From Chitinispirillum alkaliphilum (GTDB taxonomy: Bacteria; Fibrobacterota; Chitinivibrionia; Chitinivibrionales; Chitinispirillaceae): a stretch of DNA of 64,000 nucleotides. The position numbers and the translations under genes are program-made. Positions 1 through 64,000 of the stretch are shown here, piece after piece (positions within the stretch are counted from its first letter, which is position 1; every line of letters begins with the position of its first letter). The stretch lies in NCBI GenBank assembly GCA_001045525.1, contig LDWW01000002.1, positions 1 to 64,000 of the forward strand, read 5' to 3'. Under the pieces are notes generated by a model, which ran no database searches, was not told the origin of the DNA, and saw only the letters and a list, made by a program, of their open reading frames with translations.

Positions 1-552
1 ACGGCGGCAACCGGCATCAATCTGGTATACTACGGTAGCATACTTATGACCAGATTTGATGGCAATTTCGTCGACACCTATAGCTTGTACTGCAGAAAGG
101 TCTCTTTTTTCCAAGTCATGGTCAACGACATACTTGATTGATTCAAAAATACTGTCCCATGATACTCCAAAGCGGTCTGCAACTTGTGACCAGCTAATCA
201 ACCGTGCCCATTGTGATAAGAATATTCTGAAAGCATTACATAACGAACTCTTGCCTTTTGCCCATGGTAAGTGCTCCACCACAACTCCATGAACATTGCA
301 GTTTACCCGACGGGGACGGTATCGGAAAAGTACAGGTATGTTCCACATCGGGACAAACATGAAAAGCCTTTCCGGCAATCGATCATAGCCAGGTGATTTC
401 TTGCAGCATTTGGAGCATGTGGCTCTGCTGTTTTTCCTCGGTTCTATATTAATGATGATTCTGTCTCTGCCAATGGATTGATCAATTTGTACAGACTTGT
501 AAATAAATCCCTTGTAATGCTTAATGCGATTTAGTATTGTTTTTAAGAGCAT
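1..552 (-). CDS. ISL3-family transposase, N-terminal part
   Basis: DDE transposase of the ISL3 family, which moves its insertion sequence by cut and paste; it is truncated by the window edge (184 codons seen). The reverse complement gives a zinc-binding N-terminus (CSKCC near residue 48), the family stretch RRVNCNVHG..VEHLPWAKG, a helix-turn-helix-like part with FGVSW, and the first catalytic aspartate in AIGVDEIA, followed by YQIDAGCRR. These match ISL3 transposases closely. ATG at 552 is chosen because GGAGAAAGG precedes it at a good distance; an in-frame ATG at 567 lacks a site. No disruption is seen in the visible part, so it may be functional. Confidence 0.9.
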   Translation of the reverse strand, partial: MLLKTILNRIKHYKGFIYKSVQIDQSIGRDRIIINIEPRKNSRATCSKCCKKSPGYDRLPERLFMFVPMWNIPVLFRYRPRRVNCNVHGVVVEHLPWAKGKSSLCNAFRIFLSQWARLISWSQVADRFGVSWDSIFESIKYVVDHDLEKRDLSAVQAIGVDEIAIKSGHKYATVVYQIDAGCRR

Positions 553-626
553 GGTACCTTTCTCCATATTTTGGTTGTGCAAAACTTAAAATACAGAAAA
601 GTACACATGCTCACTTATTTTTTTTG
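1..626 (-). mobile_element. ISL3-family insertion sequence, upstream end (partial)
   Basis: The left edge of the window cuts through an insertion sequence whose transposase reads leftwards off the edge. The segment from the transposase start to about 626 is the terminal non-coding part of the element. The exact terminus cannot be placed, because the second end and the target duplication lie outside the window. The element abuts the 3' end of a broken lipoprotein gene, so the last codons of that gene may be element sequence. Confidence 0.6.
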
Positions 627-1479
627 TCAAATTTTTACCCACAAATTATTCTGAATACCCTCATTTTCATTCCATAAACTACTTGGGAAACGATCAATTT
701 TGTATAACAGTTTTCCGTCAGTTGATACAATTGCACAAACATCTCTGTCTAAAACAGTGTAACCTATCTTTGAATTACAATCAGACAAAACAGCTAATCT
801 TCTGGCATCATAGGGCAAACTAAGATCAAATGATCCTATTTCATCAAAACTCCGATCACGAACAATTACCTTATTTCTCTCCAATTGGTAAATCTTATTA
901 CCACCTTTTTCTACTACAAAACGCGCGTTATCGAAAGGCAAATTCTCACTTGACATGTCACTAATATCAAATCTAAATACAGATACCCGGTGGCTTCTAC
1001 GCTCGTCAACATCATCAAGGTACATAAATGATGTGTTATCAAACCATTCAATAAAAAATCTAGTCCTTCTTCTAACCAGGCCTGTTTTGATAATATTTTG
1101 ACTTGTTACATCGTAAAACTTTAGTTCCATATCCCGATCAAATTCATCTTTTTCCAATCTTCGTCTTTCAAACGGTATGTATCTTCCATCAGGTGAAAAA
1201 AGTACATCTCTCCTAAAATCAATAATCAAAGGCAAGCCCAAATCCGGTCCCGTCAGAATTTATTCTGTAATATCTTGCACTGTCTACACCTGCTTTTGTG
1301 TAAGAGAAGTAAATTACTGCGGGATCTTCCTTTGAAACATTTGGAGTAAAGGAGAACGTTTAAATTTTTTCCTCTGCTACATTTCGAAATTGTTGATGTG
1401 CTCTTTGCTCCTGTTTGTTGCCACATCCTATAAAAAACAGAAAAAAACTTAAATACAGTATCGACATTTTCATACTCAT
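627..1479 (-). pseudogene. Broken lipoprotein with beta-propeller-like (PD40/TolB-type) repeats
   Basis: The reading starts at ATG 1479 or 1473 with a lipoprotein signal (hydrophobic run ending FFIGC) and continues to an in-frame TAA at 1360-1362. The same frame then carries on with coding-like sequence (DPAVIYFSY, RYYRINSDGTG) to a TGA near 1220. The protein is picked up by a shifted frame that runs to 627 (LPLIIDFRRDVLFSPDGRY). One nonsense mutation and one frameshift therefore separate three parts of what looks like a single outer-envelope lipoprotein of about 280 residues. Repeats such as LFSPDGRY resemble PD40/WD40-type blades. Function is not recognised. The gene borders the insertion sequence, and decay is probably linked to that. 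Confidence 0.6.
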
Positions 1480-1907
1480 ACCCTTTTCTACCCATTCAAA
1501 TGGCTCATTTTCGTCTGTCTCAATATTTCCCATAAGATAAGAAGCATCCACAGTAGATGCAATTCTGAAGACACCCTTCGCTTGCCCCTATCATCGACAA
1601 CCCACTGAGCAATTCCAATTTCGTCTTTATTTTTACTACAGAAATTTTAATATTTTATACAAGCAAGAATAATATACTGCCATAAGCTCTCCGGAAGCAA
1701 GCAATTGAGTGAGGATCAATTTCACATACAGCCTTGATCAACGCTGCCCACGTCATTCTACATTTACGACGGTACGGCGTGTCGGGTTCTGGTGAAGCGA
1801 AGTTTGATGATGCCTTAAGCTACATGCCAGCAGTAGTTCCTGCCGATTACCCTACAAATTATAGGATTGCACAGCATAACACTCCTTCAACACAATCACA
1901 GAGCCCT
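1480..1907. other. Gene-free stretch with decayed coding remnants
   Basis: No intact gene is seen. Immediately upstream of the broken lipoprotein the minus strand reads VFRIASTVDASYLMGN and further coding-like sequence in one frame, with IAQWVVDDRGK in another. This suggests the tail of another degraded secreted protein. Further left lies the transposase-like remnant annotated separately. The stretch therefore looks like a graveyard of fragments. Confidence 0.45.
1670..1815 (-). pseudogene. Remnant of a transposase C-terminus
   Basis: The minus strand encodes, without a start or intact end, RMTWAALIKAVCEIDP preceded by PDTPYRRKC. This strongly resembles the conserved tail of IS91-like zinc-binding transposases, whose usual form is RMTWAALIK.VYEVDP followed by a cysteine pair. 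Here the cysteine pair is eroded and the reading stops soon after. Similarity is judged from memory of the family, so the assignment is tentative. Confidence 0.4.
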
Positions 1908-3056
1908 TTATTCGCTTTTTAACAGCGCATCATACACAGCCATAACAATTGCATTTGAACTGACCGTTGCTCCCGACACTCCATCAGCAATACCATTATA
2001 TGAAATTAGTCTTTTGGGCATAGCCTCAATTGAATTATATGGTCTGCCTTCTTCAGTATGTAACACTTTTACATCAGAAATTTTCCCACCCTTAACAATG
2101 ACCTCAACTTTGATATAATCATCAAAACCATAACCAACCCCTGTATAGGTCCCGTCTTTTAAGCCTGTAAAGGATAGTGTGTTTTGCAAGTGATAGATGT
2201 CGTTGAGCACTTTCCAGCTCACTCTTCTGCTGGTCCATGCATGAGTTTTCAACTTTTCGTCATTGACGACAGGTTCTGCTATTCTTTTTGCCAAATCTAA
2301 ATTCCCCAGTCCAAATGCCAAAACAGCTGCAGATGCACGGGTTACCGCTTTCTGATTCATTACCCATCCGGGATTATGTGGTCCGGTAGTGGTTCCTTCA
2401 TAGGGGATATGTTCGCCGGATGTGATACAATGCTGTAATGCTGCAACAGCCTTCTGCCTCATTCCCATAACAGCATACGCTTTAGCTATCATAAGATGTT
2501 CTTTGGGCATGGATGGTTTAAGAGATTGAATTAATTGATCAGCCTCTTTTGTCAAACCATTTCTGCTATACACTTTGAGCAAAAGATAGTGCCCCTTCTT
2601 TTGAGCACAATCGATTTCACTCATCCAGTATGATCTTGATGTAAATCCTTTAGACCGGGGATGGTTGATAAGCTTATTTATCCAGTAAAGAGCCAGTCTA
2701 TCCTCCTGCAGTTCAACAAGATTGTGAGAAAGTTCAAGCAGATAAAGAAGGCTGTGTTCCGATTCACTGTAATTTTCTTTTACATAGAATAATCTTCTGA
2801 CGGTTTCCCTCATTGAACTTTCATCATCCTGAGTTGCCCTGTACACTCTGAATCCCTCATCTTTTGCCTCCAGCGGAGTGAACCACTCAAGTGATGTCAT
2901 GTCTGACTTCAGTCCGGAGACTTCCCTGCTTTGTATCTTTTGGGCTGTAAGCTGCTGCGAAAAAATAAAAAGCATGGCAATACAAGCCATATACATCAGG
3001 TTGGTTATATTGTCACTGCCTGTTTTCGATTCGTGTTGGTTATTCGCTCTTTTCAT
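1908..3056 (-). CDS. Exported TPR-like protein with C-terminal FMN-binding domain
   Basis: Predicted 382-residue exported protein. Residues about 20-40 form a signal/anchor segment. Residues about 90-270 are helical and repeat-like (TPR-type, for example AKAYAVMGMRQKAVAALQ). The last ~80 residues are an FMN_bind domain beginning LKDGTYTGVGYG. The motif DGVSGAT near residue 362 matches the D-x-x-S/T-G-A-T site where ApbE attaches FMN covalently to the threonine in NqrC/RnfG-type proteins. The protein is therefore probably a flavinylated periplasmic electron carrier. It is the last gene of the heme operon, separated from hmuS by a hairpin, so it may be expressed at a lower level or separately. 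No apbE gene is in the window. The electron partner is unknown; the HmuS system is an inference from position. Confidence 0.75.
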   Translation of the reverse strand: MKRANNQHESKTGSDNITNLMYMACIAMLFIFSQQLTAQKIQSREVSGLKSDMTSLEWFTPLEAKDEGFRVYRATQDDESSMRETVRRLFYVKENYSESEHSLLYLLELSHNLVELQEDRLALYWINKLINHPRSKGFTSRSYWMSEIDCAQKKGHYLLLKVYSRNGLTKEADQLIQSLKPSMPKEHLMIAKAYAVMGMRQKAVAALQHCITSGEHIPYEGTTTGPHNPGWVMNQKAVTRASAAVLAFGLGNLDLAKRIAEPVVNDEKLKTHAWTSRRVSWKVLNDIYHLQNTLSFTGLKDGTYTGVGYGFDDYIKVEVIVKGGKISDVKVLHTEEGRPYNSIEAMPKRLISYNGIADGVSGATVSSNAIVMAVYDALLKSE

Positions 3057-3161
3057 ACTTTTTTCCTTTTTGTTAAAGCTCTCTCTGCAATCATCTTGAA
3101 AATATTTTTATATTACTTGGGTTCTTAAAGCTACCTTTACTTTTACGTCATTAGATTAGAA

Positions 3162-3196
3162 TGCGGCATAGATTCCAACTGCCATTCTATGCCGCA
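3162..3196 (-). terminator. Hairpin after hmuS, terminator-like
   Basis: A perfect 11-bp inverted repeat (TGCGGCATAGA / TCTATGCCGCA) with a 13-base loop lies just downstream of the hmuS stop. On the minus strand it is followed only by a weak T-containing stretch, so it may be a leaky terminator or an mRNA-stabilising hairpin between hmuS and the FMN-binding gene. Confidence 0.5.
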
Positions 3197-3217
3197 CCAG
3201 AGGAGAATCTTAAATTA

Positions 3218-6200
3218 TTACAATGCACTCTTCTTTTTTCTCAGAAATGGCACCGTAAGTACAATGATCATAAGTGCCAAAGCCCCAAGAAGAATGCTGT
3301 TGTCACGGGCGAGTCTGACCAGTGTTTCTGAAATAGTCTCTTTTTTCAAAACGATCGCATTATCCATATCCGCTGCAGGACCGTGGCGAACAGATGAGAT
3401 CTCAGTTCTGTATTCATTGGCTCTCTCTTCGGAAACAAGGGATGCGATCATCTCTGCAAGCTTTGTATTGTCACATACAAAACCGCTGCATCCCGGATCG
3501 TAATTCTCGATAAGCTTGACATGGATATCTGCAAGATCCTGTACTACCGCAGAATCGGGACTCCACATCTCCTTTCGAATGGTCTCAAGCATCACCGCAG
3601 TTATCTCCTGAAGAGCATACGGGTTTATTTCTTCAAAAAATTCCCTGATACCAAGCTCAAGAGTATCCCTGACCAGTGTTTCGTAATACCTGTCCCAGAG
3701 CTGCTCATCGATAACCGACTCCTTTGTCGCATTCCAGCCATAGGTATTTCTCACCGTTTCTGCAAAAACGCCAGCCGAAGACCTTCCCCCTTCAAGCAAT
3801 GGGGAGATATAGTTTGGATTAAGAATTGTAGAGCGCGCTTCGGTCCAGATTGCTTCTCTGGCGTCAAAAACTTCCATCCTTCCCGGATTTCTCATGTCAA
3901 TAAAGAGTCCCTGCGGATCCTTGCCTGTGACTTTTTTAACCGCAGTATTTAATCCACCCATGAATTCATATACATGATCGAGCGACAGTGGCCCCCAGGT
4001 GTTTGAAGATCGTGAGTGCATTATGACATCGGTATTCATAAGCCCCGCCTCAAAAACACTCTCCTTAAACTCTCCCCAGCGTCCCTGGGTGTAAACGGCT
4101 CCCATGTTCTGAAGGTATTGATTTGCAATCACCGTATCTGAGTCCCACTGGTCACCGGACTCAACCAGCCCCTGAATGCCAGTGCCGTAATTGCCGTTTA
4201 CACCTCCGAATACACGGGCTGTAGCCAGTTCCCGTGCTTCAGCAGGTGAATATCCACGCTCTTTAAGAAATCCTTCGGCCTCTCTGACATTGTCTCTTAC
4301 AAAATTATTTTCTTCTCTGGCCTGGGCTGCAAGCTGCACCGCCCTGTCAATGAGGAAAAGTCTTGAAGCTGCAATGTCTCTGAACTGACCGGACGTTTGG
4401 ACAACGACATCTATTCTCGGACGTCCAAGCTCACTTTCAGGTATAAGCCTTATATCATGCACCCTGCCTGTTGATGCCCTCACAGGTTCAACCCCCAGAA
4501 GATAAAGCACCTGAGCTATTGTTGTGCCCTGATCCCTGATAAACTCGCCACCCCAAAGGGTAAATGCTACTTTTCTTGGATACTCTCCGGTGGAAGCAAG
4601 TTCCCTTTGAATCATCTGGTTGGCCAGATTCACACCGGCATTCCAGGCAGCAGTACCGGGAGTAGTTTCTGCATCAATGCCATAGAGGTTTCTTCCTGTA
4701 GGTATGGCTCTGGGATTGTAGATTACATCACCTCCTGAACTCGGGGCAATATACCCTCCGTTCAAAGCATTTACAAGTGACTGCATCTCATAGGTACCGC
4801 TGTTTCTTATATACCCGGTCATTTGGATTATGAGTTTTTCTGCCTCTTTAATCTCTTCTACCCTTGCAATGTATTCTCTCATTGCCCCTTTTTTACTCTC
4901 CATTTCTGAATTTACAAGCTCAAGGGACTTTTGCAGATTGGAAACTTGTGCCTGAGATCTTTTTACAGAGACCAGGTTTTCATCAATATGTTCACTTTCA
5001 AACACCGCTTTTGGTGCTGATAAAAATTGTTTTATTAACATTTCAGTACTAAGGAGAGCTTCAAAATCCTTGTTGTTGTCAAGGTATACAGGAAAAGCTG
5101 AACCATCCGCGGCGATTCTCAACACCGCAACAGCATTCTGAGCGGATAACAGTAATGCCACAGAGTCTGCCTGGGCTTTCTTTCTTTGTGCGACACGTTC
5201 ACTAAACTCCCCTCTTTTCACAAGGTTAATAAGATTTGCTCTTGTGTCGGTATCACTGAGATGTCGAATCAGCTCAGGTGCACAGGGTGTTTCAAAGAAA
5301 GCAATGGCGTCTCTCATAGGAGCAACGACCCTTGCCATTCTTTTTGCCTGCCTGAAGTTTGCCGGGTCAAGAAAGGATTGCATCCTTTCAAACTTCCCGA
5401 CGTCCTCAAATGAAATGAGAATCTCTTTTAAATTTGGCTGAGAAAGGATTAAAGTAATACACTCATTGAGATCCTCTTCTCCCATTGATTGCGATTGAAC
5501 CGCAACTTGCCGAGTCCCCATTGCCATCATCGCCTCGAGCATATCACCCTCAACTTCCGGTACAATATGCTTTTTATACTGACTGTATTTTTCTAAAACG
5601 CGGAGCTCCAGCAATTCTTCTGTAAATTCGCCTTTTGCGATTTCGGCAACAAGATCCCTTGCATCATCGTAATAATTTTCTTCATAAAAGTGAAGGTCAT
5701 CGATCTGTTCCAGCGTCACCTTCCCTTCAAGGTTATCCAGAGCAGCTTGTGCATAGGCAATTCTATCCCCGAACATCTCTACAACAGTAGATATAACCTG
5801 TTCCTCAGTGTAACTCTTGCCTATAGTGTACAAACCCTGCGTGATCTTCTCCATCTCAACTACGTGAAGATAGCGGTGAACCCTATCGAAAGACTCTTCA
5901 TCAAGGCCCTCCTCGACTATATGCTCTATTGACAGATCAAGGTGAAGTCCTTCCTGTATAATTTTTTCGTAAATCATTTCCCGAAGTTGGGCTTTGAGTG
6001 GACCATCCTCTACCATCTCATACTGATCGATGTAGTTGTGAAGGTCGTAGAGCCCACCGTACAGGTCGCTTTGTGCAAATGGCGGAGTTATGTGAGAGAT
6101 AATATCAGCATACGACCGTCTCTTTGCGATTATAGCCTCTCCGATATTGTTGATAGTGTAGATATAGAAGTGCGGCAGATCTCCCACAAGCGCATCCGGC

Positions 6201-7897
6201 CAGTCTAAAGATGATAGAGCTGACTGTTTAGACGGAGTAAACTCCAGACTTCCGTGTGTGCCAAAGTGTATCAGAGCATCGGCATTGTGTCCCATTTTGG
6301 CATAGAGATATGTTGCAATGTAGGGGTACGGTGGTGGTCTGTCAACTCCGTGTACCAGTGCAAACTGATCATCTCCCAATGCAGGCATTAACTGAGGCAA
6401 AATCATTACATTGCCAAACTTTATGCCTGGAAGCGCCAGATAGCGGCTGCCGTCAGCTGTATCAGTTGTCACTAAATAGTTGCCGGGAGCTTTTCCATAA
6501 TAGGAAACAACATTTTGGACCAGTTCACTTCTGAGATTTTCCTCCATCCATGAAAAAAGCGTATCGGCGTGGATCTTTACCACCCGGGGATCTTTCATAA
6601 ATTCGTGAATGCTACCCTCTGCATAGGGACCAAGCACTGGCCCAAGCTTATCGATCAGATCATCCAGTTCTTTTTCTGTTTTTGGCAGATTATCACCCAG
6701 GTCATAGCCACTCTCTCTTAAGAAGTTCAGCGTGTTTAGGAGTGAAGGGGTCACTTCCAACCCGGCTGCCGCGAGAGCATTGAGACCAGGCCCCTTGAAA
6801 TACACCAGCGCAAGCTTCTTGTCACTGTTATCCTTTTTTTGAAGGTTAACGTAGTTTTTAACCATTGAGGAGAACCTCGATATTCTCTCATCGATTGCTC
6901 TGAAAACCTGATAGCCCTGATCATTGTAACTCAACCCGCCGATAACAAAGGGGGTTGTTGCTCCGTCAACTTCAGGTGCCACAACACTCTGTCCAAGCAT
7001 CCCCCCCGAAAGCCCCATCTGATCCTCTTCCCACCCATCGATTAACTGGTGAACCACTATGGGTGATAGAAGCGGGATGTTTTTTTCCTTTAGGAGATTG
7101 ACAGTCTCATCAGGCATACCCGGTTGCAGTCTTCCATGTGCAAACAGAAGCACAACGGAAGGGTTTACCTCTTTTATGAATTGCAGCCTGGCAGAAAATC
7201 CGCTTGCAACAAAAACATTCATCCCCCTGGATTCCAGTTCATTAACCAGAGCCGTATAGGGGTCGGAAGTTACCCTGTTTGCCATTGAGGTATTGGATGT
7301 TAAAATCAGAACCCTCGGACTGCCCTCTTTATAGATACCACTTTCTTGGTAATAACTTATAAATTCACCGTAGGAGCCAAAAAGCTCGTCCGTTGAAACA
7401 TGAGAGAAGAAATTTGTTGGCCGCTGCACAGGATCAGAGTAGGCTTGGACAAAAAACCTTTTTCCGTGTATCTCTTCTCTTGTATAGTTGAAAAGAGAAT
7501 TAATGTTTGCATTGCCACCATGTGATAGATACTCTCTTAAAACATTGAGCTTATCGATATCTATGTTGGTGATATCATCCTCAGGAGTTGTTGTGCTTGC
7601 AAACAGGAATTTCGTTCCCCTTTGAGCCGCACCTGTTACCATATCCCTTTGCGCTTCTGTCAGCCTCATCCCCATTCCAAAAGCGACAACCAGATCATGC
7701 TTTCTGAGTTTTCTTGTGGTTAAATCTTCAACCGAGGATCTGTTGACTTTAATAAACCTGTTGGTGTTTGCATCGATGTATTCGGCTACCTGCCAGTCCC
7801 TGTAGTTCACGAACAAAATTCTTGTTGGTTCAAATATTTTGTACACCACAAAAAGAACCGCTAACCCTAAAAGTGAAAATAAGATTACCTTTTTCAT
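3218..7897 (-). CDS. hmuS: CobN-like membrane-anchored chelatase HmuS
   Basis: Giant protein (1,559 residues) of the CobN/magnesium-chelatase H-subunit superfamily. CobN-type landmarks include HFGTHGSLEF near residue 545 (CobN: HFGTHG.LEW) and the stretch YIAPSSGGD..YNP..IPTGRN near residues 1048-1070. Unlike cobaltochelatase it has a hydrophobic segment at residues 4-22 and another near 1531-1552 followed by RKKK, so it is probably tethered to the inner membrane with most of the body outside the cytoplasm. Neighbours (DUF2149, ExbB-like, membrane protein, HmuY, HmuR) are those of Porphyromonas/Bacteroides hmu loci, where HmuS is implicated in taking iron out of heme rather than making B12. 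RBS GGAAAGG precedes ATG 7897. No CobS/CobT partner or other cobalamin gene is present, which argues against a B12 role. Confidence 0.85.
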   Translation of the reverse strand: MKKVILFSLLGLAVLFVVYKIFEPTRILFVNYRDWQVAEYIDANTNRFIKVNRSSVEDLTTRKLRKHDLVVAFGMGMRLTEAQRDMVTGAAQRGTKFLFASTTTPEDDITNIDIDKLNVLREYLSHGGNANINSLFNYTREEIHGKRFFVQAYSDPVQRPTNFFSHVSTDELFGSYGEFISYYQESGIYKEGSPRVLILTSNTSMANRVTSDPYTALVNELESRGMNVFVASGFSARLQFIKEVNPSVVLLFAHGRLQPGMPDETVNLLKEKNIPLLSPIVVHQLIDGWEEDQMGLSGGMLGQSVVAPEVDGATTPFVIGGLSYNDQGYQVFRAIDERISRFSSMVKNYVNLQKKDNSDKKLALVYFKGPGLNALAAAGLEVTPSLLNTLNFLRESGYDLGDNLPKTEKELDDLIDKLGPVLGPYAEGSIHEFMKDPRVVKIHADTLFSWMEENLRSELVQNVVSYYGKAPGNYLVTTDTADGSRYLALPGIKFGNVMILPQLMPALGDDQFALVHGVDRPPPYPYIATYLYAKMGHNADALIHFGTHGSLEFTPSKQSALSSLDWPDALVGDLPHFYIYTINNIGEAIIAKRRSYADIISHITPPFAQSDLYGGLYDLHNYIDQYEMVEDGPLKAQLREMIYEKIIQEGLHLDLSIEHIVEEGLDEESFDRVHRYLHVVEMEKITQGLYTIGKSYTEEQVISTVVEMFGDRIAYAQAALDNLEGKVTLEQIDDLHFYEENYYDDARDLVAEIAKGEFTEELLELRVLEKYSQYKKHIVPEVEGDMLEAMMAMGTRQVAVQSQSMGEEDLNECITLILSQPNLKEILISFEDVGKFERMQSFLDPANFRQAKRMARVVAPMRDAIAFFETPCAPELIRHLSDTDTRANLINLVKRGEFSERVAQRKKAQADSVALLLSAQNAVAVLRIAADGSAFPVYLDNNKDFEALLSTEMLIKQFLSAPKAVFESEHIDENLVSVKRSQAQVSNLQKSLELVNSEMESKKGAMREYIARVEEIKEAEKLIIQMTGYIRNSGTYEMQSLVNALNGGYIAPSSGGDVIYNPRAIPTGRNLYGIDAETTPGTAAWNAGVNLANQMIQRELASTGEYPRKVAFTLWGGEFIRDQGTTIAQVLYLLGVEPVRASTGRVHDIRLIPESELGRPRIDVVVQTSGQFRDIAASRLFLIDRAVQLAAQAREENNFVRDNVREAEGFLKERGYSPAEARELATARVFGGVNGNYGTGIQGLVESGDQWDSDTVIANQYLQNMGAVYTQGRWGEFKESVFEAGLMNTDVIMHSRSSNTWGPLSLDHVYEFMGGLNTAVKKVTGKDPQGLFIDMRNPGRMEVFDAREAIWTEARSTILNPNYISPLLEGGRSSAGVFAETVRNTYGWNATKESVIDEQLWDRYYETLVRDTLELGIREFFEEINPYALQEITAVMLETIRKEMWSPDSAVVQDLADIHVKLIENYDPGCSGFVCDNTKLAEMIASLVSEERANEYRTEISSVRHGPAADMDNAIVLKKETISETLVRLARDNSILLGALALMIIVLTVPFLRKKKSAL

Positions 7898-7924
7898 AAT
7901 ACCTTTCCAGTCTCCTTTAACCGT

Positions 7925-8272
7925 CTATTCCGGTATGTATATAATTTCGCCGGTTTCAAGCTCATAGGCAGTTCCAACTCTTCTGCCTCTACCCTCCTGG
8001 CCACTGCTCACATCAGATGCCTTGAACTTCTCGATTTTCTCGCCCTCTTTCCTTATGATCTCCATGTTTTCCTGACCAGGATTTTTTATCACCGTAAAAG
8101 CCTCTTCGGTGAAAAAATCGGTCATGTTCATAAATGTCACCATTGCGACCATAAGAGAAACAGCCAGCACCATTGCCACATCAAAAAGATTAACCACACC
8201 GGTTGTAGGATCATCACCTTCCGATTCATCAATCAGAGTTCTGTTTTTGTGCAGATATCTATTTCTTTCCAT
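7925..8272 (-). CDS. DUF2149 single-span membrane protein (HmuV-like)
   Basis: Small membrane protein (115 residues) of the DUF2149 family found next to HmuS in hmu loci. A cytoplasmic N-terminus (NLFDVAMVLAVSLMVA) leads into one membrane helix at about residues 28-50. A charged exported domain follows, ending GTAYELETGEIIYIPE. The shape (one helix with a short periplasmic tail beside an ExbB-like channel) resembles ExbD/TolR, and the pair may form an energising complex for HmuS; that is inference. ATG 8272 is preferred over upstream starts because GAGGTG lies just before it. The start overlaps the end of the ExbB-like gene by 14 bases, consistent with translational coupling. Confidence 0.8.
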   Translation of the reverse strand: MERNRYLHKNRTLIDESEGDDPTTGVVNLFDVAMVLAVSLMVAMVTFMNMTDFFTEEAFTVIKNPGQENMEIIRKEGEKIEKFKASDVSSGQEGRGRRVGTAYELETGEIIYIPE

Positions 8273-8852
8273 GAAGCACCTCATACACATAGTTACAGTT
8301 CACCATATCTTCTGCAAACCACCGTTTCATAACCGAAAAGAGAACAAATCCGGTGATTCCACAGAAGAGCCCGATAACCGTGGTGGCGAATGCGATCTGC
8401 ATATTGAGCGCCATTGCAGAAAGGTTTCCGGAAGCAAGACCGGTAAGTGCCGGGCCCATTGGAATAATGGTCCCCATCAGACCAAGCATGGGTCCCACTC
8501 TCATGAGCATCCGTGGCTGATCACACTCCTTGTGTGTTCTGATTTCAGCATCTGCAAGGATTTTTTCGCTGGTTGAACCCTGCCCTATATGGGAAATCAA
8601 CTGGTTTACTGTTGTGTCAAAGAGAGTATTTCCGGCACACATCTTTTTGCAGTATTGAACCGGATCTTCTTCTGTAACCAGATGTTCAAGATGTTTTTTT
8701 CTCTCTGCACTTTTTTTGATTCTTCTGACCGCCAGACCAAAAAAGCCACCTATCATGAACAGGCTTTTGATAAAGAAGAAAATAAGCAGCACCATTACCG
8801 GCACAAGCATCCCATCAGACAACAGAAACAGTGTTTTGTTAACGACTTCCAT
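8259..8852 (-). CDS. MotA/TolQ/ExbB-family proton channel (HmuU-like)
   Basis: Inner-membrane protein (197 residues) of the MotA/TolQ/ExbB family, which uses the proton gradient to drive partner proteins. One helix lies near residues 14-35. The two conserved helices follow at about 115-135 (RVGPMLGLMGTIIPMGPAL) and 150-180 (ALNMQIAFATTVIGLFCGI), with the family G-x-x-G-T-I and A-x-x-T-T motifs visible. It overlaps both neighbours by 14 bases, so the three membrane genes form a tightly coupled block. In hmu loci this channel accompanies HmuS, and it may power either HmuS or the TonB-dependent receptor. The ATG at 8852 has AAAGGA upstream. Confidence 0.85.
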   Translation of the reverse strand: MEVVNKTLFLLSDGMLVPVMVLLIFFFIKSLFMIGGFFGLAVRRIKKSAERKKHLEHLVTEEDPVQYCKKMCAGNTLFDTTVNQLISHIGQGSTSEKILADAEIRTHKECDQPRMLMRVGPMLGLMGTIIPMGPALTGLASGNLSAMALNMQIAFATTVIGLFCGITGFVLFSVMKRWFAEDMVNCNYVYEVLHGKK

Positions 8853-9540
8853 AGAGAAATCCTTTCCTTTTTATAAAGATTGATTTAATAATAAAACCCG
8901 AAATGATGAAAAACGCACTAACCGCAAAGAAGAAAGCTATTCTTCTTATTGATGTTTCTGCAGCACTGCCGGCAAACGCCACAGGATGCATAAATATTGG
9001 TATAAATGAAGCACACAACACCTGTATAAGTGCAAGGAGCATCTTTATCTCCAGCCGTGCCCCCCACTGCTTTATGACGATTTTCAAAAGAGCCGGAACA
9101 ACAAGCAACAAGAGGAATCCGGACAAGCCGCTTATCAGGCTGATGTGGAAAAAATCTACTTCTGCAATTCTCATCATCAGCATAAAAGAGACAACCAATG
9201 TGGCGATTATGCAGCTGGAGGAGGGCAGATAAAATATAAAGCTGAACCATTTGGGCTCAGTCTCGTGGTAGTGATGCCGTATAATGCTCATACCTAACCA
9301 GATGATTATTATCCCTTCAGCTATCATCAATAAAGAGAGAGTCTGGATAAAGGCTACATTTTCTCCCAGAGATCTGATGGTTGCCATATCGGTTCGGGAG
9401 AGCAGCGGAAACGCTGCAACCGGAAAGAGAAAAAGTATAACCGGAATAATAAAACCCTTTAATTTTCCCTCGATCAGAGATTGTGATAAAAGTGTTGATA
9501 AAAATCCAAGAAGCAGCAAAAACGTTAAAAATAAAACCAC
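8839..9540 (-). CDS. Multi-span membrane protein of the hmu locus (HmuT-like)
   Basis: Hydrophobic protein of 233 residues with about seven predicted membrane helices and few soluble parts. Histidines in the second loop (SIIRHHYHETEPKW) are potential metal or heme ligands. It has no motif that I recognise by itself. It is placed as the HmuT-type component because it lies directly upstream of, and overlaps, the ExbB-like gene, as in hmu operons. The start is GTG 9540 with AAAGGGAG at a suitable distance. A role in moving heme or iron across the inner membrane is possible; the operon contains no ABC transporter. Confidence 0.65.
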   Translation of the reverse strand: MVLFLTFLLLLGFLSTLLSQSLIEGKLKGFIIPVILFLFPVAAFPLLSRTDMATIRSLGENVAFIQTLSLLMIAEGIIIIWLGMSIIRHHYHETEPKWFSFIFYLPSSSCIIATLVVSFMLMMRIAEVDFFHISLISGLSGFLLLLVVPALLKIVIKQWGARLEIKMLLALIQVLCASFIPIFMHPVAFAGSAAETSIRRIAFFFAVSAFFIISGFIIKSIFIKRKGFLYGSR

Positions 9541-9576
9541 AAGTTTTCTCCCTTTACAGTTGGCTGTTTTATCTGT

Positions 9577-10710
9577 TTAATTGGTATTTGCCACAGTAAT
9601 CAGCGTTGTATAAAGAGAGCTGATACTTGACTTTCTGAGCATATAAAAATGTTTTCTTGCCCGTTTGCAGGATTTTTTCACCTGCAGACATGCCGCATGG
9701 CTGTTAATATCCACAGGACATATAACCACATCAGACTGTTTTATCTGACCATTAAGAATATCAGTACCACTATGACATCTCCCGTCATGGTAGTCAAATT
9801 TACCCCCTAACTGATGGACCAGATCACGGTAATATGAGAGCATTTTCGACAGCCCTCCCACAATTAGAACTCGCTTTTGACACAAATCAACCTTTTCACA
9901 CTCCTCACAACAGGACTGCTGCTGAATGGTAACAGATTTCAACACAGCAGAAAAGTCATCTTTCAAAGACTCAACATTATTCTTTGTCTCTGCATTGTTC
10001 TTTCTGAGGGTGTCATTTTCATGCTGTAGATCTATGGTAAGATTTTTTTGTTTTTTGAGTTGTTCCTGAAGAAATTCTACTCTATCTTTCAAATCGAAAA
10101 TTTCGCTTTTCTCTTCAATCACAGAGCGAAGTTTTGCTGTTAACTCCACATTTGCTTTATCCAGCTTGTTGCATTCATCATTAAGTCTGATCACCTCGTT
10201 CTGAGCCCATTTAAACCGTGACCGCAGTTCATTATAGTTTTCTGAAAGGGTTTCATAATCACTTTGTAACTCATTTGCTAATCGGTTTTTTTCTTTTAAT
10301 TCAGAAGGCATTTTATGTGAATACATATGAATTTTACCGTATATTTGGGCGTTCAGTTCTTTTTTCCAGTTTGTATGAGCTGCACTGATCCAGATACAAG
10401 CCCCGTAGTCATCGGGATTGAGCAGAGAGTCTATTTCTTTTAACCACTCCCGGAAAGAAATTCCCTTGTATTTTTCTATGCTTTTGGCGTATTTCAAATT
10501 GAGAGTGCGTTCAACTCTTCTGGCAATCTGGCTGTCCTTTGATATCCCGATAACCAGAAACTCATGCAAGTCTATACCGTTGAGTTTAACAGATCTGCCT
10601 TTTGTGCACTTTGCATAAACTTTTTTCTGTTCTTCAACAGAGAGGCAAAAACCAACAACAGGGCAGAAGTACTGCTCGCCTATTTCCCATATGTTTTTTT
10701 TCACCTGCAT
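9577..10710 (-). CDS. DUF2325 protein with long coiled coil
   Basis: Predicted cytoplasmic protein of 377 residues. Residues 1-140 form a globular domain (CPVVGFCLS near residue 16, an ISAAHTNWK motif). Residues about 145-260 are a long heptad-rich coiled coil. The last ~100 residues are a DUF2325 domain introduced by a cysteine cluster (CCEECEKVDLC) and containing VLIVGGLSKMLSYYRDLV and HDGRCHSG. DUF2325 domains resemble a nucleotide-binding fold and often carry conserved cysteines and histidines, but no activity is established to my knowledge. Position between flavodoxin and the membrane block suggests metal, heme or redox sensing, or assembly. GAGGTGA precedes ATG 10710. Confidence 0.75.
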   Translation of the reverse strand: MQVKKNIWEIGEQYFCPVVGFCLSVEEQKKVYAKCTKGRSVKLNGIDLHEFLVIGISKDSQIARRVERTLNLKYAKSIEKYKGISFREWLKEIDSLLNPDDYGACIWISAAHTNWKKELNAQIYGKIHMYSHKMPSELKEKNRLANELQSDYETLSENYNELRSRFKWAQNEVIRLNDECNKLDKANVELTAKLRSVIEEKSEIFDLKDRVEFLQEQLKKQKNLTIDLQHENDTLRKNNAETKNNVESLKDDFSAVLKSVTIQQQSCCEECEKVDLCQKRVLIVGGLSKMLSYYRDLVHQLGGKFDYHDGRCHSGTDILNGQIKQSDVVICPVDINSHAACLQVKKSCKRARKHFYMLRKSSISSLYTTLITVANTN

Positions 10711-10739
10711 TAATCACCTCTTTTTGTTAATCTGTTGTT

Positions 10740-10773
10740 CTCACCCTCCCCTTATTACACATGAGAGGGTGAG
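10740..10773. other. Intercistronic hairpin between flavodoxin and DUF2325 genes
   Basis: A 9-bp inverted repeat (CTCACCCTC / GAGGGTGAG) with a 16-base loop. The T-run lies on the plus-strand side, so it is not a terminator for the operon. It could protect or define processed mRNA ends between the two genes. Confidence 0.45.
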
Positions 10774-10785
10774 TGTTTTTTCAAT

Positions 10786-11286
10786 TTATAACAATTGTGG
10801 TTTAATTTGCTTAACCCACATTTCTATTCTGTCATCAGTCATCGCAGCCTGATTGTCATCATCAAGTGCAAGACCTACCAGCATACCATCTTTTTTACCT
10901 TTTGATTCTTCAAACTCGTACCCATCTGAAGACCACATCCCGATCACTTCTGCTCCTGAAGCAACTACAGCGTCATAGAGAATACCTAAAGCATCTACAA
11001 ATGTATCAGGATATCCACTCTGATCCCCAGTACCAAACAAAGCGACTTTTTTTCCACTCAGATCAACCGCAGAAAGAGAGTCAACAACAGATTCCCAATC
11101 ATCCTGAACATCTCCATATCCCCAGGTTGATGATCCGAGAATGATATTACTGTAAGCAGCTATTTCCTCAACGCTGCTCTGAGCAATGTCTTTTATATCT
11201 GCATCACCTATAAGCTGTGCAATCCTCTCTGCTGCAGCTTTGGTATTCCCTGTAGTCGATCCATATATAACTGCTGTTTTAGTCAT
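10786..11286 (-). CDS. Long-chain flavodoxin
   Basis: FMN-containing electron carrier of 166 residues. The FMN-phosphate loop GSTTGNT is at residues 9-15, the aromatic loop STWGYGDVQDDW near residues 53-64, and GTGDQSGYPDTF near residue 90. The extra segment after it marks the long-chain class. Flavodoxins replace ferredoxin under iron shortage, which fits the Fur-box-like site upstream. Within a heme operon it may feed low-potential electrons to heme breakdown, as proposed for flavodoxin-type HmuF in Fusobacterium hmu loci; no radical-SAM HmuW is present here. GGAAAGGGG precedes the ATG. Confidence 0.95.
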   Translation of the reverse strand: MTKTAVIYGSTTGNTKAAAERIAQLIGDADIKDIAQSSVEEIAAYSNIILGSSTWGYGDVQDDWESVVDSLSAVDLSGKKVALFGTGDQSGYPDTFVDALGILYDAVVASGAEVIGMWSSDGYEFEESKGKKDGMLVGLALDDDNQAAMTDDRIEMWVKQIKPQLL

Positions 11287-11315
11287 TGTAGTAACCCCTT
11301 TCCAAATTCATTTTT

Positions 11316-11540
11316 TTATGGAGTTTTAACCATCTGAGTCTGCTTTTTTTCCAAATCTTCTATTTTTTCCATAACTTCCACTATATGACGATCAAGTTTT
11401 TTCATATCCTGCAGTAATCCCTCCAAAGATTTACCCCCGCAGGAACACCCTTTGAGAGCATCTGCCAATCGGTAAACATGAAAACTGACCTTTTGAGCAT
11501 CTACCTTAACTTTTTGGATACCATCTTTGACAAGATTCAT
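11316..11540 (-). CDS. Small CxC protein, unknown
   Basis: Predicted soluble protein of 74 residues, mostly helical, with a central ALKGCSCGGKSLEGL turn and a C-terminal amphipathic coiled coil (KKLDRHIVEVMEKIEDLEKK). The two cysteines separated by one residue could bind a metal or form a redox pair. I do not recognise a family. ATG 11540 is preferred over ATG 11546 because AAAGGG sits about seven bases before it. It lies 29 bases upstream of the flavodoxin start, so it may be a flavodoxin partner or a metallochaperone; both are guesses from position. Confidence 0.6.
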   Translation of the reverse strand: MNLVKDGIQKVKVDAQKVSFHVYRLADALKGCSCGGKSLEGLLQDMKKLDRHIVEVMEKIEDLEKKQTQMVKTP

Positions 11541-11562
11541 TTTCATTCCCTTTCTGTTAAAA

Positions 11563-12360
11563 TCACCTTACAGAAAATGTTAACGAAGCGGTATATTTCT
11601 CCTCCAATGCCTGTCCTTCCAGTTCACCACGGGCAGGTCTGCGCACCGTTGCAAAAACAATCCAGCGCCCCGGATGCAGAAGCCTTACCACTCCGTTACC
11701 CCGACCGTCAGTTCTTGTACTGAACGCAAACTCTTCCTCTTCAGAAAACCCAACATAGGTTGCCTCTATCATACAGAACGATGCAGGCCTTCCGTTAAAG
11801 AGAACTTTAATGGGCAGATGATCTCCCACTTTGAGATTATAAGGATTTGTAACCGGTACGATTTCGATATTGTGACCAACAGGCTCGATGAAATCAGATT
11901 CATTTGTCTCTCCGGCACTAATAAGAGCTTTTGCATACTGTTCATAATAGAGGCTGACAATAACATTAGAAAGCCCCTCCATATTTCCCATCTTATGTTG
12001 AATCCGCTCCCCTTCTCTATACATTGTATAGAAACCCTTCTGAGTTGCACTGGTAACAGTGTAGGCACCGGATCCATTTAACATAAGAGGAGTGGCAAGA
12101 AACCCTCCTTCACCAGCTTCAATACTCTCTTCACCCTCTGGAGAAATCAATCTGAACTCTCTTACCTGCTCTCTTCTTAAAAAGTCATGAACAGGAAACA
12201 TATGCCCGTAACCAAAGTAAACAATTGTGTTGTATACATCTCTTGCACTCTCCGGGCGATACGTTGAGGCATTGAGCCAGAGACTGTGAGCAGAAACCAA
12301 TGATGGAATAATCATTAACAAGGAGACTATAAATGCTGTTTTGTGTGAACTCTTTCTCAT
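11563..12360 (-). CDS. Periplasmic DUF4198 protein, metal-binding type
   Basis: Exported protein of 265 residues with a clear signal peptide (FIVSLLMIIPSLVSA) followed by HSLWLNASTY, so the mature chain would begin with histidine. DUF4198 proteins such as NikK are periplasmic, accompany metal-uptake systems, and begin with a similar A-H-x-x-W-L pattern. Further histidines are in GYGHMFPVHDFL. The C-terminal ~90 residues look like an Ig-like beta-sandwich ending in TASLTFSVR. Here it probably binds iron or heme in the periplasm between HmuR/HmuY and HmuS. ATG 12360 has GAGGAAAAG just upstream; an in-frame earlier start is less likely. Confidence 0.75.
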   Translation of the reverse strand: MRKSSHKTAFIVSLLMIIPSLVSAHSLWLNASTYRPESARDVYNTIVYFGYGHMFPVHDFLRREQVREFRLISPEGEESIEAGEGGFLATPLMLNGSGAYTVTSATQKGFYTMYREGERIQHKMGNMEGLSNVIVSLYYEQYAKALISAGETNESDFIEPVGHNIEIVPVTNPYNLKVGDHLPIKVLFNGRPASFCMIEATYVGFSEEEEFAFSTRTDGRGNGVVRLLHPGRWIVFATVRRPARGELEGQALEEKYTASLTFSVR

Positions 12361-12391
12361 CTTTTCCTCAAGTATTGTTTGCATATTTTTA

Positions 12392-12422
12392 TGGTGCCAA
12401 ACAGATACTGTGTTTGGCACCA
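12392..12422 (-). promoter_or_regulatory. Perfect 12-bp hairpin behind hmuY
   Basis: TGGTGCCAAACA and TGTTTGGCACCA form a perfect stem with a 7-base loop directly after the hmuY stop. No T-run follows on the minus strand, so it is not a standard terminator. It is placed to protect a processed hmuR-hmuY message. Confidence 0.6.
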
Positions 12423-12429
12423 ACCTCAG

Positions 12430-13437
12430 TTATTTACTAAAAGTAGTTGCACCATCTGCCTGGTACAGATATTCAAAAATTGACCAGAACTGTTTGCGCG
12501 GATCATCATCTATGCTGTAGAATGTACCGATCTGGAATTTGGCATAGTTACCAGTAACAGTACGTACAACATAAGTGTTGTTCAACAGAGAGAATATTCT
12601 CGAGGCCTGGTCGAAAGCATACCATTCGTATCCAATAGTAAACAATTCATTAGAGAAGTTCAGCGCTGAAATATTTTCAACGTTATCAATTGATACGTCT
12701 TCGAGAACCGCAGCTTCAACCCCTCCTGCAGTGTTAAGCACTATTGAACTTCTCCCACCAGTCATGGTACCCATGGCAAATTCAGTGCGTCCGAATCTAA
12801 GATCCCACTGATCTTTTGGCGGGGCGAAATCGACCGCAGATTTGGTAGCCAGATTTATGTATACCATATCATAATCGCCAACAGGTCCAAAAGTCAGTTC
12901 TTCTGCGTCATCCTGGGAGGGTGTACCTATTTTCATTCTGACTCCCCCTGCCATTGTTGCACCTGTAAACTGCACCTTATAAACACTGTTATCATGGGTT
13001 TTAACCAGATAAATAGTATTGGTATATGAAGGAGGCATGGAGGAGAGATCCATCCATGAGCTACCGATGGGGTTGTTATCAGAATAAGTAGGAACGAATG
13101 ACACATCCTCCAAATCCGAAAAATCCGTACCAAAATCAGTCTCATTTGTTTTATGAACATGCACACCTGACCCATAATGACCAGAGTTAGTTACGATGTT
13201 AAAATCTTTATCAAAACCAAGGTGCCATACTGTACGGGGAAGAGAGGTTTTAGTCCCGGTAGCGAAGTGATAAAACACCACATTGTTGGCTCCCGTGTAA
13301 TCGACATCTATTGTATCAAGTGGATAGTCTACATTTTGTGTTCCTGGTCCCGTTACGGAACTATCAGTACACCCAAAGACCATCATCAACCCAATGACTA
13401 CCAGTGCTATACCCATGTAAAATATTGATTTACTCAT
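12430..13437 (-). CDS. hmuY: HmuY-family heme-binding lipoprotein
   Basis: Outer-membrane lipoprotein of 335 residues. The signal peptide ends in VFGC followed by TDSS, a lipobox. The beta-rich body carries the HmuY pattern VWHLGFDKDFNIVTNSG near residue 70 and a histidine-rich turn HYGSGVHVHK just after it, a plausible heme-ligand region. In Porphyromonas HmuY strips heme from host proteins and hands it to HmuR. The gene follows hmuR by 30 bases. ATG 13437 is chosen because AAGGGG lies eight bases before it. It is longer than the Porphyromonas protein, with a second half (KDQWDLRFGRTEF) that may repeat the fold; heme binding itself is inferred. Confidence 0.85.
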   Translation of the reverse strand: MSKSIFYMGIALVVIGLMMVFGCTDSSVTGPGTQNVDYPLDTIDVDYTGANNVVFYHFATGTKTSLPRTVWHLGFDKDFNIVTNSGHYGSGVHVHKTNETDFGTDFSDLEDVSFVPTYSDNNPIGSSWMDLSSMPPSYTNTIYLVKTHDNSVYKVQFTGATMAGGVRMKIGTPSQDDAEELTFGPVGDYDMVYINLATKSAVDFAPPKDQWDLRFGRTEFAMGTMTGGRSSIVLNTAGGVEAAVLEDVSIDNVENISALNFSNELFTIGYEWYAFDQASRIFSLLNNTYVVRTVTGNYAKFQIGTFYSIDDDPRKQFWSIFEYLYQADGATTFSK

Positions 13438-13467
13438 TTTCAAACCCCTTCAAATTATTTTTAGTTA

Positions 13468-15528
13468 TTAGAATACCTTGAAATTCATATCAAAGTTTGC
13501 ATAAACACTTCTTCCAAGTGTCTGACCCCAAAGTTCTTCTGTATTGTCAAAAAGATTATTTCCACCCAGTGCAAACCTTACATTTGGAGAGACCCTGACA
13601 GTTACAGATGCATTCATATCGAAATTGGATGGTCTGTAGGTATTTTCGGTTCTGCTGTAGAGCTGCTTATCACGCCATACCCCGGATACCATAAGAGTAG
13701 GGACAAAACGTTCTATGTCACCAAAGCGGTAGCTCAATGATTTCTTGAGAGTATGCGGAGAGGTGTTTAGCTCGTCAACCAACCTGCCATTTGCATCCCA
13801 GAACCGTCTCTGAAGATAGTTGTAGTCAAAAGTTATACGTGTGTCTCTACTTATTCGATAACCAATCGAGAAATCTGCACCCCGGGTGTAACCAGAGTCT
13901 GCATTTACATATTGACGAACCGCTTCATAAAACTCACCATCACTTGTTCTGCCAGTATCGGTGCTTACTTCCTGTGTGGTGATTTTATCATACATTTTAG
14001 TCCAGTGAGCAGTAGCTTCCCATTCAACATTATCCGATCCCACACCACCGATACTACCGTTTACACCCCGAGCTTTTTCCGGTTTGAGGTCAGGGTTTCC
14101 AGAGAGTACAAAAATTCCTCCTGTATGCACCCACTCATCACGGTAGTTATCCTGGTAACTTGGCGAACGATAGCCAAATCCTGCTGAGGCACGCAGATGT
14201 AAAAATTCAGATAAATTTGCCCTGGCACTGATCTTTGGAAGAATTACCGGATCGAAACGTGTGTTATAGGTAAATCTCATTCCAGGTGTAATCAAATACC
14301 GATCATCACCACCAATGTTTATTACATCCTGAACAAAAAGAGATATCTCTCCGGCACTCTTTCCGCCATCTTTTATGTACTCCGCCTTTAACCCGTCATA
14401 CTTGAAGTTTACTCCTGCAGTAACAACGTGTGATTGTCCCGGAGCCACATTTCCCCTCACTTCTGCCTCCATTTGAGGAAACTGTGTTATTTCCCTTTCG
14501 ATATACCTGTCGCTATCGTGACTGAATCGATCTCTTTTGTACACAGAGCGCTGAGCCGTGAAAAACCCACCCATGTCAATTTGATCAGACAACTCTTTTT
14601 GGGCAGCCACAGTAATATCAAATCGCTCATTTTTACTGTGAATCTCATCTGTATCTACCAGGGAATATTTTCTTTCATTATCACTGTAAGCACCTGATAC
14701 AGAAAGATCCATATCGAGAAATTGATCAGTGTTGATTTCCAACCGATAGTTTGTACGTAGTTGTTCCGGAATTGTGTAATAAGGCCTTTCAGGCCGAACC
14801 CGTGAAGGTTTAACTACATCTTTCACTCCGGGAGTATAGAAACTTCCAGCAGAAAAAGAGGCCCCCAGCATATCACTCATATGGCTTACCATAAGCCCTC
14901 CGGAAAATTGACCAGGCCACACATTTGACGTGCCCACCGGTCTGATAGGAGCAAACCCTGGTTCAGTAAACTGCGTTGATGTCAGGTTTGAATTATACCG
15001 CCCCCTCACACGCAGCTCCAGTGGAGAATTTGCACGATTCCGACGTGTAATAATATTTACCACTCCCCCAATCGCATCTGAACCATAGAGTGCAGAACCT
15101 ATCCCCTTAAGCACTTCAACGCGCTCGATTTCCATAAAGGGCAAGTTTTCAAGCGGAAAACCACCTACATACCCTCCGGTTAACGGAACGCCATTAATCA
15201 GCATCTTTGTATACTGCCCCCCCAACCCATTAATCTGTAGTTGAGAACGCCCCATCCCACTGACCACAGTCATACCAGGCTGTCTGTCAAAAAACTCCTC
15301 AGCGGTTGAAGCCCCCGATACAGCAAGATCCATTGAATCTATCACTGTCATATTTTCTGTAATATTGGTCATCTTCACTTCGGTTTTTGTACCCGTAACA
15401 ACCATTTCATCCAAAGTATGAATATTTTCTGCTGCCAAACAAACCTGAACGATCACAATGAGAATGCATACGGCTTTGACGGATAATCGCAGCAACCTGT
15501 GTGGAACACCTCCCACTGCTATTTGCAT
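13468..15528 (-). CDS. hmuR: TonB-dependent heme receptor HmuR
   Basis: Outer-membrane receptor of 686 residues. After a signal peptide ending near residue 33 comes a TonB box (DEMVVTGTK) at about 40-48. A plug domain follows, with RVEVLKGIGSALYGSDAIGG near residue 140, and then a 22-strand-type barrel ending in aromatic-rich NFDMNFKVF. Near residues 458-485 the motifs YRSP and NPDLKPE flank a histidine (DEWVHTGG), which is the FRAP/NPNL-with-histidine signature of heme and hemoglobin receptors. It imports heme delivered by HmuY, using TonB energy. AGGAGGGAG precedes ATG 15528, and a terminator-like hairpin lies immediately before that. Confidence 0.93.
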   Translation of the reverse strand: MQIAVGGVPHRLLRLSVKAVCILIVIVQVCLAAENIHTLDEMVVTGTKTEVKMTNITENMTVIDSMDLAVSGASTAEEFFDRQPGMTVVSGMGRSQLQINGLGGQYTKMLINGVPLTGGYVGGFPLENLPFMEIERVEVLKGIGSALYGSDAIGGVVNIITRRNRANSPLELRVRGRYNSNLTSTQFTEPGFAPIRPVGTSNVWPGQFSGGLMVSHMSDMLGASFSAGSFYTPGVKDVVKPSRVRPERPYYTIPEQLRTNYRLEINTDQFLDMDLSVSGAYSDNERKYSLVDTDEIHSKNERFDITVAAQKELSDQIDMGGFFTAQRSVYKRDRFSHDSDRYIEREITQFPQMEAEVRGNVAPGQSHVVTAGVNFKYDGLKAEYIKDGGKSAGEISLFVQDVINIGGDDRYLITPGMRFTYNTRFDPVILPKISARANLSEFLHLRASAGFGYRSPSYQDNYRDEWVHTGGIFVLSGNPDLKPEKARGVNGSIGGVGSDNVEWEATAHWTKMYDKITTQEVSTDTGRTSDGEFYEAVRQYVNADSGYTRGADFSIGYRISRDTRITFDYNYLQRRFWDANGRLVDELNTSPHTLKKSLSYRFGDIERFVPTLMVSGVWRDKQLYSRTENTYRPSNFDMNASVTVRVSPNVRFALGGNNLFDNTEELWGQTLGRSVYANFDMNFKVF

Positions 15529-15553
15529 CTCTTACTCCCTCCTGCAATAAAAA

Positions 15554-15595
15554 AAGCCGACCGGACTCCAATTCCTCTGGTGGTCCAGTCGGCTT
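15554..15595 (-). terminator. Terminator-like hairpin upstream of hmuR
   Basis: A GC-rich stem (AAGCCGACCGGACT against AGTCC/AGTCGGCTT, one mismatch) is followed on the minus strand by TTTTTTTATT, the form of an intrinsic terminator. It ends about 20 bases before the hmuR start. T-runs on the other side would also let it work in the plus direction. Read-through would be needed for the upstream promoter to reach hmuR, so this is a candidate attenuator. Confidence 0.75.
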
Positions 15596-15669
15596 CTTTT
15601 TACGTTTTTTTCTTTTTTTTTGAGCGCTCTGCTTGTGCAGTGGCGTTATTTACAGATTGAATTCACAAA

Positions 15670-15828
15670 CTACTTAAATCTTTTTTTCTCTTTTTTCTCT
15701 ATCTGTACTATTTTGCTGTCGTGAATCGTAACAACCACTTCTCCATAAGTAATACCTGAGATTGCATCAATAATCTCCTTATGGACATGATCTGCGACTC
15801 TCCCTGGCACTTTTTTTTCCTGCTCCAT
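15670..15828 (-). CDS. DUF2292 (YezD-type) small protein
   Basis: Protein of 52 residues with the DUF2292 pattern: IIDAISGITYGEVVVTIHD followed by KIVQIEKKEKKRF. Members are small, presumably soluble proteins seen near sulfur, metal and iron genes; no biochemical role is established that I know of. The start is placed at ATG 15828, behind GGGGGAG (unusually close), because the longer reading lacks a ribosome site. It lies between DUF2023 and the hairpin before hmuR, in the leader part of the iron operon. Confidence 0.7.
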   Translation of the reverse strand: MEQEKKVPGRVADHVHKEIIDAISGITYGEVVVTIHDSKIVQIEKKEKKRFK

Positions 15829-15981
15829 TCTCCCCCGCTTTTTGTAACAGTTGTTCAACATGAAATAAACTGTGAAAATTCATTTCGTCTCTATACCGAC
15901 AATTTGCACATTACGATACACTTCGGCCAACATTTTTATACACATTCAATACAACAGGCGCACCCCTCAGCCCACGCCGGC

Positions 15982-16395
15982 CTACAACCCCAACTCCCCT
16001 CTTACTAACTGAAAACCTGTTTTTTGCAGTTTCGGCCAGTTAAGCGGCTCCTCCATTCGTTCACTCTTTCTCTTAAGAAATCTTTGGCACTGCTGCCCAA
16101 GATTATAGCCAAGCAATGTCCCCAGAATAAAATCCTGTTCATCAGTAAGGGAGGAAAGATCAAGGGTGTCAAAGGATTTAAGCACACCTATACAGTCGGG
16201 GTCGCCGAAAAAAACGTTGATTTTTGCCCTGGTAACCGGCACTATTATATGACTTATCCCCTTTGATGAGAGCTTTGCCTCAATAAATTCACGGTGCAAA
16301 GAAGAAGTTGTATGTAAAACGAGGCTTCGAAGCCCCTTTTTATACTCATAGATATGGTGAATGAATACTCCCATACTACTGCTATTATCTATCAT
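15982..16395 (-). CDS. DUF2023 protein, first gene of the iron operon
   Basis: Soluble protein of 137 residues with DUF2023 hallmarks: VFIHHIYEYKKGLRSLVLHTT near residues 7-27, KINVFFGDPDC in the middle, and DEQDFILGTLLGYNLGQQC followed by QRFLKRK near the end. As I recall, in Bacteroidota such genes sit beside iron-regulated flavodoxin genes; here one is the first gene of an operon that includes flavodoxin. The function is unknown, though the conserved histidine pair and cysteines suggest metal or heme contact. ATG 16395 has GAGGAG eight bases upstream and is the first start after the promoter. Confidence 0.8.
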   Translation of the reverse strand: MIDNSSSMGVFIHHIYEYKKGLRSLVLHTTSSLHREFIEAKLSSKGISHIIVPVTRAKINVFFGDPDCIGVLKSFDTLDLSSLTDEQDFILGTLLGYNLGQQCQRFLKRKSERMEEPLNWPKLQKTGFQLVRGELGL

Positions 16396-16464
16396 CGTAA
16401 AACTCCTCTTTTTTTGTTTGGTCGATTCGAAACCAACCAGGTGATTAAAAACCCGGAGTGACCT

Positions 16465-16483
16465 GAAACTGATAATCATTCTC
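16465..16483. promoter_or_regulatory. Fur-box-like operator
   Basis: The 19-mer GAAACTGATAATCATTCTC matches the classical Fur consensus GATAATGATAATCATTATC at 16 of 19 positions by direct comparison. It directly follows the -10 element of the minus-strand promoter and covers the expected transcription start, as expected for an iron-dependent repressor. Confidence 0.8.
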
Positions 16484-16512
16484 AATATAAAACACAGATT
16501 TAGTCACGTCAA
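16484..16512 (-). promoter_or_regulatory. Sigma-70-type promoter of the iron operon
   Basis: On the minus strand TTGACG (16512-16507) and TATATT (16489-16484) are separated by exactly 17 bases. The start would be near 16477, about 80 bases before the DUF2023 ATG. Confidence 0.8.
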
Positions 16513-16987
16513 GTCATATTTCAATCTTAAGTGCGATATGAACATATTTCTGACAACTGGTCTTATTTCGAGTTGAAATAGTGAACTTAAAAATCTGATA
16601 ACGTGTTGTGTTAAGCAAATAGGCATTGAAGAAACGATATTGCTGATAAACCTACAGTGAGCAAACCATATACCGCTACAGTCTATACATATATATATGC
16701 ACAGAGTTTCGGCAAACACACCGGAACTGACCCGATATGAGACACTGCCGGTTGGAATAAAAAGAGTAATACTACACAGAATCAAGCTTTTGAGAAATTT
16801 GTTGACCCCAAGCCGGAAGAGGTGTTTAGGTAATTACTGGTTGAACACTTATACCTCCGCCAGGGCACCAATCCCCCCGAAATCAAACAATTACCATAAT
16901 TTTTGAAGCTGAAATGATATTCTTCACAAAAGTCATTCACATAAGCTATATTACTTTACCTAATTAAACTTTTCAGGAGAGGTCCAT
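16513..16987. other. Divergent intergenic region
   Basis: No gene is supported; the short readings here lack ribosome sites and family likeness. Besides the minus promoter just to the left, a plus-strand promoter candidate TTCACA (16923-16928) with an 18-base spacer to TATATT (16947-16952) stands about 36 bases before the giant gene's ATG. The middle (about 16700-16900) shows nothing recognisable. Confidence 0.5.
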
Positions 16988-19900
16988 ATGCCTGACCCAA
17001 ACCAAGCTAAAAACAGTCTCTGTGCATTGATTTTTATTCTGACATTTGTATTTTCAACGGGATCCGCCCTGGGAAATATCCTCTTCTCAGAAACGATCAC
17101 AGATTCAGCACACGCAGAATTCACCATTCAGCTCCAATCGTGGGGACGATACTCAATAATTGCTAAAAGCTCACGAGGGGCATCCATTGCAATTGTAGAC
17201 CGCAAGCAGGGGGTCATGGCCAGAAATGGAACAGCGGGAGAACACGATGGCAGAATCGATATATTTTTGGACGAGGGAGAGTATAAAATCTTCGTTATGG
17301 GAGTTTCCGGGGATTCAGAAGAGATAGAAATCGTAGTCAAGGAATTTACCTTTAATGATAACAGCAGCTCAACACTCCTTATACCCCAAAGACTTGAGAA
17401 GACCGAGTTAAGAGATTTCAATCAGACCGGCTGGTGGTTTGAAATAGAGGAAGACAATACGCCTTTTACATTCGAAATACAGGGACGAAATCTTCAGGAA
17501 ATAGCGCTGTTCAGGAATGGTGAATGGTTAACACCAACCAGATCGAATGATTTTTTAAATAATATCCAGCCAGAAAAACCTCTCCGGGGAAAAAGAATCA
17601 CCACTACTCTTAATAAGGGATTGTACCAGATTATCGCTTACGGAGGGCCTAATGATGGCTACACTCAGGAGGATGAAAAAAATCCCCTCTTTGCTCAATG
17701 GGGAGTGGAGAGCCTTGGCATGCGATCAAAAGTAAACCGCACTGTAGGCCCTTCCGGTTTGTCCCGTTTTCTGATACCTGGTAATCTCAGGACGGTTGTG
17801 CTCGAGACTCCTGAAATCACTCCGCTCTATCTTGAAGGTTTTAGCTGGAACCAAAATAACCCCAGATATAACCGGCTTGCCAGAGATTCAATTCACTCAC
17901 AATCATCCTCCCCGCGCACAGGTATTAACCTTAGTGGCTCAAACTCAAAAATTATCACTGTAAGCGGTAAACCGGGAACTCCTTTCACTCTTTCTACACT
18001 CGGTCAACAAGTCACACAAATTCTAAGCGACACAGCAAACTCATACTGGATCTCTTCACTACATACCGGAAACTACAGGGATCAGATAGGTGCTTCCGGA
18101 GCAGTTGTCAGAAGAAACGGAGAGCTCGTGGCCTTTCAGGCAGACACGGTTTCTTCACAAAAGCCCTTTTCACGCAGATTCAATCTTCTGGCTCCTGTTT
18201 CAGCCTACATATGGATAGATGAAGCCGGGACATACAGTGTCGAACCAGGCGGCGTAGCAATGGATTGGGTGATAAAACGTTATTATCTGAACTATCCCCG
18301 CTCTTATGTCACTCCGGAAAGTCAAACGGGCAAATCAGATGTCCAACTCAACCCGGGTCTTCACGTTCTTGAAATCACTCCCAGACAAAAGGGTATTGCA
18401 ACATTCTCAATCTCAGACCCAAATACCGACTTGGTCCCCGGCGAGTATTTGATACCCAGAGCAAATATTCAATTTCCAAATCTTCCCGTTTCACCCAACA
18501 GGACCTATCATATTGTGCTTAATTCCCAAGCACCGGAGCTATCAACGACTATAGCTCACCGCCTGCCCCTTACTCTGGATGAACCACTCTCTTTTTACAT
18601 AAGAGGTGGACAGAAGATATCAGTTCCAATCAGACTCTCAGAGCCGAAAGTAATCCGCGTTACAGATCCCAACGGAGTCACATTTAAAGAGGAACTTTTA
18701 AGATCTGGTGAACATGAAATTAGAGTGTCAGGTCCAGAAAACACCCATCTTACAATTGAGAAGATTGACCCATCTACCCATCCCAAAAAAACACAACCAC
18801 CCCAATTTAGCTATAGCAGGCTTGTCACCGAAGAGATGCTTAGTTTAGGCTCCAAGACGTTTTTCGATATGGAACAGAATTCAGAATCCGTTTACCTGTT
18901 CGATATATCAGAACCCGGCATTTACCGTTTGGAAACTGTCGGCCGTCTGCACACCACTCTTAAGGTTCGGGACCGGTTGAAGAAGTTTACCACCTCCAAT
19001 ACCGGAAGTGGAATCAACCGCAACGCATTGATCGTAGATTATTTTCTGCCGGGTCGTTATCAGGTTGTGGTGCGGACAGAGGGACGTTCTGCTGGACGAA
19101 CAGGATTGCTGCTCGACAAAAATGATCTTCATTATGGTGGAATACTGCAGCCTGGAGATGATAAAAGGATTATCACTTCCCCGTTCAGCTCGGTTTTTTA
19201 CGACTTTTCTGTTTCAACTACAGATAACTACCGATTCGAATCCTTTAACCGAAGCGGCAGTTTCGTATTACGACTGGAGGACGATGATGGGTGGCCTCTT
19301 CTGAGATATGGACACAGGGCTCCAGCTTTGACCAGACTAAAAGAAGGTAAATATCGACTCTTTTCTATGCCTGTGCCTTATGAAACGATAAGAATTACCC
19401 GATACGAGAAAATTCCCGAACCAGTCAGTTTTATAGGTAAAGGGCCACATCAGATATCTGTAAATCAGAGGGTTTCTGCAGTCTGGGTGGAAGATAAAAA
19501 AATCAGCGACTCCGCACAAAGCTTTGTTACATATCAATTTTCTACCCCAGCTCCGATCGAAGCTTCTCTTTCTGTGACGCCTGGTTTTATCGCAACCTTG
19601 AAATCACGCCAGAGCGATTCGGTTCTTCTCTCATATAAATACCCCACACAGGTTTTCCTTGAAAGCGGTGACTATGAGATTGCAATAAGACCGGTTAGAA
19701 GAAGTAACCACTCAGAATACCAATTTGCGGTTACCACAAATACACTGACAGCCGGTCTCGATTATCGGTTTACAGGCTCCAGAACATTCGATGTCAGTGT
19801 GGGCCAGTGCGGAGTTTATCGTTTTTTCAGCCAGGGAATGCATGATTATTCCGCTACCCTCCTTGCAGCGGACTCACTTACAAAGATTGCCTTCAACGAT

Positions 19901-22165
19901 AATGCCTACCTGGATTGGAACTTCAACATTTCACAATATCTCCCTTCAGGTAATTATCTCCTCAGAATCGAAAACGAAGAATCCAACACAAGGTCCTCAC
20001 GTGTCTTCATGCAAAACGTAAAAGACACACTGCTTGCACCTGTACATCTGGAACAAAACGGAACTGTATCTCTTTCTGTAAACCTTAACGGTAAACAGGC
20101 GGTAATGCCAATCCAGTTACCGGAAACTGGGGATATCCTGAGTATTTTGATCAGGGCAGGATCCAATGCTGCCTGTATGATTGAAATGCTCGACGGATCA
20201 GAATGGAGAATTGTAGGGGAACAGATTGGTTCACACATTGTTCTCACTACTCCTGTCAATGCAGATGGCTCCTACAGATTACGCCTGTGGTCTGAAGACC
20301 ACATTGATGAGCGTATGGAAATTGTGTGCAAATCAAGAACTGCCATTGCGGTTACCGCACAACAGGCTTTTAGCCGAATCAGGGGAAGCATCACTGAAGA
20401 TGATGACTTTACTGCCTGGTTTAAAATCGACCTTTCCGGAGAAGCGCCCTCCCATTATCGTCTCAGGACTGCAAGAAATACACTTTGCGAAGTCTCAAGC
20501 TCTCTTGAGTCAAACCAAATTTTAACTTCAGAGAATGAAATGTTTGTATCCGCCTTGGAAGGATACTTGTGGTTAGAAACAGTTTTTTTGCGAGCGGGCC
20601 GTTACAACTTTACCCTTGAACCCATGAAAATCAAGGAAAACCAACCTTTGAACATGGTATTTCACGACAACACTCCCCGATCGTTTAAATTTGATCATCC
20701 GGATAATTCTCTTGTTTTAATCACCACTGATATGGACCCACAATACCCTGTAGGGGGTATACTTACCAACAATTCGACCTCTGCATTTACCCGAAATGGT
20801 TTAAATGTAAAAAGGACGCTGCATTCAGAAATGAGCAGATGTGTCATAGCAGCTCTGCCGGGTGATTCAAACCGGGTCGTTTTATGGAACGCCAAAAACT
20901 CTTCCACAATAGGAGGATTCAACGCTACAATTACACTTCAAAGCAAAACCCTTGAAGATAAAGGTGTTCTAAAGAATGGCCTGACTTCCTGGTCTCCCCA
21001 AAAACCGGGAGCTGTACGATATGAAATTGACTCACTACATGCTCAGCTTCTTCAGCTTCGCTTGCCTGCAGGGTTCGGTGCAGTATTCGAAAAGACAGAC
21101 CGGTCACGTACTGTTTTCCCACCCCGGGAAGAAATTCTTTCCCTCATACTCGAGGCACAGGGCGGTTTTTTGATACTGTTCAGCGATACTGCAAACAGCA
21201 CTGTTACAGTTCAAAACTTCAGCACTCCGCAGATAGAAACAACTGATTTTCTCAGTTTGTCAGGAAATGAATCTGTAAAGATAGGTTTTAGAAATACTGC
21301 AACAGAATGGATACCTATTGATAGTGATCAGGAAGCAGAACACATACTTTACTGGAGTGGTTCCATTGAATCAGTCGATTATTTAAACAGTCAGGGACTC
21401 ATTACCCCTGATATAAAGGATGGAGAAATTCTCAATGTATCAGGCGGAGGGTTGTTGATAGATCATATGGCAGGCTGGGGTAAGATTGATCTTTGCAACT
21501 CCGGACTTGAAAGAGAATCGCTAATTGGCTGCCGGTGGGGTGAGACCCTTACACCTGACAACCCGGTTAGGATTAATCATACCTCAAGACTGCATCTGAA
21601 AGAGGGCACAAACTGGTTTACGATATCACTAAGTGATTCATCCCATATAAGACTAACAGCACCAGTACCCATCAGTGCAATACTCTTAAAAGAGGATACA
21701 CCATTCCAATTACAGGAAGCATGGGAAGGGTTAGACTGGGATCTCCCGCTTGAGCCCGGCACCTATATCTTAGGCTTAAAACAGCTTTCAGGTTATTCAC
21801 TCAATGGTATTGAACTCAGAGTTGCATATGACAACTTGGGTTTTACATCCGAAAGCGAACCCTATACTTCAACCCTGGCCCCCGGGGAAAGCAGACTGGT
21901 ACAATTTGAAATCGATAAATCTGGCAAATACGGGTTTGGTGTAGCAATGACCCATGAAACTGCCGATATAGAGATAAGCGACAAATTCGGAAATATTGCA
22001 GGTAGAGGAAAACAGATGTTTATTCAGTTAGAACCGGGTACATACTATCTTAGAATGAGAGTTCCTGAATTATCAAAAGGGACAGAATGTACAGTTTACA
22101 TTTTTGGACAGGAGCCACCTCCGGATCAGCCACCGGAAGATGTCATAAGGCGGATCATTGAGTAA
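16988..22165 (+). CDS. Giant secreted repeat protein, unrecognised
   Basis: Exported protein of 1,725 residues with a signal peptide (ALIFILTFVFSTGSALG). The rest appears almost entirely beta-structured with no membrane span. A recurring strand motif of the type L-x-x-G-x-Y-x-L occurs at least ten times (for example FLDEGEYKIFVMG, TLNKGLYQIIAYGG, FLPGRYQVVV, YLPSGNYLLRIENE, LEPGTYYLRMRV). It resembles the closing strand of PPC-like/jelly-roll sandwiches, so the protein is probably a string of about ten to fourteen such domains. The last residues are proline-rich. AGGAGAGG precedes the ATG. It lies 81 bases before the alpha-2-macroglobulin gene on the same strand, so the two are probably cotranscribed. 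I know no characterised family; a scaffold or surface partner of the macroglobulin is inferred. Confidence 0.75.
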   Translation: MPDPNQAKNSLCALIFILTFVFSTGSALGNILFSETITDSAHAEFTIQLQSWGRYSIIAKSSRGASIAIVDRKQGVMARNGTAGEHDGRIDIFLDEGEYKIFVMGVSGDSEEIEIVVKEFTFNDNSSSTLLIPQRLEKTELRDFNQTGWWFEIEEDNTPFTFEIQGRNLQEIALFRNGEWLTPTRSNDFLNNIQPEKPLRGKRITTTLNKGLYQIIAYGGPNDGYTQEDEKNPLFAQWGVESLGMRSKVNRTVGPSGLSRFLIPGNLRTVVLETPEITPLYLEGFSWNQNNPRYNRLARDSIHSQSSSPRTGINLSGSNSKIITVSGKPGTPFTLSTLGQQVTQILSDTANSYWISSLHTGNYRDQIGASGAVVRRNGELVAFQADTVSSQKPFSRRFNLLAPVSAYIWIDEAGTYSVEPGGVAMDWVIKRYYLNYPRSYVTPESQTGKSDVQLNPGLHVLEITPRQKGIATFSISDPNTDLVPGEYLIPRANIQFPNLPVSPNRTYHIVLNSQAPELSTTIAHRLPLTLDEPLSFYIRGGQKISVPIRLSEPKVIRVTDPNGVTFKEELLRSGEHEIRVSGPENTHLTIEKIDPSTHPKKTQPPQFSYSRLVTEEMLSLGSKTFFDMEQNSESVYLFDISEPGIYRLETVGRLHTTLKVRDRLKKFTTSNTGSGINRNALIVDYFLPGRYQVVVRTEGRSAGRTGLLLDKNDLHYGGILQPGDDKRIITSPFSSVFYDFSVSTTDNYRFESFNRSGSFVLRLEDDDGWPLLRYGHRAPALTRLKEGKYRLFSMPVPYETIRITRYEKIPEPVSFIGKGPHQISVNQRVSAVWVEDKKISDSAQSFVTYQFSTPAPIEASLSVTPGFIATLKSRQSDSVLLSYKYPTQVFLESGDYEIAIRPVRRSNHSEYQFAVTTNTLTAGLDYRFTGSRTFDVSVGQCGVYRFFSQGMHDYSATLLAADSLTKIAFNDNAYLDWNFNISQYLPSGNYLLRIENEESNTRSSRVFMQNVKDTLLAPVHLEQNGTVSLSVNLNGKQAVMPIQLPETGDILSILIRAGSNAACMIEMLDGSEWRIVGEQIGSHIVLTTPVNADGSYRLRLWSEDHIDERMEIVCKSRTAIAVTAQQAFSRIRGSITEDDDFTAWFKIDLSGEAPSHYRLRTARNTLCEVSSSLESNQILTSENEMFVSALEGYLWLETVFLRAGRYNFTLEPMKIKENQPLNMVFHDNTPRSFKFDHPDNSLVLITTDMDPQYPVGGILTNNSTSAFTRNGLNVKRTLHSEMSRCVIAALPGDSNRVVLWNAKNSSTIGGFNATITLQSKTLEDKGVLKNGLTSWSPQKPGAVRYEIDSLHAQLLQLRLPAGFGAVFEKTDRSRTVFPPREEILSLILEAQGGFLILFSDTANSTVTVQNFSTPQIETTDFLSLSGNESVKIGFRNTATEWIPIDSDQEAEHILYWSGSIESVDYLNSQGLITPDIKDGEILNVSGGGLLIDHMAGWGKIDLCNSGLERESLIGCRWGETLTPDNPVRINHTSRLHLKEGTNWFTISLSDSSHIRLTAPVPISAILLKEDTPFQLQEAWEGLDWDLPLEPGTYILGLKQLSGYSLNGIELRVAYDNLGFTSESEPYTSTLAPGESRLVQFEIDKSGKYGFGVAMTHETADIEISDKFGNIAGRGKQMFIQLEPGTYYLRMRVPELSKGTECTVYIFGQEPPPDQPPEDVIRRIIE

Positions 22166-22246
22166 AAAGTCGGCAGATTTCCAAAATCCCGGCAATTACG
22201 GTAATTTCCAATGCAATTCAAAGCATGCAGGAGGAGAAATATCACT

Positions 22247-25200
22247 ATGAGTACTATAAAGTCTAATTTTTTTAACTATACAAAGGTTATAAGCAGTATC
22301 TCTGTGATTTACAGAATATTTCGTCTGGCCCGCATCAGTCCTTTGTTTTTCCTTATGCTTCTTTGCAGCATCATTGCAAGGGATGCCTTCTCACAGCCTT
22401 ACTCCTACAGATCAGCAGACCGGGATCAGTTAAGAGCTGATGAAAACGTTAGAATTTTACCCTCTTTGTACCTGAGGGAATACGACCCTATAACAATATT
22501 TTTTGACAGAAATGTATTCAGAAATGCTCCCGGCCCACTCGATGAACCAGGTGACTATCTGAATATCACCCCCTTTCATCCGGGAGAATACCGTATTCTC
22601 GACAGAAGAACTCTGGAGTTTCGCCCAACTATTCCCTGGGAACCGCTTAAAACCTATACAATCAGATCAGCTAACACTTCACAGGAACTACAAACTTTGC
22701 TTTCTGTTCCTCGCAGTATAACACCGGAGCCAGGCAGTACAAATCTTGAAGAACTTGGCAGAATCGGGTTTGAGTTTTCCACAATGGTTGATACTTCAAT
22801 TCTCAGAGAACTGGTTACATTCACCGCCTGCCCTCTTCCCGGAATTGAGATGAATAAGTGTCCTGCACTCAGTCCATCTGATTTCAGAATAAAAATGTCA
22901 AACAACTCAGAAAACTCCTTTACATACTGGTTTATATTCAATACACCCTTTGGATATGGACAAAAAATACGAGCGATACTGAATCTTGCAAATCAGTCTG
23001 AACTAAATGATGCACAAAGGATATATTCCTTTGATACCCGCCCTGAGTTCTCAATCGATAAGGCTGGAACTTTCCACCAACTTTACAATTTCAGCACTGA
23101 CGGTGTTCACTATGATTCAAGACAGGCATTAAGGATCTCCGGCGAAGGGTCTATCGTTCTGGAATTTACTGCCCCCCCTGCTGATCCGGGTTTATCAGTC
23201 ATTAAAAGTCTTGTCAACTTCTCCCCCTCTCCGCCAAATTTTCAGTACACTATCGAGGGCAACCGAATACTTATCAAACCAGAACCTGAGACAGAGAGAC
23301 TCTACAAAGTCACTCTCAGACCAGTTCAAATGCAGGATCGTAACGGAAGAAACCTTCACATGCAGAATTCATCTTCGTTCTATGTGTACAAACCAGCGGC
23401 AAGTTCTTTTGTCCGGTGGCAAAGAGGATACGGTATCATAGAAACGCATGGTCCCCAACATTTCCCAGTCTCTATTCAGGGCCTGAACAACAATATAGAT
23501 CTGAGAATTTACAAAATCGATCCACTTCACAGAGCATTTCAGCCCTTTCCGAGTTCTCCGGTCATAGTAAATGAAGCATCACGTCCCCCTGGACCCGGTG
23601 AAGAACCGGTTGCATCAGAATCTATTATTAACCCGCTTGGCTCTCAGGAGATCGCCGCACATATTCAAATGCTTGGCAGTCCTCACGGTTCTGTAATTAT
23701 CGACTGTGAAAGAGAGGGGGTAAACAGGTTTGGCAGTATTGATCTGAGTTCTTTACTGGATTCTGCCGGCATGAGTAATAAATCAGGCACTTTCCTTATC
23801 GGCCTACGCACACTCGACGGTTCAAGTGAGAGATCATATGTACGGATTGACGTTACCGACCTTTGTCTTAGCACCGTAGAAGCGAAAAACAAAGTTTTGT
23901 TCACCGTCACCAGCTACTCTACTGGCAGACCTGTACCGGGAGCAAAAATTACAATCGAAGGTGTAATGAACAATAAACATGTGGTCATAGCTGATGGAAC
24001 AACCGGACGCGATGGAGTGTTTACATTGAATCACGATCCCGGTTTCCAGAATAAATTCAACAGAGCACTTATCAGAAGAATTATTGTCAGAAAAGAAGAT
24101 GATGTACTTGTACTGCCAACCAGATCTACCACTGCACCAAACGCATTTGTTAACAACCACTGGTATGGAAGACGCTCTGAGTGGCTTCAGTGGATTACTT
24201 CTGAAAGATACAGCGAGCAACAGGATCGGAAAATCCGAGCATTTATCCGCACAGAGAGGCCGTTATACAGGCCTGAGGACACGGTGTTTGTAAAAGGGTA
24301 TGTGAGAGAAACTTCCCGTGGTGAAATACTTTTTCCTTCTGAAAAAAACTACAGTCTTCAGATTACAAGCCCTTCGGGAGCCCGCTTCAATCACAAGGTC
24401 GAGCTCTCTGAACATGGCAGTTTCGACCTTCGGTTCAAAGAAGAAAATTTACCCACCGGACGATACAGGGTTTCACTTTTCAGAACGTGTGAAGAAGCCT
24501 CTAATGCTGTTGCAAATACTGATTTTGAAGTCGAAGCCTACAGACTACCCAGGTTTGAGATCATAATGAGTGGTCCAGATAAAGCTCCAAATGACAGACC
24601 TGCAGAGATCGGACTATCAGCCTCTTATTATGCGGGAGGAAGAGTTGTCGAGCAAAATGTAGACTGGCGTATCACCTCCTACCCCTACACATACCGCCCG
24701 GCTGGCATGGAGGGCTATATTCTTTCTTCCGACAGCAGATACGGAGCAGTGCGTCAGGAAAGCCAACAAGGCGTACTTCTGGAAACATCAAAAACAGATG
24801 ATAACGGCCAATCACAGATTACCATAAACCCTCAAACCTCAACAGACGGCAACCCACGCAGGTATATAGTTGAGGCCACTGTTACGGATGCGGATCAGCA
24901 AACAGTTTCAAACCGCCATTCGCTCATTACTTTACCACCCTTTATTCTGGGCTTGAAAACCGAGCGACATATAACATCCGGGACTGAAATATCGGCTGAT
25001 GTGATTGCACTGGATGTGAATGGAGAAATCACCCCGGAACAGAAAGTGAATGTCCAGCTCAAGCGCATGTCCTGGATATCCTACCTGACTGAAACCGATT
25101 TCTCACGTGGTTCCCCAAAATATGTGACAAACGAATCGGTTGATCTGGTTGCAGAGAAAGATATTGTGACCGGCGCAGAACCGGTAAACGTTGTCTTTCC

Positions 25201-28129
25201 AGATCAAACCCCTGGGGTTTACATTATAGAATTATCATCACGCGACAGACTGGGCAGGTTGCAAACAGTTAGAACCGATCTTTTCCTTGCAGGCAGCACC
25301 CCTGTAACCTGGAGTAAACCTGACCATCATGTTTTTGAAACAGTTACAGATCAGGCATACTATACCCCTGGTCAGAATGCAAAAATTTTGCTCAAGAGCC
25401 CTTACCAAAATGCAAGAGCTCTTGCGATAGTGGAACACCCCGATGGGGATCCGGTTTACGAATGGATGGACATACGTGATGGTCAGGGAACATTTACCCT
25501 CGCTGTTACACCGGAAATGACTCCGCGCATACCTGTTAGTTTTCTTCTCATGCGTCCGAGAATAGCCTCTCCCCAGCGAACACCCGATGGAGTACATGTA
25601 GACCCCGGAAAACCGGAAACTATGGCTAACACCACATTCCTTACAGTTAAACCGACTTCTTACATGCTTGATGTCAAACTGACACACGAGACTACCGTTC
25701 TGCCTGACGGTCAGCTGGAAATTGAAATCTCTCTGTCAGATATGAACGGTTCACCCAGAGCAGGCGAAGTGACACTTTGGCTCATTGACGAAGCAGTTTT
25801 ATCCCTAAGAAGAGAAAAATCCCTCGATCCGATCGAAGCATTCATAGAACCGGTACAATCTCATATCAGTATGCGTGACAGCCGCAACATGGCATTAGGG
25901 AATCTTCGCGTCCGGGAAACTCCAGGTGGTGACGGGATGCGTATGCTGAGGGCTCAAGAAACATTTGGAAAAGTTACTGTCAGAAAAAACTTCAAAACAG
26001 TCCCCTACTGGAACCCCTCAATATCAATCGGTAACAACGGTACTAAAACCGTTACTGTACAGATGCCTTCTGATCTCACTAATTTTGGTATCAGGGCAAT
26101 GGCAGTTTCGGAAGCTGACATGTTTGGGTTTGAGCGCTCGAGAGTCTCTGTTCGCCTGCCTGTGATCGTACAACCAGCGATGCCAAGATTTGTCAGACTG
26201 GGTGATAAATTCAGGGCTGGTGGGATTGGACGTGTCGTAGAGGGTGAAGGGGGCGAAGCCACATGGGGCATTGAATCAGAGGGTCTTAGAATAAACCAGT
26301 CCGGTGCAGCTCAGGTAACCCTTGACAATGCAAGACCTGTTCAGCTTTTTTCCGATGCTGAAGTTATAGTTCCAGATTTTGATCCTCAGGGAAATATGGA
26401 ATGGGATTCGGTATCAGTTAGAGTTTTCCTTATCAGAGATTCCGATAAAGCAGCAGATGCGTTTGAATTGAAGATTCCGCTATTACTTGACAGACCCTAT
26501 GTGGAAGAGAGCATGTTTTCAGAAATTCAAACTGACACTCCATTTACCTTCCCCGCTCTTCCTGAAAAGGCACGAAACAATACTGTATTCAATCAGCTAC
26601 TGATCAGTGACCGCCTGCAAATCCTTAATACCATATCTGCCATGACCTTACTTCTGAGATATCCTCATGAGTGCAGTGAAAGTCTGATATCCCAGGCTTA
26701 TCCAACTCTTTTATATCGTGATCTGTGGAATCAACTGGGAATAGAGCCTCCAGAAACCGAGTCATTGACAAAACTAATATCCAGGACAATTGAATATCTA
26801 TCCCGGACACAAAGAAGTGACGGATTGTTTGGATACTGGCCCGGTTCACGAGGCTATGTTCATCTCACCGCTTACGCAGTCGAGTTTTTAACCGAAGTAA
26901 AAAGAACTGAATCCGACTATCCTTTTGATGAGAGGATGTATGAACGTGCGATTGCTGCGCTGAAAAGATCACTTAGGACTGATTATACCAGATTTGTAAG
27001 CGGATATTCCTATTATGAGCGATCAAGCGCTCTTCTTGCCCTTGCAAAAGCCGGTCAACTTGATATCGGTTATGCCCGTGAACTGGCTGCAATGTCTCGT
27101 GAAGTTGACATCCAAAGCAGATCCAAAATCCTTCAGGCTTTGGCATCTAACCCAGAAGCTCTTTCAAAAGAATACAGCGCACTCGAAAACTCACTTTGGA
27201 ATCAGACTATGTTCAGGATGGAAGATGGCGAAGAAGTCTTTGCCGGATTACAGCAACGGGATATGCGCATTGGAGCACGGGTCCACGCAGATGAAATCAC
27301 AGCTCTCTCTGCAATGATCAGCGCACTTTCCAACACTAATGAGACAGATAAATTATCAAAAATGCTCAATCAACTGACGGTTCTTGGAAGCGATGGAGAT
27401 TGGGGGAATACATATGCTACCAGTATGGTTTTACTGGCACTTAGGGACAATGTCCAAACACAATCGTCCGGAAGCCAGGGTTCATTTGACTTTTTGCTGG
27501 GAGACGAGTCAGAAACGATTCTTTTTGACGGATCGAGTCCAACTGTTACAAAGATGTGGAGCGATGAGGATGGAGGCAGTGTAATCTTAACAGGGGAAAG
27601 GAATGGACAATTCTGGGCACGTCTGAACAGACGCTTTTTACCCCTTTCACCTGGAAGCGAAGCAGAGCCACAACAAAGAGGCTTTGTAGTGAAAAGATCA
27701 ATCTTGAGAATCACTGAAGGCCAATCACCCCAAAGGATACCTATTGAAAAAGGTGGGGATACAATCACCGTTTCTTCAGGAGATATTATCGAAGAACATA
27801 TACAGGTTGTCAATCCTGAGAAACGCCTTTTCACTGCCATATCTGTTCCTATTGCAGCAGGATTCGAACCAATGAACCCAAGGCTTGACAATGCAGAGCG
27901 CAATGCTCAACCGATGCACAGAAACAGTCATGAAGCAGATTACAGTGCATTTATGGATGATCAGGTGATCTTTTTCTTTGAAGAAATGGAAGCTGGAACT
28001 TACGATTTTTATTTCCGAGTGCGCGCAGTCACCGAAGGGGACTTTTCTCATCCGCCAGCACGAGCTGAAATGATGTATCAGATGGGAGTATATGGGTCAA
28101 GTGCTGGAACCAGGGTTGTCGTTGAGTGA
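22247..28129 (+). CDS. Bacterial alpha-2-macroglobulin with altered thioester motif
   Basis: Periplasmic protease-trapping protein of about 1,960 residues, in the large bacterial alpha-2-macroglobulin class (YfhM/YfaS). A hydrophobic signal ends near FSQPY. Family landmarks are TERPLYRPEDTVFVKGYV (MG-type domain), VTLWLIDEAVLSLRR, NFGIRAMAV, and a helical thioester-type domain. At the place where type I proteins have Y-P-x-x-C-x-E-Q, this one reads YPHECSES at about residue 1476: cysteine and glutamate stay but the thioester glutamine is serine, so a covalent thioester is unlikely. ATG 22247 follows AGGAGGAG at a ten-base distance; an earlier in-frame ATG at 22211 is less likely. It precedes pbpC by 31 bases, the known partnership for trapping proteases after wall damage. 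Confidence 0.92.
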   Translation: MSTIKSNFFNYTKVISSISVIYRIFRLARISPLFFLMLLCSIIARDAFSQPYSYRSADRDQLRADENVRILPSLYLREYDPITIFFDRNVFRNAPGPLDEPGDYLNITPFHPGEYRILDRRTLEFRPTIPWEPLKTYTIRSANTSQELQTLLSVPRSITPEPGSTNLEELGRIGFEFSTMVDTSILRELVTFTACPLPGIEMNKCPALSPSDFRIKMSNNSENSFTYWFIFNTPFGYGQKIRAILNLANQSELNDAQRIYSFDTRPEFSIDKAGTFHQLYNFSTDGVHYDSRQALRISGEGSIVLEFTAPPADPGLSVIKSLVNFSPSPPNFQYTIEGNRILIKPEPETERLYKVTLRPVQMQDRNGRNLHMQNSSSFYVYKPAASSFVRWQRGYGIIETHGPQHFPVSIQGLNNNIDLRIYKIDPLHRAFQPFPSSPVIVNEASRPPGPGEEPVASESIINPLGSQEIAAHIQMLGSPHGSVIIDCEREGVNRFGSIDLSSLLDSAGMSNKSGTFLIGLRTLDGSSERSYVRIDVTDLCLSTVEAKNKVLFTVTSYSTGRPVPGAKITIEGVMNNKHVVIADGTTGRDGVFTLNHDPGFQNKFNRALIRRIIVRKEDDVLVLPTRSTTAPNAFVNNHWYGRRSEWLQWITSERYSEQQDRKIRAFIRTERPLYRPEDTVFVKGYVRETSRGEILFPSEKNYSLQITSPSGARFNHKVELSEHGSFDLRFKEENLPTGRYRVSLFRTCEEASNAVANTDFEVEAYRLPRFEIIMSGPDKAPNDRPAEIGLSASYYAGGRVVEQNVDWRITSYPYTYRPAGMEGYILSSDSRYGAVRQESQQGVLLETSKTDDNGQSQITINPQTSTDGNPRRYIVEATVTDADQQTVSNRHSLITLPPFILGLKTERHITSGTEISADVIALDVNGEITPEQKVNVQLKRMSWISYLTETDFSRGSPKYVTNESVDLVAEKDIVTGAEPVNVVFPDQTPGVYIIELSSRDRLGRLQTVRTDLFLAGSTPVTWSKPDHHVFETVTDQAYYTPGQNAKILLKSPYQNARALAIVEHPDGDPVYEWMDIRDGQGTFTLAVTPEMTPRIPVSFLLMRPRIASPQRTPDGVHVDPGKPETMANTTFLTVKPTSYMLDVKLTHETTVLPDGQLEIEISLSDMNGSPRAGEVTLWLIDEAVLSLRREKSLDPIEAFIEPVQSHISMRDSRNMALGNLRVRETPGGDGMRMLRAQETFGKVTVRKNFKTVPYWNPSISIGNNGTKTVTVQMPSDLTNFGIRAMAVSEADMFGFERSRVSVRLPVIVQPAMPRFVRLGDKFRAGGIGRVVEGEGGEATWGIESEGLRINQSGAAQVTLDNARPVQLFSDAEVIVPDFDPQGNMEWDSVSVRVFLIRDSDKAADAFELKIPLLLDRPYVEESMFSEIQTDTPFTFPALPEKARNNTVFNQLLISDRLQILNTISAMTLLLRYPHECSESLISQAYPTLLYRDLWNQLGIEPPETESLTKLISRTIEYLSRTQRSDGLFGYWPGSRGYVHLTAYAVEFLTEVKRTESDYPFDERMYERAIAALKRSLRTDYTRFVSGYSYYERSSALLALAKAGQLDIGYARELAAMSREVDIQSRSKILQALASNPEALSKEYSALENSLWNQTMFRMEDGEEVFAGLQQRDMRIGARVHADEITALSAMISALSNTNETDKLSKMLNQLTVLGSDGDWGNTYATSMVLLALRDNVQTQSSGSQGSFDFLLGDESETILFDGSSPTVTKMWSDEDGGSVILTGERNGQFWARLNRRFLPLSPGSEAEPQQRGFVVKRSILRITEGQSPQRIPIEKGGDTITVSSGDIIEEHIQVVNPEKRLFTAISVPIAAGFEPMNPRLDNAERNAQPMHRNSHEADYSAFMDDQVIFFFEEMEAGTYDFYFRVRAVTEGDFSHPPARAEMMYQMGVYGSSAGTRVVVE

Positions 28130-28160
28130 GGAACGGTTTTAAAGATTAACCGTTATTGAA

Positions 28161-30647
28161 TTGAAAAAGATGTATAGAAAATACTTTTCAAAAAAAGAGA
28201 ATACCTTTCAACATTACTTGTTAAGGCAATATAATTTATGTACCTCCTTTGTATTCAGGAAGGGGTTTGACAAACCCGGTACTATCCTTAAGCTTTCAGC
28301 GGTATGTGTGTTGGTTATTCCTGTGATGGTAATATCCTTTGCCTTTTTCTTCAGTCTGTTTGACATTTATCAATACACACCCCGCCCTTCCTGGCTGCTT
28401 CTTGATCGCAATTATCAATTTGTTGCTGAAATAGAATCTCCTGACGGGCTTCTGGGCTACTGGCCAGTGCCCGATACTATTCCTCACAATATCCGCCTGG
28501 CAGTACTTGCCGCAGAGGATCACCGTTTTGACTCTCACATCGGCGTTGACCCCAAATCGGTTGTCAGGGCAGTTGTAAATAACTATTTCAAAAAAAAGGG
28601 CTACTCTGGAGCCTCGACCATAGGAATGCAAACCGCCAGACTTCAACGGGGTGGTGGAAGTTCATGGTTTTTGAAAATACGGGACACCTTCACCAGTATC
28701 TGGAGTACACTTATTTATGGCAGAGAACATATGCTTCGACGCTACCTTACCCTCGCACCATACGGTAACCGTATATCCGGTGTATCATACGCTTCCAGAA
28801 GATATTTTCTCAAACCAGTGGAAGATCTTAGCCTGGCAGAATCAGCACTGCTGGTCGCAGTGCCCCGTGCCCCGGGGAGAATGAACCTTTTCTCTCCTCG
28901 AGGATTCAATCTTGCAAAGCAAAGAGCGCACTTTATATTGAGGAGATGCTTAAGTTACGGATGGATCTCACAGGAAGAATTTTATCAGTCTCTCGTAGAG
29001 CTTGAAACATTTGTAAGGCCACGAAAAGAGCTCAGGGAGGAAGCAAACTTACACCTGATTTTATCATACAGGGACATTCTTCTGAATGACAAACAGCCGG
29101 ATTCTTCTCCCCTTCTGGTAACTACTATAGATGTGAACCTTCAACGCACATTACACGAAGAGATGTACACACATCTTGAAGAATTAAATAATCGTGATGT
29201 TGAAAATGGGGCTGCGATTATTATTGACCACAGTACCGGAGAAGTCCTTGCCTACTTAGGTTCCGGATCTTACTTCGGTTCAGGAAGCGGTGCAATTGAC
29301 CACGGTAATATTCTCAGGTCTACCGGAAGCCTTCTCAAGCCATTCATTTATGCTTTTGGAATGGAGGAGCTTGGCTTTACAGGGGCAACGATTCTTGATG
29401 ACATGAATTTTGATTTCGGTGCAGGCTCCAGCTCCTTTATACCCGAAAACTCCGACAGAAGTTTTCAAGGACCGGTACTTTACAAAAATGCGCTTGCAAA
29501 TAGTCGTAACATACCCGCAGTTGAGGTGTTGAATTCACTTGGCGTAAACAATACCTACAGACGCCTGTCAGATTTTGCTCTGGCTGAGGATGATGGTAGG
29601 GGTGAACACTATGGACTTGGACTCTCCATAGGTACTCTATACACCACGTTGCGTTCAATTTCTCAGGCATATCTGACATTTCCAAACCAGGGAAAATCAA
29701 AAACCCTTGTCTGGTTTAGAGACCAACCACAACAGTCTCAACAACAGCTCCTTTCAGCCGATATTGCTTTGATGATTCAGCGATACCTCGCTGAGCCCAT
29801 GGCACGGGTCCCAACCTTCCCAAGAGGTGGCTTTTTCGAGTATCCGTTTTCGGTTGCAGTTAAAACGGGAACCTCTGATGGATATCGTGATGCCTGGTGT
29901 ATAGCCTGGAGTGATACTTACCTTGTGGGTGTATGGTTTGGAAATGCTGATAACCATCCTACACATGAAATTGGCGGATATAAAGGTGCTGCTCCGTTAG
30001 TAAAGGATGTATTTACCAGACTTCATCCTGAACGCATGGATGGTCTTGATGATATCCTGTTTCCTCCTCCCCCGGACTACATACCTGTATCTGTTTGCAG
30101 GCTTACAGGACTTAGGGCCGACCGCTCCTCTCCATTTATTACAGAGGTGTATTTCAAACCCGGAACCGACCCTCAGGAGTATAGTGATGTGAGCAGAATC
30201 CTCTCTATTGACAGCAGAAACGGACTTCTTGCTCTTCCCGGATGCAACCATAAGTACATAGTGCACCGCCCGTTTTTACTGCTTCCTCCCAAATACCGAA
30301 ATTGGGCCCAAAACCAGGGATTGGCCATTCCTCCCACAGAGTACTCTCCATTGTGCCAGGGTAGCATCATGGTGGAAGAGTACAGCCTGAATATAACCTC
30401 ACCACGTTCAGGTTCCCGGTTTTTTATTGATCCGGAAATGCCTCCCGGTCACTCCAATTTACAAGTGCATTGCCTTGTATCACCCGGAGTGCCAGAGCTT
30501 ATCTGGTTTGTTAACGGGGAAGAATATACCATAACAAACCCTCCCCACAATCTTAAATGGCCAATGAAAAGGGGACGTTACAACTTTAAAGCTGCAGTAC
30601 CAGGGACCCCTGCAATGACAGAAACAATAACTATTGAAGTATTTTGA
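28161..30647 (+). CDS. pbpC: Penicillin-binding protein 1C
   Basis: Bifunctional peptidoglycan synthase of 828 residues anchored by one helix (about residues 45-70). The GT51 glycosyltransferase domain shows AAEDHRFDSHIGVD near 118 and GASTIGMQTARL near 150. The transpeptidase has SLLK (within STGSLLKPF) near residue 390, SRN near 450 and KTGTS near 573. A C-terminal PBP1C-type domain of about 90 residues (SPRSGSRFFIDPE) marks it as PbpC rather than PBP1A. The start is unclear: TTG 28161 or ATG 28170, both without a good ribosome site. It is the last gene of the macroglobulin operon. PbpC proteins pair with macroglobulins, probably repairing the wall at sites of attack. Confidence 0.95.
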   Translation: MKKMYRKYFSKKENTFQHYLLRQYNLCTSFVFRKGFDKPGTILKLSAVCVLVIPVMVISFAFFFSLFDIYQYTPRPSWLLLDRNYQFVAEIESPDGLLGYWPVPDTIPHNIRLAVLAAEDHRFDSHIGVDPKSVVRAVVNNYFKKKGYSGASTIGMQTARLQRGGGSSWFLKIRDTFTSIWSTLIYGREHMLRRYLTLAPYGNRISGVSYASRRYFLKPVEDLSLAESALLVAVPRAPGRMNLFSPRGFNLAKQRAHFILRRCLSYGWISQEEFYQSLVELETFVRPRKELREEANLHLILSYRDILLNDKQPDSSPLLVTTIDVNLQRTLHEEMYTHLEELNNRDVENGAAIIIDHSTGEVLAYLGSGSYFGSGSGAIDHGNILRSTGSLLKPFIYAFGMEELGFTGATILDDMNFDFGAGSSSFIPENSDRSFQGPVLYKNALANSRNIPAVEVLNSLGVNNTYRRLSDFALAEDDGRGEHYGLGLSIGTLYTTLRSISQAYLTFPNQGKSKTLVWFRDQPQQSQQQLLSADIALMIQRYLAEPMARVPTFPRGGFFEYPFSVAVKTGTSDGYRDAWCIAWSDTYLVGVWFGNADNHPTHEIGGYKGAAPLVKDVFTRLHPERMDGLDDILFPPPPDYIPVSVCRLTGLRADRSSPFITEVYFKPGTDPQEYSDVSRILSIDSRNGLLALPGCNHKYIVHRPFLLLPPKYRNWAQNQGLAIPPTEYSPLCQGSIMVEEYSLNITSPRSGSRFFIDPEMPPGHSNLQVHCLVSPGVPELIWFVNGEEYTITNPPHNLKWPMKRGRYNFKAAVPGTPAMTETITIEVF

Positions 30648-31084
30648 CCTCTTTGCAGTTCAAACCCTTCCACGCAGCTACAACTCTCTCTCTCTCTCTC
30701 TTTGTGTATCGAGAGACCTGGTGACTGAATCACTAAACATTTTGATTAAAAACGTTAGAGATTCTGACTACCTTCTGACACTGTGATTTACATTACAGTC
30801 AGACTATTCTGAAAGTAACATAAGTATCGGATACCTTCATCCGCTTTCATGATAAGTTTTGATTTATCTGAGTTATGAAAAGCTGTTTGTAGACATTTCC
30901 CTTACAAACCTGCTCTGGTTTCGGTGAAGCCCTGCATATTTCCGGTTAATTTACTGTATAATGGGGCGACTAAAGTAGTACACAGTTCCAAGAGAGGCTA
31001 TTTTATTTTACATAAAATAAAAGCGGCAGTATGTTAAATTCTCACATACTACCGCTATTAAAAGTTAATAAACTGATTCTGAGC
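30648..31084. other. Convergent intergenic region
   Basis: No gene is seen. It contains a CT dinucleotide run (about 30684-30704), a plus-strand TATAAT (30957-30962) without a convincing -35, a perfect 10-bp AT palindrome (TTTTATTTTA / TAAAATAAAA, 31001-31022), and the hairpin at 31022-31056. The TATAAT followed about 90 bases later by a hairpin could be a small RNA, but support is weak. Confidence 0.4.
31022..31056 (-). terminator. Terminator of the flotillin operon
   Basis: AGCGGCAGTATGT pairs with ACATACTACCGCT (one mismatch) around a 9-base loop. On the minus strand it is followed by TTTTATTTTA, giving a good intrinsic terminator about 30 bases after the flotillin stop. Confidence 0.75.
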
Positions 31085-32947
31085 TTATGAAGCTACTTCA
31101 TTTTTTTCATTTTGGCTTGAAGCAGTCTTCACAATAGGCTCCTTGTTTTGACTTTCAGAACTACTCTGTTCAGCTTCTACACTCTTCACATCTTCCTCTT
31201 TTACCTGAGTAGCCTGAATCTGATCATTTAGAACACCTGTTAAAGAATTAATATCACCACCGTTCATTCCAATCTCTTTTAGGAGGGAATCTATCAGCGG
31301 AGCTTGTCCCCTGTAGCGTAATGCGCTGTTTACAAGCTGATCGGTGAAAGAACCACCTGAGATGGCACCATTTCCTTCACTCTTATTGCCCGATCCACCA
31401 TTGAGTCCATCTACCTGAATAATTTTGAAGTCCTTAATAGCTTCGACAGGTTTCATGCTAGCAGAGATAATAGATGACATATTTTCAATAGTCGCCATTC
31501 TTATTTTCATACTAACGATATCCTCAGACAACAGATTTTCAGCTTCGTGGAGCGCTCTCTTACCTTCGGCCTCAGCAAGGTATTTCTGTTTAGTTGCATT
31601 AGCCAGCATAATTTCAGATTCCGATTGTCCCTGAGCAATAAGGCGAGCTTTCTCAGCCTCAGCCTGAGCAGCAATGTTTATTGCTTTAGCTCTGTCATCA
31701 GCAGCACGCTTTTCAGCTTCTGCAGCCACAGTTATACCGATAGCATCTCTTTGAGCAGCCTGTTCGGCTTCAATGAGTTCGATTTGCTTTTTACGTGCAG
31801 CAATTTCAGTTTCCCTTACAGTTGTCACACCCTCCTGAGCCTTTACAGCTTCAGCACGGGCTTTATCAGCCTCACCCTCACTAAGAGACTGAGCTTTGGA
31901 TTTTTCTGCAATAGCAATTTGTCTGTCCTGATCATCCAGCTTAACTTCTTTTTCTCTTCTGATTTCTGCAGATTGAATCAATTTTGCTTTTTCGATTTCT
32001 TTTTCCTGAATTGCTCTTTCTTTTTCGATTCTCTCCTGCTCGATCGATCTTTCAGTAGAAATTCTGGCAAGCTCAACTTTGCGATCAGCTTCAATCTGTG
32101 CTTCTTCAGACAAGCGTTTGTTTTCGGCCTGTTGTTTTTGAGTCTCCATATTTTCCTGAGACTTCCTGACTTCAATCTCTCTTACCTGTGAAAGATTTGC
32201 ATACTCTGTCTTTTTTGCAAGTTCAATCTTAATAAGTTCAGCATCAAGATTCTTCTGTCTGATCTTAACTTCCGTATCCTGTTCAATATCATTTCTCTGC
32301 TTACGTCTGGCTTCAATCTCTTGGGTAAGTTTTGTCAGACCTTCAGCATCAAAGGCATTGTTTGGATTGAGGAAATCACGATTAGTCTGGTCAAGAGATG
32401 TGAGAGAAACAGATTCAAGCTCAAGACCATTTTTCAGCAGGTCTTCAGAAACCGCAGACTGTACTTTCTGCACAAAGTCGACTCTCTGTTCATGAAGCTC
32501 CTCCATTGCCATTTCTGCCGCAACAGCACGCAAGGCATCAACAAACTTACCCTCTACAAGGTCTTTGAGAGCTTTAGGATCAGTTGTACGCCTACCAAGT
32601 GTCTGAGCCGCATTGGCGATGGCATCAGCAGTAGGTTTTACACGTACATAAAACTCTGCACCTACATCTACCCGCATACGGTCACGTGTGATTAGTGCAA
32701 GCTCATTACACCTTCTCACCTCAAGCCTCAAAGTGTTCATATTTACTTCGATAATCTCATGAATAATAGGAAGCACGAGAGCTCCCCCGTTCATGATTAT
32801 CCTCTGTCCTCCAAAACCTGTCCTTACAAACGAGCGCTCTTTCGAACTCCTTTTGTAAAGCTTAGCCAGTATCGCTCCAAAGGCGATAAGAAACACCACC
32901 ACGACAAATGCAATAAGCATGATATGTCCAAGACTTATGGACCCCAT
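31085..32947 (-). CDS. yqiK: Flotillin-family membrane protein YqiK
   Basis: SPFH/flotillin protein of 620 residues. One N-terminal helix (about 8-30) is followed by an SPFH domain (VRTGFGGQRIIMNGGALVLP near 42, RDRMRVDVGAEFYVRV near 88). A very long Glu/Ala/Lys coiled coil spans about 210-460, and a low-complexity tail rich in Ser, Glu and Gln follows. Flotillins oligomerise in the inner membrane and organise membrane domains. GGAGG sits five bases before the ATG. It is third in a pspA-yqiJ-yqiK order, which links it to membrane-stress maintenance. Confidence 0.92.
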   Translation of the reverse strand: MGSISLGHIMLIAFVVVVFLIAFGAILAKLYKRSSKERSFVRTGFGGQRIIMNGGALVLPIIHEIIEVNMNTLRLEVRRCNELALITRDRMRVDVGAEFYVRVKPTADAIANAAQTLGRRTTDPKALKDLVEGKFVDALRAVAAEMAMEELHEQRVDFVQKVQSAVSEDLLKNGLELESVSLTSLDQTNRDFLNPNNAFDAEGLTKLTQEIEARRKQRNDIEQDTEVKIRQKNLDAELIKIELAKKTEYANLSQVREIEVRKSQENMETQKQQAENKRLSEEAQIEADRKVELARISTERSIEQERIEKERAIQEKEIEKAKLIQSAEIRREKEVKLDDQDRQIAIAEKSKAQSLSEGEADKARAEAVKAQEGVTTVRETEIAARKKQIELIEAEQAAQRDAIGITVAAEAEKRAADDRAKAINIAAQAEAEKARLIAQGQSESEIMLANATKQKYLAEAEGKRALHEAENLLSEDIVSMKIRMATIENMSSIISASMKPVEAIKDFKIIQVDGLNGGSGNKSEGNGAISGGSFTDQLVNSALRYRGQAPLIDSLLKEIGMNGGDINSLTGVLNDQIQATQVKEEDVKSVEAEQSSSESQNKEPIVKTASSQNEKNEVAS

Positions 32948-32985
32948 TAAAACCTCCGTTTGTTAATTGTTAGATGTGTGTGTGA

Positions 32986-33615
32986 TTAACTTAAAACCGA
33001 TTCCGGTGCCTCGATACCTTTATATAAAGCACCATTTTTAGTTACAATAAGTACCTTCTGTGATTGTGAAAACTCAGCATCTTTCTCCTGTGGTTCTATG
33101 AGTATATAATGAGTCAGTCCAAACCTGTCCTTAAGCTTGGCCTCAGCAGGATTACCCGCCTTTGCTTTGCCTCTAATAATCTGTGCTACCTGACCAACGA
33201 AAGCATCTTCAGAAACAGCTGAAGTTTCCTCTTTCAGAAGATGCTTGGAGAGAAAACAAGAAGTGTAATGTAGAGCAGGTATGCTTACAAGTACTGGAAT
33301 GGGTACTGCCAGAAACCATGGTAGAAAAAACCCGAACATACGGTTTACAATCGATTGTATAAGTATTCCAGTCAGACCAAAAACCGCAAGAAAAAACAAC
33401 AACAGAATAATAAAGGGAACCTTCCCCACACCAAGCCAACCCAGGAATGTAGGGTTAGGGGAAGAAAGATTCACCTCTCCGATGCAGGCATCCAGCACGG
33501 TTTCCAACCCGATACCACAAAGAAGAGAAACAATCTCCAGCATAGTAATAAAGACCATAACGGTAAGCGCCACAGTAAAGAGAAGATTGTCACTTACCAG
33601 CAGTAGCTCTAACAT
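32986..33615 (-). CDS. yqiJ: YqiJ-like membrane protein with C-terminal OB-fold
   Basis: Membrane protein of 209 residues with helices at about 10-32, 65-90 and 95-115. A soluble C-terminal domain (DAFVGQVAQIIRGKAKAGNPAEAKL) resembles the NfeD/YqiJ OB-fold. Such proteins partner with flotillins, here the adjacent YqiK, possibly controlling its assembly or turnover. It lies six bases after pspA and 38 bases before yqiK. The N-terminal part has the acidic loop typical of YqiJ (GIGLETVLDACIG). Assignment rests on architecture and neighbourhood. Confidence 0.8.
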   Translation of the reverse strand: MLELLLVSDNLLFTVALTVMVFITMLEIVSLLCGIGLETVLDACIGEVNLSSPNPTFLGWLGVGKVPFIILLLFFLAVFGLTGILIQSIVNRMFGFFLPWFLAVPIPVLVSIPALHYTSCFLSKHLLKEETSAVSEDAFVGQVAQIIRGKAKAGNPAEAKLKDRFGLTHYILIEPQEKDAEFSQSQKVLIVTKNGALYKGIEAPESVLS

Positions 33616-33621
33616 GTCAGA

Positions 33622-34299
33622 TTACTTCTCCTCTGAAATTTCCCTGGCTTTAAACACAGCAATACGTTCAGCTATTCTGTTTTTTCTGGATAAATCTTCA
33701 AGCTCTGCAAGTTGCTTATGTGTGGAAGCGCAGAAATTATTGGAACTTCTGTCAATCATTCTGTCAAACACATTCTCAACTCTGCTTACCCTATTATCTA
33801 CATTGGGTACTGTTTCCCGTGAAGATGAGACTGTGACAGAGGAGGCGTGAGTTTCTGCACGCATTCTTTTGAATTCCTGAAATTCCTGTGTTAATTCGCG
33901 TTTTTTGGCAACCAATGCAGCCACATACCCCTCAAGCTCTTTTTCCTGAGTTTGGTAATCTTTAAGAGAATTCTCAAGTACAGACATCTGGGCCTCAAGA
34001 TCAAGCTGCTTTGATACCGCAGTTTCCGCCAAATCCTCTCTGCCCTCCTTGATTGCAAAGGCGATTTTGTCTTCAAGATCAGTGTGTGTTTTTTTTGTCT
34101 CCTCAAGCCTTGTGGCTGCCATATGTTTCTGAGCTAAAACCTTACCCAGCTCGCTTCGAACATCATAAACGGTGCTGTCAATATCCCTTAGCGCTTCTTC
34201 AAGAACCATCTCCGGAGCAGCATTTTCTATCACCGAGATGAGTTTATTAGCACCTCCGGATATGATTCGACCAACACGGGAGGAAAGAGTTTCTTTCAT
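33622..34299 (-). CDS. PspA/IM30-family membrane-stress protein
   Basis: Coiled-coil protein of 225 residues with no membrane span. The family opening SSRVGRIISGGANKLISVIENAAPEMVLEEALRDID is split between a short amphipathic helix and the first long helix. The coiled coil continues to about residue 150, and a short helical C-terminal segment (SRVENVFDRMIDR) follows. PspA/IM30 proteins bind and stabilise stressed inner membranes, forming ESCRT-III-like polymers. AAGGAG precedes the ATG. It heads the yqiJ-yqiK operon. No pspF or pspBC gene is nearby and no sigma-54 promoter is evident. Confidence 0.9.
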   Translation of the reverse strand: MKETLSSRVGRIISGGANKLISVIENAAPEMVLEEALRDIDSTVYDVRSELGKVLAQKHMAATRLEETKKTHTDLEDKIAFAIKEGREDLAETAVSKQLDLEAQMSVLENSLKDYQTQEKELEGYVAALVAKKRELTQEFQEFKRMRAETHASSVTVSSSRETVPNVDNRVSRVENVFDRMIDRSSNNFCASTHKQLAELEDLSRKNRIAERIAVFKAREISEEK

Positions 34300-34708
34300 A
34301 AGAACGACTCCTTGTAAAGTGTAAGTTTTTCAAAGGATAATCAGTTTGGTTTCGAGAGGAACGTTTATAATTTGGGCGAAACTAGTATCTACGTACCTGA
34401 TCGGTAAAGCTTAAGTCTCAATATACGAGATGCATAAACTATACGTAAAGTATTTTTATATTTTCGAGGTAACTTCTTGAAAAGCTTGCCTGAAACTTTG
34501 ACTGTTATGAACTGTTTTGTAAGACAGCGAACAGGTTTAAATGTAAATATAATCTTCATGACAAATCTTAGAAGTATTAAAAACTTAACGGAAATCGCTG
34601 TTTTTTAGACAATTAGTGACTGAAATAATGATTTGAAAATCCAGACTGTACAGGCCTCCTTACCATAGCGCGCTAAAGCGAGCAAAATACACCAGCAAAT
34701 ATAAAAAA
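34300..34708. other. Intergenic region upstream of pspA-type gene
   Basis: AT-rich, no gene seen. The only regulatory candidate is a minus-strand promoter, TTTACG (34449-34444) and TATATT (34425-34420) with an 18-base spacer, leaving a leader of about 110 bases. No -24/-12 sequence of the sigma-54 type is seen. Confidence 0.4.
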
Positions 34709-34709
34709 A

Positions 34710-34733
34710 ACGACCCTGATTTCTCAGGATCGT
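34710..34733 (-). terminator. Terminator of rpsA
   Basis: ACGACCCTGA and TCAGGATCGT form a stem with one mismatch and a 4-base loop. It is followed on the minus strand by eight T residues, about 25 bases after the rpsA stop. Confidence 0.85.
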
Positions 34734-34758
34734 CATTCATACCGGAATCAGATCGCGT

Positions 34759-36573
34759 TTACTGATCTGTTTCTTTTGTTTCCTCTTCACTCTTTTGCTG
34801 CGCAGGAGTCTCTTCTGAAGATTGTTCCTGGGCTTGCGATTGGGAAGCGGAGTTTACATCAGAATCAGGCTTTACGGGAAAAGCTTTTTTGTGTTCTTCC
34901 CACAAAGAAGGTTCTTTATCCTTGAAAAATTCACTTATGCTCAGAGCAATTTTCCGGCTTTCCAGATCAAATTCGATAATTTTCCCCGGAACCTTGTCCC
35001 CTACACTGTAGATTTTGGAAGGATGGTCAACCTCTTCTCCCAACTGGTTAAGAGCAATGAAGCCCTCTACACTTGGATTCACGTTAACGATCATGCCTCT
35101 ATCCAGTATACGCACGACCTCACACTCCGGAATCTCAGTTCCTACGGTAAATTCCTGTGCAAGATCGGCCCATGGATCTTCCGTGAGCTGCTTAATCCCA
35201 AGAGAGATACGACGTTTGTCCTGATCTATGTCAAGAACCTTAACATCTACGGCATCACCCTTTTTAAGAATTTCTCCAGGATGATTGATCTTTTTTGTCC
35301 ATGACATATCAGAGATATGGATAAGCCCATCAACACCCTCTTTGAGTTCAACAAATGCACCGAAAGCAGCTATGTTACGCACTTTACCGCTTACAACAGA
35401 GCCGATTGGGAATTCAGAAGGTACATTTTCCCATGGATCGGGTTCAAGCTGTTTGAATCCAAGAGAGATTTTCTGATTGTCTTTATCGATTTTCAGAACA
35501 ACCGCTTCAACGATATCGCCGATTCCAACGATTTTTGAAGGGTGCTTGATATGCTGAGTCCAGGACATTTCAGAGATATGAATCAGTCCTTCAATTCCTT
35601 TTTCAAGCTCCATAAAAGCACCGTAATCGGTAATGGAGACGATTTTTCCTCTGACCCTCGATCCTTCAGGGAATTTTTCCTCAATACCCTTCCAGGGATG
35701 CTCTGAGAGCTGCTTGAGGCCAAGAGAGATACGCTCTTTATTTTCATTATAATCAAGAACCTTAACCTGAAGTTTGTCACCGAGGGCAACAATTTCTGAA
35801 GGATGATTTACTCGTCCCCATGACATATCGGTGATATGCAGAAGACCATCAACACCTCCAAGATCAATAAATGCACCAAAGTCTGTGATATTTTTAACAG
35901 TACCTTCACGCACCTGTCCTTTTTCAAGATCAGCAAGGATCTTTTCACGCAATGCAGAGCGGTTTTCTTCAAGAATAACTCTTCGTGACACGACAATATT
36001 TCTGCGTGCTTTATTTACTTTTATAACGCGGAATTTAAATGTTTCGCCGATAATGGCATCCATATCAGGAATCTGGCGAAGATCTATCTGAGAACCAGGA
36101 AGGAACGCATCGACACCGAACAGATCAACTACAACACCACCCTTGATGCGCCTTACAAGCCGTCCCTCAACGATCTCTTCATTTTCATATGCGGAGTAGA
36201 TCTTATCCCATACTTTCAAGAAGTCAGCACGTGATTTGGAAAGAATAATCTGCCCTTCACTGTCTTCGACCTGCTCAAGGTAAACATCTATTTCATCACC
36301 GGGATTGTATTCAGAAACATTCTTAAATTCGAATATGGGAATAATCCCTTCCGATTTGAAATTGACATCAACAATAACTTCCTTATCATTGATACGAAGA
36401 ATTTTCCCGCTTACGACCTGTCCTTCCTCGATTCCTTCGAGTGATTTGTCGTAGTCTTTAAGAATCTCTTCAATCTGCCCCGGCTTATAGTAGCTTTCTT
36501 CAAAATCGGAAAGATCTACCGGATTACCAGAGGCATCCACTCCTACACTAATTTTCTTTTCAGAATCAGTCAT
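34759..36573 (-). CDS. rpsA: 30S ribosomal protein S1
   Basis: RNA-binding ribosomal protein of 604 residues that helps mRNA engage the 30S subunit. Six S1 (OB-fold) domains follow each other from about residue 51 to 555. The central ones share the typical ITDFGAFIDLGG and GLIHISDMSW with HP pairs. The C-terminal ~45 residues are low-complexity (Gln, Glu, Ser). Six domains is the usual number in Gram-negative bacteria. AGGAG precedes ATG 36573. It lies 45 bases downstream of cmk, a widely conserved gene order. Confidence 0.97.
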   Translation of the reverse strand: MTDSEKKISVGVDASGNPVDLSDFEESYYKPGQIEEILKDYDKSLEGIEEGQVVSGKILRINDKEVIVDVNFKSEGIIPIFEFKNVSEYNPGDEIDVYLEQVEDSEGQIILSKSRADFLKVWDKIYSAYENEEIVEGRLVRRIKGGVVVDLFGVDAFLPGSQIDLRQIPDMDAIIGETFKFRVIKVNKARRNIVVSRRVILEENRSALREKILADLEKGQVREGTVKNITDFGAFIDLGGVDGLLHITDMSWGRVNHPSEIVALGDKLQVKVLDYNENKERISLGLKQLSEHPWKGIEEKFPEGSRVRGKIVSITDYGAFMELEKGIEGLIHISEMSWTQHIKHPSKIVGIGDIVEAVVLKIDKDNQKISLGFKQLEPDPWENVPSEFPIGSVVSGKVRNIAAFGAFVELKEGVDGLIHISDMSWTKKINHPGEILKKGDAVDVKVLDIDQDKRRISLGIKQLTEDPWADLAQEFTVGTEIPECEVVRILDRGMIVNVNPSVEGFIALNQLGEEVDHPSKIYSVGDKVPGKIIEFDLESRKIALSISEFFKDKEPSLWEEHKKAFPVKPDSDVNSASQSQAQEQSSEETPAQQKSEEETKETDQ

Positions 36574-36618
36574 CTGTTCTGACTCCTGTACTTTTTGGGT
36601 TAAGGTTAATGGTTTAAT

Positions 36619-37296
36619 TCATTCAGACACGTTTTGCGTCTGATAGTTTCTGTATTTTTTCTCTATGAACTCAATCTGCTGCTCAAGAGTCATATTCGTT
36701 GTGTCCATTTCGATTGCATCATCGGCTTTTATCAAAGGACTGTTTGAACGGGTGGAGTCTTTAGTATCTCTTGTCTGTATTTCTTCGACCAGCTCTTCAA
36801 CTGATTTGCTGATACCCATTTTTGCAAAATCTTTCTGTCTGCGCAAAGCACGCTGCTGTGCAGAGGCGACCATAAAAATTTTCACATGAGCATCAGGAAA
36901 GACGACTGTACCAATATCCCTGCCCTCACAAACCACATCCAATCCGGACGCAATTGCGCGCTGTTGAGTTACAAGCGATTTCCGCACCACATCCCGGGCA
37001 CAGTAATCAGAGACCTTTTTTGTAACCTCATCACTGCGAACTGCTTCGCTCACATCCTCACCATCCATAATCACACGAGTATCGGGTGCTGCACCATAAA
37101 AGGTAATCGTCATCTTCTCCATCAGACACCCAAGTGCCTCGTCATCATCGAAGGCGATGTTTTCCCTTAAGGCTTTCAGTGTAACAGCCCTGTACATTGC
37201 ACCGGTATCCAGATAGGTTATACCTAACCTTGCTGCAACAGCTCTTGCAGTAGAGCTTTTTCCTGATCCGGCGGGTCCATCAATTGCAATTATCAT
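36619..37296 (-). CDS. cmk: Cytidylate kinase
   Basis: CMP/dCMP kinase (225 residues) supplying CDP and dCDP from ATP and CMP. The P-loop is GPAGSGKSS at residues 7-15. LDTGAMYRAVTLKAL near 30 and CEGRDIGTVVFPDA near 126 are the substrate-binding family motifs, and RDTKDSTRSNSPL lies near 185. ATG 37296 is chosen because the protein then begins MIIAIDGPAGSGK, as in relatives; no strong ribosome site is seen. It is probably cotranscribed with rpsA. Confidence 0.96.
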   Translation of the reverse strand: MIIAIDGPAGSGKSSTARAVAARLGITYLDTGAMYRAVTLKALRENIAFDDDEALGCLMEKMTITFYGAAPDTRVIMDGEDVSEAVRSDEVTKKVSDYCARDVVRKSLVTQQRAIASGLDVVCEGRDIGTVVFPDAHVKIFMVASAQQRALRRQKDFAKMGISKSVEELVEEIQTRDTKDSTRSNSPLIKADDAIEMDTTNMTLEQQIEFIEKKYRNYQTQNVSE

Positions 37297-37404
37297 AAAA
37301 AGGCCCAAATATGGTTTTTTGGCAACAAATCTACTAAATATATATATTATATAAAATGGGTGTCAAGCAGAGTGGTAGATGAGTGAAAAATCAGTTGGCC
37401 AAAA

Positions 37405-37683
37405 TTAAAAAATCCCCTGAAGTACAAGTAAAACGAATGCAACAAGAACAACTATACCTACTACAATTCTCCAGCGAACACCAGCCTGTGATGAGTTTTT
37501 TGACCCAAATTCCTTTTCCCTGATCTCCTCGTACATACCCTCATCCGGAAGATCAATCCCGTTGAGATAGTTACTTTCTGACCAGCCGGTTTTTTCATCT
37601 GATCCGCAATGAGGGCAGCTTTTGGAACTGCACAGTATCTCCTCACCACAATATGGACACGGCACATATTCTTTCTTTTTCAT
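37405..37683 (-). CDS. Zinc-ribbon protein with C-terminal membrane anchor
   Basis: Protein of 92 residues. An N-terminal zinc ribbon (CPYCGEEI and CPHCGSD near residues 9-30) is followed by an acidic linker and one C-terminal helix (RIVVGIVVLVAFVLLVLQ), giving a tail-anchored form with the ribbon in the cytoplasm. GGGGAG lies nine bases before ATG 37683, which is favoured over a longer in-frame reading from 37764. The function is not known; it is upstream of and codirectional with cmk-rpsA at about 110 bases. Confidence 0.7.
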   Translation of the reverse strand: MKKKEYVPCPYCGEEILCSSKSCPHCGSDEKTGWSESNYLNGIDLPDEGMYEEIREKEFGSKNSSQAGVRWRIVVGIVVLVAFVLLVLQGIF

Positions 37684-37845
37684 GAAGTTTTCTCCCCTGA
37701 ATATTTTATAATAATTCGAAACATCCATGGACATATTTACATAGAGGCAATATGCACCAAACATTCCACCTTCAAAATCAAATTAAAATAAACCAAAACA
37801 AGCTCTAATTACAACATCGCAAAATCCAGCTGAGCTATTTCAAGT

Positions 37846-37874
37846 TTGACATTTTTTTTCCAATTAGCTATTTA
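37846..37874 (+). promoter_or_regulatory. Promoter of the secreted-flavodoxin/reductase pair
   Basis: TTGACA (37846-37851) and TATTTA (37869-37874) are separated by exactly 17 bases, about 50 bases upstream of the first ATG. No Fur-like box is seen here. Confidence 0.75.
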
Positions 37875-37924
37875 TAAAAAAAACATAACCTTTTTTCACA
37901 AGAGCACTTTTCAAAGGTGGAGAT

Positions 37925-38431
37925 ATGAAACGCCTGACACTGACCGCACTTCTTCTGTTCTCATTTTTCCAAACCAATGCAAGTGAAACACCCCATAGAG
38001 TTCTTCTGGTGTATGAAAGTTCAAGATTTAAAACAAACCTGATAAGTAAAATGGAAGAGCTTTTTACACAGAAGAATATTGAAGTTACGGTTTCAACACA
38101 TTCACGAAGGGACATGGGGATAGATAACCCACACAACTACAGTGCCATTTTCATTTCAAATTCAGGTGTAAACTCACAAATCAGGCCATGGATTTCCAAA
38201 TGGCTGGAGCAGACTGATTATCAAAACATTCTGCTTCATACAACCCAGATAAGTGAGTGGAGCATTGATACAGAGTTCGATGCTGTTACCTCGGCTTCAT
38301 CCAATTCTCAGATAAATGAGATTGCAGCAGAATACACTGAGAAGATTACTGAGCTCTTTCTCCAAACGGAAAATTCTGAACATGAAAAGAATGACAAGAA
38401 CCAACCCTCAGAAAACAATGAGCTCAACTGA
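37925..38431 (+). CDS. Exported flavodoxin-like protein
   Basis: Protein of 168 residues with a signal peptide (LTLTALLLFSFFQTNAS). The mature part begins with a flavodoxin-like first strand and loop (RVLLVYESSRFKTNLISKMEEL) and ends in a highly charged tail. The usual FMN-phosphate loop (T-G-N-T) is only partly present (SSRFKT), so flavin binding is uncertain. It overlaps the next gene, a membrane flavin reductase, by one base, so the two products probably act together. GGTGGAG precedes the ATG. A periplasmic electron carrier or a degenerate flavodoxin-fold adaptor are the main options. Confidence 0.6.
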   Translation: MKRLTLTALLLFSFFQTNASETPHRVLLVYESSRFKTNLISKMEELFTQKNIEVTVSTHSRRDMGIDNPHNYSAIFISNSGVNSQIRPWISKWLEQTDYQNILLHTTQISEWSIDTEFDAVTSASSNSQINEIAAEYTEKITELFLQTENSEHEKNDKNQPSENNELN

Positions 38432-39759
38432 TGAGAACAATAAGTAAAATCTTTTGGATTTTTTTCGCACTCTTAAGTCCCCTTTTCCCAATCTATCTTT
38501 ATTTCGACGGTAACTGGTACTCCATTCTTCACAGCTTTTCCCTTGGAATGCTGTTTGGCATAATCAGTTATATCTACTTTCTTAATGCCCTGATAATTTC
38601 TGCCAGAATCCCCTATTTTGACCGTCTCTACGGACATGACCGGGTTTTACTGTTTCATGGATATTTAGCCCTGACAGCTTCAGTTTTCGCTTTTGCGCAT
38701 ATTTACTTTAAGAGAATTTATTTTCCGAAGACCAACTTTCAGATAAACCTTGGCATAACAGCAACGGTCATCTTTTTATCAATAATTATTACAACACTGC
38801 TCTTCATGGTCACCACACGAATACACCTGCTGAAGCCAGTGGAGAGATTCAGAATTTTTTTTACCAAACGGCTCAAACTCGACTATTCTTTCCTTAAAGC
38901 CTTTCATAATCTTACAGCTCTGGCAGTGATTATCTTAACCGCCCACGTGATGCTTGCCTCCCCCACAAACGAAACCTATCAAAGACTTGGTATTATGGGT
39001 GTGTGGTCACTGATTGCAATTACAGGCTATGTTTACCATAAATTTATCAGACTGTTCATAATGTCGCGCAAAGCTCTAAAAATTACCCGTGTGAACTCTT
39101 TGAATGATTCTGTCGTTGAAATAGAGATGCGCCCGGAAAAAGGCAGGGAAATTAAACACAAAGCTGGTCAGTTTGGATATTTCCGAATCTTATCAAAAAT
39201 GTGCGGAAGTGATGAGCATCCATTCACCATATCCTCTCCACCACAAAGCAGTGAGCTGACCATAACAGTTAAAAACCTGGGAGATTACACGGCAAAACTG
39301 GACAAGTTGGAAACAGGAGCCAAAGTCCTGTTTGACGGCCCCTATGGAGTGTTTTCACCTGTACAGGATACTGCCCCTATGCTTTTTGTCGCAGGAGGAA
39401 TAGGTATAACCCCTTTTCTCTCCATACTGTCACATTGGGGTAATGCAACAGTGAAAAGCCCTGTGACTCTGGTGTGGAGTGTTCGGTATGAAGAGGATCT
39501 TATACACAGGGAATTTTTTAGGTCTGCTGAGAGAGACATTAAAAACTTCTCATTCGTTCCCATAGTCACTTCGCAGAAGGATCGTTCCGGAGAGGAAAAA
39601 AGAATAAATCAGAAACTTTTTTCAGAACTCATTTCTCAACCGGAAAACACCAGTGCTTACATCTGCGGACCAGACACAATGCGCATAGCAGCTGTTAAAG
39701 CTCTCAGAAAAAATGGCGTGAAAGGTAGCAACATCCACTTTGAAAAATTTTCCCTCTAA
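38431..39759 (+). CDS. Ferric-reductase-type membrane cytochrome b / flavin oxidoreductase
   Basis: Membrane oxidoreductase of 442 residues. Residues about 1-205 hold six helices with two histidine pairs (LLFHGYLALTASVFAFAHIY near 70 and FHNLTALAVIILTAHVML near 155), the bis-heme pattern of ferric reductase/NOX proteins. The rest is a ferredoxin-reductase module: FAD motif HPFTISSPP near 268, NAD(P) motif FVAGGIGITPF near 322, and a C-terminal CGPDTM followed by FEKFSL. It should pass electrons from NAD(P)H through FAD and heme across the inner membrane, plausibly to the exported flavodoxin-like partner or to iron. The start codon shares one base with the preceding stop. Confidence 0.88.
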   Translation: MRTISKIFWIFFALLSPLFPIYLYFDGNWYSILHSFSLGMLFGIISYIYFLNALIISARIPYFDRLYGHDRVLLFHGYLALTASVFAFAHIYFKRIYFPKTNFQINLGITATVIFLSIIITTLLFMVTTRIHLLKPVERFRIFFTKRLKLDYSFLKAFHNLTALAVIILTAHVMLASPTNETYQRLGIMGVWSLIAITGYVYHKFIRLFIMSRKALKITRVNSLNDSVVEIEMRPEKGREIKHKAGQFGYFRILSKMCGSDEHPFTISSPPQSSELTITVKNLGDYTAKLDKLETGAKVLFDGPYGVFSPVQDTAPMLFVAGGIGITPFLSILSHWGNATVKSPVTLVWSVRYEEDLIHREFFRSAERDIKNFSFVPIVTSQKDRSGEEKRINQKLFSELISQPENTSAYICGPDTMRIAAVKALRKNGVKGSNIHFEKFSL

Positions 39760-39822
39760 ATTGGCATTCTTAAACGCATCTATATTATCTTCACTCAAAA
39801 GGCATAGAAGTTTAGATTTGAA

Positions 39823-40302
39823 ATGGATACAGCCATTATGTCTTCCAAACTAAGACAGCACATAATTGAAATTTATGAGATAAAATATACAAATCAGCTC
39901 CCTGGCAAATTCAATAAGCTAATTCCGATTCAGATTGATGATCAGAACGATTATGACATTCTGGACAAATTCGTAAATCTATTCTGCACAGTTAAACAGA
40001 GAAACACACTGAGGGTAGAGATATGCGGTAAATTCCCGATAACCGAAGAAATCAATTCATTCATCAAAAAACTAAACGGAAACACCGACAAACACAGAGG
40101 CAAAGTATCATTTAAACTCAAATCCCGGGATATTGAAAAGATTTCAGACCTTTGTGAGATGCTGAAAAAAACAGACCATTTAGGTCCAGTCTCCGATAAT
40201 ATCTACTGGGAGAGCATCTCCAAAAGAACGGTAGCTTCCCTGCACCGATTCATAGAAACAATCAACGAGTTTAATAAGGCTGAGGGATCAGCAGAGAAAT
40301 AG
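39823..40302 (+). CDS. Hypothetical protein
   Basis: Predicted soluble protein of 159 residues without signal or membrane segment. It is rich in Lys, Ile and Asp, with a helical C-terminus (TVASLHRFIETINEFNKAEG). I do not recognise a family. It lies 63 bases after the reductase on the same strand and may belong to that operon. The start could also be the in-frame ATG six codons later; neither has a strong ribosome site. It is accepted because its length, composition and lack of an opposing gene suggest real coding. Confidence 0.5.
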   Translation: MDTAIMSSKLRQHIIEIYEIKYTNQLPGKFNKLIPIQIDDQNDYDILDKFVNLFCTVKQRNTLRVEICGKFPITEEINSFIKKLNGNTDKHRGKVSFKLKSRDIEKISDLCEMLKKTDHLGPVSDNIYWESISKRTVASLHRFIETINEFNKAEGSAEK

Positions 40303-40330
40303 GATTTTCACAAACCCGCGGTGAACAGTA

Positions 40331-42109
40331 TTATTCATAATCCATTGCACACCTAAAACCCAATGTGTTCAAACGAATGGAAGGATTATACCCCACCCTT
40401 CTGGCAGATCTCAGAGAACTGGCAGGATCTCTCCAACTCCCCCCCCTGGCAGCCCTAAGCCTACCATCGGCGGGACCCCGTGGATTTACTCCCGGTGAGT
40501 TACCATACCAGGCCACATCGTACCAATCAGATACCCACTCCGCAACATTACCATGCATATCGTAGAGTTTCCAGTTATTCGGTTCATAACTGCCCACCGG
40601 CACAGGTCTTTCCCGAAAAACATTCACGGGCACTCCCCCGAAAGGCTCTCTGCCATTAAAATTGGCCTGAGTACTTGAAAGAGTGTTACCATAATGAAAA
40701 ATTGTAGTAGTTCCTGCCCTTGCAGCATATTCCCATTCCGCTTCTGTAGGCAGCCGCATGTTGATTTTCCTGCAATACTCATCTGCCTCAAACCAGGTTA
40801 CATTATCAACAGGGCAGCTACCACACCCCTTGAATGCAGAGGGATTAAAACCCATCACCTCCTCAAATTCATCCCTGGTCACTTCATAGGCATGCATGTA
40901 AAATCCATTTAGTGTGACATTGTGCCGGGGCAACTCATCGATATTGCCGTTGCTGTAACTGGAACCCATGACAAATTGTCCCGGTTCAATCCACACAAGC
41001 CTTTGCCTGTAGTGAGCCCCCCCGAATCCCTCATTACCATAGGAGACATTCTGATCTCTTGCAACAAGCTGCTCCTCTGTTCTCTGGGCCAGAACACTGA
41101 CAAGCTGTGGGATTTCCTCAACAATTTTACCCACATCATCCCTTACAGAAACGGAGGCCCTGCTGACAACCTGATATTTGAGTACATCGATAAGTCTCAA
41201 TCCAAAAATATAGGATGAACCTAATTGCCCCAGATCGCCCACTATTGCATAATCAGCCCCTATGCTACTGCCAATTTTGGATATGCAGCTATCAGTGAAA
41301 CACTCCAGAAGACCTGTAAGGTTTTCCGCCCTCAAAAGGTTGCGTATGTCATCGAGATAAAGAACTTTGGTGTTACTGCTGCTCTCATACTGCTGAGCTA
41401 CCAGATCGGATATGCGAATCAAATCCTGCTGCTCAGCAGCATTGGACTGTATGGAAAGAATGGCTATCGAAGGCCTGGTCGTGCGTTTGGGTATTGATCT
41501 TTCTATGTCAATATCTGTTATGGACAACTCTCTTCTGTTTTGGTATACTTTCACGCTGCTGCCGGAATAAACTGTAGTTTTTGCCTGACTCGCGATATTT
41601 CTTACCTTTATATCCCCTCTTCTCACATTAATCTGGCTATGATCAGCAAGAATATTTACCTCTATTTCACCATTCTGAAGATCGATATTGGCACATGGGG
41701 TTTTGACCGTGATGAGAAATGTGTTTTGACCCGTTACACCAGTGTTAACTGAAACACTTCCCCTCTGGACCAGCAGATGCATTCTTATAATGTTTGAATT
41801 GTTGTCCCTGAGCAGGTTTTGGAGACTGACCACACTGTTTTCACTCACACTCAGAACTGCTGCAGGCTCAAATACCAGCTCTACAGAGCTGTTTTCTCTT
41901 GTAGTGAGGGTATGACCTGCTTCAAGACGCTCTAATTCTTCAAGACGGTATTCTCGTCTCTCACTTATCGACCATACTCTTACTTCTCCACTGGACGAAG
42001 CAGCAGAGAACCGAAGTGGTACTACATGATCATCTGCAAACAAGCCAACGGAACAGAAAATCACCACATTTATTACTGCACCAAGAAACTTGTACATTTC
42101 TATCTGCAT
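40331..42109 (-). CDS. FecR / CsgG-like / FGE-like fusion protein
   Basis: Exported protein of about 590 residues in three parts. Residues ~30-195 look like a FecR domain (SVELVFEPAAVLSVSENSVV; IDLQNGEIEVNI). Residues ~210-330 resemble a CsgG/LpoB-type fold (RPSIAILSIQSN; ISKIGSSIGADYAIVGDL). The C-terminal ~225 residues are an FGE-sulfatase (SUMF1-type) domain: VWIEPGQFVMGS, RLPTEAEWEYAARAG, GNVAEWVSDWYD and a final LGFRCAMDYE. The two catalytic cysteines of true formylglycine-generating enzymes, expected just after RGGSW, are absent (DPASSLRS), so oxidation of sulfatases is unlikely. The start is ATG 42109 or 42097. Peptidoglycan or outer-membrane association through FecR/CsgG parts is inferred. 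Confidence 0.85.
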   Translation of the reverse strand: MQIEMYKFLGAVINVVIFCSVGLFADDHVVPLRFSAASSSGEVRVWSISERREYRLEELERLEAGHTLTTRENSSVELVFEPAAVLSVSENSVVSLQNLLRDNNSNIIRMHLLVQRGSVSVNTGVTGQNTFLITVKTPCANIDLQNGEIEVNILADHSQINVRRGDIKVRNIASQAKTTVYSGSSVKVYQNRRELSITDIDIERSIPKRTTRPSIAILSIQSNAAEQQDLIRISDLVAQQYESSSNTKVLYLDDIRNLLRAENLTGLLECFTDSCISKIGSSIGADYAIVGDLGQLGSSYIFGLRLIDVLKYQVVSRASVSVRDDVGKIVEEIPQLVSVLAQRTEEQLVARDQNVSYGNEGFGGAHYRQRLVWIEPGQFVMGSSYSNGNIDELPRHNVTLNGFYMHAYEVTRDEFEEVMGFNPSAFKGCGSCPVDNVTWFEADEYCRKINMRLPTEAEWEYAARAGTTTIFHYGNTLSSTQANFNGREPFGGVPVNVFRERPVPVGSYEPNNWKLYDMHGNVAEWVSDWYDVAWYGNSPGVNPRGPADGRLRAARGGSWRDPASSLRSARRVGYNPSIRLNTLGFRCAMDYE

Positions 42110-42268
42110 CCTTTTTGTGATAATAGGCCCATTAATTTTATTGTATAAATAAATTTATCATATTTAAACATTATTGTCTATTATAATGTATATAATTTCA
42201 AGTGTTTCCAGTTGGTTTTTATAAAGATAAATGTATAAGTGGCAAATATCAGAGAGGTTTAAAAACAA

Positions 42269-42341
42269 TGGAGCTGAGGGGGATCGAACCCCTGACCCTC
42301 AGACTGCCAGCCTGATGCTCTCCCAGCTGAGCTACAGCCCC
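42269..42341 (-). tRNA. tRNA-Ala, anticodon GGC
   Basis: The reverse complement folds as a full 73-base cloverleaf. The acceptor GGGGCTG pairs with CAGCTCC and includes the G3:U70 pair that identifies alanine tRNAs. It has a four-pair D stem, anticodon loop CTGGCAG with anticodon GGC, and T arm AGGGG-TTCGATC-CCCCT. The CCA end is not encoded. A short T-run follows downstream. Confidence 0.96.
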
Positions 42342-42356
42342 ATGAAGTGTGTGAAT

Positions 42357-42385
42357 AATTTACTTTGAGCCACAAATATAGTCAA
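42357..42385 (-). promoter_or_regulatory. Promoter of tRNA-Ala inside the end of glnS
   Basis: TTGACT (42385-42380), overlapping the glnS stop codon, and TAAATT (42362-42357) are separated by exactly 17 bases. The start would fall about nine bases before the tRNA. Confidence 0.65.
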
Positions 42386-44127
42386 TTCTTTTTCTTTGCA
42401 CCCTTGTTTTTCTGCATTCTGGCCCAGGTATCCTTGAGGGTAACAGTCCTGTTAAAAACTGGTTTACCTGGTTTGGAATCCGGATCAACACAGAAATAGG
42501 CTATACGCTCAAACTGAAAATGATCCTCAACCCCGGCGGTAAGCAGACCCGGTTCACATTTACAGTTAATTATCCTGAGTGAATCGGGATTGATATTCTG
42601 AATAAAATCACCATCCGGAGCATCGAGCGGGTTTTCATTTGTGAAAAGGTTTTCATAAAGCCTCACCTCACAGTCAGCAGCATGCTGAGCAGAAACCCAA
42701 TGTATTGTGGCTTTGGGAGAACGGCCATCAGGAGAAGCGCCGCCTTTGGTCATGGGATCATAGGTACAGCGAAGTTCCACAATTTCACCTGTTTCATCCT
42801 TAACCACTTCATTACAAGTGAGAAAATATGCATAGCGCAGCCTTACCTCCCTGCCCGGAGCAAGCCTGAAAAATTTCTTTGGCGGATCTTCCATGAAGTC
42901 ATTGCGCTCTATGTACAGGACCTTGGAAAACGGTACTTTTCTGGTCCCCATAGATGAATCTTCAGGGTTATTTATCGCCTCCATATATTCCACCTGCTCT
43001 TCAGGATAATTTTCTATTACCACCTTGAGAGGGTCCAAAACAGCCATTGCCCTGAGAGCTTTTTTATTAAGATCTTCCCTTAAGCAATGTTCCAGAAGTG
43101 CAAGGTCAACGGTGCTGTCTCTTTTAGCAACACCTATTCTTCTGGCAAACGAACGAATGGATTCGGGAGTGTAGCCTCTTCTGCGCAGACCTGAAATGGT
43201 AGGCATTCTTGGATCATCCCAGTCGTTAACATGTCCCTCCTGAACAAGCCTGAGCAGCTTTCTCTTACTCATTACCGTATAGCTCAGGTTGAGTCTTGCA
43301 AACTCAATTTGTCTGGGGTGATGAACAGAAAGCTGATCGAGATACCAGTCATAAAGCGGGCGATGGTCCTCAAATTCCAGAGAACAAAGCGAATACACCA
43401 CTCCCTCGATTGAATCTTCCAATCCATGGGCCCAATCGTACATAGGGTAAATTTTCCATTTATCTCCGGTACGATGATGAGCCACATTTTTGATTACCCG
43501 ATACATGACAGGATCGCGCATATTCATATTGGGATGAGCCATATCGATTTTTGCCCTTAACACACAAGAACCCTCTTCAAATTCACCATCCCTCATTTTC
43601 CGGAATAATTCGAGATTTTCCTCTGCGGAGCGGTTTCTGTAGGGACTCTCTTTACCCGGCTGTGTCAGGGTACCCCTGTACTCCCGGATTTTTTCAAACG
43701 GCAGATCATCTACATACGCTTTCCCCTGACGAATCAGTTCAACGGCCCACTCATACATCTTTTCAAAATAGTCAGAAGCAAAATAGAGATGTTCACCCCA
43801 GTTAAATCCAAGCCAGGAAACATCCTTTTTTATTGCTTCAATATATTTCCCCTCCTCTTTCAAAGGATTCGTGTCATCAAAACGCAAATGGCACTGGCCA
43901 TTGAACTCCTCTGCCAAGCCAAAGTTTATGCAGATCGCTTTTGCGTGCCCAATATGAAGGTATCCATTGGGTTCTGGGGGAAATCTGGTAACTACTTTGT
44001 CTTTGAGTTTTGCGCTTTTCAAATCATCACGGATTATGTCCCTGATGAAATTTGAGACTTCTGTTTCGTTCTTTCCACTCTCATTTCCCGGATTTTTCAA
44101 GTTTTCTCCAGGTTTAATCGAATTCAT
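42382..44127 (-). CDS. glnS: Glutaminyl-tRNA synthetase
   Basis: Class I synthetase of about 581 residues charging tRNA-Gln. The HIGH motif is in [15 protein letters not shown] near residue 55 and the KMSKR-type motif is VMSKRKL near 300. The two C-terminal beta-barrel anticodon-binding domains are present, with WVSAQHA near 490. ATG 44127 is chosen because GGGGCG precedes it. Direct charging by GlnRS means the organism need not rely on the GatCAB route for tRNA-Gln. The gene follows gltX by 71 bases on the same strand. Confidence 0.96.
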
Positions 44128-44198
44128 ATCGCCCCGCTTTATCAAAAATTCTAATACATTCTAATAACGACACCGTTATATGTTAGGTTATCTGAATT

Positions 44199-45659
44199 TC
44201 AGTCTGTAATAATGTGATATGCCTTATTGATTCTTCGCACCACAGTTTCTTTCCCCAGGGTAGAAAGGAGTTCAAAAAGCCCCGGGCCAAAGCTTACACC
44301 ACTGACCGCAAGCCGAACCGGATGAACCAGTTTGCCCATCGACAGTTCTTTTTCCTGAGCATAACCCCGGAAAATCTCTTCTATGGCGGTCTGGTTGAAA
44401 TCTGTTGCCCTCTCCAACAGCTGTGAGAGTTCTTTCAGGATTTCTGCACTCTTGGGATTGAAATGCTTGCCGGCTGCTTTCTTTTCATAGCTTGACGGGT
44501 CCACAAAGAAGTATTCAGAATTTTCAACCAACTCGGTTAGTTTTCTTGAGCGCACTTTCAACATATCAATAACCCTGAGCTGATAATCTTCTCCAAAAGA
44601 GAATTGTTCAGTCAACCAGCCTCTTTCTTTCCACTCTGAAGAGATCTCCGGTAACAGGGATTGGGCTTCTCTTTCGGCCAGATACAGGCCATTCATCCAC
44701 TCCAGCTTGTTTTCGTCAAATACAGAAGATTTGGCTGAAACCTGTTCAATTGAAAAAGCCTCAATCAACTCCTTCAGTGACATTTTCTCACGGTCATCGC
44801 CGGGAGCCCAGCCAAGGAGCGACAAAAAATTAAAAAGTGCTTCAGGGAGAAAACCCGCTTTCTTATAATCCATCACAGAAGCGGCGCCTTTTCTCTTGGA
44901 GAGTTTCCCTCCCGAAGAAGACAAAATTATTGGCAGGTGGGCAAATTTAGGCAATTCCCATCCAAACGCCTCGTACAGAAGAACATGACGGGGTGTTGAA
45001 GCTATCCACTCGTCTCCGCGCAAAACATGTGTAATCCCCATCAAGTGATCATCGACCACATTTGCCATATGATATGTGGGGAAACCATCGGTTTTGATAA
45101 GAACAAGATCATCAAGAACATCACTTTTATAGGATATCTCTCCCCTGATCATATCGTTGAAACTTATAACCCGCCCGAAAGGAATTTTCAACCTGATAAC
45201 AAAGGGAATATTGTTGGAGAGATTGTCATTTATCTGCTCTTCAGTCAGATCCCGGCAGTGTCGGTCATACCCGGTAAGCTGTCCGCTTTTTTCCTGCTCT
45301 GCTCTTACCTGAGATAATCTTTCAGGGGTGCAGAAACAGCGGTAGGCATTGTCGGATTGAAGCAGCTGTTGTGCGTGTTTTGAGTAGATATCAAGGCGTT
45401 GTGATTGTAGGTATGGCCCAAATTCCCCACCCTTTTGAGGCCCCTCATCCCAATCCAAACCCAACCATGATAAACTCTCATATATTTCCTCCATTGCACC
45501 TTCGATAAAACGGCTCTGATCGGTGTCTTCTATCCTAAGGATAAAGGCACCGCCGTGATGCCGTGCAAACAGATAATTAAAAAGAGCACTTCTGGCTCCG
45601 CCTACATGGAGATACCCGGTTGGGGAAGGAGCAAAACGAACACGTACCATTTCAGACAT
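44199..45659 (-). CDS. gltX: Glutamyl-tRNA synthetase
   Basis: Class I synthetase of 486 residues charging tRNA-Glu. The HIGH-type motif is APSPTGYLHVGGARSALFNY near residues 10-29, a catalytic-domain cysteine is in RCFCTPERL near 108, and KLSKRKGA lies near 253. The C-terminal helical anticodon-binding half is present and the length is normal. GlnRS and GluRS share ancestry, but the HVGG form, KLSKRKG and the helical C-terminus separate this one clearly. AAAGAAAGG precedes the ATG. It is likely cotranscribed with glnS. Confidence 0.97.
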   Translation of the reverse strand: MSEMVRVRFAPSPTGYLHVGGARSALFNYLFARHHGGAFILRIEDTDQSRFIEGAMEEIYESLSWLGLDWDEGPQKGGEFGPYLQSQRLDIYSKHAQQLLQSDNAYRCFCTPERLSQVRAEQEKSGQLTGYDRHCRDLTEEQINDNLSNNIPFVIRLKIPFGRVISFNDMIRGEISYKSDVLDDLVLIKTDGFPTYHMANVVDDHLMGITHVLRGDEWIASTPRHVLLYEAFGWELPKFAHLPIILSSSGGKLSKRKGAASVMDYKKAGFLPEALFNFLSLLGWAPGDDREKMSLKELIEAFSIEQVSAKSSVFDENKLEWMNGLYLAEREAQSLLPEISSEWKERGWLTEQFSFGEDYQLRVIDMLKVRSRKLTELVENSEYFFVDPSSYEKKAAGKHFNPKSAEILKELSQLLERATDFNQTAIEEIFRGYAQEKELSMGKLVHPVRLAVSGVSFGPGLFELLSTLGKETVVRRINKAYHIITD

Positions 45660-45847
45660 CGATACAGACCTTTCTTTTATTCTTTGCAGTTATGAATAGC
45701 TATAAATATAAGTTGTGAAACAAAATATGAAACTGCATAATGTCAGGAAACAACCCAAAAAAATAAAAAAACTCAGCTTAGAAGTTTTTTTGCGGTCTGA
45801 AGGGTTATACGGGTAGAAGAAAAATCAACAAACATTTAAGTTACAAA

Positions 45848-45876
45848 TTGACTCAGGCAGATTAAATAACTATTTT
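45848..45876 (+). promoter_or_regulatory. Promoter of rpsT
   Basis: TTGACT (45848-45853) and TATTTT (45871-45876) with a 17-base spacer, about 47 bases before the rpsT ATG. Confidence 0.7.
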
Positions 45877-45923
45877 CTAGTACTTTTAGGAAACTAAACA
45901 ATCTTTATAATAAGGAGTCTGCT

Positions 45924-46178
45924 ATGCAGCGACACAAATCAGTTGAAAAACGTGTTCGCACCAGTAAAAAAGCTAATCTGGTCAACCGCGCTAATCGTTC
46001 ACAAATTAAAACCGCTATACGCACCGTTATGGAAGCTAAAGACAAAAACAGTGCATCTGAAGCACTGAAAACAGCGGTATCAGTTCTGGATAAAAATGTA
46101 AAATTCGGCACCATTCACCAGAACAAAGCCGCTAACCAGAAATCCAGACTGACAAAAGTCGTAAACAGTATGGAATAG
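45924..46178 (+). CDS. rpsT: 30S ribosomal protein S20
   Basis: Primary 16S rRNA-binding protein of 84 residues. It is highly basic and helical, with the family pattern SVEKRVRTSKKANLVNRANRS near the start and GTIHQNKAANQKSRLTK near the end. AAGGAG sits seven bases before the ATG. It is a single gene with its own promoter and terminator. Confidence 0.96.
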   Translation: MQRHKSVEKRVRTSKKANLVNRANRSQIKTAIRTVMEAKDKNSASEALKTAVSVLDKNVKFGTIHQNKAANQKSRLTKVVNSME

Positions 46179-46192
46179 CAAAGTTTTTTGGG

Positions 46193-46226
46193 AAGGTGCA
46201 TCATTGATGTACCTTCTGCTTTTTCC
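46193..46226 (+). terminator. Terminator of rpsT
   Basis: GAAGGTGCAT pairs with ATGTACCTTC (one G-U pair) around a 5-base loop, followed by TGCTTTTT, about 15 bases after the stop. Confidence 0.85.
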
Positions 46227-46335
46227 CTGAAATATTAATCCCACCTTTATTTCCCCAAATACTACATTTAAATTAGTACATTTTAATATATTTATTTAAC
46301 CTTATAATAAATATTTTTTCAGGACGCATTTCCCG

Positions 46336-48444
46336 ATGCCCAAAAAATCGATTGTAATATCTGCCATTTTTATTCTTTTTGCCTCTCTTCACCCTGCCTG
46401 GTCTGCCCCGCCACCTTTTTGGGCAGATGAAATAACAGAGGGCCTAAACCGACGCAAAGAATTTACCAACTCAATGGGCATTACAGAACAGGAGCTCTTT
46501 TCCATTCAAAACTGGAACAGTGCAAAGAAAAATTCTGCCCGTAACCGACTTTTAACAATATCCCCCCGTTATAATCCATGGATCGAATTCACAAGGGGCG
46601 CCATTAATATAGACAATCACAAAGCAAGTCAGCCTCATTTTCAAAGAGCAATAAATTCCAGCATCAACGACCCGGGTACATTATGGCTTCTGTGCATAGA
46701 ATTCATGCGCCACAATCAAATGGAGCGGGCACAACAGTGTCTCAACAATCTCGAAAAACTGATGATCAGCTCCAATGCAACAGCCGCACCCTTTCTCTCC
46801 CGAAAACTTGCCTATAAAGGATACAGATTAGAAGCAGATGGTAACAAAAAGATGGCCAATATGGCATATGAGTGGGCCAGAGTTTTTGACCGCAATCAGC
46901 TCAGAGCCCCTCTAAGACAGGCGTTCACGAGTTTCCCAAGATTAATCGACACCTTTTCATACCTTCGGGATGCAACTGTTATTTCTCTTCGTTCCTGGAG
47001 GATACAGCATTCAATTATTTTCTCCGTATATAAGTGGTTGTATACTGCAGTTGTGATTTTCATCTTCAGTATAATGCTTGCATTCCTAATCAAGTATTTA
47101 CATTCAGCCATACACTTTCTGGATGAAAAATTATTCTCGGCTGCACCCTACAGAGCACGTCACATACTAAGCACCATTGTAATCTTCTCTTTTCTCTCAT
47201 TTGGGATTATACCGTTTTTCTGGATTATCTCATTTCTGCTGTGCAGATATCTAAAGCAAAATGAAAAAAAGTTACTATTCGTTATATGCTTACTTGTAGC
47301 ATTTCATCCTTTAAATAATTGGATTAGAGCTTCTTTCTTACAAAGTATAAAAAGCACTGGAACACCGGTGGTTTTTTCCAGGATTTCCACAGAAGGGTTT
47401 TCTGCAGAACTTCACAACCAGGCTCTTCGCTTAACCCGCGAAAACCCCTCCGATCACCTTGCAATGTTATCTGCTGCCATCTCAAATGGTAAAAGAAACA
47501 ATCTCTCTGCGGCATCACAACATATTGCATCAGCTATTAATAAAGCACCAAATGATCCACTCACTCTTCTTACTGCGGGAAATCACAAATTTTTGAACAG
47601 AAAGTATGATGAGGCTATTGGTTTTTATTCTAAGCATATCGACATATCAAAAAGCAGTTTCCAGGCACAATTTAACCTTGCCCAAAGCTACCTCGAAAAA
47701 ATGGAGACTGTTAAGGGAACAGAAGTTATAGACGATGTACCCCGCAGATACTCCAAAAGACTGAATTCTTTTATTAACCTTAATGATTTACATTTCGCAG
47801 GAAACTGGCCGGTTCACAGAAAAATCATGCAACCGGAAATTTCAGCAGGATATTTCTGGACAAAGCTCTTCCATACTCACGGAATACAAAAAGCCTTATC
47901 AAATAATTCAGACTTCAAAACGTTCACTCTCGCCTACTTTCTCTTTTCTCTCGGTCTGGTAATTTTACTTTTTGTTCTGGACAGATTTCGCTGGGAATCC
48001 AACAGAGTCAAAAAGATCTTTGACTGTAAGCTCTGCGGCCGCATCACATGTAAAAAATGCAGGGCAGGTATATTATGCAAAAAATGTCAAATGACAATAG
48101 GTGATATCAGAAAGGGTGCCGCTTTTGATACTGCAAAACTTGCAATTGTTAACAAAAGCAAAAAGCGTAAATCAATTATCCGCTACACAGTTTCTATGTT
48201 TGTACCCGGAATTCAAAACTTACTGCAATCAGACTGTAAGTTCCTTGCGGTTTTGAAAATTTTCATTTCCTGTACCTTGCTTTCATTACTGTATCATCTG
48301 GTAAACCTATACTTAAGCAATACATTTATCCTTACAGGCATTATCAGTGTGCTGATCACAGGATTACTGCTTTTTAACCTTTATCACATCATTACAAACG
48401 GTCAAAAACTTGTACCGGTTCTTCTGAAAGATAAAGAAAAATAA
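46336..48444 (+). CDS. TPR membrane protein with internal zinc-finger
   Basis: Membrane protein of 702 residues. After a signal peptide (SAIFILFASLHPAWSA) a helical TPR-like region reaches about residue 220. Helices lie at about 232-252, 275-300 and 312-332, a second TPR region at about 345-450 (LTAGNHKFLNRKYDEAIGFY), a helix near 535-555, and then a compact cysteine cluster (CKLCGRITCKKCRAGILCKK) near 570-590 that should bind zinc. Two more helices close the protein. No family is recognised. It heads a same-strand run with a PATAN protein, MglA and MglB-like proteins and may be a membrane receptor or scaffold for that GTPase. Confidence 0.7.
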   Translation: MPKKSIVISAIFILFASLHPAWSAPPPFWADEITEGLNRRKEFTNSMGITEQELFSIQNWNSAKKNSARNRLLTISPRYNPWIEFTRGAINIDNHKASQPHFQRAINSSINDPGTLWLLCIEFMRHNQMERAQQCLNNLEKLMISSNATAAPFLSRKLAYKGYRLEADGNKKMANMAYEWARVFDRNQLRAPLRQAFTSFPRLIDTFSYLRDATVISLRSWRIQHSIIFSVYKWLYTAVVIFIFSIMLAFLIKYLHSAIHFLDEKLFSAAPYRARHILSTIVIFSFLSFGIIPFFWIISFLLCRYLKQNEKKLLFVICLLVAFHPLNNWIRASFLQSIKSTGTPVVFSRISTEGFSAELHNQALRLTRENPSDHLAMLSAAISNGKRNNLSAASQHIASAINKAPNDPLTLLTAGNHKFLNRKYDEAIGFYSKHIDISKSSFQAQFNLAQSYLEKMETVKGTEVIDDVPRRYSKRLNSFINLNDLHFAGNWPVHRKIMQPEISAGYFWTKLFHTHGIQKALSNNSDFKTFTLAYFLFSLGLVILLFVLDRFRWESNRVKKIFDCKLCGRITCKKCRAGILCKKCQMTIGDIRKGAAFDTAKLAIVNKSKKRKSIIRYTVSMFVPGIQNLLQSDCKFLAVLKIFISCTLLSLLYHLVNLYLSNTFILTGIISVLITGLLLFNLYHIITNGQKLVPVLLKDKEK

Positions 48445-48475
48445 ACAGATTGTTGTATGGAAGGAGCCTAAAAAA

Positions 48476-49528
48476 ATGGTTCTCAGTGGTTCTATTCGCG
48501 AATACATTCTGGCTGATGTATTTCACCTGCTCTCACAACAGAAAATCACAGGCAAACTTGTTTTAACAAAAGGTAACCAGGAGGGGTCTGTCATTTTCAA
48601 GGATGGTATGATTACTGGTGCTGAAGTTGGCGAAGAGAATCTGGAGACAAAACTCTTTGGATACCTTGTCGATATTAAAAGAAAATCCTCTCACCAGCTC
48701 CAAACCCTATTCAATTCGCATCACAGCAATCTCAGTTCATTATGCAAAGATCTCATTGATAAAAACCTTTTCACAAGCTATGATCTGAGTTACTTCGCAG
48801 AACTATGTATCGAAGATATCTCATGTAGTCTGTTTCTGTGGAAAGAGGGTAAATATCGCTTTAATGACATGAGAAATGTGGATTCACTGATCGCAGGAAA
48901 TGTGAATATTTCATCAGAAAATGTTGTCATGGAAGCAATGAGGCGTGTGGATGAATGGAACAGGATGACAGGTACAATAAATGCAGAATCAATTTTTGTC
49001 CGCAAAAACAAAGATGATATTATTGAACCATTTCAAACTGACATATACGACAACCCTCAGGATTATATTTATAGCTGTCTTGACGGTACTAAAACGGTCA
49101 AAAACCTCGTAAGTTCCTGCTGTTTATGCGAATATAAAGTGTATGAAGCATTGAACCTGCTGATTGAGAGTAACAGAATCGTTCCACTCTCACCTAAATT
49201 CAGCAGATCAATTGAAGCAGCATTAAATAAAACTGATGACTCAGAGAGCGTGTTTGCCTTTATTAAAAGCACCTCTTCCTTCCTAATGGCCCTGTGTTTG
49301 TCAGCAGCAATAATTTTTGCAGGGTATGCAACCCGTTCTGTACCAATTACAAAATATGTTAGTTCTAAAAGTGAAAATCTGATCGAATTGGAATGTGCTC
49401 TCTATAAAGAGAAACTCACAGAGGCCAAAATTAAGTACCAGGCACTTTTCGGTGAAAACCCAGAACCGATTACCAGACTTTCAGAGGCAAAGCTACTGAA
49501 CCCCAATATTTGCAAAGGTTTACATTAA
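48476..49528 (+). CDS. DUF4388 (PATAN) protein with C-terminal membrane helix
   Basis: Protein of 350 residues opening with a PATAN/DUF4388 domain: LSGSIREYILADVFHLLSQQ then KITGKLVLTKGNQEGSVIFKDGMITGAEVG. Such domains occur in two-component and gliding/motility proteins and in MglA neighbourhoods, probably as interaction modules. A second, winged-helix-like part (DYIYSCLDGTKTVKNLVSS near 200) follows. One helix lies near residues 263-285 and a short exported tail ends the chain. AAGGAG precedes the ATG, 31 bases after the TPR gene. It is presumably an adaptor in the same module. Confidence 0.8.
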   Translation: MVLSGSIREYILADVFHLLSQQKITGKLVLTKGNQEGSVIFKDGMITGAEVGEENLETKLFGYLVDIKRKSSHQLQTLFNSHHSNLSSLCKDLIDKNLFTSYDLSYFAELCIEDISCSLFLWKEGKYRFNDMRNVDSLIAGNVNISSENVVMEAMRRVDEWNRMTGTINAESIFVRKNKDDIIEPFQTDIYDNPQDYIYSCLDGTKTVKNLVSSCCLCEYKVYEALNLLIESNRIVPLSPKFSRSIEAALNKTDDSESVFAFIKSTSSFLMALCLSAAIIFAGYATRSVPITKYVSSKSENLIELECALYKEKLTEAKIKYQALFGENPEPITRLSEAKLLNPNICKGLH

Positions 49529-49668
49529 TTTCCAAATGTTGATATCACAGACATTTGAATTGTATATTGATAATATTGGGCTCTTGCATTGATAATATAG
49601 TGAGTACTATATTAATTAGGTATTCTTCTAAGAAATTTGATACAGAATCGATCAACTAAAGGTGACTC

Positions 49669-51576
49669 ATGGCCTCCATAAATTATGCTGCCCGGGAAAT
49701 TAGCGTCAAAGTTGTATACTATGGACCAGGCTTAAGCGGTAAAACCACTAACCTTCAGATTATTCACCAAAAAGTTCCCAAAGAACACAAGAGTGAACTG
49801 GTGTCCCTCGCCACTGAAGCGGACAGAACTCTGTTCTTTGATTTCTTGCCACTGGATTTGGGGAAAATAAAAGGTTTTTCAACCAAATTCCAGCTCTACA
49901 CTGTGCCGGGGCAGGTGTACTATAACGCCACCAGAAAACTGGTACTGAGAGGGGTCGATGGTGTTGTTTTCGTTGCAGACAGCGGTATAGACAAACTACA
50001 GGAAAACATTGAAAGTTTCCAAAATCTTGAAGATAACCTTAAAGAATATGGATACCAAAGAGAAAATATTCCGATTATAATTCAGTACAACAAACGAGAT
50101 CTCCCCAATGCAATGTCCATAGAACAATTGCAGGAACAATTTAACAAATACAACCATCCCTGGGGCGAAGCCGTTGCAAGTAAGGGAATAGGTGTCTTTG
50201 ATACTCTTAAACAGGTTGGCAAAATTGTAATCGATTTTCTGAATCAAAAATACGCCAGACCCAGAAGAAACAGACCCGCGGCTCAGCAATCTCAGCCCGC
50301 AGCTCAGCAATCTCAGCAATCTCAGCAATCTCAGCAATCTCAGCAATCTCAGCAATCTCAGCAATCTCAGCAATCTCAGCAATCTCAGCCCGCAGCTCAG
50401 CAATCTCAGCCCGCAGCTCAGCAATCTCAGTCCGCGGCTCAGCAATCTCAGCCCGCGGCTCAGCAATCTCAGTCCGCGGCTCAGCAATCTAAGCCCGCGG
50501 CTCAGCAATCTAAGCCTGAGGATCAGCAGTTTCAGCCCGGAAATCAGCAGTTCCAGCCCGGAAATCAGCAGTTTCAGCCCGGAAATCAGCAGTTCCAGCC
50601 CGGAAATCAGCAGTTCCAGCCCGGAAATCAGCAGTTCCAGCCCGGAAATCAGCAGTTCCAGCCCGGAAATCAGCAGTTCCAGCCCGGAAATCAGCAGTTC
50701 CAGCCCGGAAATCAGCAGTTCCAGCCCGGAAATCAGCAGTTTCAACCCGGAAATCAGCAGTTTCAACCCGGAAATCAGCAGTTTCAACCCGGAAATCAGC
50801 AGTTTCAACCCGGAAATCAGCAGTTTCAACCCGGAAATCAGCAGCCGGAACAGCCAACGCCACAAGAATTTCAAACTGAAAATCAGAAGTTTCAAAATGA
50901 TATTGATCTCTACTCATTAGACCAGAAAAAATCAAATACACCAACTCAACCACCAGAAGATCGAAATACCAACATACCGGAGCAGATGCCTGGTTTAGAG
51001 AGTCACAATCTGGGAGCAAGTATCCCTCCTCCCGGTGATAGTGGAAATTCTGAGGATCAAAGTACATTTGAAATATCCAGTGACTATGAATCTATCAGTT
51101 TCGAACCTATGGTACACAATGTTCAGGATTCAACTTCAGAGGCTCCATCCAACCCTTTTGACAACCCAGAACCAGAACCTGAACCAACTCCAACAGAACT
51201 CAGCAGTAAAACCGATCTTGATTTAGAGATTGAAAAATACCAGAGGGAAATCGAAGAAAAACAGCGCAAAATGAGAAGCTCTCAGGGGACGCAAGCACAA
51301 CAACAAAACCCGAATATTCCTGTCGCGGAGCCTAAACAACAACAACCTTCTGTTCACGAGGGAGAAGAGGAGTTTGATATCGAGCTAACCCAAACTTCCC
51401 AGCCTAACCCTGAACAAAGAAATCCACAAATGCTTTCAGATGAAACTGAAGATGAGTTTTATTTTACCAGTGTAAACAAGGACCGACACCGTCGCAAGCA
51501 TGTAAAGAAACCGATTAACCCCAAAAACAGCAAAAAGCCCAAAGGGTTATTTTCTAAACTTTTTAACAAAGGTTAA
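49669..51576 (+). CDS. mglA: MglA-family GTPase with long tandem-repeat tail
   Basis: Ras-like GTPase of the MglA type at residues 1-195, with P-loop GPGLSGKT at 19-26, TVPGQVYYNATRKLVLRG near 83 (PGQ in place of DxxG) and QYNKRDLPN near 138. MglA sets the leading pole and drives gliding or pilus polarity. Normal MglA ends near 195. Here 440 more residues follow: a Q-Q-S/P-A-A repeat block (about 205-284), fifteen perfect QQFQPGN heptads (286-390), a disordered acidic part, and a lysine-rich end (RHRRKHVKKPINPKNSKKPK). The tail is probably disordered and could mediate clustering or condensation. It is followed after six bases by a roadblock protein gene. Confidence 0.93.
   Translation: MASINYAAREISVKVVYYGPGLSGKTTNLQIIHQKVPKEHKSELVSLATEADRTLFFDFLPLDLGKIKGFSTKFQLYTVPGQVYYNATRKLVLRGVDGVVFVADSGIDKLQENIESFQNLEDNLKEYGYQRENIPIIIQYNKRDLPNAMSIEQLQEQFNKYNHPWGEAVASKGIGVFDTLKQVGKIVIDFLNQKYARPRRNRPAAQQSQPAAQQSQQSQQSQQSQQSQQSQQSQQSQQSQPAAQQSQPAAQQSQSAAQQSQPAAQQSQSAAQQSKPAAQQSKPEDQQFQPGNQQFQPGNQQFQPGNQQFQPGNQQFQPGNQQFQPGNQQFQPGNQQFQPGNQQFQPGNQQFQPGNQQFQPGNQQFQPGNQQFQPGNQQFQPGNQQFQPGNQQPEQPTPQEFQTENQKFQNDIDLYSLDQKKSNTPTQPPEDRNTNIPEQMPGLESHNLGASIPPPGDSGNSEDQSTFEISSDYESISFEPMVHNVQDSTSEAPSNPFDNPEPEPEPTPTELSSKTDLDLEIEKYQREIEEKQRKMRSSQGTQAQQQNPNIPVAEPKQQQPSVHEGEEEFDIELTQTSQPNPEQRNPQMLSDETEDEFYFTSVNKDRHRRKHVKKPINPKNSKKPKGLFSKLFNKG
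50284..50520 (+). repeat. 9-bp CAGCAATCT tandem repeat, coding
   Basis: Nine perfect consecutive CAGCAATCT units (50305-50385) encode Gln-Gln-Ser, flanked by 15-bp variants with CCCGC(A/G)GCT inserts (Gln-Pro-Ala-Ala). All units keep the reading frame of the GTPase gene. Confidence 0.95.
50524..50838 (+). repeat. Fifteen 21-bp tandem repeats, coding
   Basis: Exactly fifteen 21-bp units (315 bp) encode QQFQPGN. Silent changes fall in blocks: units 4-10 read TTCCAG, units 11-15 read TTTCAA, and units 1-3 are mixed. This indicates recent block duplication and probable length variation between strains. Confidence 0.97.
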
Positions 51577-51582
51577 CGATCA

Positions 51583-52140
51583 ATGCAGGATATGATAATA
51601 TTTCCTGAAGATATGGATCTTCTGAACATAACGCTTGAACCCTTGGTTCACAAGGCTGAACTGTTACTTGCTGCACTCATTAACAAAGATGGTCGCCTGC
51701 TGACCTATCGGGGGGATCAGATTTCTGCGGATATTGTATCACTTGCAGCCCTGATTGCTGGTAACAGTGCATCCACTCTTGCCATAGCACACCTTCTGGG
51801 AGAAAATGAATTCGATGCAATGTACCATCATGGGAAAGAGAAACATATCTATGTAACAAATATAGATACTCATACCTTCATGGCTCTGGTTTTCGACAGC
51901 AGAACCAATATAGACCGGGTAAAGGTGTTTGTGCGACAGCATGAAAAACCAATTAAAGCAGCTCTGACTAAAGTTTATAATAAGACTCAACCGAACCAGG
52001 ACCTGAATCTGAACAATCTTGTCAACACCAGCCAGAATTCAGTAAACAAAGGTGATGAAGCTGCGCAGAATCCGGAGAGCAATTCTGAAAATGTAATGTA
52101 CTTTGAAGCTCCGGTAACCCAACCAGACAGCCCTAAATAA
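51583..52140 (+). CDS. mglB: Roadblock/LC7 protein, MglB-like
   Basis: Protein of 185 residues. Residues ~15-130 form a roadblock/LC7 domain (AALINKDGRLLTYRGDQISAD, then SLAALIAGNSASTLAIAHLLGE), the fold of MglB, the GTPase-activating partner of MglA. The last ~55 residues are polar and probably disordered. The N-terminus is somewhat longer than usual. Placement six bases after the MglA-type gene supports a GTPase/regulator pair; GAP activity is not shown by sequence alone. Confidence 0.85.
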   Translation: MQDMIIFPEDMDLLNITLEPLVHKAELLLAALINKDGRLLTYRGDQISADIVSLAALIAGNSASTLAIAHLLGENEFDAMYHHGKEKHIYVTNIDTHTFMALVFDSRTNIDRVKVFVRQHEKPIKAALTKVYNKTQPNQDLNLNNLVNTSQNSVNKGDEAAQNPESNSENVMYFEAPVTQPDSPK

Positions 52141-52235
52141 ATCAGATACAGGTAACCTGGCCAAAACGGATTTTTACGCATAAAGCAGCATGTAATCTAT
52201 TCTCAGTCACAGCAAGCAGTTTCGAAGAATAGAAA

Positions 52236-52263
52236 AAACAGCTGAAAACATTTCCAGCTGTTT
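52236..52263. terminator. Bidirectional terminator
   Basis: AAACAGCTG pairs perfectly with CAGCTGTTT around a 10-base loop. A T-rich tract follows on the plus strand and an A-run precedes it, so it can end both the mglB-type operon and the convergent small gene. Confidence 0.7.
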
Positions 52264-52300
52264 GATTTTTATAAATTGTGTTGTTATGTATTAAATTTCT

Positions 52301-52561
52301 CTATTTTGACCCATCCTTAGAAATCATGTCATCAATTTCCTGCTGAATCTTTGCTTTGTAGAGAGCTTCCTCAAGATCATGTGCGATCTTTTTGCTATGT
52401 TTTAAAATATTTGCACGTTTCTCAAGCAAATCCAGTTCTAATTCACGTTTTCTGTTTTCCTCTTTTCTGATTCTAAGCAGTACAATACTGTGCCCCACAG
52501 CAATAGCTAATAACAGTATGAAAGCCTGAACAAGCCAGAAAATCAGATTTTGTTCTATCAT
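52301..52561 (-). CDS. Small membrane protein with coiled-coil tail
   Basis: Protein of 86 residues: one N-terminal helix (about 6-28, WLVQAFILLLAIAVGHSIVL), then a charged cytoplasmic coiled coil (KRELELDLLEKRANILKH). AGAGGA lies upstream of the ATG. No family is recognised; the shape resembles small scaffold or FtsB/L-type proteins, but without matching motifs. It stands about 160 bases downstream of the GH57 gene on the same strand. Confidence 0.6.
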   Translation of the reverse strand: MIEQNLIFWLVQAFILLLAIAVGHSIVLLRIRKEENRKRELELDLLEKRANILKHSKKIAHDLEEALYKAKIQQEIDDMISKDGSK

Positions 52562-52719
52562 GATCGATATTCCTCTTTCAATTTTTTCGCTCTCCTACAA
52601 TGAAAATATCATAGATATTTTCTGAATGCAACATATAAAAGAGCAGAAACACAAATATGATTTACTCACCGATTTTGCACCCGCTCAGGCAGCAATAACC
52701 CGCTCCTTTTCTAAATTTG

Positions 52720-55176
52720 TTATAGCCTGAACCTCTCAGTACTGAAGTTCATTCTATTTGCAAAACTCAGAACATTTTCAAGCAACTTTCTGGCATCACT
52801 GTCCTGAGGATTCTGACGGACACTGTAATTGTAAAGTTCTGTTACCGGACCGCTCAGGAAAAGAGAAAATATGTCTTCAAGCTTATTCTTTTCGACCGGA
52901 ACAGAAAATTTATCCACAACGTTGAGCAAACATCTCAAGCGATTACATTTTTCAGCAGTAAGGGAATCTCTCAGACTTACCAACTCATCCACAATTATTT
53001 GCTGTAAAATACCAGCCGTTTGCTTGAAATCAACATCAGCATCGTATCTGTGTATCAAATTGTGTAGCTGGAGGAGCTGAGAGAAGACCTCCTCTTCCTT
53101 ACCGAAGATTTTGAGCTCTTCTATGAGGCTGTTCCACTTATTCTGAAATACAAATCCCATAGGAGCCAAAATGTATGAAGGTATATTCAGGTCCAGTTTT
53201 GAGAGAAACTGCATATGGCTGATATTTTTGCTATACCAGTTTTCAAATCTTTCATATGTGTCTGAGATCATTTTACTCTGAAAAGATTCAAAGAGCTCCT
53301 CCCTGCAGGTGTAGAAAGTTTCATGAAGACTGAAGGACTTTGCTTCTTCGTGAGACATCCAGTCATCGGGGTTGGAAGATCCCACTGAACACTCTGCGGG
53401 AATGATCCAGCCTCTCAAATCATCCTCATCATTATAGGAAAGAAGAACTGACCAGGCACTTCTTTCACCACTCATTGAATTATCAAGCTCTACAGACGTT
53501 ATCTCATATCTGGCATTATCGTTGGAGATCGATTTGACTGAGCTTGTGCGGATGGTGTATGATGATTTGTACTGGGTTTGTTTTTCCTCATTAGCGATAA
53601 CCTGCTGCACAGAAGCGGCAAAGGCAAGAAGTCTTTCATGATGGAAGAAAGGTAGAATGTGGCGTTCGAAAATTGTTCTGCCATTTGCATTTGGAATATT
53701 TGAAGGAGCCTCTTCCAGCATATTCAAAAACTTTTCTAACACAGACTCCTTTTTATCTTCTGTAAGACCAAGCTGAATTGCTCTGCAGGCATAAGCCATG
53801 TTCTGTATGGTTTCTATACCGCTGATATCTGAGAAGAACCATCCACAAGAGGTATAGGAGAACAGGAGATATTTTTGAGCTTCAAGCAGCCTCCTGACCT
53901 CTCTGAGTTTATCCTCATGCAATCTTTCTGATCCGAAATTATCTTCTATGAATGCTTTAAAGATCTTATCAGAATCTTCGTTCATTGTTTCCACATACGC
54001 ATCACGCAAATCCCATGGTCTATCCATAATTGAAGAAAGCACTGACTCGTAATGTAAATCAATCTCGTTTTGCAGATAATTCAATGCATCCCTGAGAGGT
54101 TTGCGCCAGGTTTGACGCCAGAAATCCTCACCCCCGGTTTTACACCCACAATCCCTTGTCCATCTGCCAACTCCATGTGCACAACTCCATGCTGTTCCCT
54201 CACCCGACGAGTTTTTAAGACTTACCTCGTATTCTGGTGGTTTGATTGTGCGATAGTAGGCAAAATTCACAGGTTGAATACCAAGTTGTGGTGCAACATG
54301 TTTAAAGAAATAGGCAAGACACATATCTCCAAAGGCCTTGTGATGACCAAAGGTTTCTCCATCTGTGGCTATAGTAACCAGCTGAGAATCTGCAGAGTTA
54401 TCGTAACAGGAGTTAATTCTGTTACCAAGTATATTGGCATCGGTAAGCAGATTATTGAAACTTATCTCTTTTGACAAGCCTTCATCAAAAAAGAATATAT
54501 CCAGATATCCTTCTAACTGAGCCCCGGAATCAGACTTGGGAAAAATTCTGTAGGGTCGTCTTGTGTCTATACCAACCTGCGAGACCATGCTCCAGTTCTT
54601 ATCCCCCATAGGTCTGAATTTCTCAGCCTGATTGGGTGAGAGAATGACAAATTTTATATTCTCCTCAATCAGACACCGTACGGTCTGCATATTAATAGCA
54701 GTTTCAGCAAGCCAGATTCCTTCGGGATCCCGCTTAAATGAACGCCTGAAATGATGTTTTGCCCATCTGATCTGTGTCAGCTGATCCCTTCTGGAAGCAA
54801 GGGGCATAATTATATGATTGAACACCTGAGCAACAGCATTACCATGCCCATCGTACTCTTCCCTGCTCTGTTTATCGGCCAGTACTATCCTCTCCAGAGT
54901 AACAGGATGGTATCTCTCCAGCCAGGAAAAAAGTGTCGGACCAAAATTAAAACTCATTTTTTCATAGTTGTTGTGAATTTCGCTGATCATACCCTTGTTG
55001 TCAAGAAGACGGGAATATGCGTTTGGCCTGTAGCACTGATCGTATATGCACTCATTCCAATTGGGATACGGTGCTGCAGATTCTTGTTTTTCGATTACAT
55101 CCAACCAGGGATTTTCCCTCGGTGGCTGATAAAAATGGCCATGAATTACCACATACTTTTTATTATCTCCAGTCAT
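52720..55176 (-). CDS. Glycoside hydrolase family 57 protein with DUF3536
   Basis: Cytoplasmic-type protein of about 818 residues (no signal peptide). The GH57 N-terminal barrel is marked by VVIHGHFYQPPRENPW at the start, EGIWLAETAIN near 165 (region of the family nucleophile) and VTIATDGETFGHHKAFGDM near 268. The second half corresponds to DUF3536. Relatives are predicted alpha-amylase/glucanotransferase or branching-type enzymes acting on glycogen-like alpha-glucan; the true substrate of this subfamily is not settled. The start is ATG 55176 or 55188; both overlap the end of the upstream small gene, indicating coupling. Confidence 0.88.
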   Translation of the reverse strand: MTGDNKKYVVIHGHFYQPPRENPWLDVIEKQESAAPYPNWNECIYDQCYRPNAYSRLLDNKGMISEIHNNYEKMSFNFGPTLFSWLERYHPVTLERIVLADKQSREEYDGHGNAVAQVFNHIIMPLASRRDQLTQIRWAKHHFRRSFKRDPEGIWLAETAINMQTVRCLIEENIKFVILSPNQAEKFRPMGDKNWSMVSQVGIDTRRPYRIFPKSDSGAQLEGYLDIFFFDEGLSKEISFNNLLTDANILGNRINSCYDNSADSQLVTIATDGETFGHHKAFGDMCLAYFFKHVAPQLGIQPVNFAYYRTIKPPEYEVSLKNSSGEGTAWSCAHGVGRWTRDCGCKTGGEDFWRQTWRKPLRDALNYLQNEIDLHYESVLSSIMDRPWDLRDAYVETMNEDSDKIFKAFIEDNFGSERLHEDKLREVRRLLEAQKYLLFSYTSCGWFFSDISGIETIQNMAYACRAIQLGLTEDKKESVLEKFLNMLEEAPSNIPNANGRTIFERHILPFFHHERLLAFAASVQQVIANEEKQTQYKSSYTIRTSSVKSISNDNARYEITSVELDNSMSGERSAWSVLLSYNDEDDLRGWIIPAECSVGSSNPDDWMSHEEAKSFSLHETFYTCREELFESFQSKMISDTYERFENWYSKNISHMQFLSKLDLNIPSYILAPMGFVFQNKWNSLIEELKIFGKEEEVFSQLLQLHNLIHRYDADVDFKQTAGILQQIIVDELVSLRDSLTAEKCNRLRCLLNVVDKFSVPVEKNKLEDIFSLFLSGPVTELYNYSVRQNPQDSDARKLLENVLSFANRMNFSTERFRL

Positions 55177-55408
55177 AAGGCTGCCCATCCGGATAAGTTA
55201 ATTCTTTGCCTTCCAGTCGCTTTTTGAGATAATCGCAACCCTGAGCAATGATATCATTTCGAGTGTCATATATATTTTCAAACCATACTTCAGTTTCATC
55301 GTTAATGCGTGTGTAACACTTGTCCCCTATACTTTTTTCCCCTATCTGAATTTCAATAGTGCTTTTTTCACCATCGATATTAACATTTCTAATCCAGCGA
55401 ATAGCCAT
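55163..55408 (-). CDS. Small conserved-looking protein upstream of GH57 gene
   Basis: Protein of 81 residues with strands and an acidic middle (IRNVNIDGEKSTIEIQIGEKS; DETEVWFENIYDTRND). No signal peptide is seen. ATG 55408 has AAGGAG eight bases before it, and the end overlaps the GH57 start. I recognise no family; a regulatory or carbohydrate-related role is suggested only by coupling. Confidence 0.7.
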   Translation of the reverse strand: MAIRWIRNVNIDGEKSTIEIQIGEKSIGDKCYTRINDETEVWFENIYDTRNDIIAQGCDYLKKRLEGKELTYPDGQPYDWR

Positions 55409-55458
55409 AATGGTAAACTCCTTGAACTTCTTGAACCCTGAAGAATCACATTTCATTT

Positions 55459-57174
55459 CTATATAGATAGCTTCAATAACATCACACGTGCTTTCTGCGA
55501 ATATATATCCATCGGAAATTGCAGCAATATATTCTGCAACACCGTTTCAGCACTCTCTAAATCCCCACTTTTTTTCATCGCCCTGGCTTTATAATACAGC
55601 AACTCAGCAACATCCGGTTTGGCACCATCTCTTATTGCACTTAAAGCTTTCTGAGGTTCTCCGGCTTCCAGATACCGCTTTACTAATTGAGTCAAGAGCA
55701 TTTGCCTGAACTCTGAAGGCAAAGAGCTTTCTCCAAGCAAAAGTGAAGCTCCATCCAGATCACCGAGAAAGAAATCATACTGCATAAGTGCCCAGGTGTG
55801 CAATGCATTTTCTGAGTTCCGCAACTGCCTCAGCCAGTATTTTGAATTCAGAACCTCTTTCATATTATTCCACAGAGAAAAAAACGGTATCGAATCAAAC
55901 AACTCGCTGGCATCAGCAATATTCGCCTGAAAAAGAGCGACCCTTGCCTCCCACAGTGCGCCATCCCTGGCATTGCGCCTCCAGTCGACTGAGAGATTTT
56001 TAGCCATACCTGATGCCCTCTCCACCTCACCTTTAAACAGGTATTGACGCAAAAGGAGAGTATCGCGTGTGAAAGATGGCTCCAGGTTTCCAATCAGCTC
56101 CAAAGCATTTTGCAGATGACCGGTATACTGGTAAAGAGCAGCAGCCTGAACAGTATGCTCCTCTCTGGATAAATCCGCCAGTTTAAGCCAGCCCAAAGCG
56201 GAATCATTTTCAGACAAATTTATGTAAGATTGATACATCACGGCGGCCACAGCAGCCCGCACACTGTCACTTTGAAGCCTCTGGTATGCCTCAGTCCCAG
56301 ATTTAACTGCCAAGCTGTATCGCTTTGCCCCAAAATGATCCTGTGCAGATCTCCACAACCTGTGAGCTACAGGAGAGGAAGAGGTCTCCAAAGCTAAAGT
56401 GATTTCCAGCTCTTTATGAAAATAACCTTTGCGCATGCAATAATCAGCAATCCAGTTTCTCACAAGAACAGTATCTGCCCCGGGATCACTCAGCACACAG
56501 CCCAACAGATGATCCAATGCCTCTGAGACACTCTCCTTTTCAGCATCATCCATATATCTGGCCATTTGGCTCAGTGCCGTATAGGAGAGGCGTGGTTCTG
56601 AATTTATTATCCTGCAATAAAGACCTGAGGCTTCATTGAAATGCTCCAAAACCCCCTTTACCCTACCCCATCGCATCAAGTCATCTGCATTGAGTCTGCC
56701 CGCCTTATCGAGAATAGAGAACAGGGTATCAGCCTGGCGGAATCTTCTTCTGTTTAGGTATCCCGACACTATATCAAATGGTGGTTCAGAATTTTTCTCC
56801 CACAACGAAACAACTGAAGTCCATAATGTGGAGTCATTTCGCAAAACTTCAACCCCATACAGGCACAAGAGAAAGGGTATGGGAAAATCTTTACCTGCTT
56901 TTGAATCGAGTGCGCTGAGAAAGATTTGGGATGCCCGTCTGTTGCGGCTATTCAATAATCTATCGGTATAGATGCAAAAACATTCGTTATCGGATTGATT
57001 GGGGTCGAAATTCCTCAGAAGCCTTTGCTGGTGCGTGTTTCTGAGACGGTTCCACTCCTGATCTGAAATTTCGCAGAGATGCTGTGCGGAATAGGCTTCA
57101 CCGGTAAAGAAGCAAATTAACAGCTTAAATACCAGTATCTTAACAGCACGTCCGAGAGAGAGGCTCTTGATCAT
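55459..57174 (-). CDS. Exported TPR-repeat protein
   Basis: Protein of 571 residues with a signal peptide (KILVFKLLICFFTGEAYSA) and then helical TPR-like repeats throughout (for example GHLQNALELIGNLEPSF, LLYYKARAMKKSGDLESAE). Such proteins act as periplasmic scaffolds or as partners in outer-membrane assembly. It begins 15 bases after the Omp85-type gene ends, so the two are surely cotranscribed, and a role with that outer-membrane protein is likely. AGGTGA precedes the ATG. Confidence 0.75.
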   Translation of the reverse strand: MIKSLSLGRAVKILVFKLLICFFTGEAYSAQHLCEISDQEWNRLRNTHQQRLLRNFDPNQSDNECFCIYTDRLLNSRNRRASQIFLSALDSKAGKDFPIPFLLCLYGVEVLRNDSTLWTSVVSLWEKNSEPPFDIVSGYLNRRRFRQADTLFSILDKAGRLNADDLMRWGRVKGVLEHFNEASGLYCRIINSEPRLSYTALSQMARYMDDAEKESVSEALDHLLGCVLSDPGADTVLVRNWIADYCMRKGYFHKELEITLALETSSSPVAHRLWRSAQDHFGAKRYSLAVKSGTEAYQRLQSDSVRAAVAAVMYQSYINLSENDSALGWLKLADLSREEHTVQAAALYQYTGHLQNALELIGNLEPSFTRDTLLLRQYLFKGEVERASGMAKNLSVDWRRNARDGALWEARVALFQANIADASELFDSIPFFSLWNNMKEVLNSKYWLRQLRNSENALHTWALMQYDFFLGDLDGASLLLGESSLPSEFRQMLLTQLVKRYLEAGEPQKALSAIRDGAKPDVAELLYYKARAMKKSGDLESAETVLQNILLQFPMDIYSQKARVMLLKLSI

Positions 57175-57189
57175 ATTAGTTCACCTGTG

Positions 57190-58881
57190 CTAAAACCTGT
57201 TTTGAAGTCCGACATGAACCCTCCCAGCACTGCGTTGGTCCTGCATATTCCTGGCCCACTCAATAGTGGCACTTCCGATTCTGAAAGGAAATCTCAGCCC
57301 CGCACCATATCCCAAAAGATCGATCCTGTTGCTGAAATCAAATAACCCAGACTCCCTGAACCCTGAACCGGCATCAATGAAAAAATAGACAGAAGTTTCT
57401 GGGTTCAGGTAGAGAAGGTACTCCAGTTGTGTATAAATCAGGGACCTGAAAACAAACTCATTCTCAGAGTACCCCCGAACCGACTCATTACCCCCAATGC
57501 GAAAAAGCTCTGCAGGGGCCAACTCCTGTTCGTCGGTAAAGATATTTTTCGTAAACAACCTGCCCACAACTGCGTGTCTGTGGTATAGCGGCATATGGAT
57601 CCCACCGGAGAGCTCCATTTTGCTTCTGGAGTACATTCTTTCCCTCCTTGCAAATCCGCTACCAGTTTTAATCGAAAATTCTTTCCCCAAAACCCCCATC
57701 TGATATGGTTCTGTGAACAGGCTCAAAACCAAATCCGCTCCAAAAAATGTCCATGAGCTGCCTTCATCCCCTGGCACCACTTCCGAACCTCTGAGTACGA
57801 CTCCGAGATTCATGCTGCCTGCAATCTCAGTCTTAAGCGACAAATCCCCCCACAGCTGACCATACCCAAGCTCTTCTATTTCAAGCCCAAACTCCGCACC
57901 ACCGGTAAAAGAGGTGTTAAATATCCAGGGCATCTTTATGCCCACAAGCAGCCGCTGCCAGCTTTTATCACCGAAATATTGAAGCTGTGCCGACTCACCG
58001 CGGTGAAAAATATTAATCAGGGACAAATCAAAACGACCGCGAATGCCCGTTTGTGATCCACCGGATTCAAAGCCGAGCGCACCCTCAAGATTCATACCAG
58101 ATCGTTCTGTTATCATAAAGGGTACAGCTGCAAAATAAGTTGAATCATTCCCCTGCTCAAGTCCCTCTATTATAACCGGAGCATTTATTTCAACTGAAGA
58201 GACATAGCTTCGGTTTCTCAGTCTGGCTGCAGCACGGTCAACTCTCCTTATATCAAACAGTTCCCCCTGCTCAAAGCCTATATCACGGATGTACAGCTTA
58301 CTTCTCTGCACTTCACCATAGATCAGGGGCGGAGCAAACAGAGTCTTCATGTCGGAATCGATTTCAATTTCGATCGACAGATTATTCTCACCAAGCTTCT
58401 CAATTGAGGTGATAACTCTGGAGAATGGATAACCGTTCTGAGCGAACCTTGAACTGATCCGGGAGATGAATTTATTTATCTCTCCCATATCGTAGGGTCT
58501 TGGAATAGCGGGGATATCTCCCCGCTTGATCAAAGATGTATCAGCAGAAAGTTTTATTTCAGTTACGGTGTATCGGTTTCCAGGGATCAGGTAATAGGCC
58601 TGCGTCTCAGAAGCCTCTATCCACTCACTGTCGAGATAGCCAAGTGAGTCGAGTGCATTATTAATGATCACTTTACGCTGAGAAAGTCCCTCTGCCCTCA
58701 GGTTTCTAAGCGTGCTGTGGTAGGGTTTGTTTATTGTACCTGAAAGAGAGATTCTACCGGTAGGATTAACAATTAAGGTGTCAGAAGAGTAGTTTGCTGA
58801 TGGATTTGAAAATGAGAAAAAAAAGAGCAGAGATGATATAAACAGATAGTATTTCAAGGGTAATCTGATTAACAGATCCAT
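57190..58881 (-). CDS. Omp85/BamA-superfamily outer-membrane protein (TamA-like)
   Basis: Outer-membrane protein of 563 residues. The signal peptide ends near residue 28. About 180 residues follow with POTRA-like pattern (NRYTVTEIKLSADTSLIKRGD; RFAQNGYPFSRVITSI), then a 16-strand-type barrel with GNESVRGYSENEF near 457 and a C-terminal HVGLQNRF whose final aromatic is the usual outer-membrane signal. The small POTRA set and length suggest a TamA or specialised Omp85 transporter rather than BamA. The GxRGY-type loop is present as SVRGY. It heads the run with the TPR protein, the small protein and GH57. Confidence 0.85.
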   Translation of the reverse strand: MDLLIRLPLKYYLFISSLLFFFSFSNPSANYSSDTLIVNPTGRISLSGTINKPYHSTLRNLRAEGLSQRKVIINNALDSLGYLDSEWIEASETQAYYLIPGNRYTVTEIKLSADTSLIKRGDIPAIPRPYDMGEINKFISRISSRFAQNGYPFSRVITSIEKLGENNLSIEIEIDSDMKTLFAPPLIYGEVQRSKLYIRDIGFEQGELFDIRRVDRAAARLRNRSYVSSVEINAPVIIEGLEQGNDSTYFAAVPFMITERSGMNLEGALGFESGGSQTGIRGRFDLSLINIFHRGESAQLQYFGDKSWQRLLVGIKMPWIFNTSFTGGAEFGLEIEELGYGQLWGDLSLKTEIAGSMNLGVVLRGSEVVPGDEGSSWTFFGADLVLSLFTEPYQMGVLGKEFSIKTGSGFARRERMYSRSKMELSGGIHMPLYHRHAVVGRLFTKNIFTDEQELAPAELFRIGGNESVRGYSENEFVFRSLIYTQLEYLLYLNPETSVYFFIDAGSGFRESGLFDFSNRIDLLGYGAGLRFPFRIGSATIEWARNMQDQRSAGRVHVGLQNRF

Positions 58882-58999
58882 TATAAAACCTGTGCTTGTA
58901 AAAAACAGGTATCAGAATACTTAATGCATTCTGATACCGATAAATATATATGTTTAGGAAATATACACAAAAACAGGAGGATAGTTCAAAGTGAGTGGA

Positions 59000-59398
59000 T
59001 TAGAGGCCGCCCTGGCGTTTTTTCCTCTCCATGATCTCTTTTCCCTTAACCGAATATTTTGCTACAGGAACCTCTTCCAGGCGTTCCACAGCGATAAGTT
59101 CTCCTGTAACTTTGCAGATACCATAGGTACCATCCTCGATTCTCTGCAAAGCATCCTCGATCTGTTCAAGATATTTCTGTTGTCTTTCAGCCAGTCCCAT
59201 AGAGAATTCACGGCCATAGGATATAGAGGCAACATCTCCGAGGTGATAGCTGTATCTTGAATTTTCTCCTGAAGCATCAGAAATGGACTGTTTGAGGTTA
59301 CTTTGCTGAAGCTCATCCATCTCTTCCAGAACTTTCTGTTTTTCAGCATGGAGCTTGTCTTTGAAATGTTCAAGCTGTTTTTTAGTAAACTTTTTCAT
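59000..59398 (-). CDS. DksA/TraR-family regulator lacking the zinc finger
   Basis: Protein of 132 residues of the DksA/TraR family, whose members bind RNA polymerase in the secondary channel. An N-terminal coiled coil (residues ~5-95) ends in the family stretch EDALQRIEDGTYGIC. Where classical DksA has four zinc cysteines, this one reads CKVTGELIAVERLEEVPVAKYSV, keeping only the first cysteine. Zinc-free forms of this kind are common in Bacteroidota-type genomes. AGGAGG precedes the ATG. Whether it responds to ppGpp cannot be told. Confidence 0.9.
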   Translation of the reverse strand: MKKFTKKQLEHFKDKLHAEKQKVLEEMDELQQSNLKQSISDASGENSRYSYHLGDVASISYGREFSMGLAERQQKYLEQIEDALQRIEDGTYGICKVTGELIAVERLEEVPVAKYSVKGKEIMERKKRQGGL

Positions 59399-59442
59399 CT
59401 CTTTTCCTCCTCAAAACATGTCGCCTGTTATAGCGAAACATT

Positions 59443-59472
59443 TTAATATCTTTGCACCAAGTACAATGTCAA
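59443..59472 (-). promoter_or_regulatory. Promoter of the DksA-like gene
   Basis: On the minus strand TTGACA (59472-59467) and TATTAA (59448-59443) are separated by 18 bases, about 45 bases before the start. Confidence 0.65.
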
Positions 59473-59820
59473 AATGTGGTAATAATGGGTAAAATTCACT
59501 ATTTTTTACCAGTTGCGGACTTTTATCCGGGAAACTGGAAGTTGTTAATATAGATCAGGTTATTGATCTGAAACAAATATTTGGATTTATATTTTTTCCG
59601 GTATCTTAAAATTTTGAGAATTACTTCCGTTTCTGAGAATGTTCAAATCCACTCCCAGGCCCATCCTTTGGCAATTACCCCCATCACCTGCAAATATTGT
59701 TCTTTTTTGCCCGGCAATGATCTATTTTTATACTACTTCCATGATACTTCCGTTGTGTTTTCTTCGGAAATTGTTTCTGTTCTCTATCACCCCCCTTTTA
59801 AATGGAGCATTTTTATAATT
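59473..59820. other. Leader region of thiC
   Basis: No gene is accepted here; an in-frame extension of thiC to 59581 exists but its sequence is unlike the family. A promoter candidate TTGATC with TTTATA or TATATT lies near 59560-59595, which would give a leader of over 200 bases. A CTGAGA is found near 59633, but the rest of a TPP riboswitch is not seen. Confidence 0.4.
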
Positions 59821-61098
59821 ATGACAAGGGTTGAACAAGCTAAAACCGGTATTATTACAGATGAAATGAAAATTGCAGCCTCAAAGGAGGGCCTCTCTCC
59901 CCAGAAACTTCAGCAGAGCATGGCCGATGGAAGCATAGTCCTCATAAAAAACCGACTAAGATCTATTGACCCTCTGGCTATAGGTACTGATACGAGAATC
60001 AAAATAAATGCCAATATCGGCACCTCATCCTCCATGAGTGATATTTGCGAGGAACTCAAAAAAATGCAGCTCTCGGTCAAACATGGTGCAGACGCAATCA
60101 TGGACCTCTCGACTGCTGGTGACCTGACGACCATAAGAAAGAGACTCCTCAAGGAGTGCCCGCTTGTGATTGGAACTGTCCCAATCTACGAGATGGCTGT
60201 TGTGGCTCAGCAGAAGAAAAAACCCTTTCTTGACCTCACCGCCGATGAAATGTTTGAGGTGATAGAGGAACACTGTGAACAGGGAGTCGATTTTCTTACC
60301 CTGCACTGCGGAATTACACGCCAGACTGTTTCCAGATTCAAAGAGGTAAAACGCCTGGCAGGAGCTACCAGCCGTGGGGGTACAATAATTATGGAATGGA
60401 TCCACCATAACAAAAAAGAAAACCCCCTTTATGATCAGTATGACCGCCTTCTTGAAATCTGCTCAAAACATGATGTGGCACTGAGCCTTGGAGATGGATT
60501 CAGACCCGGAGCAATATACGATGCTACCGACAGGGTTCAAATCGAAGAGCTTATAGTTCTCGGTGAACTGGTGAAAAAAGCGAGGGAGAGAAATATAGGT
60601 GTGTTTGTTGAGGGGCCCGGACACGTTCCTCTCAATCAGATTGCAACCAACATTCAGATTCAGAAAACACTCTGTAATAATGCCCCGTTCTATGTATTAG
60701 GCCCCCTTGTCACAGATTTATCCCCTGGCTATGATCACATCTCCGCTGCAATCGGAGGAGCTGTTGCAGGGATGTCGGGAGCTGATTTTCTCTGCTATGT
60801 AACTCCGGCCGAGCATCTTCGCCTGCCTTCCCTCGATGATGTTCGGGAGGGAGTCATCGCTTCAAGAATCGCCGCACACGCAGCGGATATTGCACGGGGT
60901 CTGCCAGATGCCATTGAAAAGGATCATGAGTTGTCGAGGGCAAAAATCGACCTTAACTGGGATAAGATGATATCCCTGTGCATTGATCCAGAAAAAGCAG
61001 CCGCATACAGAAAATCACTGCCCCCAAGTGATGAATCACTTTGCAGTATGTGCGGAGAGTTCTGTGCCATAAAGAAATCCAAATCAGTACAGAGCTGA
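59821..61098 (+). CDS. thiC: Phosphomethylpyrimidine synthase ThiC
   Basis: Radical-SAM enzyme of 425 residues that turns aminoimidazole ribotide into the HMP-phosphate pyrimidine of thiamine. Motifs are NANIGTSS near 61, LTLHCGIT near 160, RGGTIIMEWI near 185, DGFRPGAIYDATD near 223 and the C-terminal iron-sulfur motif CSMCGEFC near 405. It has the short form seen in many anaerobes. ATG 59821 is chosen because the family-like sequence begins there, though the ribosome site (GGAG) is rather far. The close relative BzaF, which makes hydroxybenzimidazole for cobamides in anaerobes, cannot be excluded without a tree. No other thiamine gene is adjacent. Confidence 0.9.
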   Translation: MTRVEQAKTGIITDEMKIAASKEGLSPQKLQQSMADGSIVLIKNRLRSIDPLAIGTDTRIKINANIGTSSSMSDICEELKKMQLSVKHGADAIMDLSTAGDLTTIRKRLLKECPLVIGTVPIYEMAVVAQQKKKPFLDLTADEMFEVIEEHCEQGVDFLTLHCGITRQTVSRFKEVKRLAGATSRGGTIIMEWIHHNKKENPLYDQYDRLLEICSKHDVALSLGDGFRPGAIYDATDRVQIEELIVLGELVKKARERNIGVFVEGPGHVPLNQIATNIQIQKTLCNNAPFYVLGPLVTDLSPGYDHISAAIGGAVAGMSGADFLCYVTPAEHLRLPSLDDVREGVIASRIAAHAADIARGLPDAIEKDHELSRAKIDLNWDKMISLCIDPEKAAAYRKSLPPSDESLCSMCGEFCAIKKSKSVQS

Positions 61099-61108
61099 GC
61101 AGTTTTCT

Positions 61109-63631
61109 CTACATCCTCTCCAATCCAAGCATAGTCACATCATCAAATAAGGATTCACTGTTGCTGTGACTACGCAATTTGGAGATTATAAGCGAGATCT
61201 TCTCATTAACTGAATTGTTGGGATCCAGAAGCACCGACATCATTGCCTCTTTTTCAAACAGAATGTCAGACTCATTTCTTGCATCTGTTACTCCATCTGT
61301 GTACATAAACAGAAGTTCATTTTTACCGATGGAGCTGTGGTGCTTGTCAAAAGTGATATTTGGTGCAAGACCAATCGCCGGGCCGGAAGTTTTCAGCTCC
61401 CGCACATCTGCGGCTTTGTTTATGATCAGAGGATAGAGGTGCCCTGCATTGATGTATTCTATTACCCCGCTTTTTATGTCAATACATCCTACAAACAAAG
61501 TTACAAACATCTGTCCAACAATACTGTTGCTGTGGTGTTCGAGAATATAATCATTGATGGTGCTTACAGCAGAGAGCGGGTCTTCAGAACGCCCCACTAT
61601 AACCCTGACAAGGGTCCTTATAAGTGCCATGAGAAGTGCGGCACCAACATTCTTTCCGCACACATCCCCTATAGCCACGAACAGTTTGTTTTCATTGAGC
61701 ATGAAAACATCATAAAAATCACCGCTAATCTGTGCCGAGGGGATAAAGGCCGCATCTATCTTCCACTCATCAAGCTTCGGTAACAGCGAAGGGAGGAAAC
61801 TTTTTTGAATTTTCCTCCCCGTCTCCAACTCCCGTGTTATGGTCTCAAGATACTCATGCTCCTTTTCCTGCATTATTTTCAGGTCTTTGTGGGCAATTTC
61901 AAGATGGGTTTTCTGACGCTCAATTTCGTTGATTAACTTCATTGAGTTGAGACTGGTACTGATATACTCTGCCAATTTCTCATAACTTGAATACTCAAAT
62001 GCCCCATCATGCATTGTTATGTACCCAAAGAGATTCTCCCTGAAAAAGAGCGATGCCACTATAATGGCCTGAGCATCCTCTCCCCCCAAGGTTCCCGGAG
62101 GCAGGAAATCTTTTGTGGGGAAAGGTTTAAAACCGGAAATATCCTTCGATTTACCGTTCATAAAAGCGAGGGAAAGTTTTACGTTTTCTGTCTGACCGTA
62201 TGGTTCATAAAGGCATACGCTGCCGCTTTTTACTCCGGTTTCAGGGAAAGTGTCAGAAATTGTTTCAAGCAGCTTATCGAGTTCAAGCACATTAAGAACC
62301 TCATTTGCAGTATCTCTGATAGAGGCTGTATGGTCAAGCAGCTTGATTCTGTGCCGGCCCTGTGTTCTTGAGGCACAGAGGGCAAGAAGGCTTGCCGCTT
62401 TATTTGTGATATCATGCACTATTGCACCAATTTGTGATGACTTACTGCTTGCAAGAGCACTTTCCTTTATAAGATTCAATGTATTGCTCCAAAGCGCTAT
62501 GGCATAATCGCTTTGAAGCTGATCACAGAGGACCCGCTCAAGGGTAAAAAGAAACATATCGGGTTTCTCCTCTGTTACACTTTTTCTGAAATCAGCAAGT
62601 ATCTCTATGAGCGAATCGAACTCAACGGTATCTGACCACTCACTGCTCTTTTCCTGAAACTCCTTAATCTTCTCCGCAATTGAAAGACAATCCTCCTCAA
62701 AAAAGTCGACCGTTTCAGGCAGCATATCGGAAGTAAACTCAAGAAAGCACCCGCATGATCTTCTTACAAGAAGCTTGGAGGGTTTGTCAACATGAGGGGG
62801 AAACTGTTTCCCATCAAAATAATCACAAAGCGACTCAACTGCCACAGCCCCCAACTCCGACATCGACTGGCAGACCGTTGTTACGGGAGGTGTGGCAAAC
62901 ATACTTTCATCTACATTATCAAATCCGGTTATGGCAATCTCCTGAGGAACCTTAATCCCCTCCTGGGTAAGATACTCAAGAGCCCCCACCGCCATACTGT
63001 CATCAGCGGCAACTATAACCTCTATACCTTTTTTGAACCCAATTAACTTCTCAGCAGCCTGAAACCCACTCGGTTTATCAAATGTGCCGTTTATCACCAG
63101 TTGGGGATCATGCGTGATATTGTGCTTATTGAGGATCTCAAGAAACGCTTCGAACCGGTCGTTACTCTCCGGATTTGTCTCGGGCCCTTTTATAAATGCA
63201 AATTTCTTATAATTGTGAGTTTCAATCAGATGATTTATAAGTGCTCTCATTCCCGATTTATTATCTATACAGATAGAAGAGATCTTCTCAACTTTTGGGC
63301 CTACTGCAATTACAGGAACATCTCCCCACTGGCTCTTAAGGGAGTCGAGTATAGAAGGAGAAGAGAATGTGGGCAGATTCCCGTTTATGATAATTCCATC
63401 TATCGTCCTGCTGTTCAGGAGACGGTACAGAGTATTGCGCTGGAACTCCCAGGAATCATAGGCAGATTTCTCAAGATATCCCCCCACGAAGCAGAGTACA
63501 TTTATGTTCCGCTTGAGAGCTTCCTCCCGAATTCCCCGCCACATGTCGATAGTATAGGAGTCATGTATACTCTCGCATAAGAATGCGATTTTTTTGAGAT
63601 TATTACAAAATATCGAACTGTCTTTTTTCAT
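61109..63631 (-). CDS. LacI-type sensor fused to a PP2C (SpoIIE) phosphatase
   Basis: Soluble protein of 840 residues. Residues ~10-290 form a LacI/periplasmic-binding sugar-sensor fold (IAFLCESIHDSYTIDMWRGI, DGIIINGN, AADDSMAVGALEYL, ITGFDNVDES) without a helix-turn-helix in front. Helical and GAF-like parts follow (~300-590), then a coiled coil (~595-625) and a PP2C_SIG/SpoIIE phosphatase (~640-838) with metal sites in SGDFYDVF, AIGDVCGKNVGAALLMA and MYTDGVTDARN. It probably couples a small-molecule (perhaps sugar) signal to dephosphorylation of an anti-anti-sigma-type protein in the cytoplasm; no such partner is in the window. It is convergent with thiC, ten bases apart. Confidence 0.88.
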   Translation of the reverse strand: MKKDSSIFCNNLKKIAFLCESIHDSYTIDMWRGIREEALKRNINVLCFVGGYLEKSAYDSWEFQRNTLYRLLNSRTIDGIIINGNLPTFSSPSILDSLKSQWGDVPVIAVGPKVEKISSICIDNKSGMRALINHLIETHNYKKFAFIKGPETNPESNDRFEAFLEILNKHNITHDPQLVINGTFDKPSGFQAAEKLIGFKKGIEVIVAADDSMAVGALEYLTQEGIKVPQEIAITGFDNVDESMFATPPVTTVCQSMSELGAVAVESLCDYFDGKQFPPHVDKPSKLLVRRSCGCFLEFTSDMLPETVDFFEEDCLSIAEKIKEFQEKSSEWSDTVEFDSLIEILADFRKSVTEEKPDMFLFTLERVLCDQLQSDYAIALWSNTLNLIKESALASSKSSQIGAIVHDITNKAASLLALCASRTQGRHRIKLLDHTASIRDTANEVLNVLELDKLLETISDTFPETGVKSGSVCLYEPYGQTENVKLSLAFMNGKSKDISGFKPFPTKDFLPPGTLGGEDAQAIIVASLFFRENLFGYITMHDGAFEYSSYEKLAEYISTSLNSMKLINEIERQKTHLEIAHKDLKIMQEKEHEYLETITRELETGRKIQKSFLPSLLPKLDEWKIDAAFIPSAQISGDFYDVFMLNENKLFVAIGDVCGKNVGAALLMALIRTLVRVIVGRSEDPLSAVSTINDYILEHHSNSIVGQMFVTLFVGCIDIKSGVIEYINAGHLYPLIINKAADVRELKTSGPAIGLAPNITFDKHHSSIGKNELLFMYTDGVTDARNESDILFEKEAMMSVLLDPNNSVNEKISLIISKLRSHSNSESLFDDVTMLGLERM

Positions 63632-63700
63632 AATTGTTCCGGATGTGAAATTTTTAAATCCCCGGCCCCGACAAGGCGGTTTAAGAATAAAATTTTCTTC

Positions 63701-63732
63701 GTGCTGATTATATACAATTTGTGCTGATTATA
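63701..63732. repeat. Paired 12-bp direct repeats in a divergent promoter region
   Basis: GTGCTGATTATA occurs at 63701-63712 and again at 63721-63732, exactly 20 bp apart, which places both on the same face of the helix. They lie between the divergent sensor-phosphatase and rightmost genes and overlap -10-like TATA sequences. This is the layout of an operator or an activator site. Confidence 0.55.
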
Positions 63733-63858
63733 CTATTAATGTAATAAAAATGACAGTATCATTTCATCCTGAAGATGTTTTTTTATAATTTTATGGCTCG
63801 GGTTGGTATTTTAAGGTTTGAGCAACACAACATTTGAACACAACAAAGGAGACACAGT

Positions 63859-64000
63859 GCAGAGCTACTGTATCAAATGTATCGTCCCAATGGAGCGCTA
63901 TGATATGGCTGTAGGGATAGCCGGCAGTAATGAGACCGATGGATTTCTGGAGGAGATTAAAGGTAGTTCAGCAGCTCTGAGTTTTTTTTTCCGCCAAGAA
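63859..64000 (+). CDS. Partial gene at right edge, unidentified
   Basis: Open from GTG 63859 (AAAGGAG just before it) to the window end, 47 codons. It begins VQSYCIKCIVPMERYDMAVG and goes on with ETDGFLEEIKGSSAALSFFF. The layout faintly resembles the N-terminus of ribosomal protein L11 methyltransferase (PrmA), but too little is visible to name it. Confidence 0.5.

Follow-up and report, generated by a model that had tools for sequence, protein, structure and literature searches.

A conserved multi-domain protein encoded beside alpha-2-macroglobulin and pbpC as a candidate third component of their module

Results

A gene for a large exported protein precedes A2M and pbpC

The window analysed here, a stretch of 64,000 nucleotides from Chitinispirillum alkaliphilum, carries on its forward strand the genes of a giant beta-domain protein (BDP), an alpha-2-macroglobulin (A2M) and a PbpC (Table 1). 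The BDP open reading frame starts with an ATG, with AGGAG as ribosome-binding site 8-10 nt upstream, and this start, the frame and the signal peptide confirmed the 1,725-residue exported protein proposed in an earlier sequence-only reading. We looked in its sequence for a lipobox, a transmembrane helix or another obvious anchor and saw none. The same reading had placed BDP 81 bases before the macroglobulin. This distance is correct if A2M starts at the ATG at 22247, and we adopted that start because it carries the ribosome-binding site AGGAGGAG. The MG2, bMG3, bait region, A2M and bMG10 domains of the macroglobulin exceeded their Pfam cut-offs. It is directly followed by pbpC, whose product scored 457 bits against NCBIfam PBP1C, just under the equivalog cut-off of 494, and window 22247-30647 thus has the type I gene order.

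Other genes flank these three on the reverse strand. Flotillin, YqiJ/NfeD-like and PspA-family genes lie in a row at 31085-34299 (-), converging on pbpC, and form a membrane-stress cluster. Divergent from BDP, genes for a TonB-dependent receptor, an HmuY-family lipoprotein (PF14064) and a DUF4198 protein at 11563-15528 (-) make up a likely haem-uptake cluster, and a CobN-type chelatase of 1,559 aa is encoded at 3218-7897 (-). Promoter- and terminator-like sites were no commoner than in shuffled sequence and were left unused.

Table 1. Position of BDP, A2M, PbpC and their sub-features in the window
Feature	Position	Strand	Remarks
BDP	16988..22165	+	1,725 aa, exported, about 16 tandem beta-sandwich domains (predicted); known families cover none
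BDP N-terminal signal peptide, no lipobox	16988..17074	+	judged by eye from the sequence
BDP domain 1, residues 30-122	17075..17353	+	conserved; repeat family
BDP domains 6 and 7, residues 614-812	18827..19423	+	among the best conserved
BDP domain 9, residues 918-1012, PPC-like	19739..20023	+	conserved D976-W977-N978
BDP domain 16 and proline-rich tail, residues 1613-1725	21824..22162	+	part fused to A2M in G004
A2M of the BDP-linked clade	22247..28129	+	signal peptide, no lipobox (pattern search); mechanical ORF from 22211
A2M bait-region domain	25343..25807	+	PF07703
A2M thioester site, C-S-E-S in place of C-x-E-Q	26672..26683	+	alignment
PbpC, PBP1C-like transglycosylase/transpeptidase with BiPBP_C domain	28161..30647	+	Pfam, NCBIfam

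BDP is predicted to be a chain of jelly-roll domains

Searches of Pfam, NCBIfam and the PDB with the single BDP sequence and with a 16-member profile returned no family, which bears out its description as a protein outside known families. Pfam and NCBIfam gave no carbohydrate-active catalytic domain either, which speaks against the known polysaccharide enzyme that the earlier reading had allowed for. Matches to T9SS sorting tails (Por_Secre_tail, CHU_C) were dropped since they fell in mid-protein and not at the C-terminus. The L-x-x-G-x-Y motif, at least ten copies of which had been announced, occurs exactly ten times, whereas 5,000 shuffles of the protein averaged 0.41 copies and never exceeded 4; the looser pattern [LIVF]xxGx[YF] is less striking (11 copies for 2.6 expected).

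We built two AlphaFold2 models of BDP, each from an alignment of only 11 sequences. Both are almost all beta (residues 28-639: mean pLDDT 81.4, pTM 0.74; residues 613-1725: mean pLDDT 83.9, pTM 0.55), and structure prediction, which had been advised for counting and classifying the domains, thus describes BDP as a chain of about 16 jelly-roll beta-sandwich domains, several of which appear to be diverged repeats; the division into 16 segments was made by eye. CUB domains, the ColG collagen-binding domain s3a-s3b and other jelly-rolls were among the best foldseek matches of the models, with low TM-scores because many-domain chains were compared, so that on these predictions the class of fold is settled and the function of BDP is not. 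Comparison with viral models gave generic jelly-roll matches only. Profile-profile comparison related segments 1, 6, 7, 8, 9, 15 and 16 and parts of 4 and 5 to one another, the best pair being 6-9 at 97% probability in single-pair comparisons run without a null control.

Conservation is uneven along the chain. Across 30 sequences domains 1, 2, 6, 7, 9 and 16 are the best conserved, with Y646, E649, R663, R678, N679, R762, D765 and W769 invariant or nearly so in domains 6-7, while no position reaches 90% conservation in domains 10-13 and 15. The window BDP itself was unmatched by the Pfam PPC family (PF04151); in the ortholog L116, a region apparently equivalent to domain 9 scored 31.5 bits for a cut-off of 25.9, and the ortholog L084 fell narrowly under it with 25.5 bits.

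BDP is linked to A2M in at least three phyla

Searches of whole genomes detected BDP in 37 of them: 15 Fibrobacterota, 2 Spirochaetota, 1 genome labelled KSB1 and 19 of the 396 Acidobacteriota sampled. In 29 of the 37 (nine Fibrobacterota, two Spirochaetota and 18 Acidobacteriota) it is the gene immediately upstream of A2M, with both on one strand, and the misgiving that its homologues might rarely be near macroglobulin genes did not hold. In G412 both genes stand at contig ends; five genomes from a single genus and the one labelled KSB1 have both, but apart. At 10 of 27 loci BDP and A2M share a 4-bp overlap, which suggests translational coupling. BDP adjoins A2M also at L203, L204, L207 and L208, where pbpC is absent downstream within the available sequence. 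BDP is a conserved third gene beside A2M and pbpC in at least three bacterial phyla. At two loci of one genus (L071 and L072, in G010 and G015) BDP has moved elsewhere and large genes lie between A2M and pbpC; these inserts encode 923 and 939 aa, and a lipoprotein-like one occurs in both. Eight weak matches in Acidobacteriota and five matches in Spirochaetota, covering about 30-110 of the 1,759 profile positions, were left out of the BDP count; they look like single PPC-type domains.

The BDP profile had no match next to yfhM or yfaS of E. coli or next to 24 unlinked A2M loci, and in E. coli K-12 the neighbours of the yfhM-pbpC pair are ndk and, divergently oriented, sseA. The statement that this known pair lacks such a partner thus proved right.

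BDP co-occurs with a single A2M clade

Among the 396 Acidobacteriota, the genomes carrying an A2M of this clade, defined by E below 1e-200 against a profile of BDP-linked A2Ms, are exactly the 19 with a full BDP (19/19). Clade members score at least 1,569 bits, and the other A2Ms of the BDP-carrier genomes at most 468 bits. Likewise, 12 of 61 relatives have a BDP sequence, and exactly these 12 (12/12) also encode a close relative of the A2M, taken as a protein with at least about 40% identity. G001 belongs to the window's genus but carries neither of the two. Raw odds of co-occurrence overstate this evidence since the genomes are related, but presence is patchy nonetheless. A tree of 55 A2Ms gathered the BDP-linked proteins, those encoded apart from BDP and a BDP-A2M fusion in one clade (SH-aLRT 100, branch 0.99) that contains none of the 23 other A2Ms.

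The fusion, found in G004, is one natural in-frame ORF of 1,250 aa (L040:8147-11899). It joins a signal peptide to the final ~107 BDP residues and to residues 276-1315 of A2M, and it lacks both the TED and MG10. This arrangement of the coding sequence suggests that the BDP C-terminus belongs beside A2M. The fused protein evolves fast, with a branch of 0.82 in the A2M tree compared to 0.12-0.16 for its nearest relatives; given this long branch and the missing TED, it may be a decaying remnant left by deletion.

Most BDP-linked A2Ms carry no lipid-anchor signal

With a loose lipobox rule, written after a first strict pattern had given few matches in either group, only 2 of 30 BDP-linked A2Ms were lipobox-like, compared to 11 of 23 unlinked ones (Fisher p = 0.0009). 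Of the unlinked A2Ms that lie beside pbpC, 7 of 9 are lipobox-like (Fisher p 0.00008). Both positive linked proteins also have a plausible ordinary cleavage site. Judged by these patterns, BDP-linked A2Ms mostly appear to do without the lipid-anchor signal that is common in other pbpC-linked A2Ms.

All 30 linked relatives in which the site is legible have the thioester motif C-x-E-Q. The window A2M reads CSES there and has lost the Gln needed for a thioester; the fused G004 protein has no C-x-E-Q site. In three A2M paralogs of the window genome (L234, L235 and L236) the site reads SSEH, SSES and SSEQ, the Cys being gone as well. Every A2M of that genome for which we read the site thus lacks an intact thioester; a fourth paralog, L237, falls outside the alignment.

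BDP diverges faster than its neighbours

Mean distances between systems are 2.06 for BDP, 1.14 for A2M and 1.11 for PbpC, indicating faster divergence of BDP. In a mirror-tree comparison of 25 rows, which represent 24 distinct systems as one row is counted twice, BDP distances correlated with those of A2M (r = 0.90) and of PbpC (r = 0.93), so that A2M is not singled out. The partial correlation was 0.20 between BDP and A2M given PbpC and 0.56 between BDP and PbpC given A2M. These correlations do not decide which of the two BDP contacts.

Discussion

The presumed task of bacterial macroglobulins is to protect the periplasm against proteases, and accounts of type I present it as a two-gene system made of a lipoprotein A2M and PBP1C. 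The A2Ms of the clade described here mostly have no anchor and always come with BDP, from which we infer that BDP holds or stabilises A2M. We propose a variant A2M/PbpC module in which BDP serves as the dedicated third component and acts in the periplasm on the anchor-less A2M, and we give this proposal an even chance. It builds on the observed gene linkage, exact co-occurrence, single A2M clade, domain make-up and scarcity of lipoboxes, on the G004 fusion and on MagB as a precedent; contact between the proteins, the tether or stabiliser role and the periplasmic location are our inference. BDP and A2M would be exported from one operon. In the periplasm, BDP would serve as a long partner with many domains, of which the C-terminal one, together with the tail, probably binds A2M, and the conserved front ones (1-2, 6-7 and 9) probably bind PbpC, peptidoglycan or the membrane. 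In this way BDP would hold and stabilise an A2M that does without the lipid anchor of E. coli YfhM. By analogy with other A2Ms, an intruding protease that cuts the bait region would be caught at the wall, with PbpC repairing the peptidoglycan. The scaffold role suggested for BDP in the sequence-only reading is compatible with this evidence. What counts against a tether is that BDP, having neither lipobox nor transmembrane helix, would itself need another binding partner. The mirror-tree result, the six genomes in which BDP and A2M are apart, the doubtful status of the fused protein and the lipobox rule loosened after the first pattern also weigh against the proposal.

BDP could instead be an envelope adhesin or glycan-binding protein that is co-regulated with the A2M module to defend one and the same surface and makes no direct contact with A2M. 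PPC- and CBD-like jelly rolls of other proteins bind collagen or polysaccharide, and the resemblance of the BDP folds to ColG collagen-binding domains, CUB and other binding jelly-rolls, the Pfam PPC assignment in L116 and the fast divergence of BDP all agree with such a role. However, BDP matches no known carbohydrate-binding family, its foldseek jelly-roll matches are generic, and its exact co-occurrence with one A2M clade together with the 4-bp overlaps argues for an obligate partner; we hold the adhesin to be possible but rather doubtful. Were BDP mainly a partner of PbpC in peptidoglycan synthesis or repair, and not of A2M, the higher partial correlation with PbpC would be accounted for, but the four loci with BDP and A2M that have no pbpC following in the available sequence, and the other A2M-pbpC pairs that manage without BDP, make this unlikely.

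The remaining readings give BDP an active part in defence. As a recognition or targeting subunit it would bring a thioester A2M to particular proteases or surfaces for a complement-like covalent deposition. The thioester motif kept in all readable BDP-linked A2Ms except that of the window, and the fast evolution of a long array of binding-type domains, point that way; the window A2M, which has lost its thioester, nevertheless retains BDP, and we consider targeting improbable. An elaboration of this idea, in which the three proteins form a complement-like device where BDP recognises a surface or an intruder and positions a free A2M with a thioester so that it attaches covalently while PbpC repairs the wall, seems to us equally improbable. 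Finally, BDP had been suggested as a protease bait, a second or sacrificial substrate. Although BDP is large, exported and variable, A2M has a bait-region domain of its own, the compact beta domains predicted for BDP, with few low-confidence stretches, would make a poor bait, and we found nothing in favour of this role, which is very improbable.

A search of open-licence papers for a macroglobulin or PbpC partner like BDP found no description, which is weak evidence of absence; BDP appears to be a hitherto undescribed part of this envelope-protection system. A third, exactly co-occurring component and an A2M mostly free of an anchor suggest that this system is built differently. BDP thereby becomes a concrete partner to test for holding or aiming an anchor-less A2M, and a large protein family outside all databases gains a name and a neighbourhood.

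Individual BDP domains share with PPC and clostridial collagen-binding domains the jelly-roll fold, as predicted, and the L-x-x-G-x-Y closing strand, but BDP strings together about 16 domains and carries no protease. The A2M of type II Mag/Yfa systems, MagD, has neither lipobox nor transmembrane segment and depends on MagB both for its attachment to the inner membrane and for its stability (PMC5764988). An anchor-less A2M made with operon partners (MagA, MagB and MagF for MagD) is common to both systems, and the job of MagB is like that proposed here for BDP. However, the two proteins are unrelated, MagB has a transmembrane helix and BDP none, and BDP-linked A2Ms are of type I. The E. coli yfa operon encodes DUF2138, DUF1175, DUF2300 and DUF2135 proteins, with no pbpC in the stretch read; none of these families was matched in Pfam searches, and the yfa proteins of E. 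coli gave no match to the BDP profile. The closest relative is the type I A2M-PBP1C system, in which the anchor of the E. coli A2M (yfhM) places it at the inner membrane, beside PBP1C (pbpC) (PMC4498604). Both have A2M followed by pbpC, a bait region, MG domains and, in the readable linked relatives, C-x-E-Q, from which the window copy departs by the loss of its thioester. BDP systems differ by their conserved additional upstream gene, an A2M mostly without lipobox and a separate A2M clade. The BDP system is thus a variant of the known A2M-PBP1C system and not a new kind of system.
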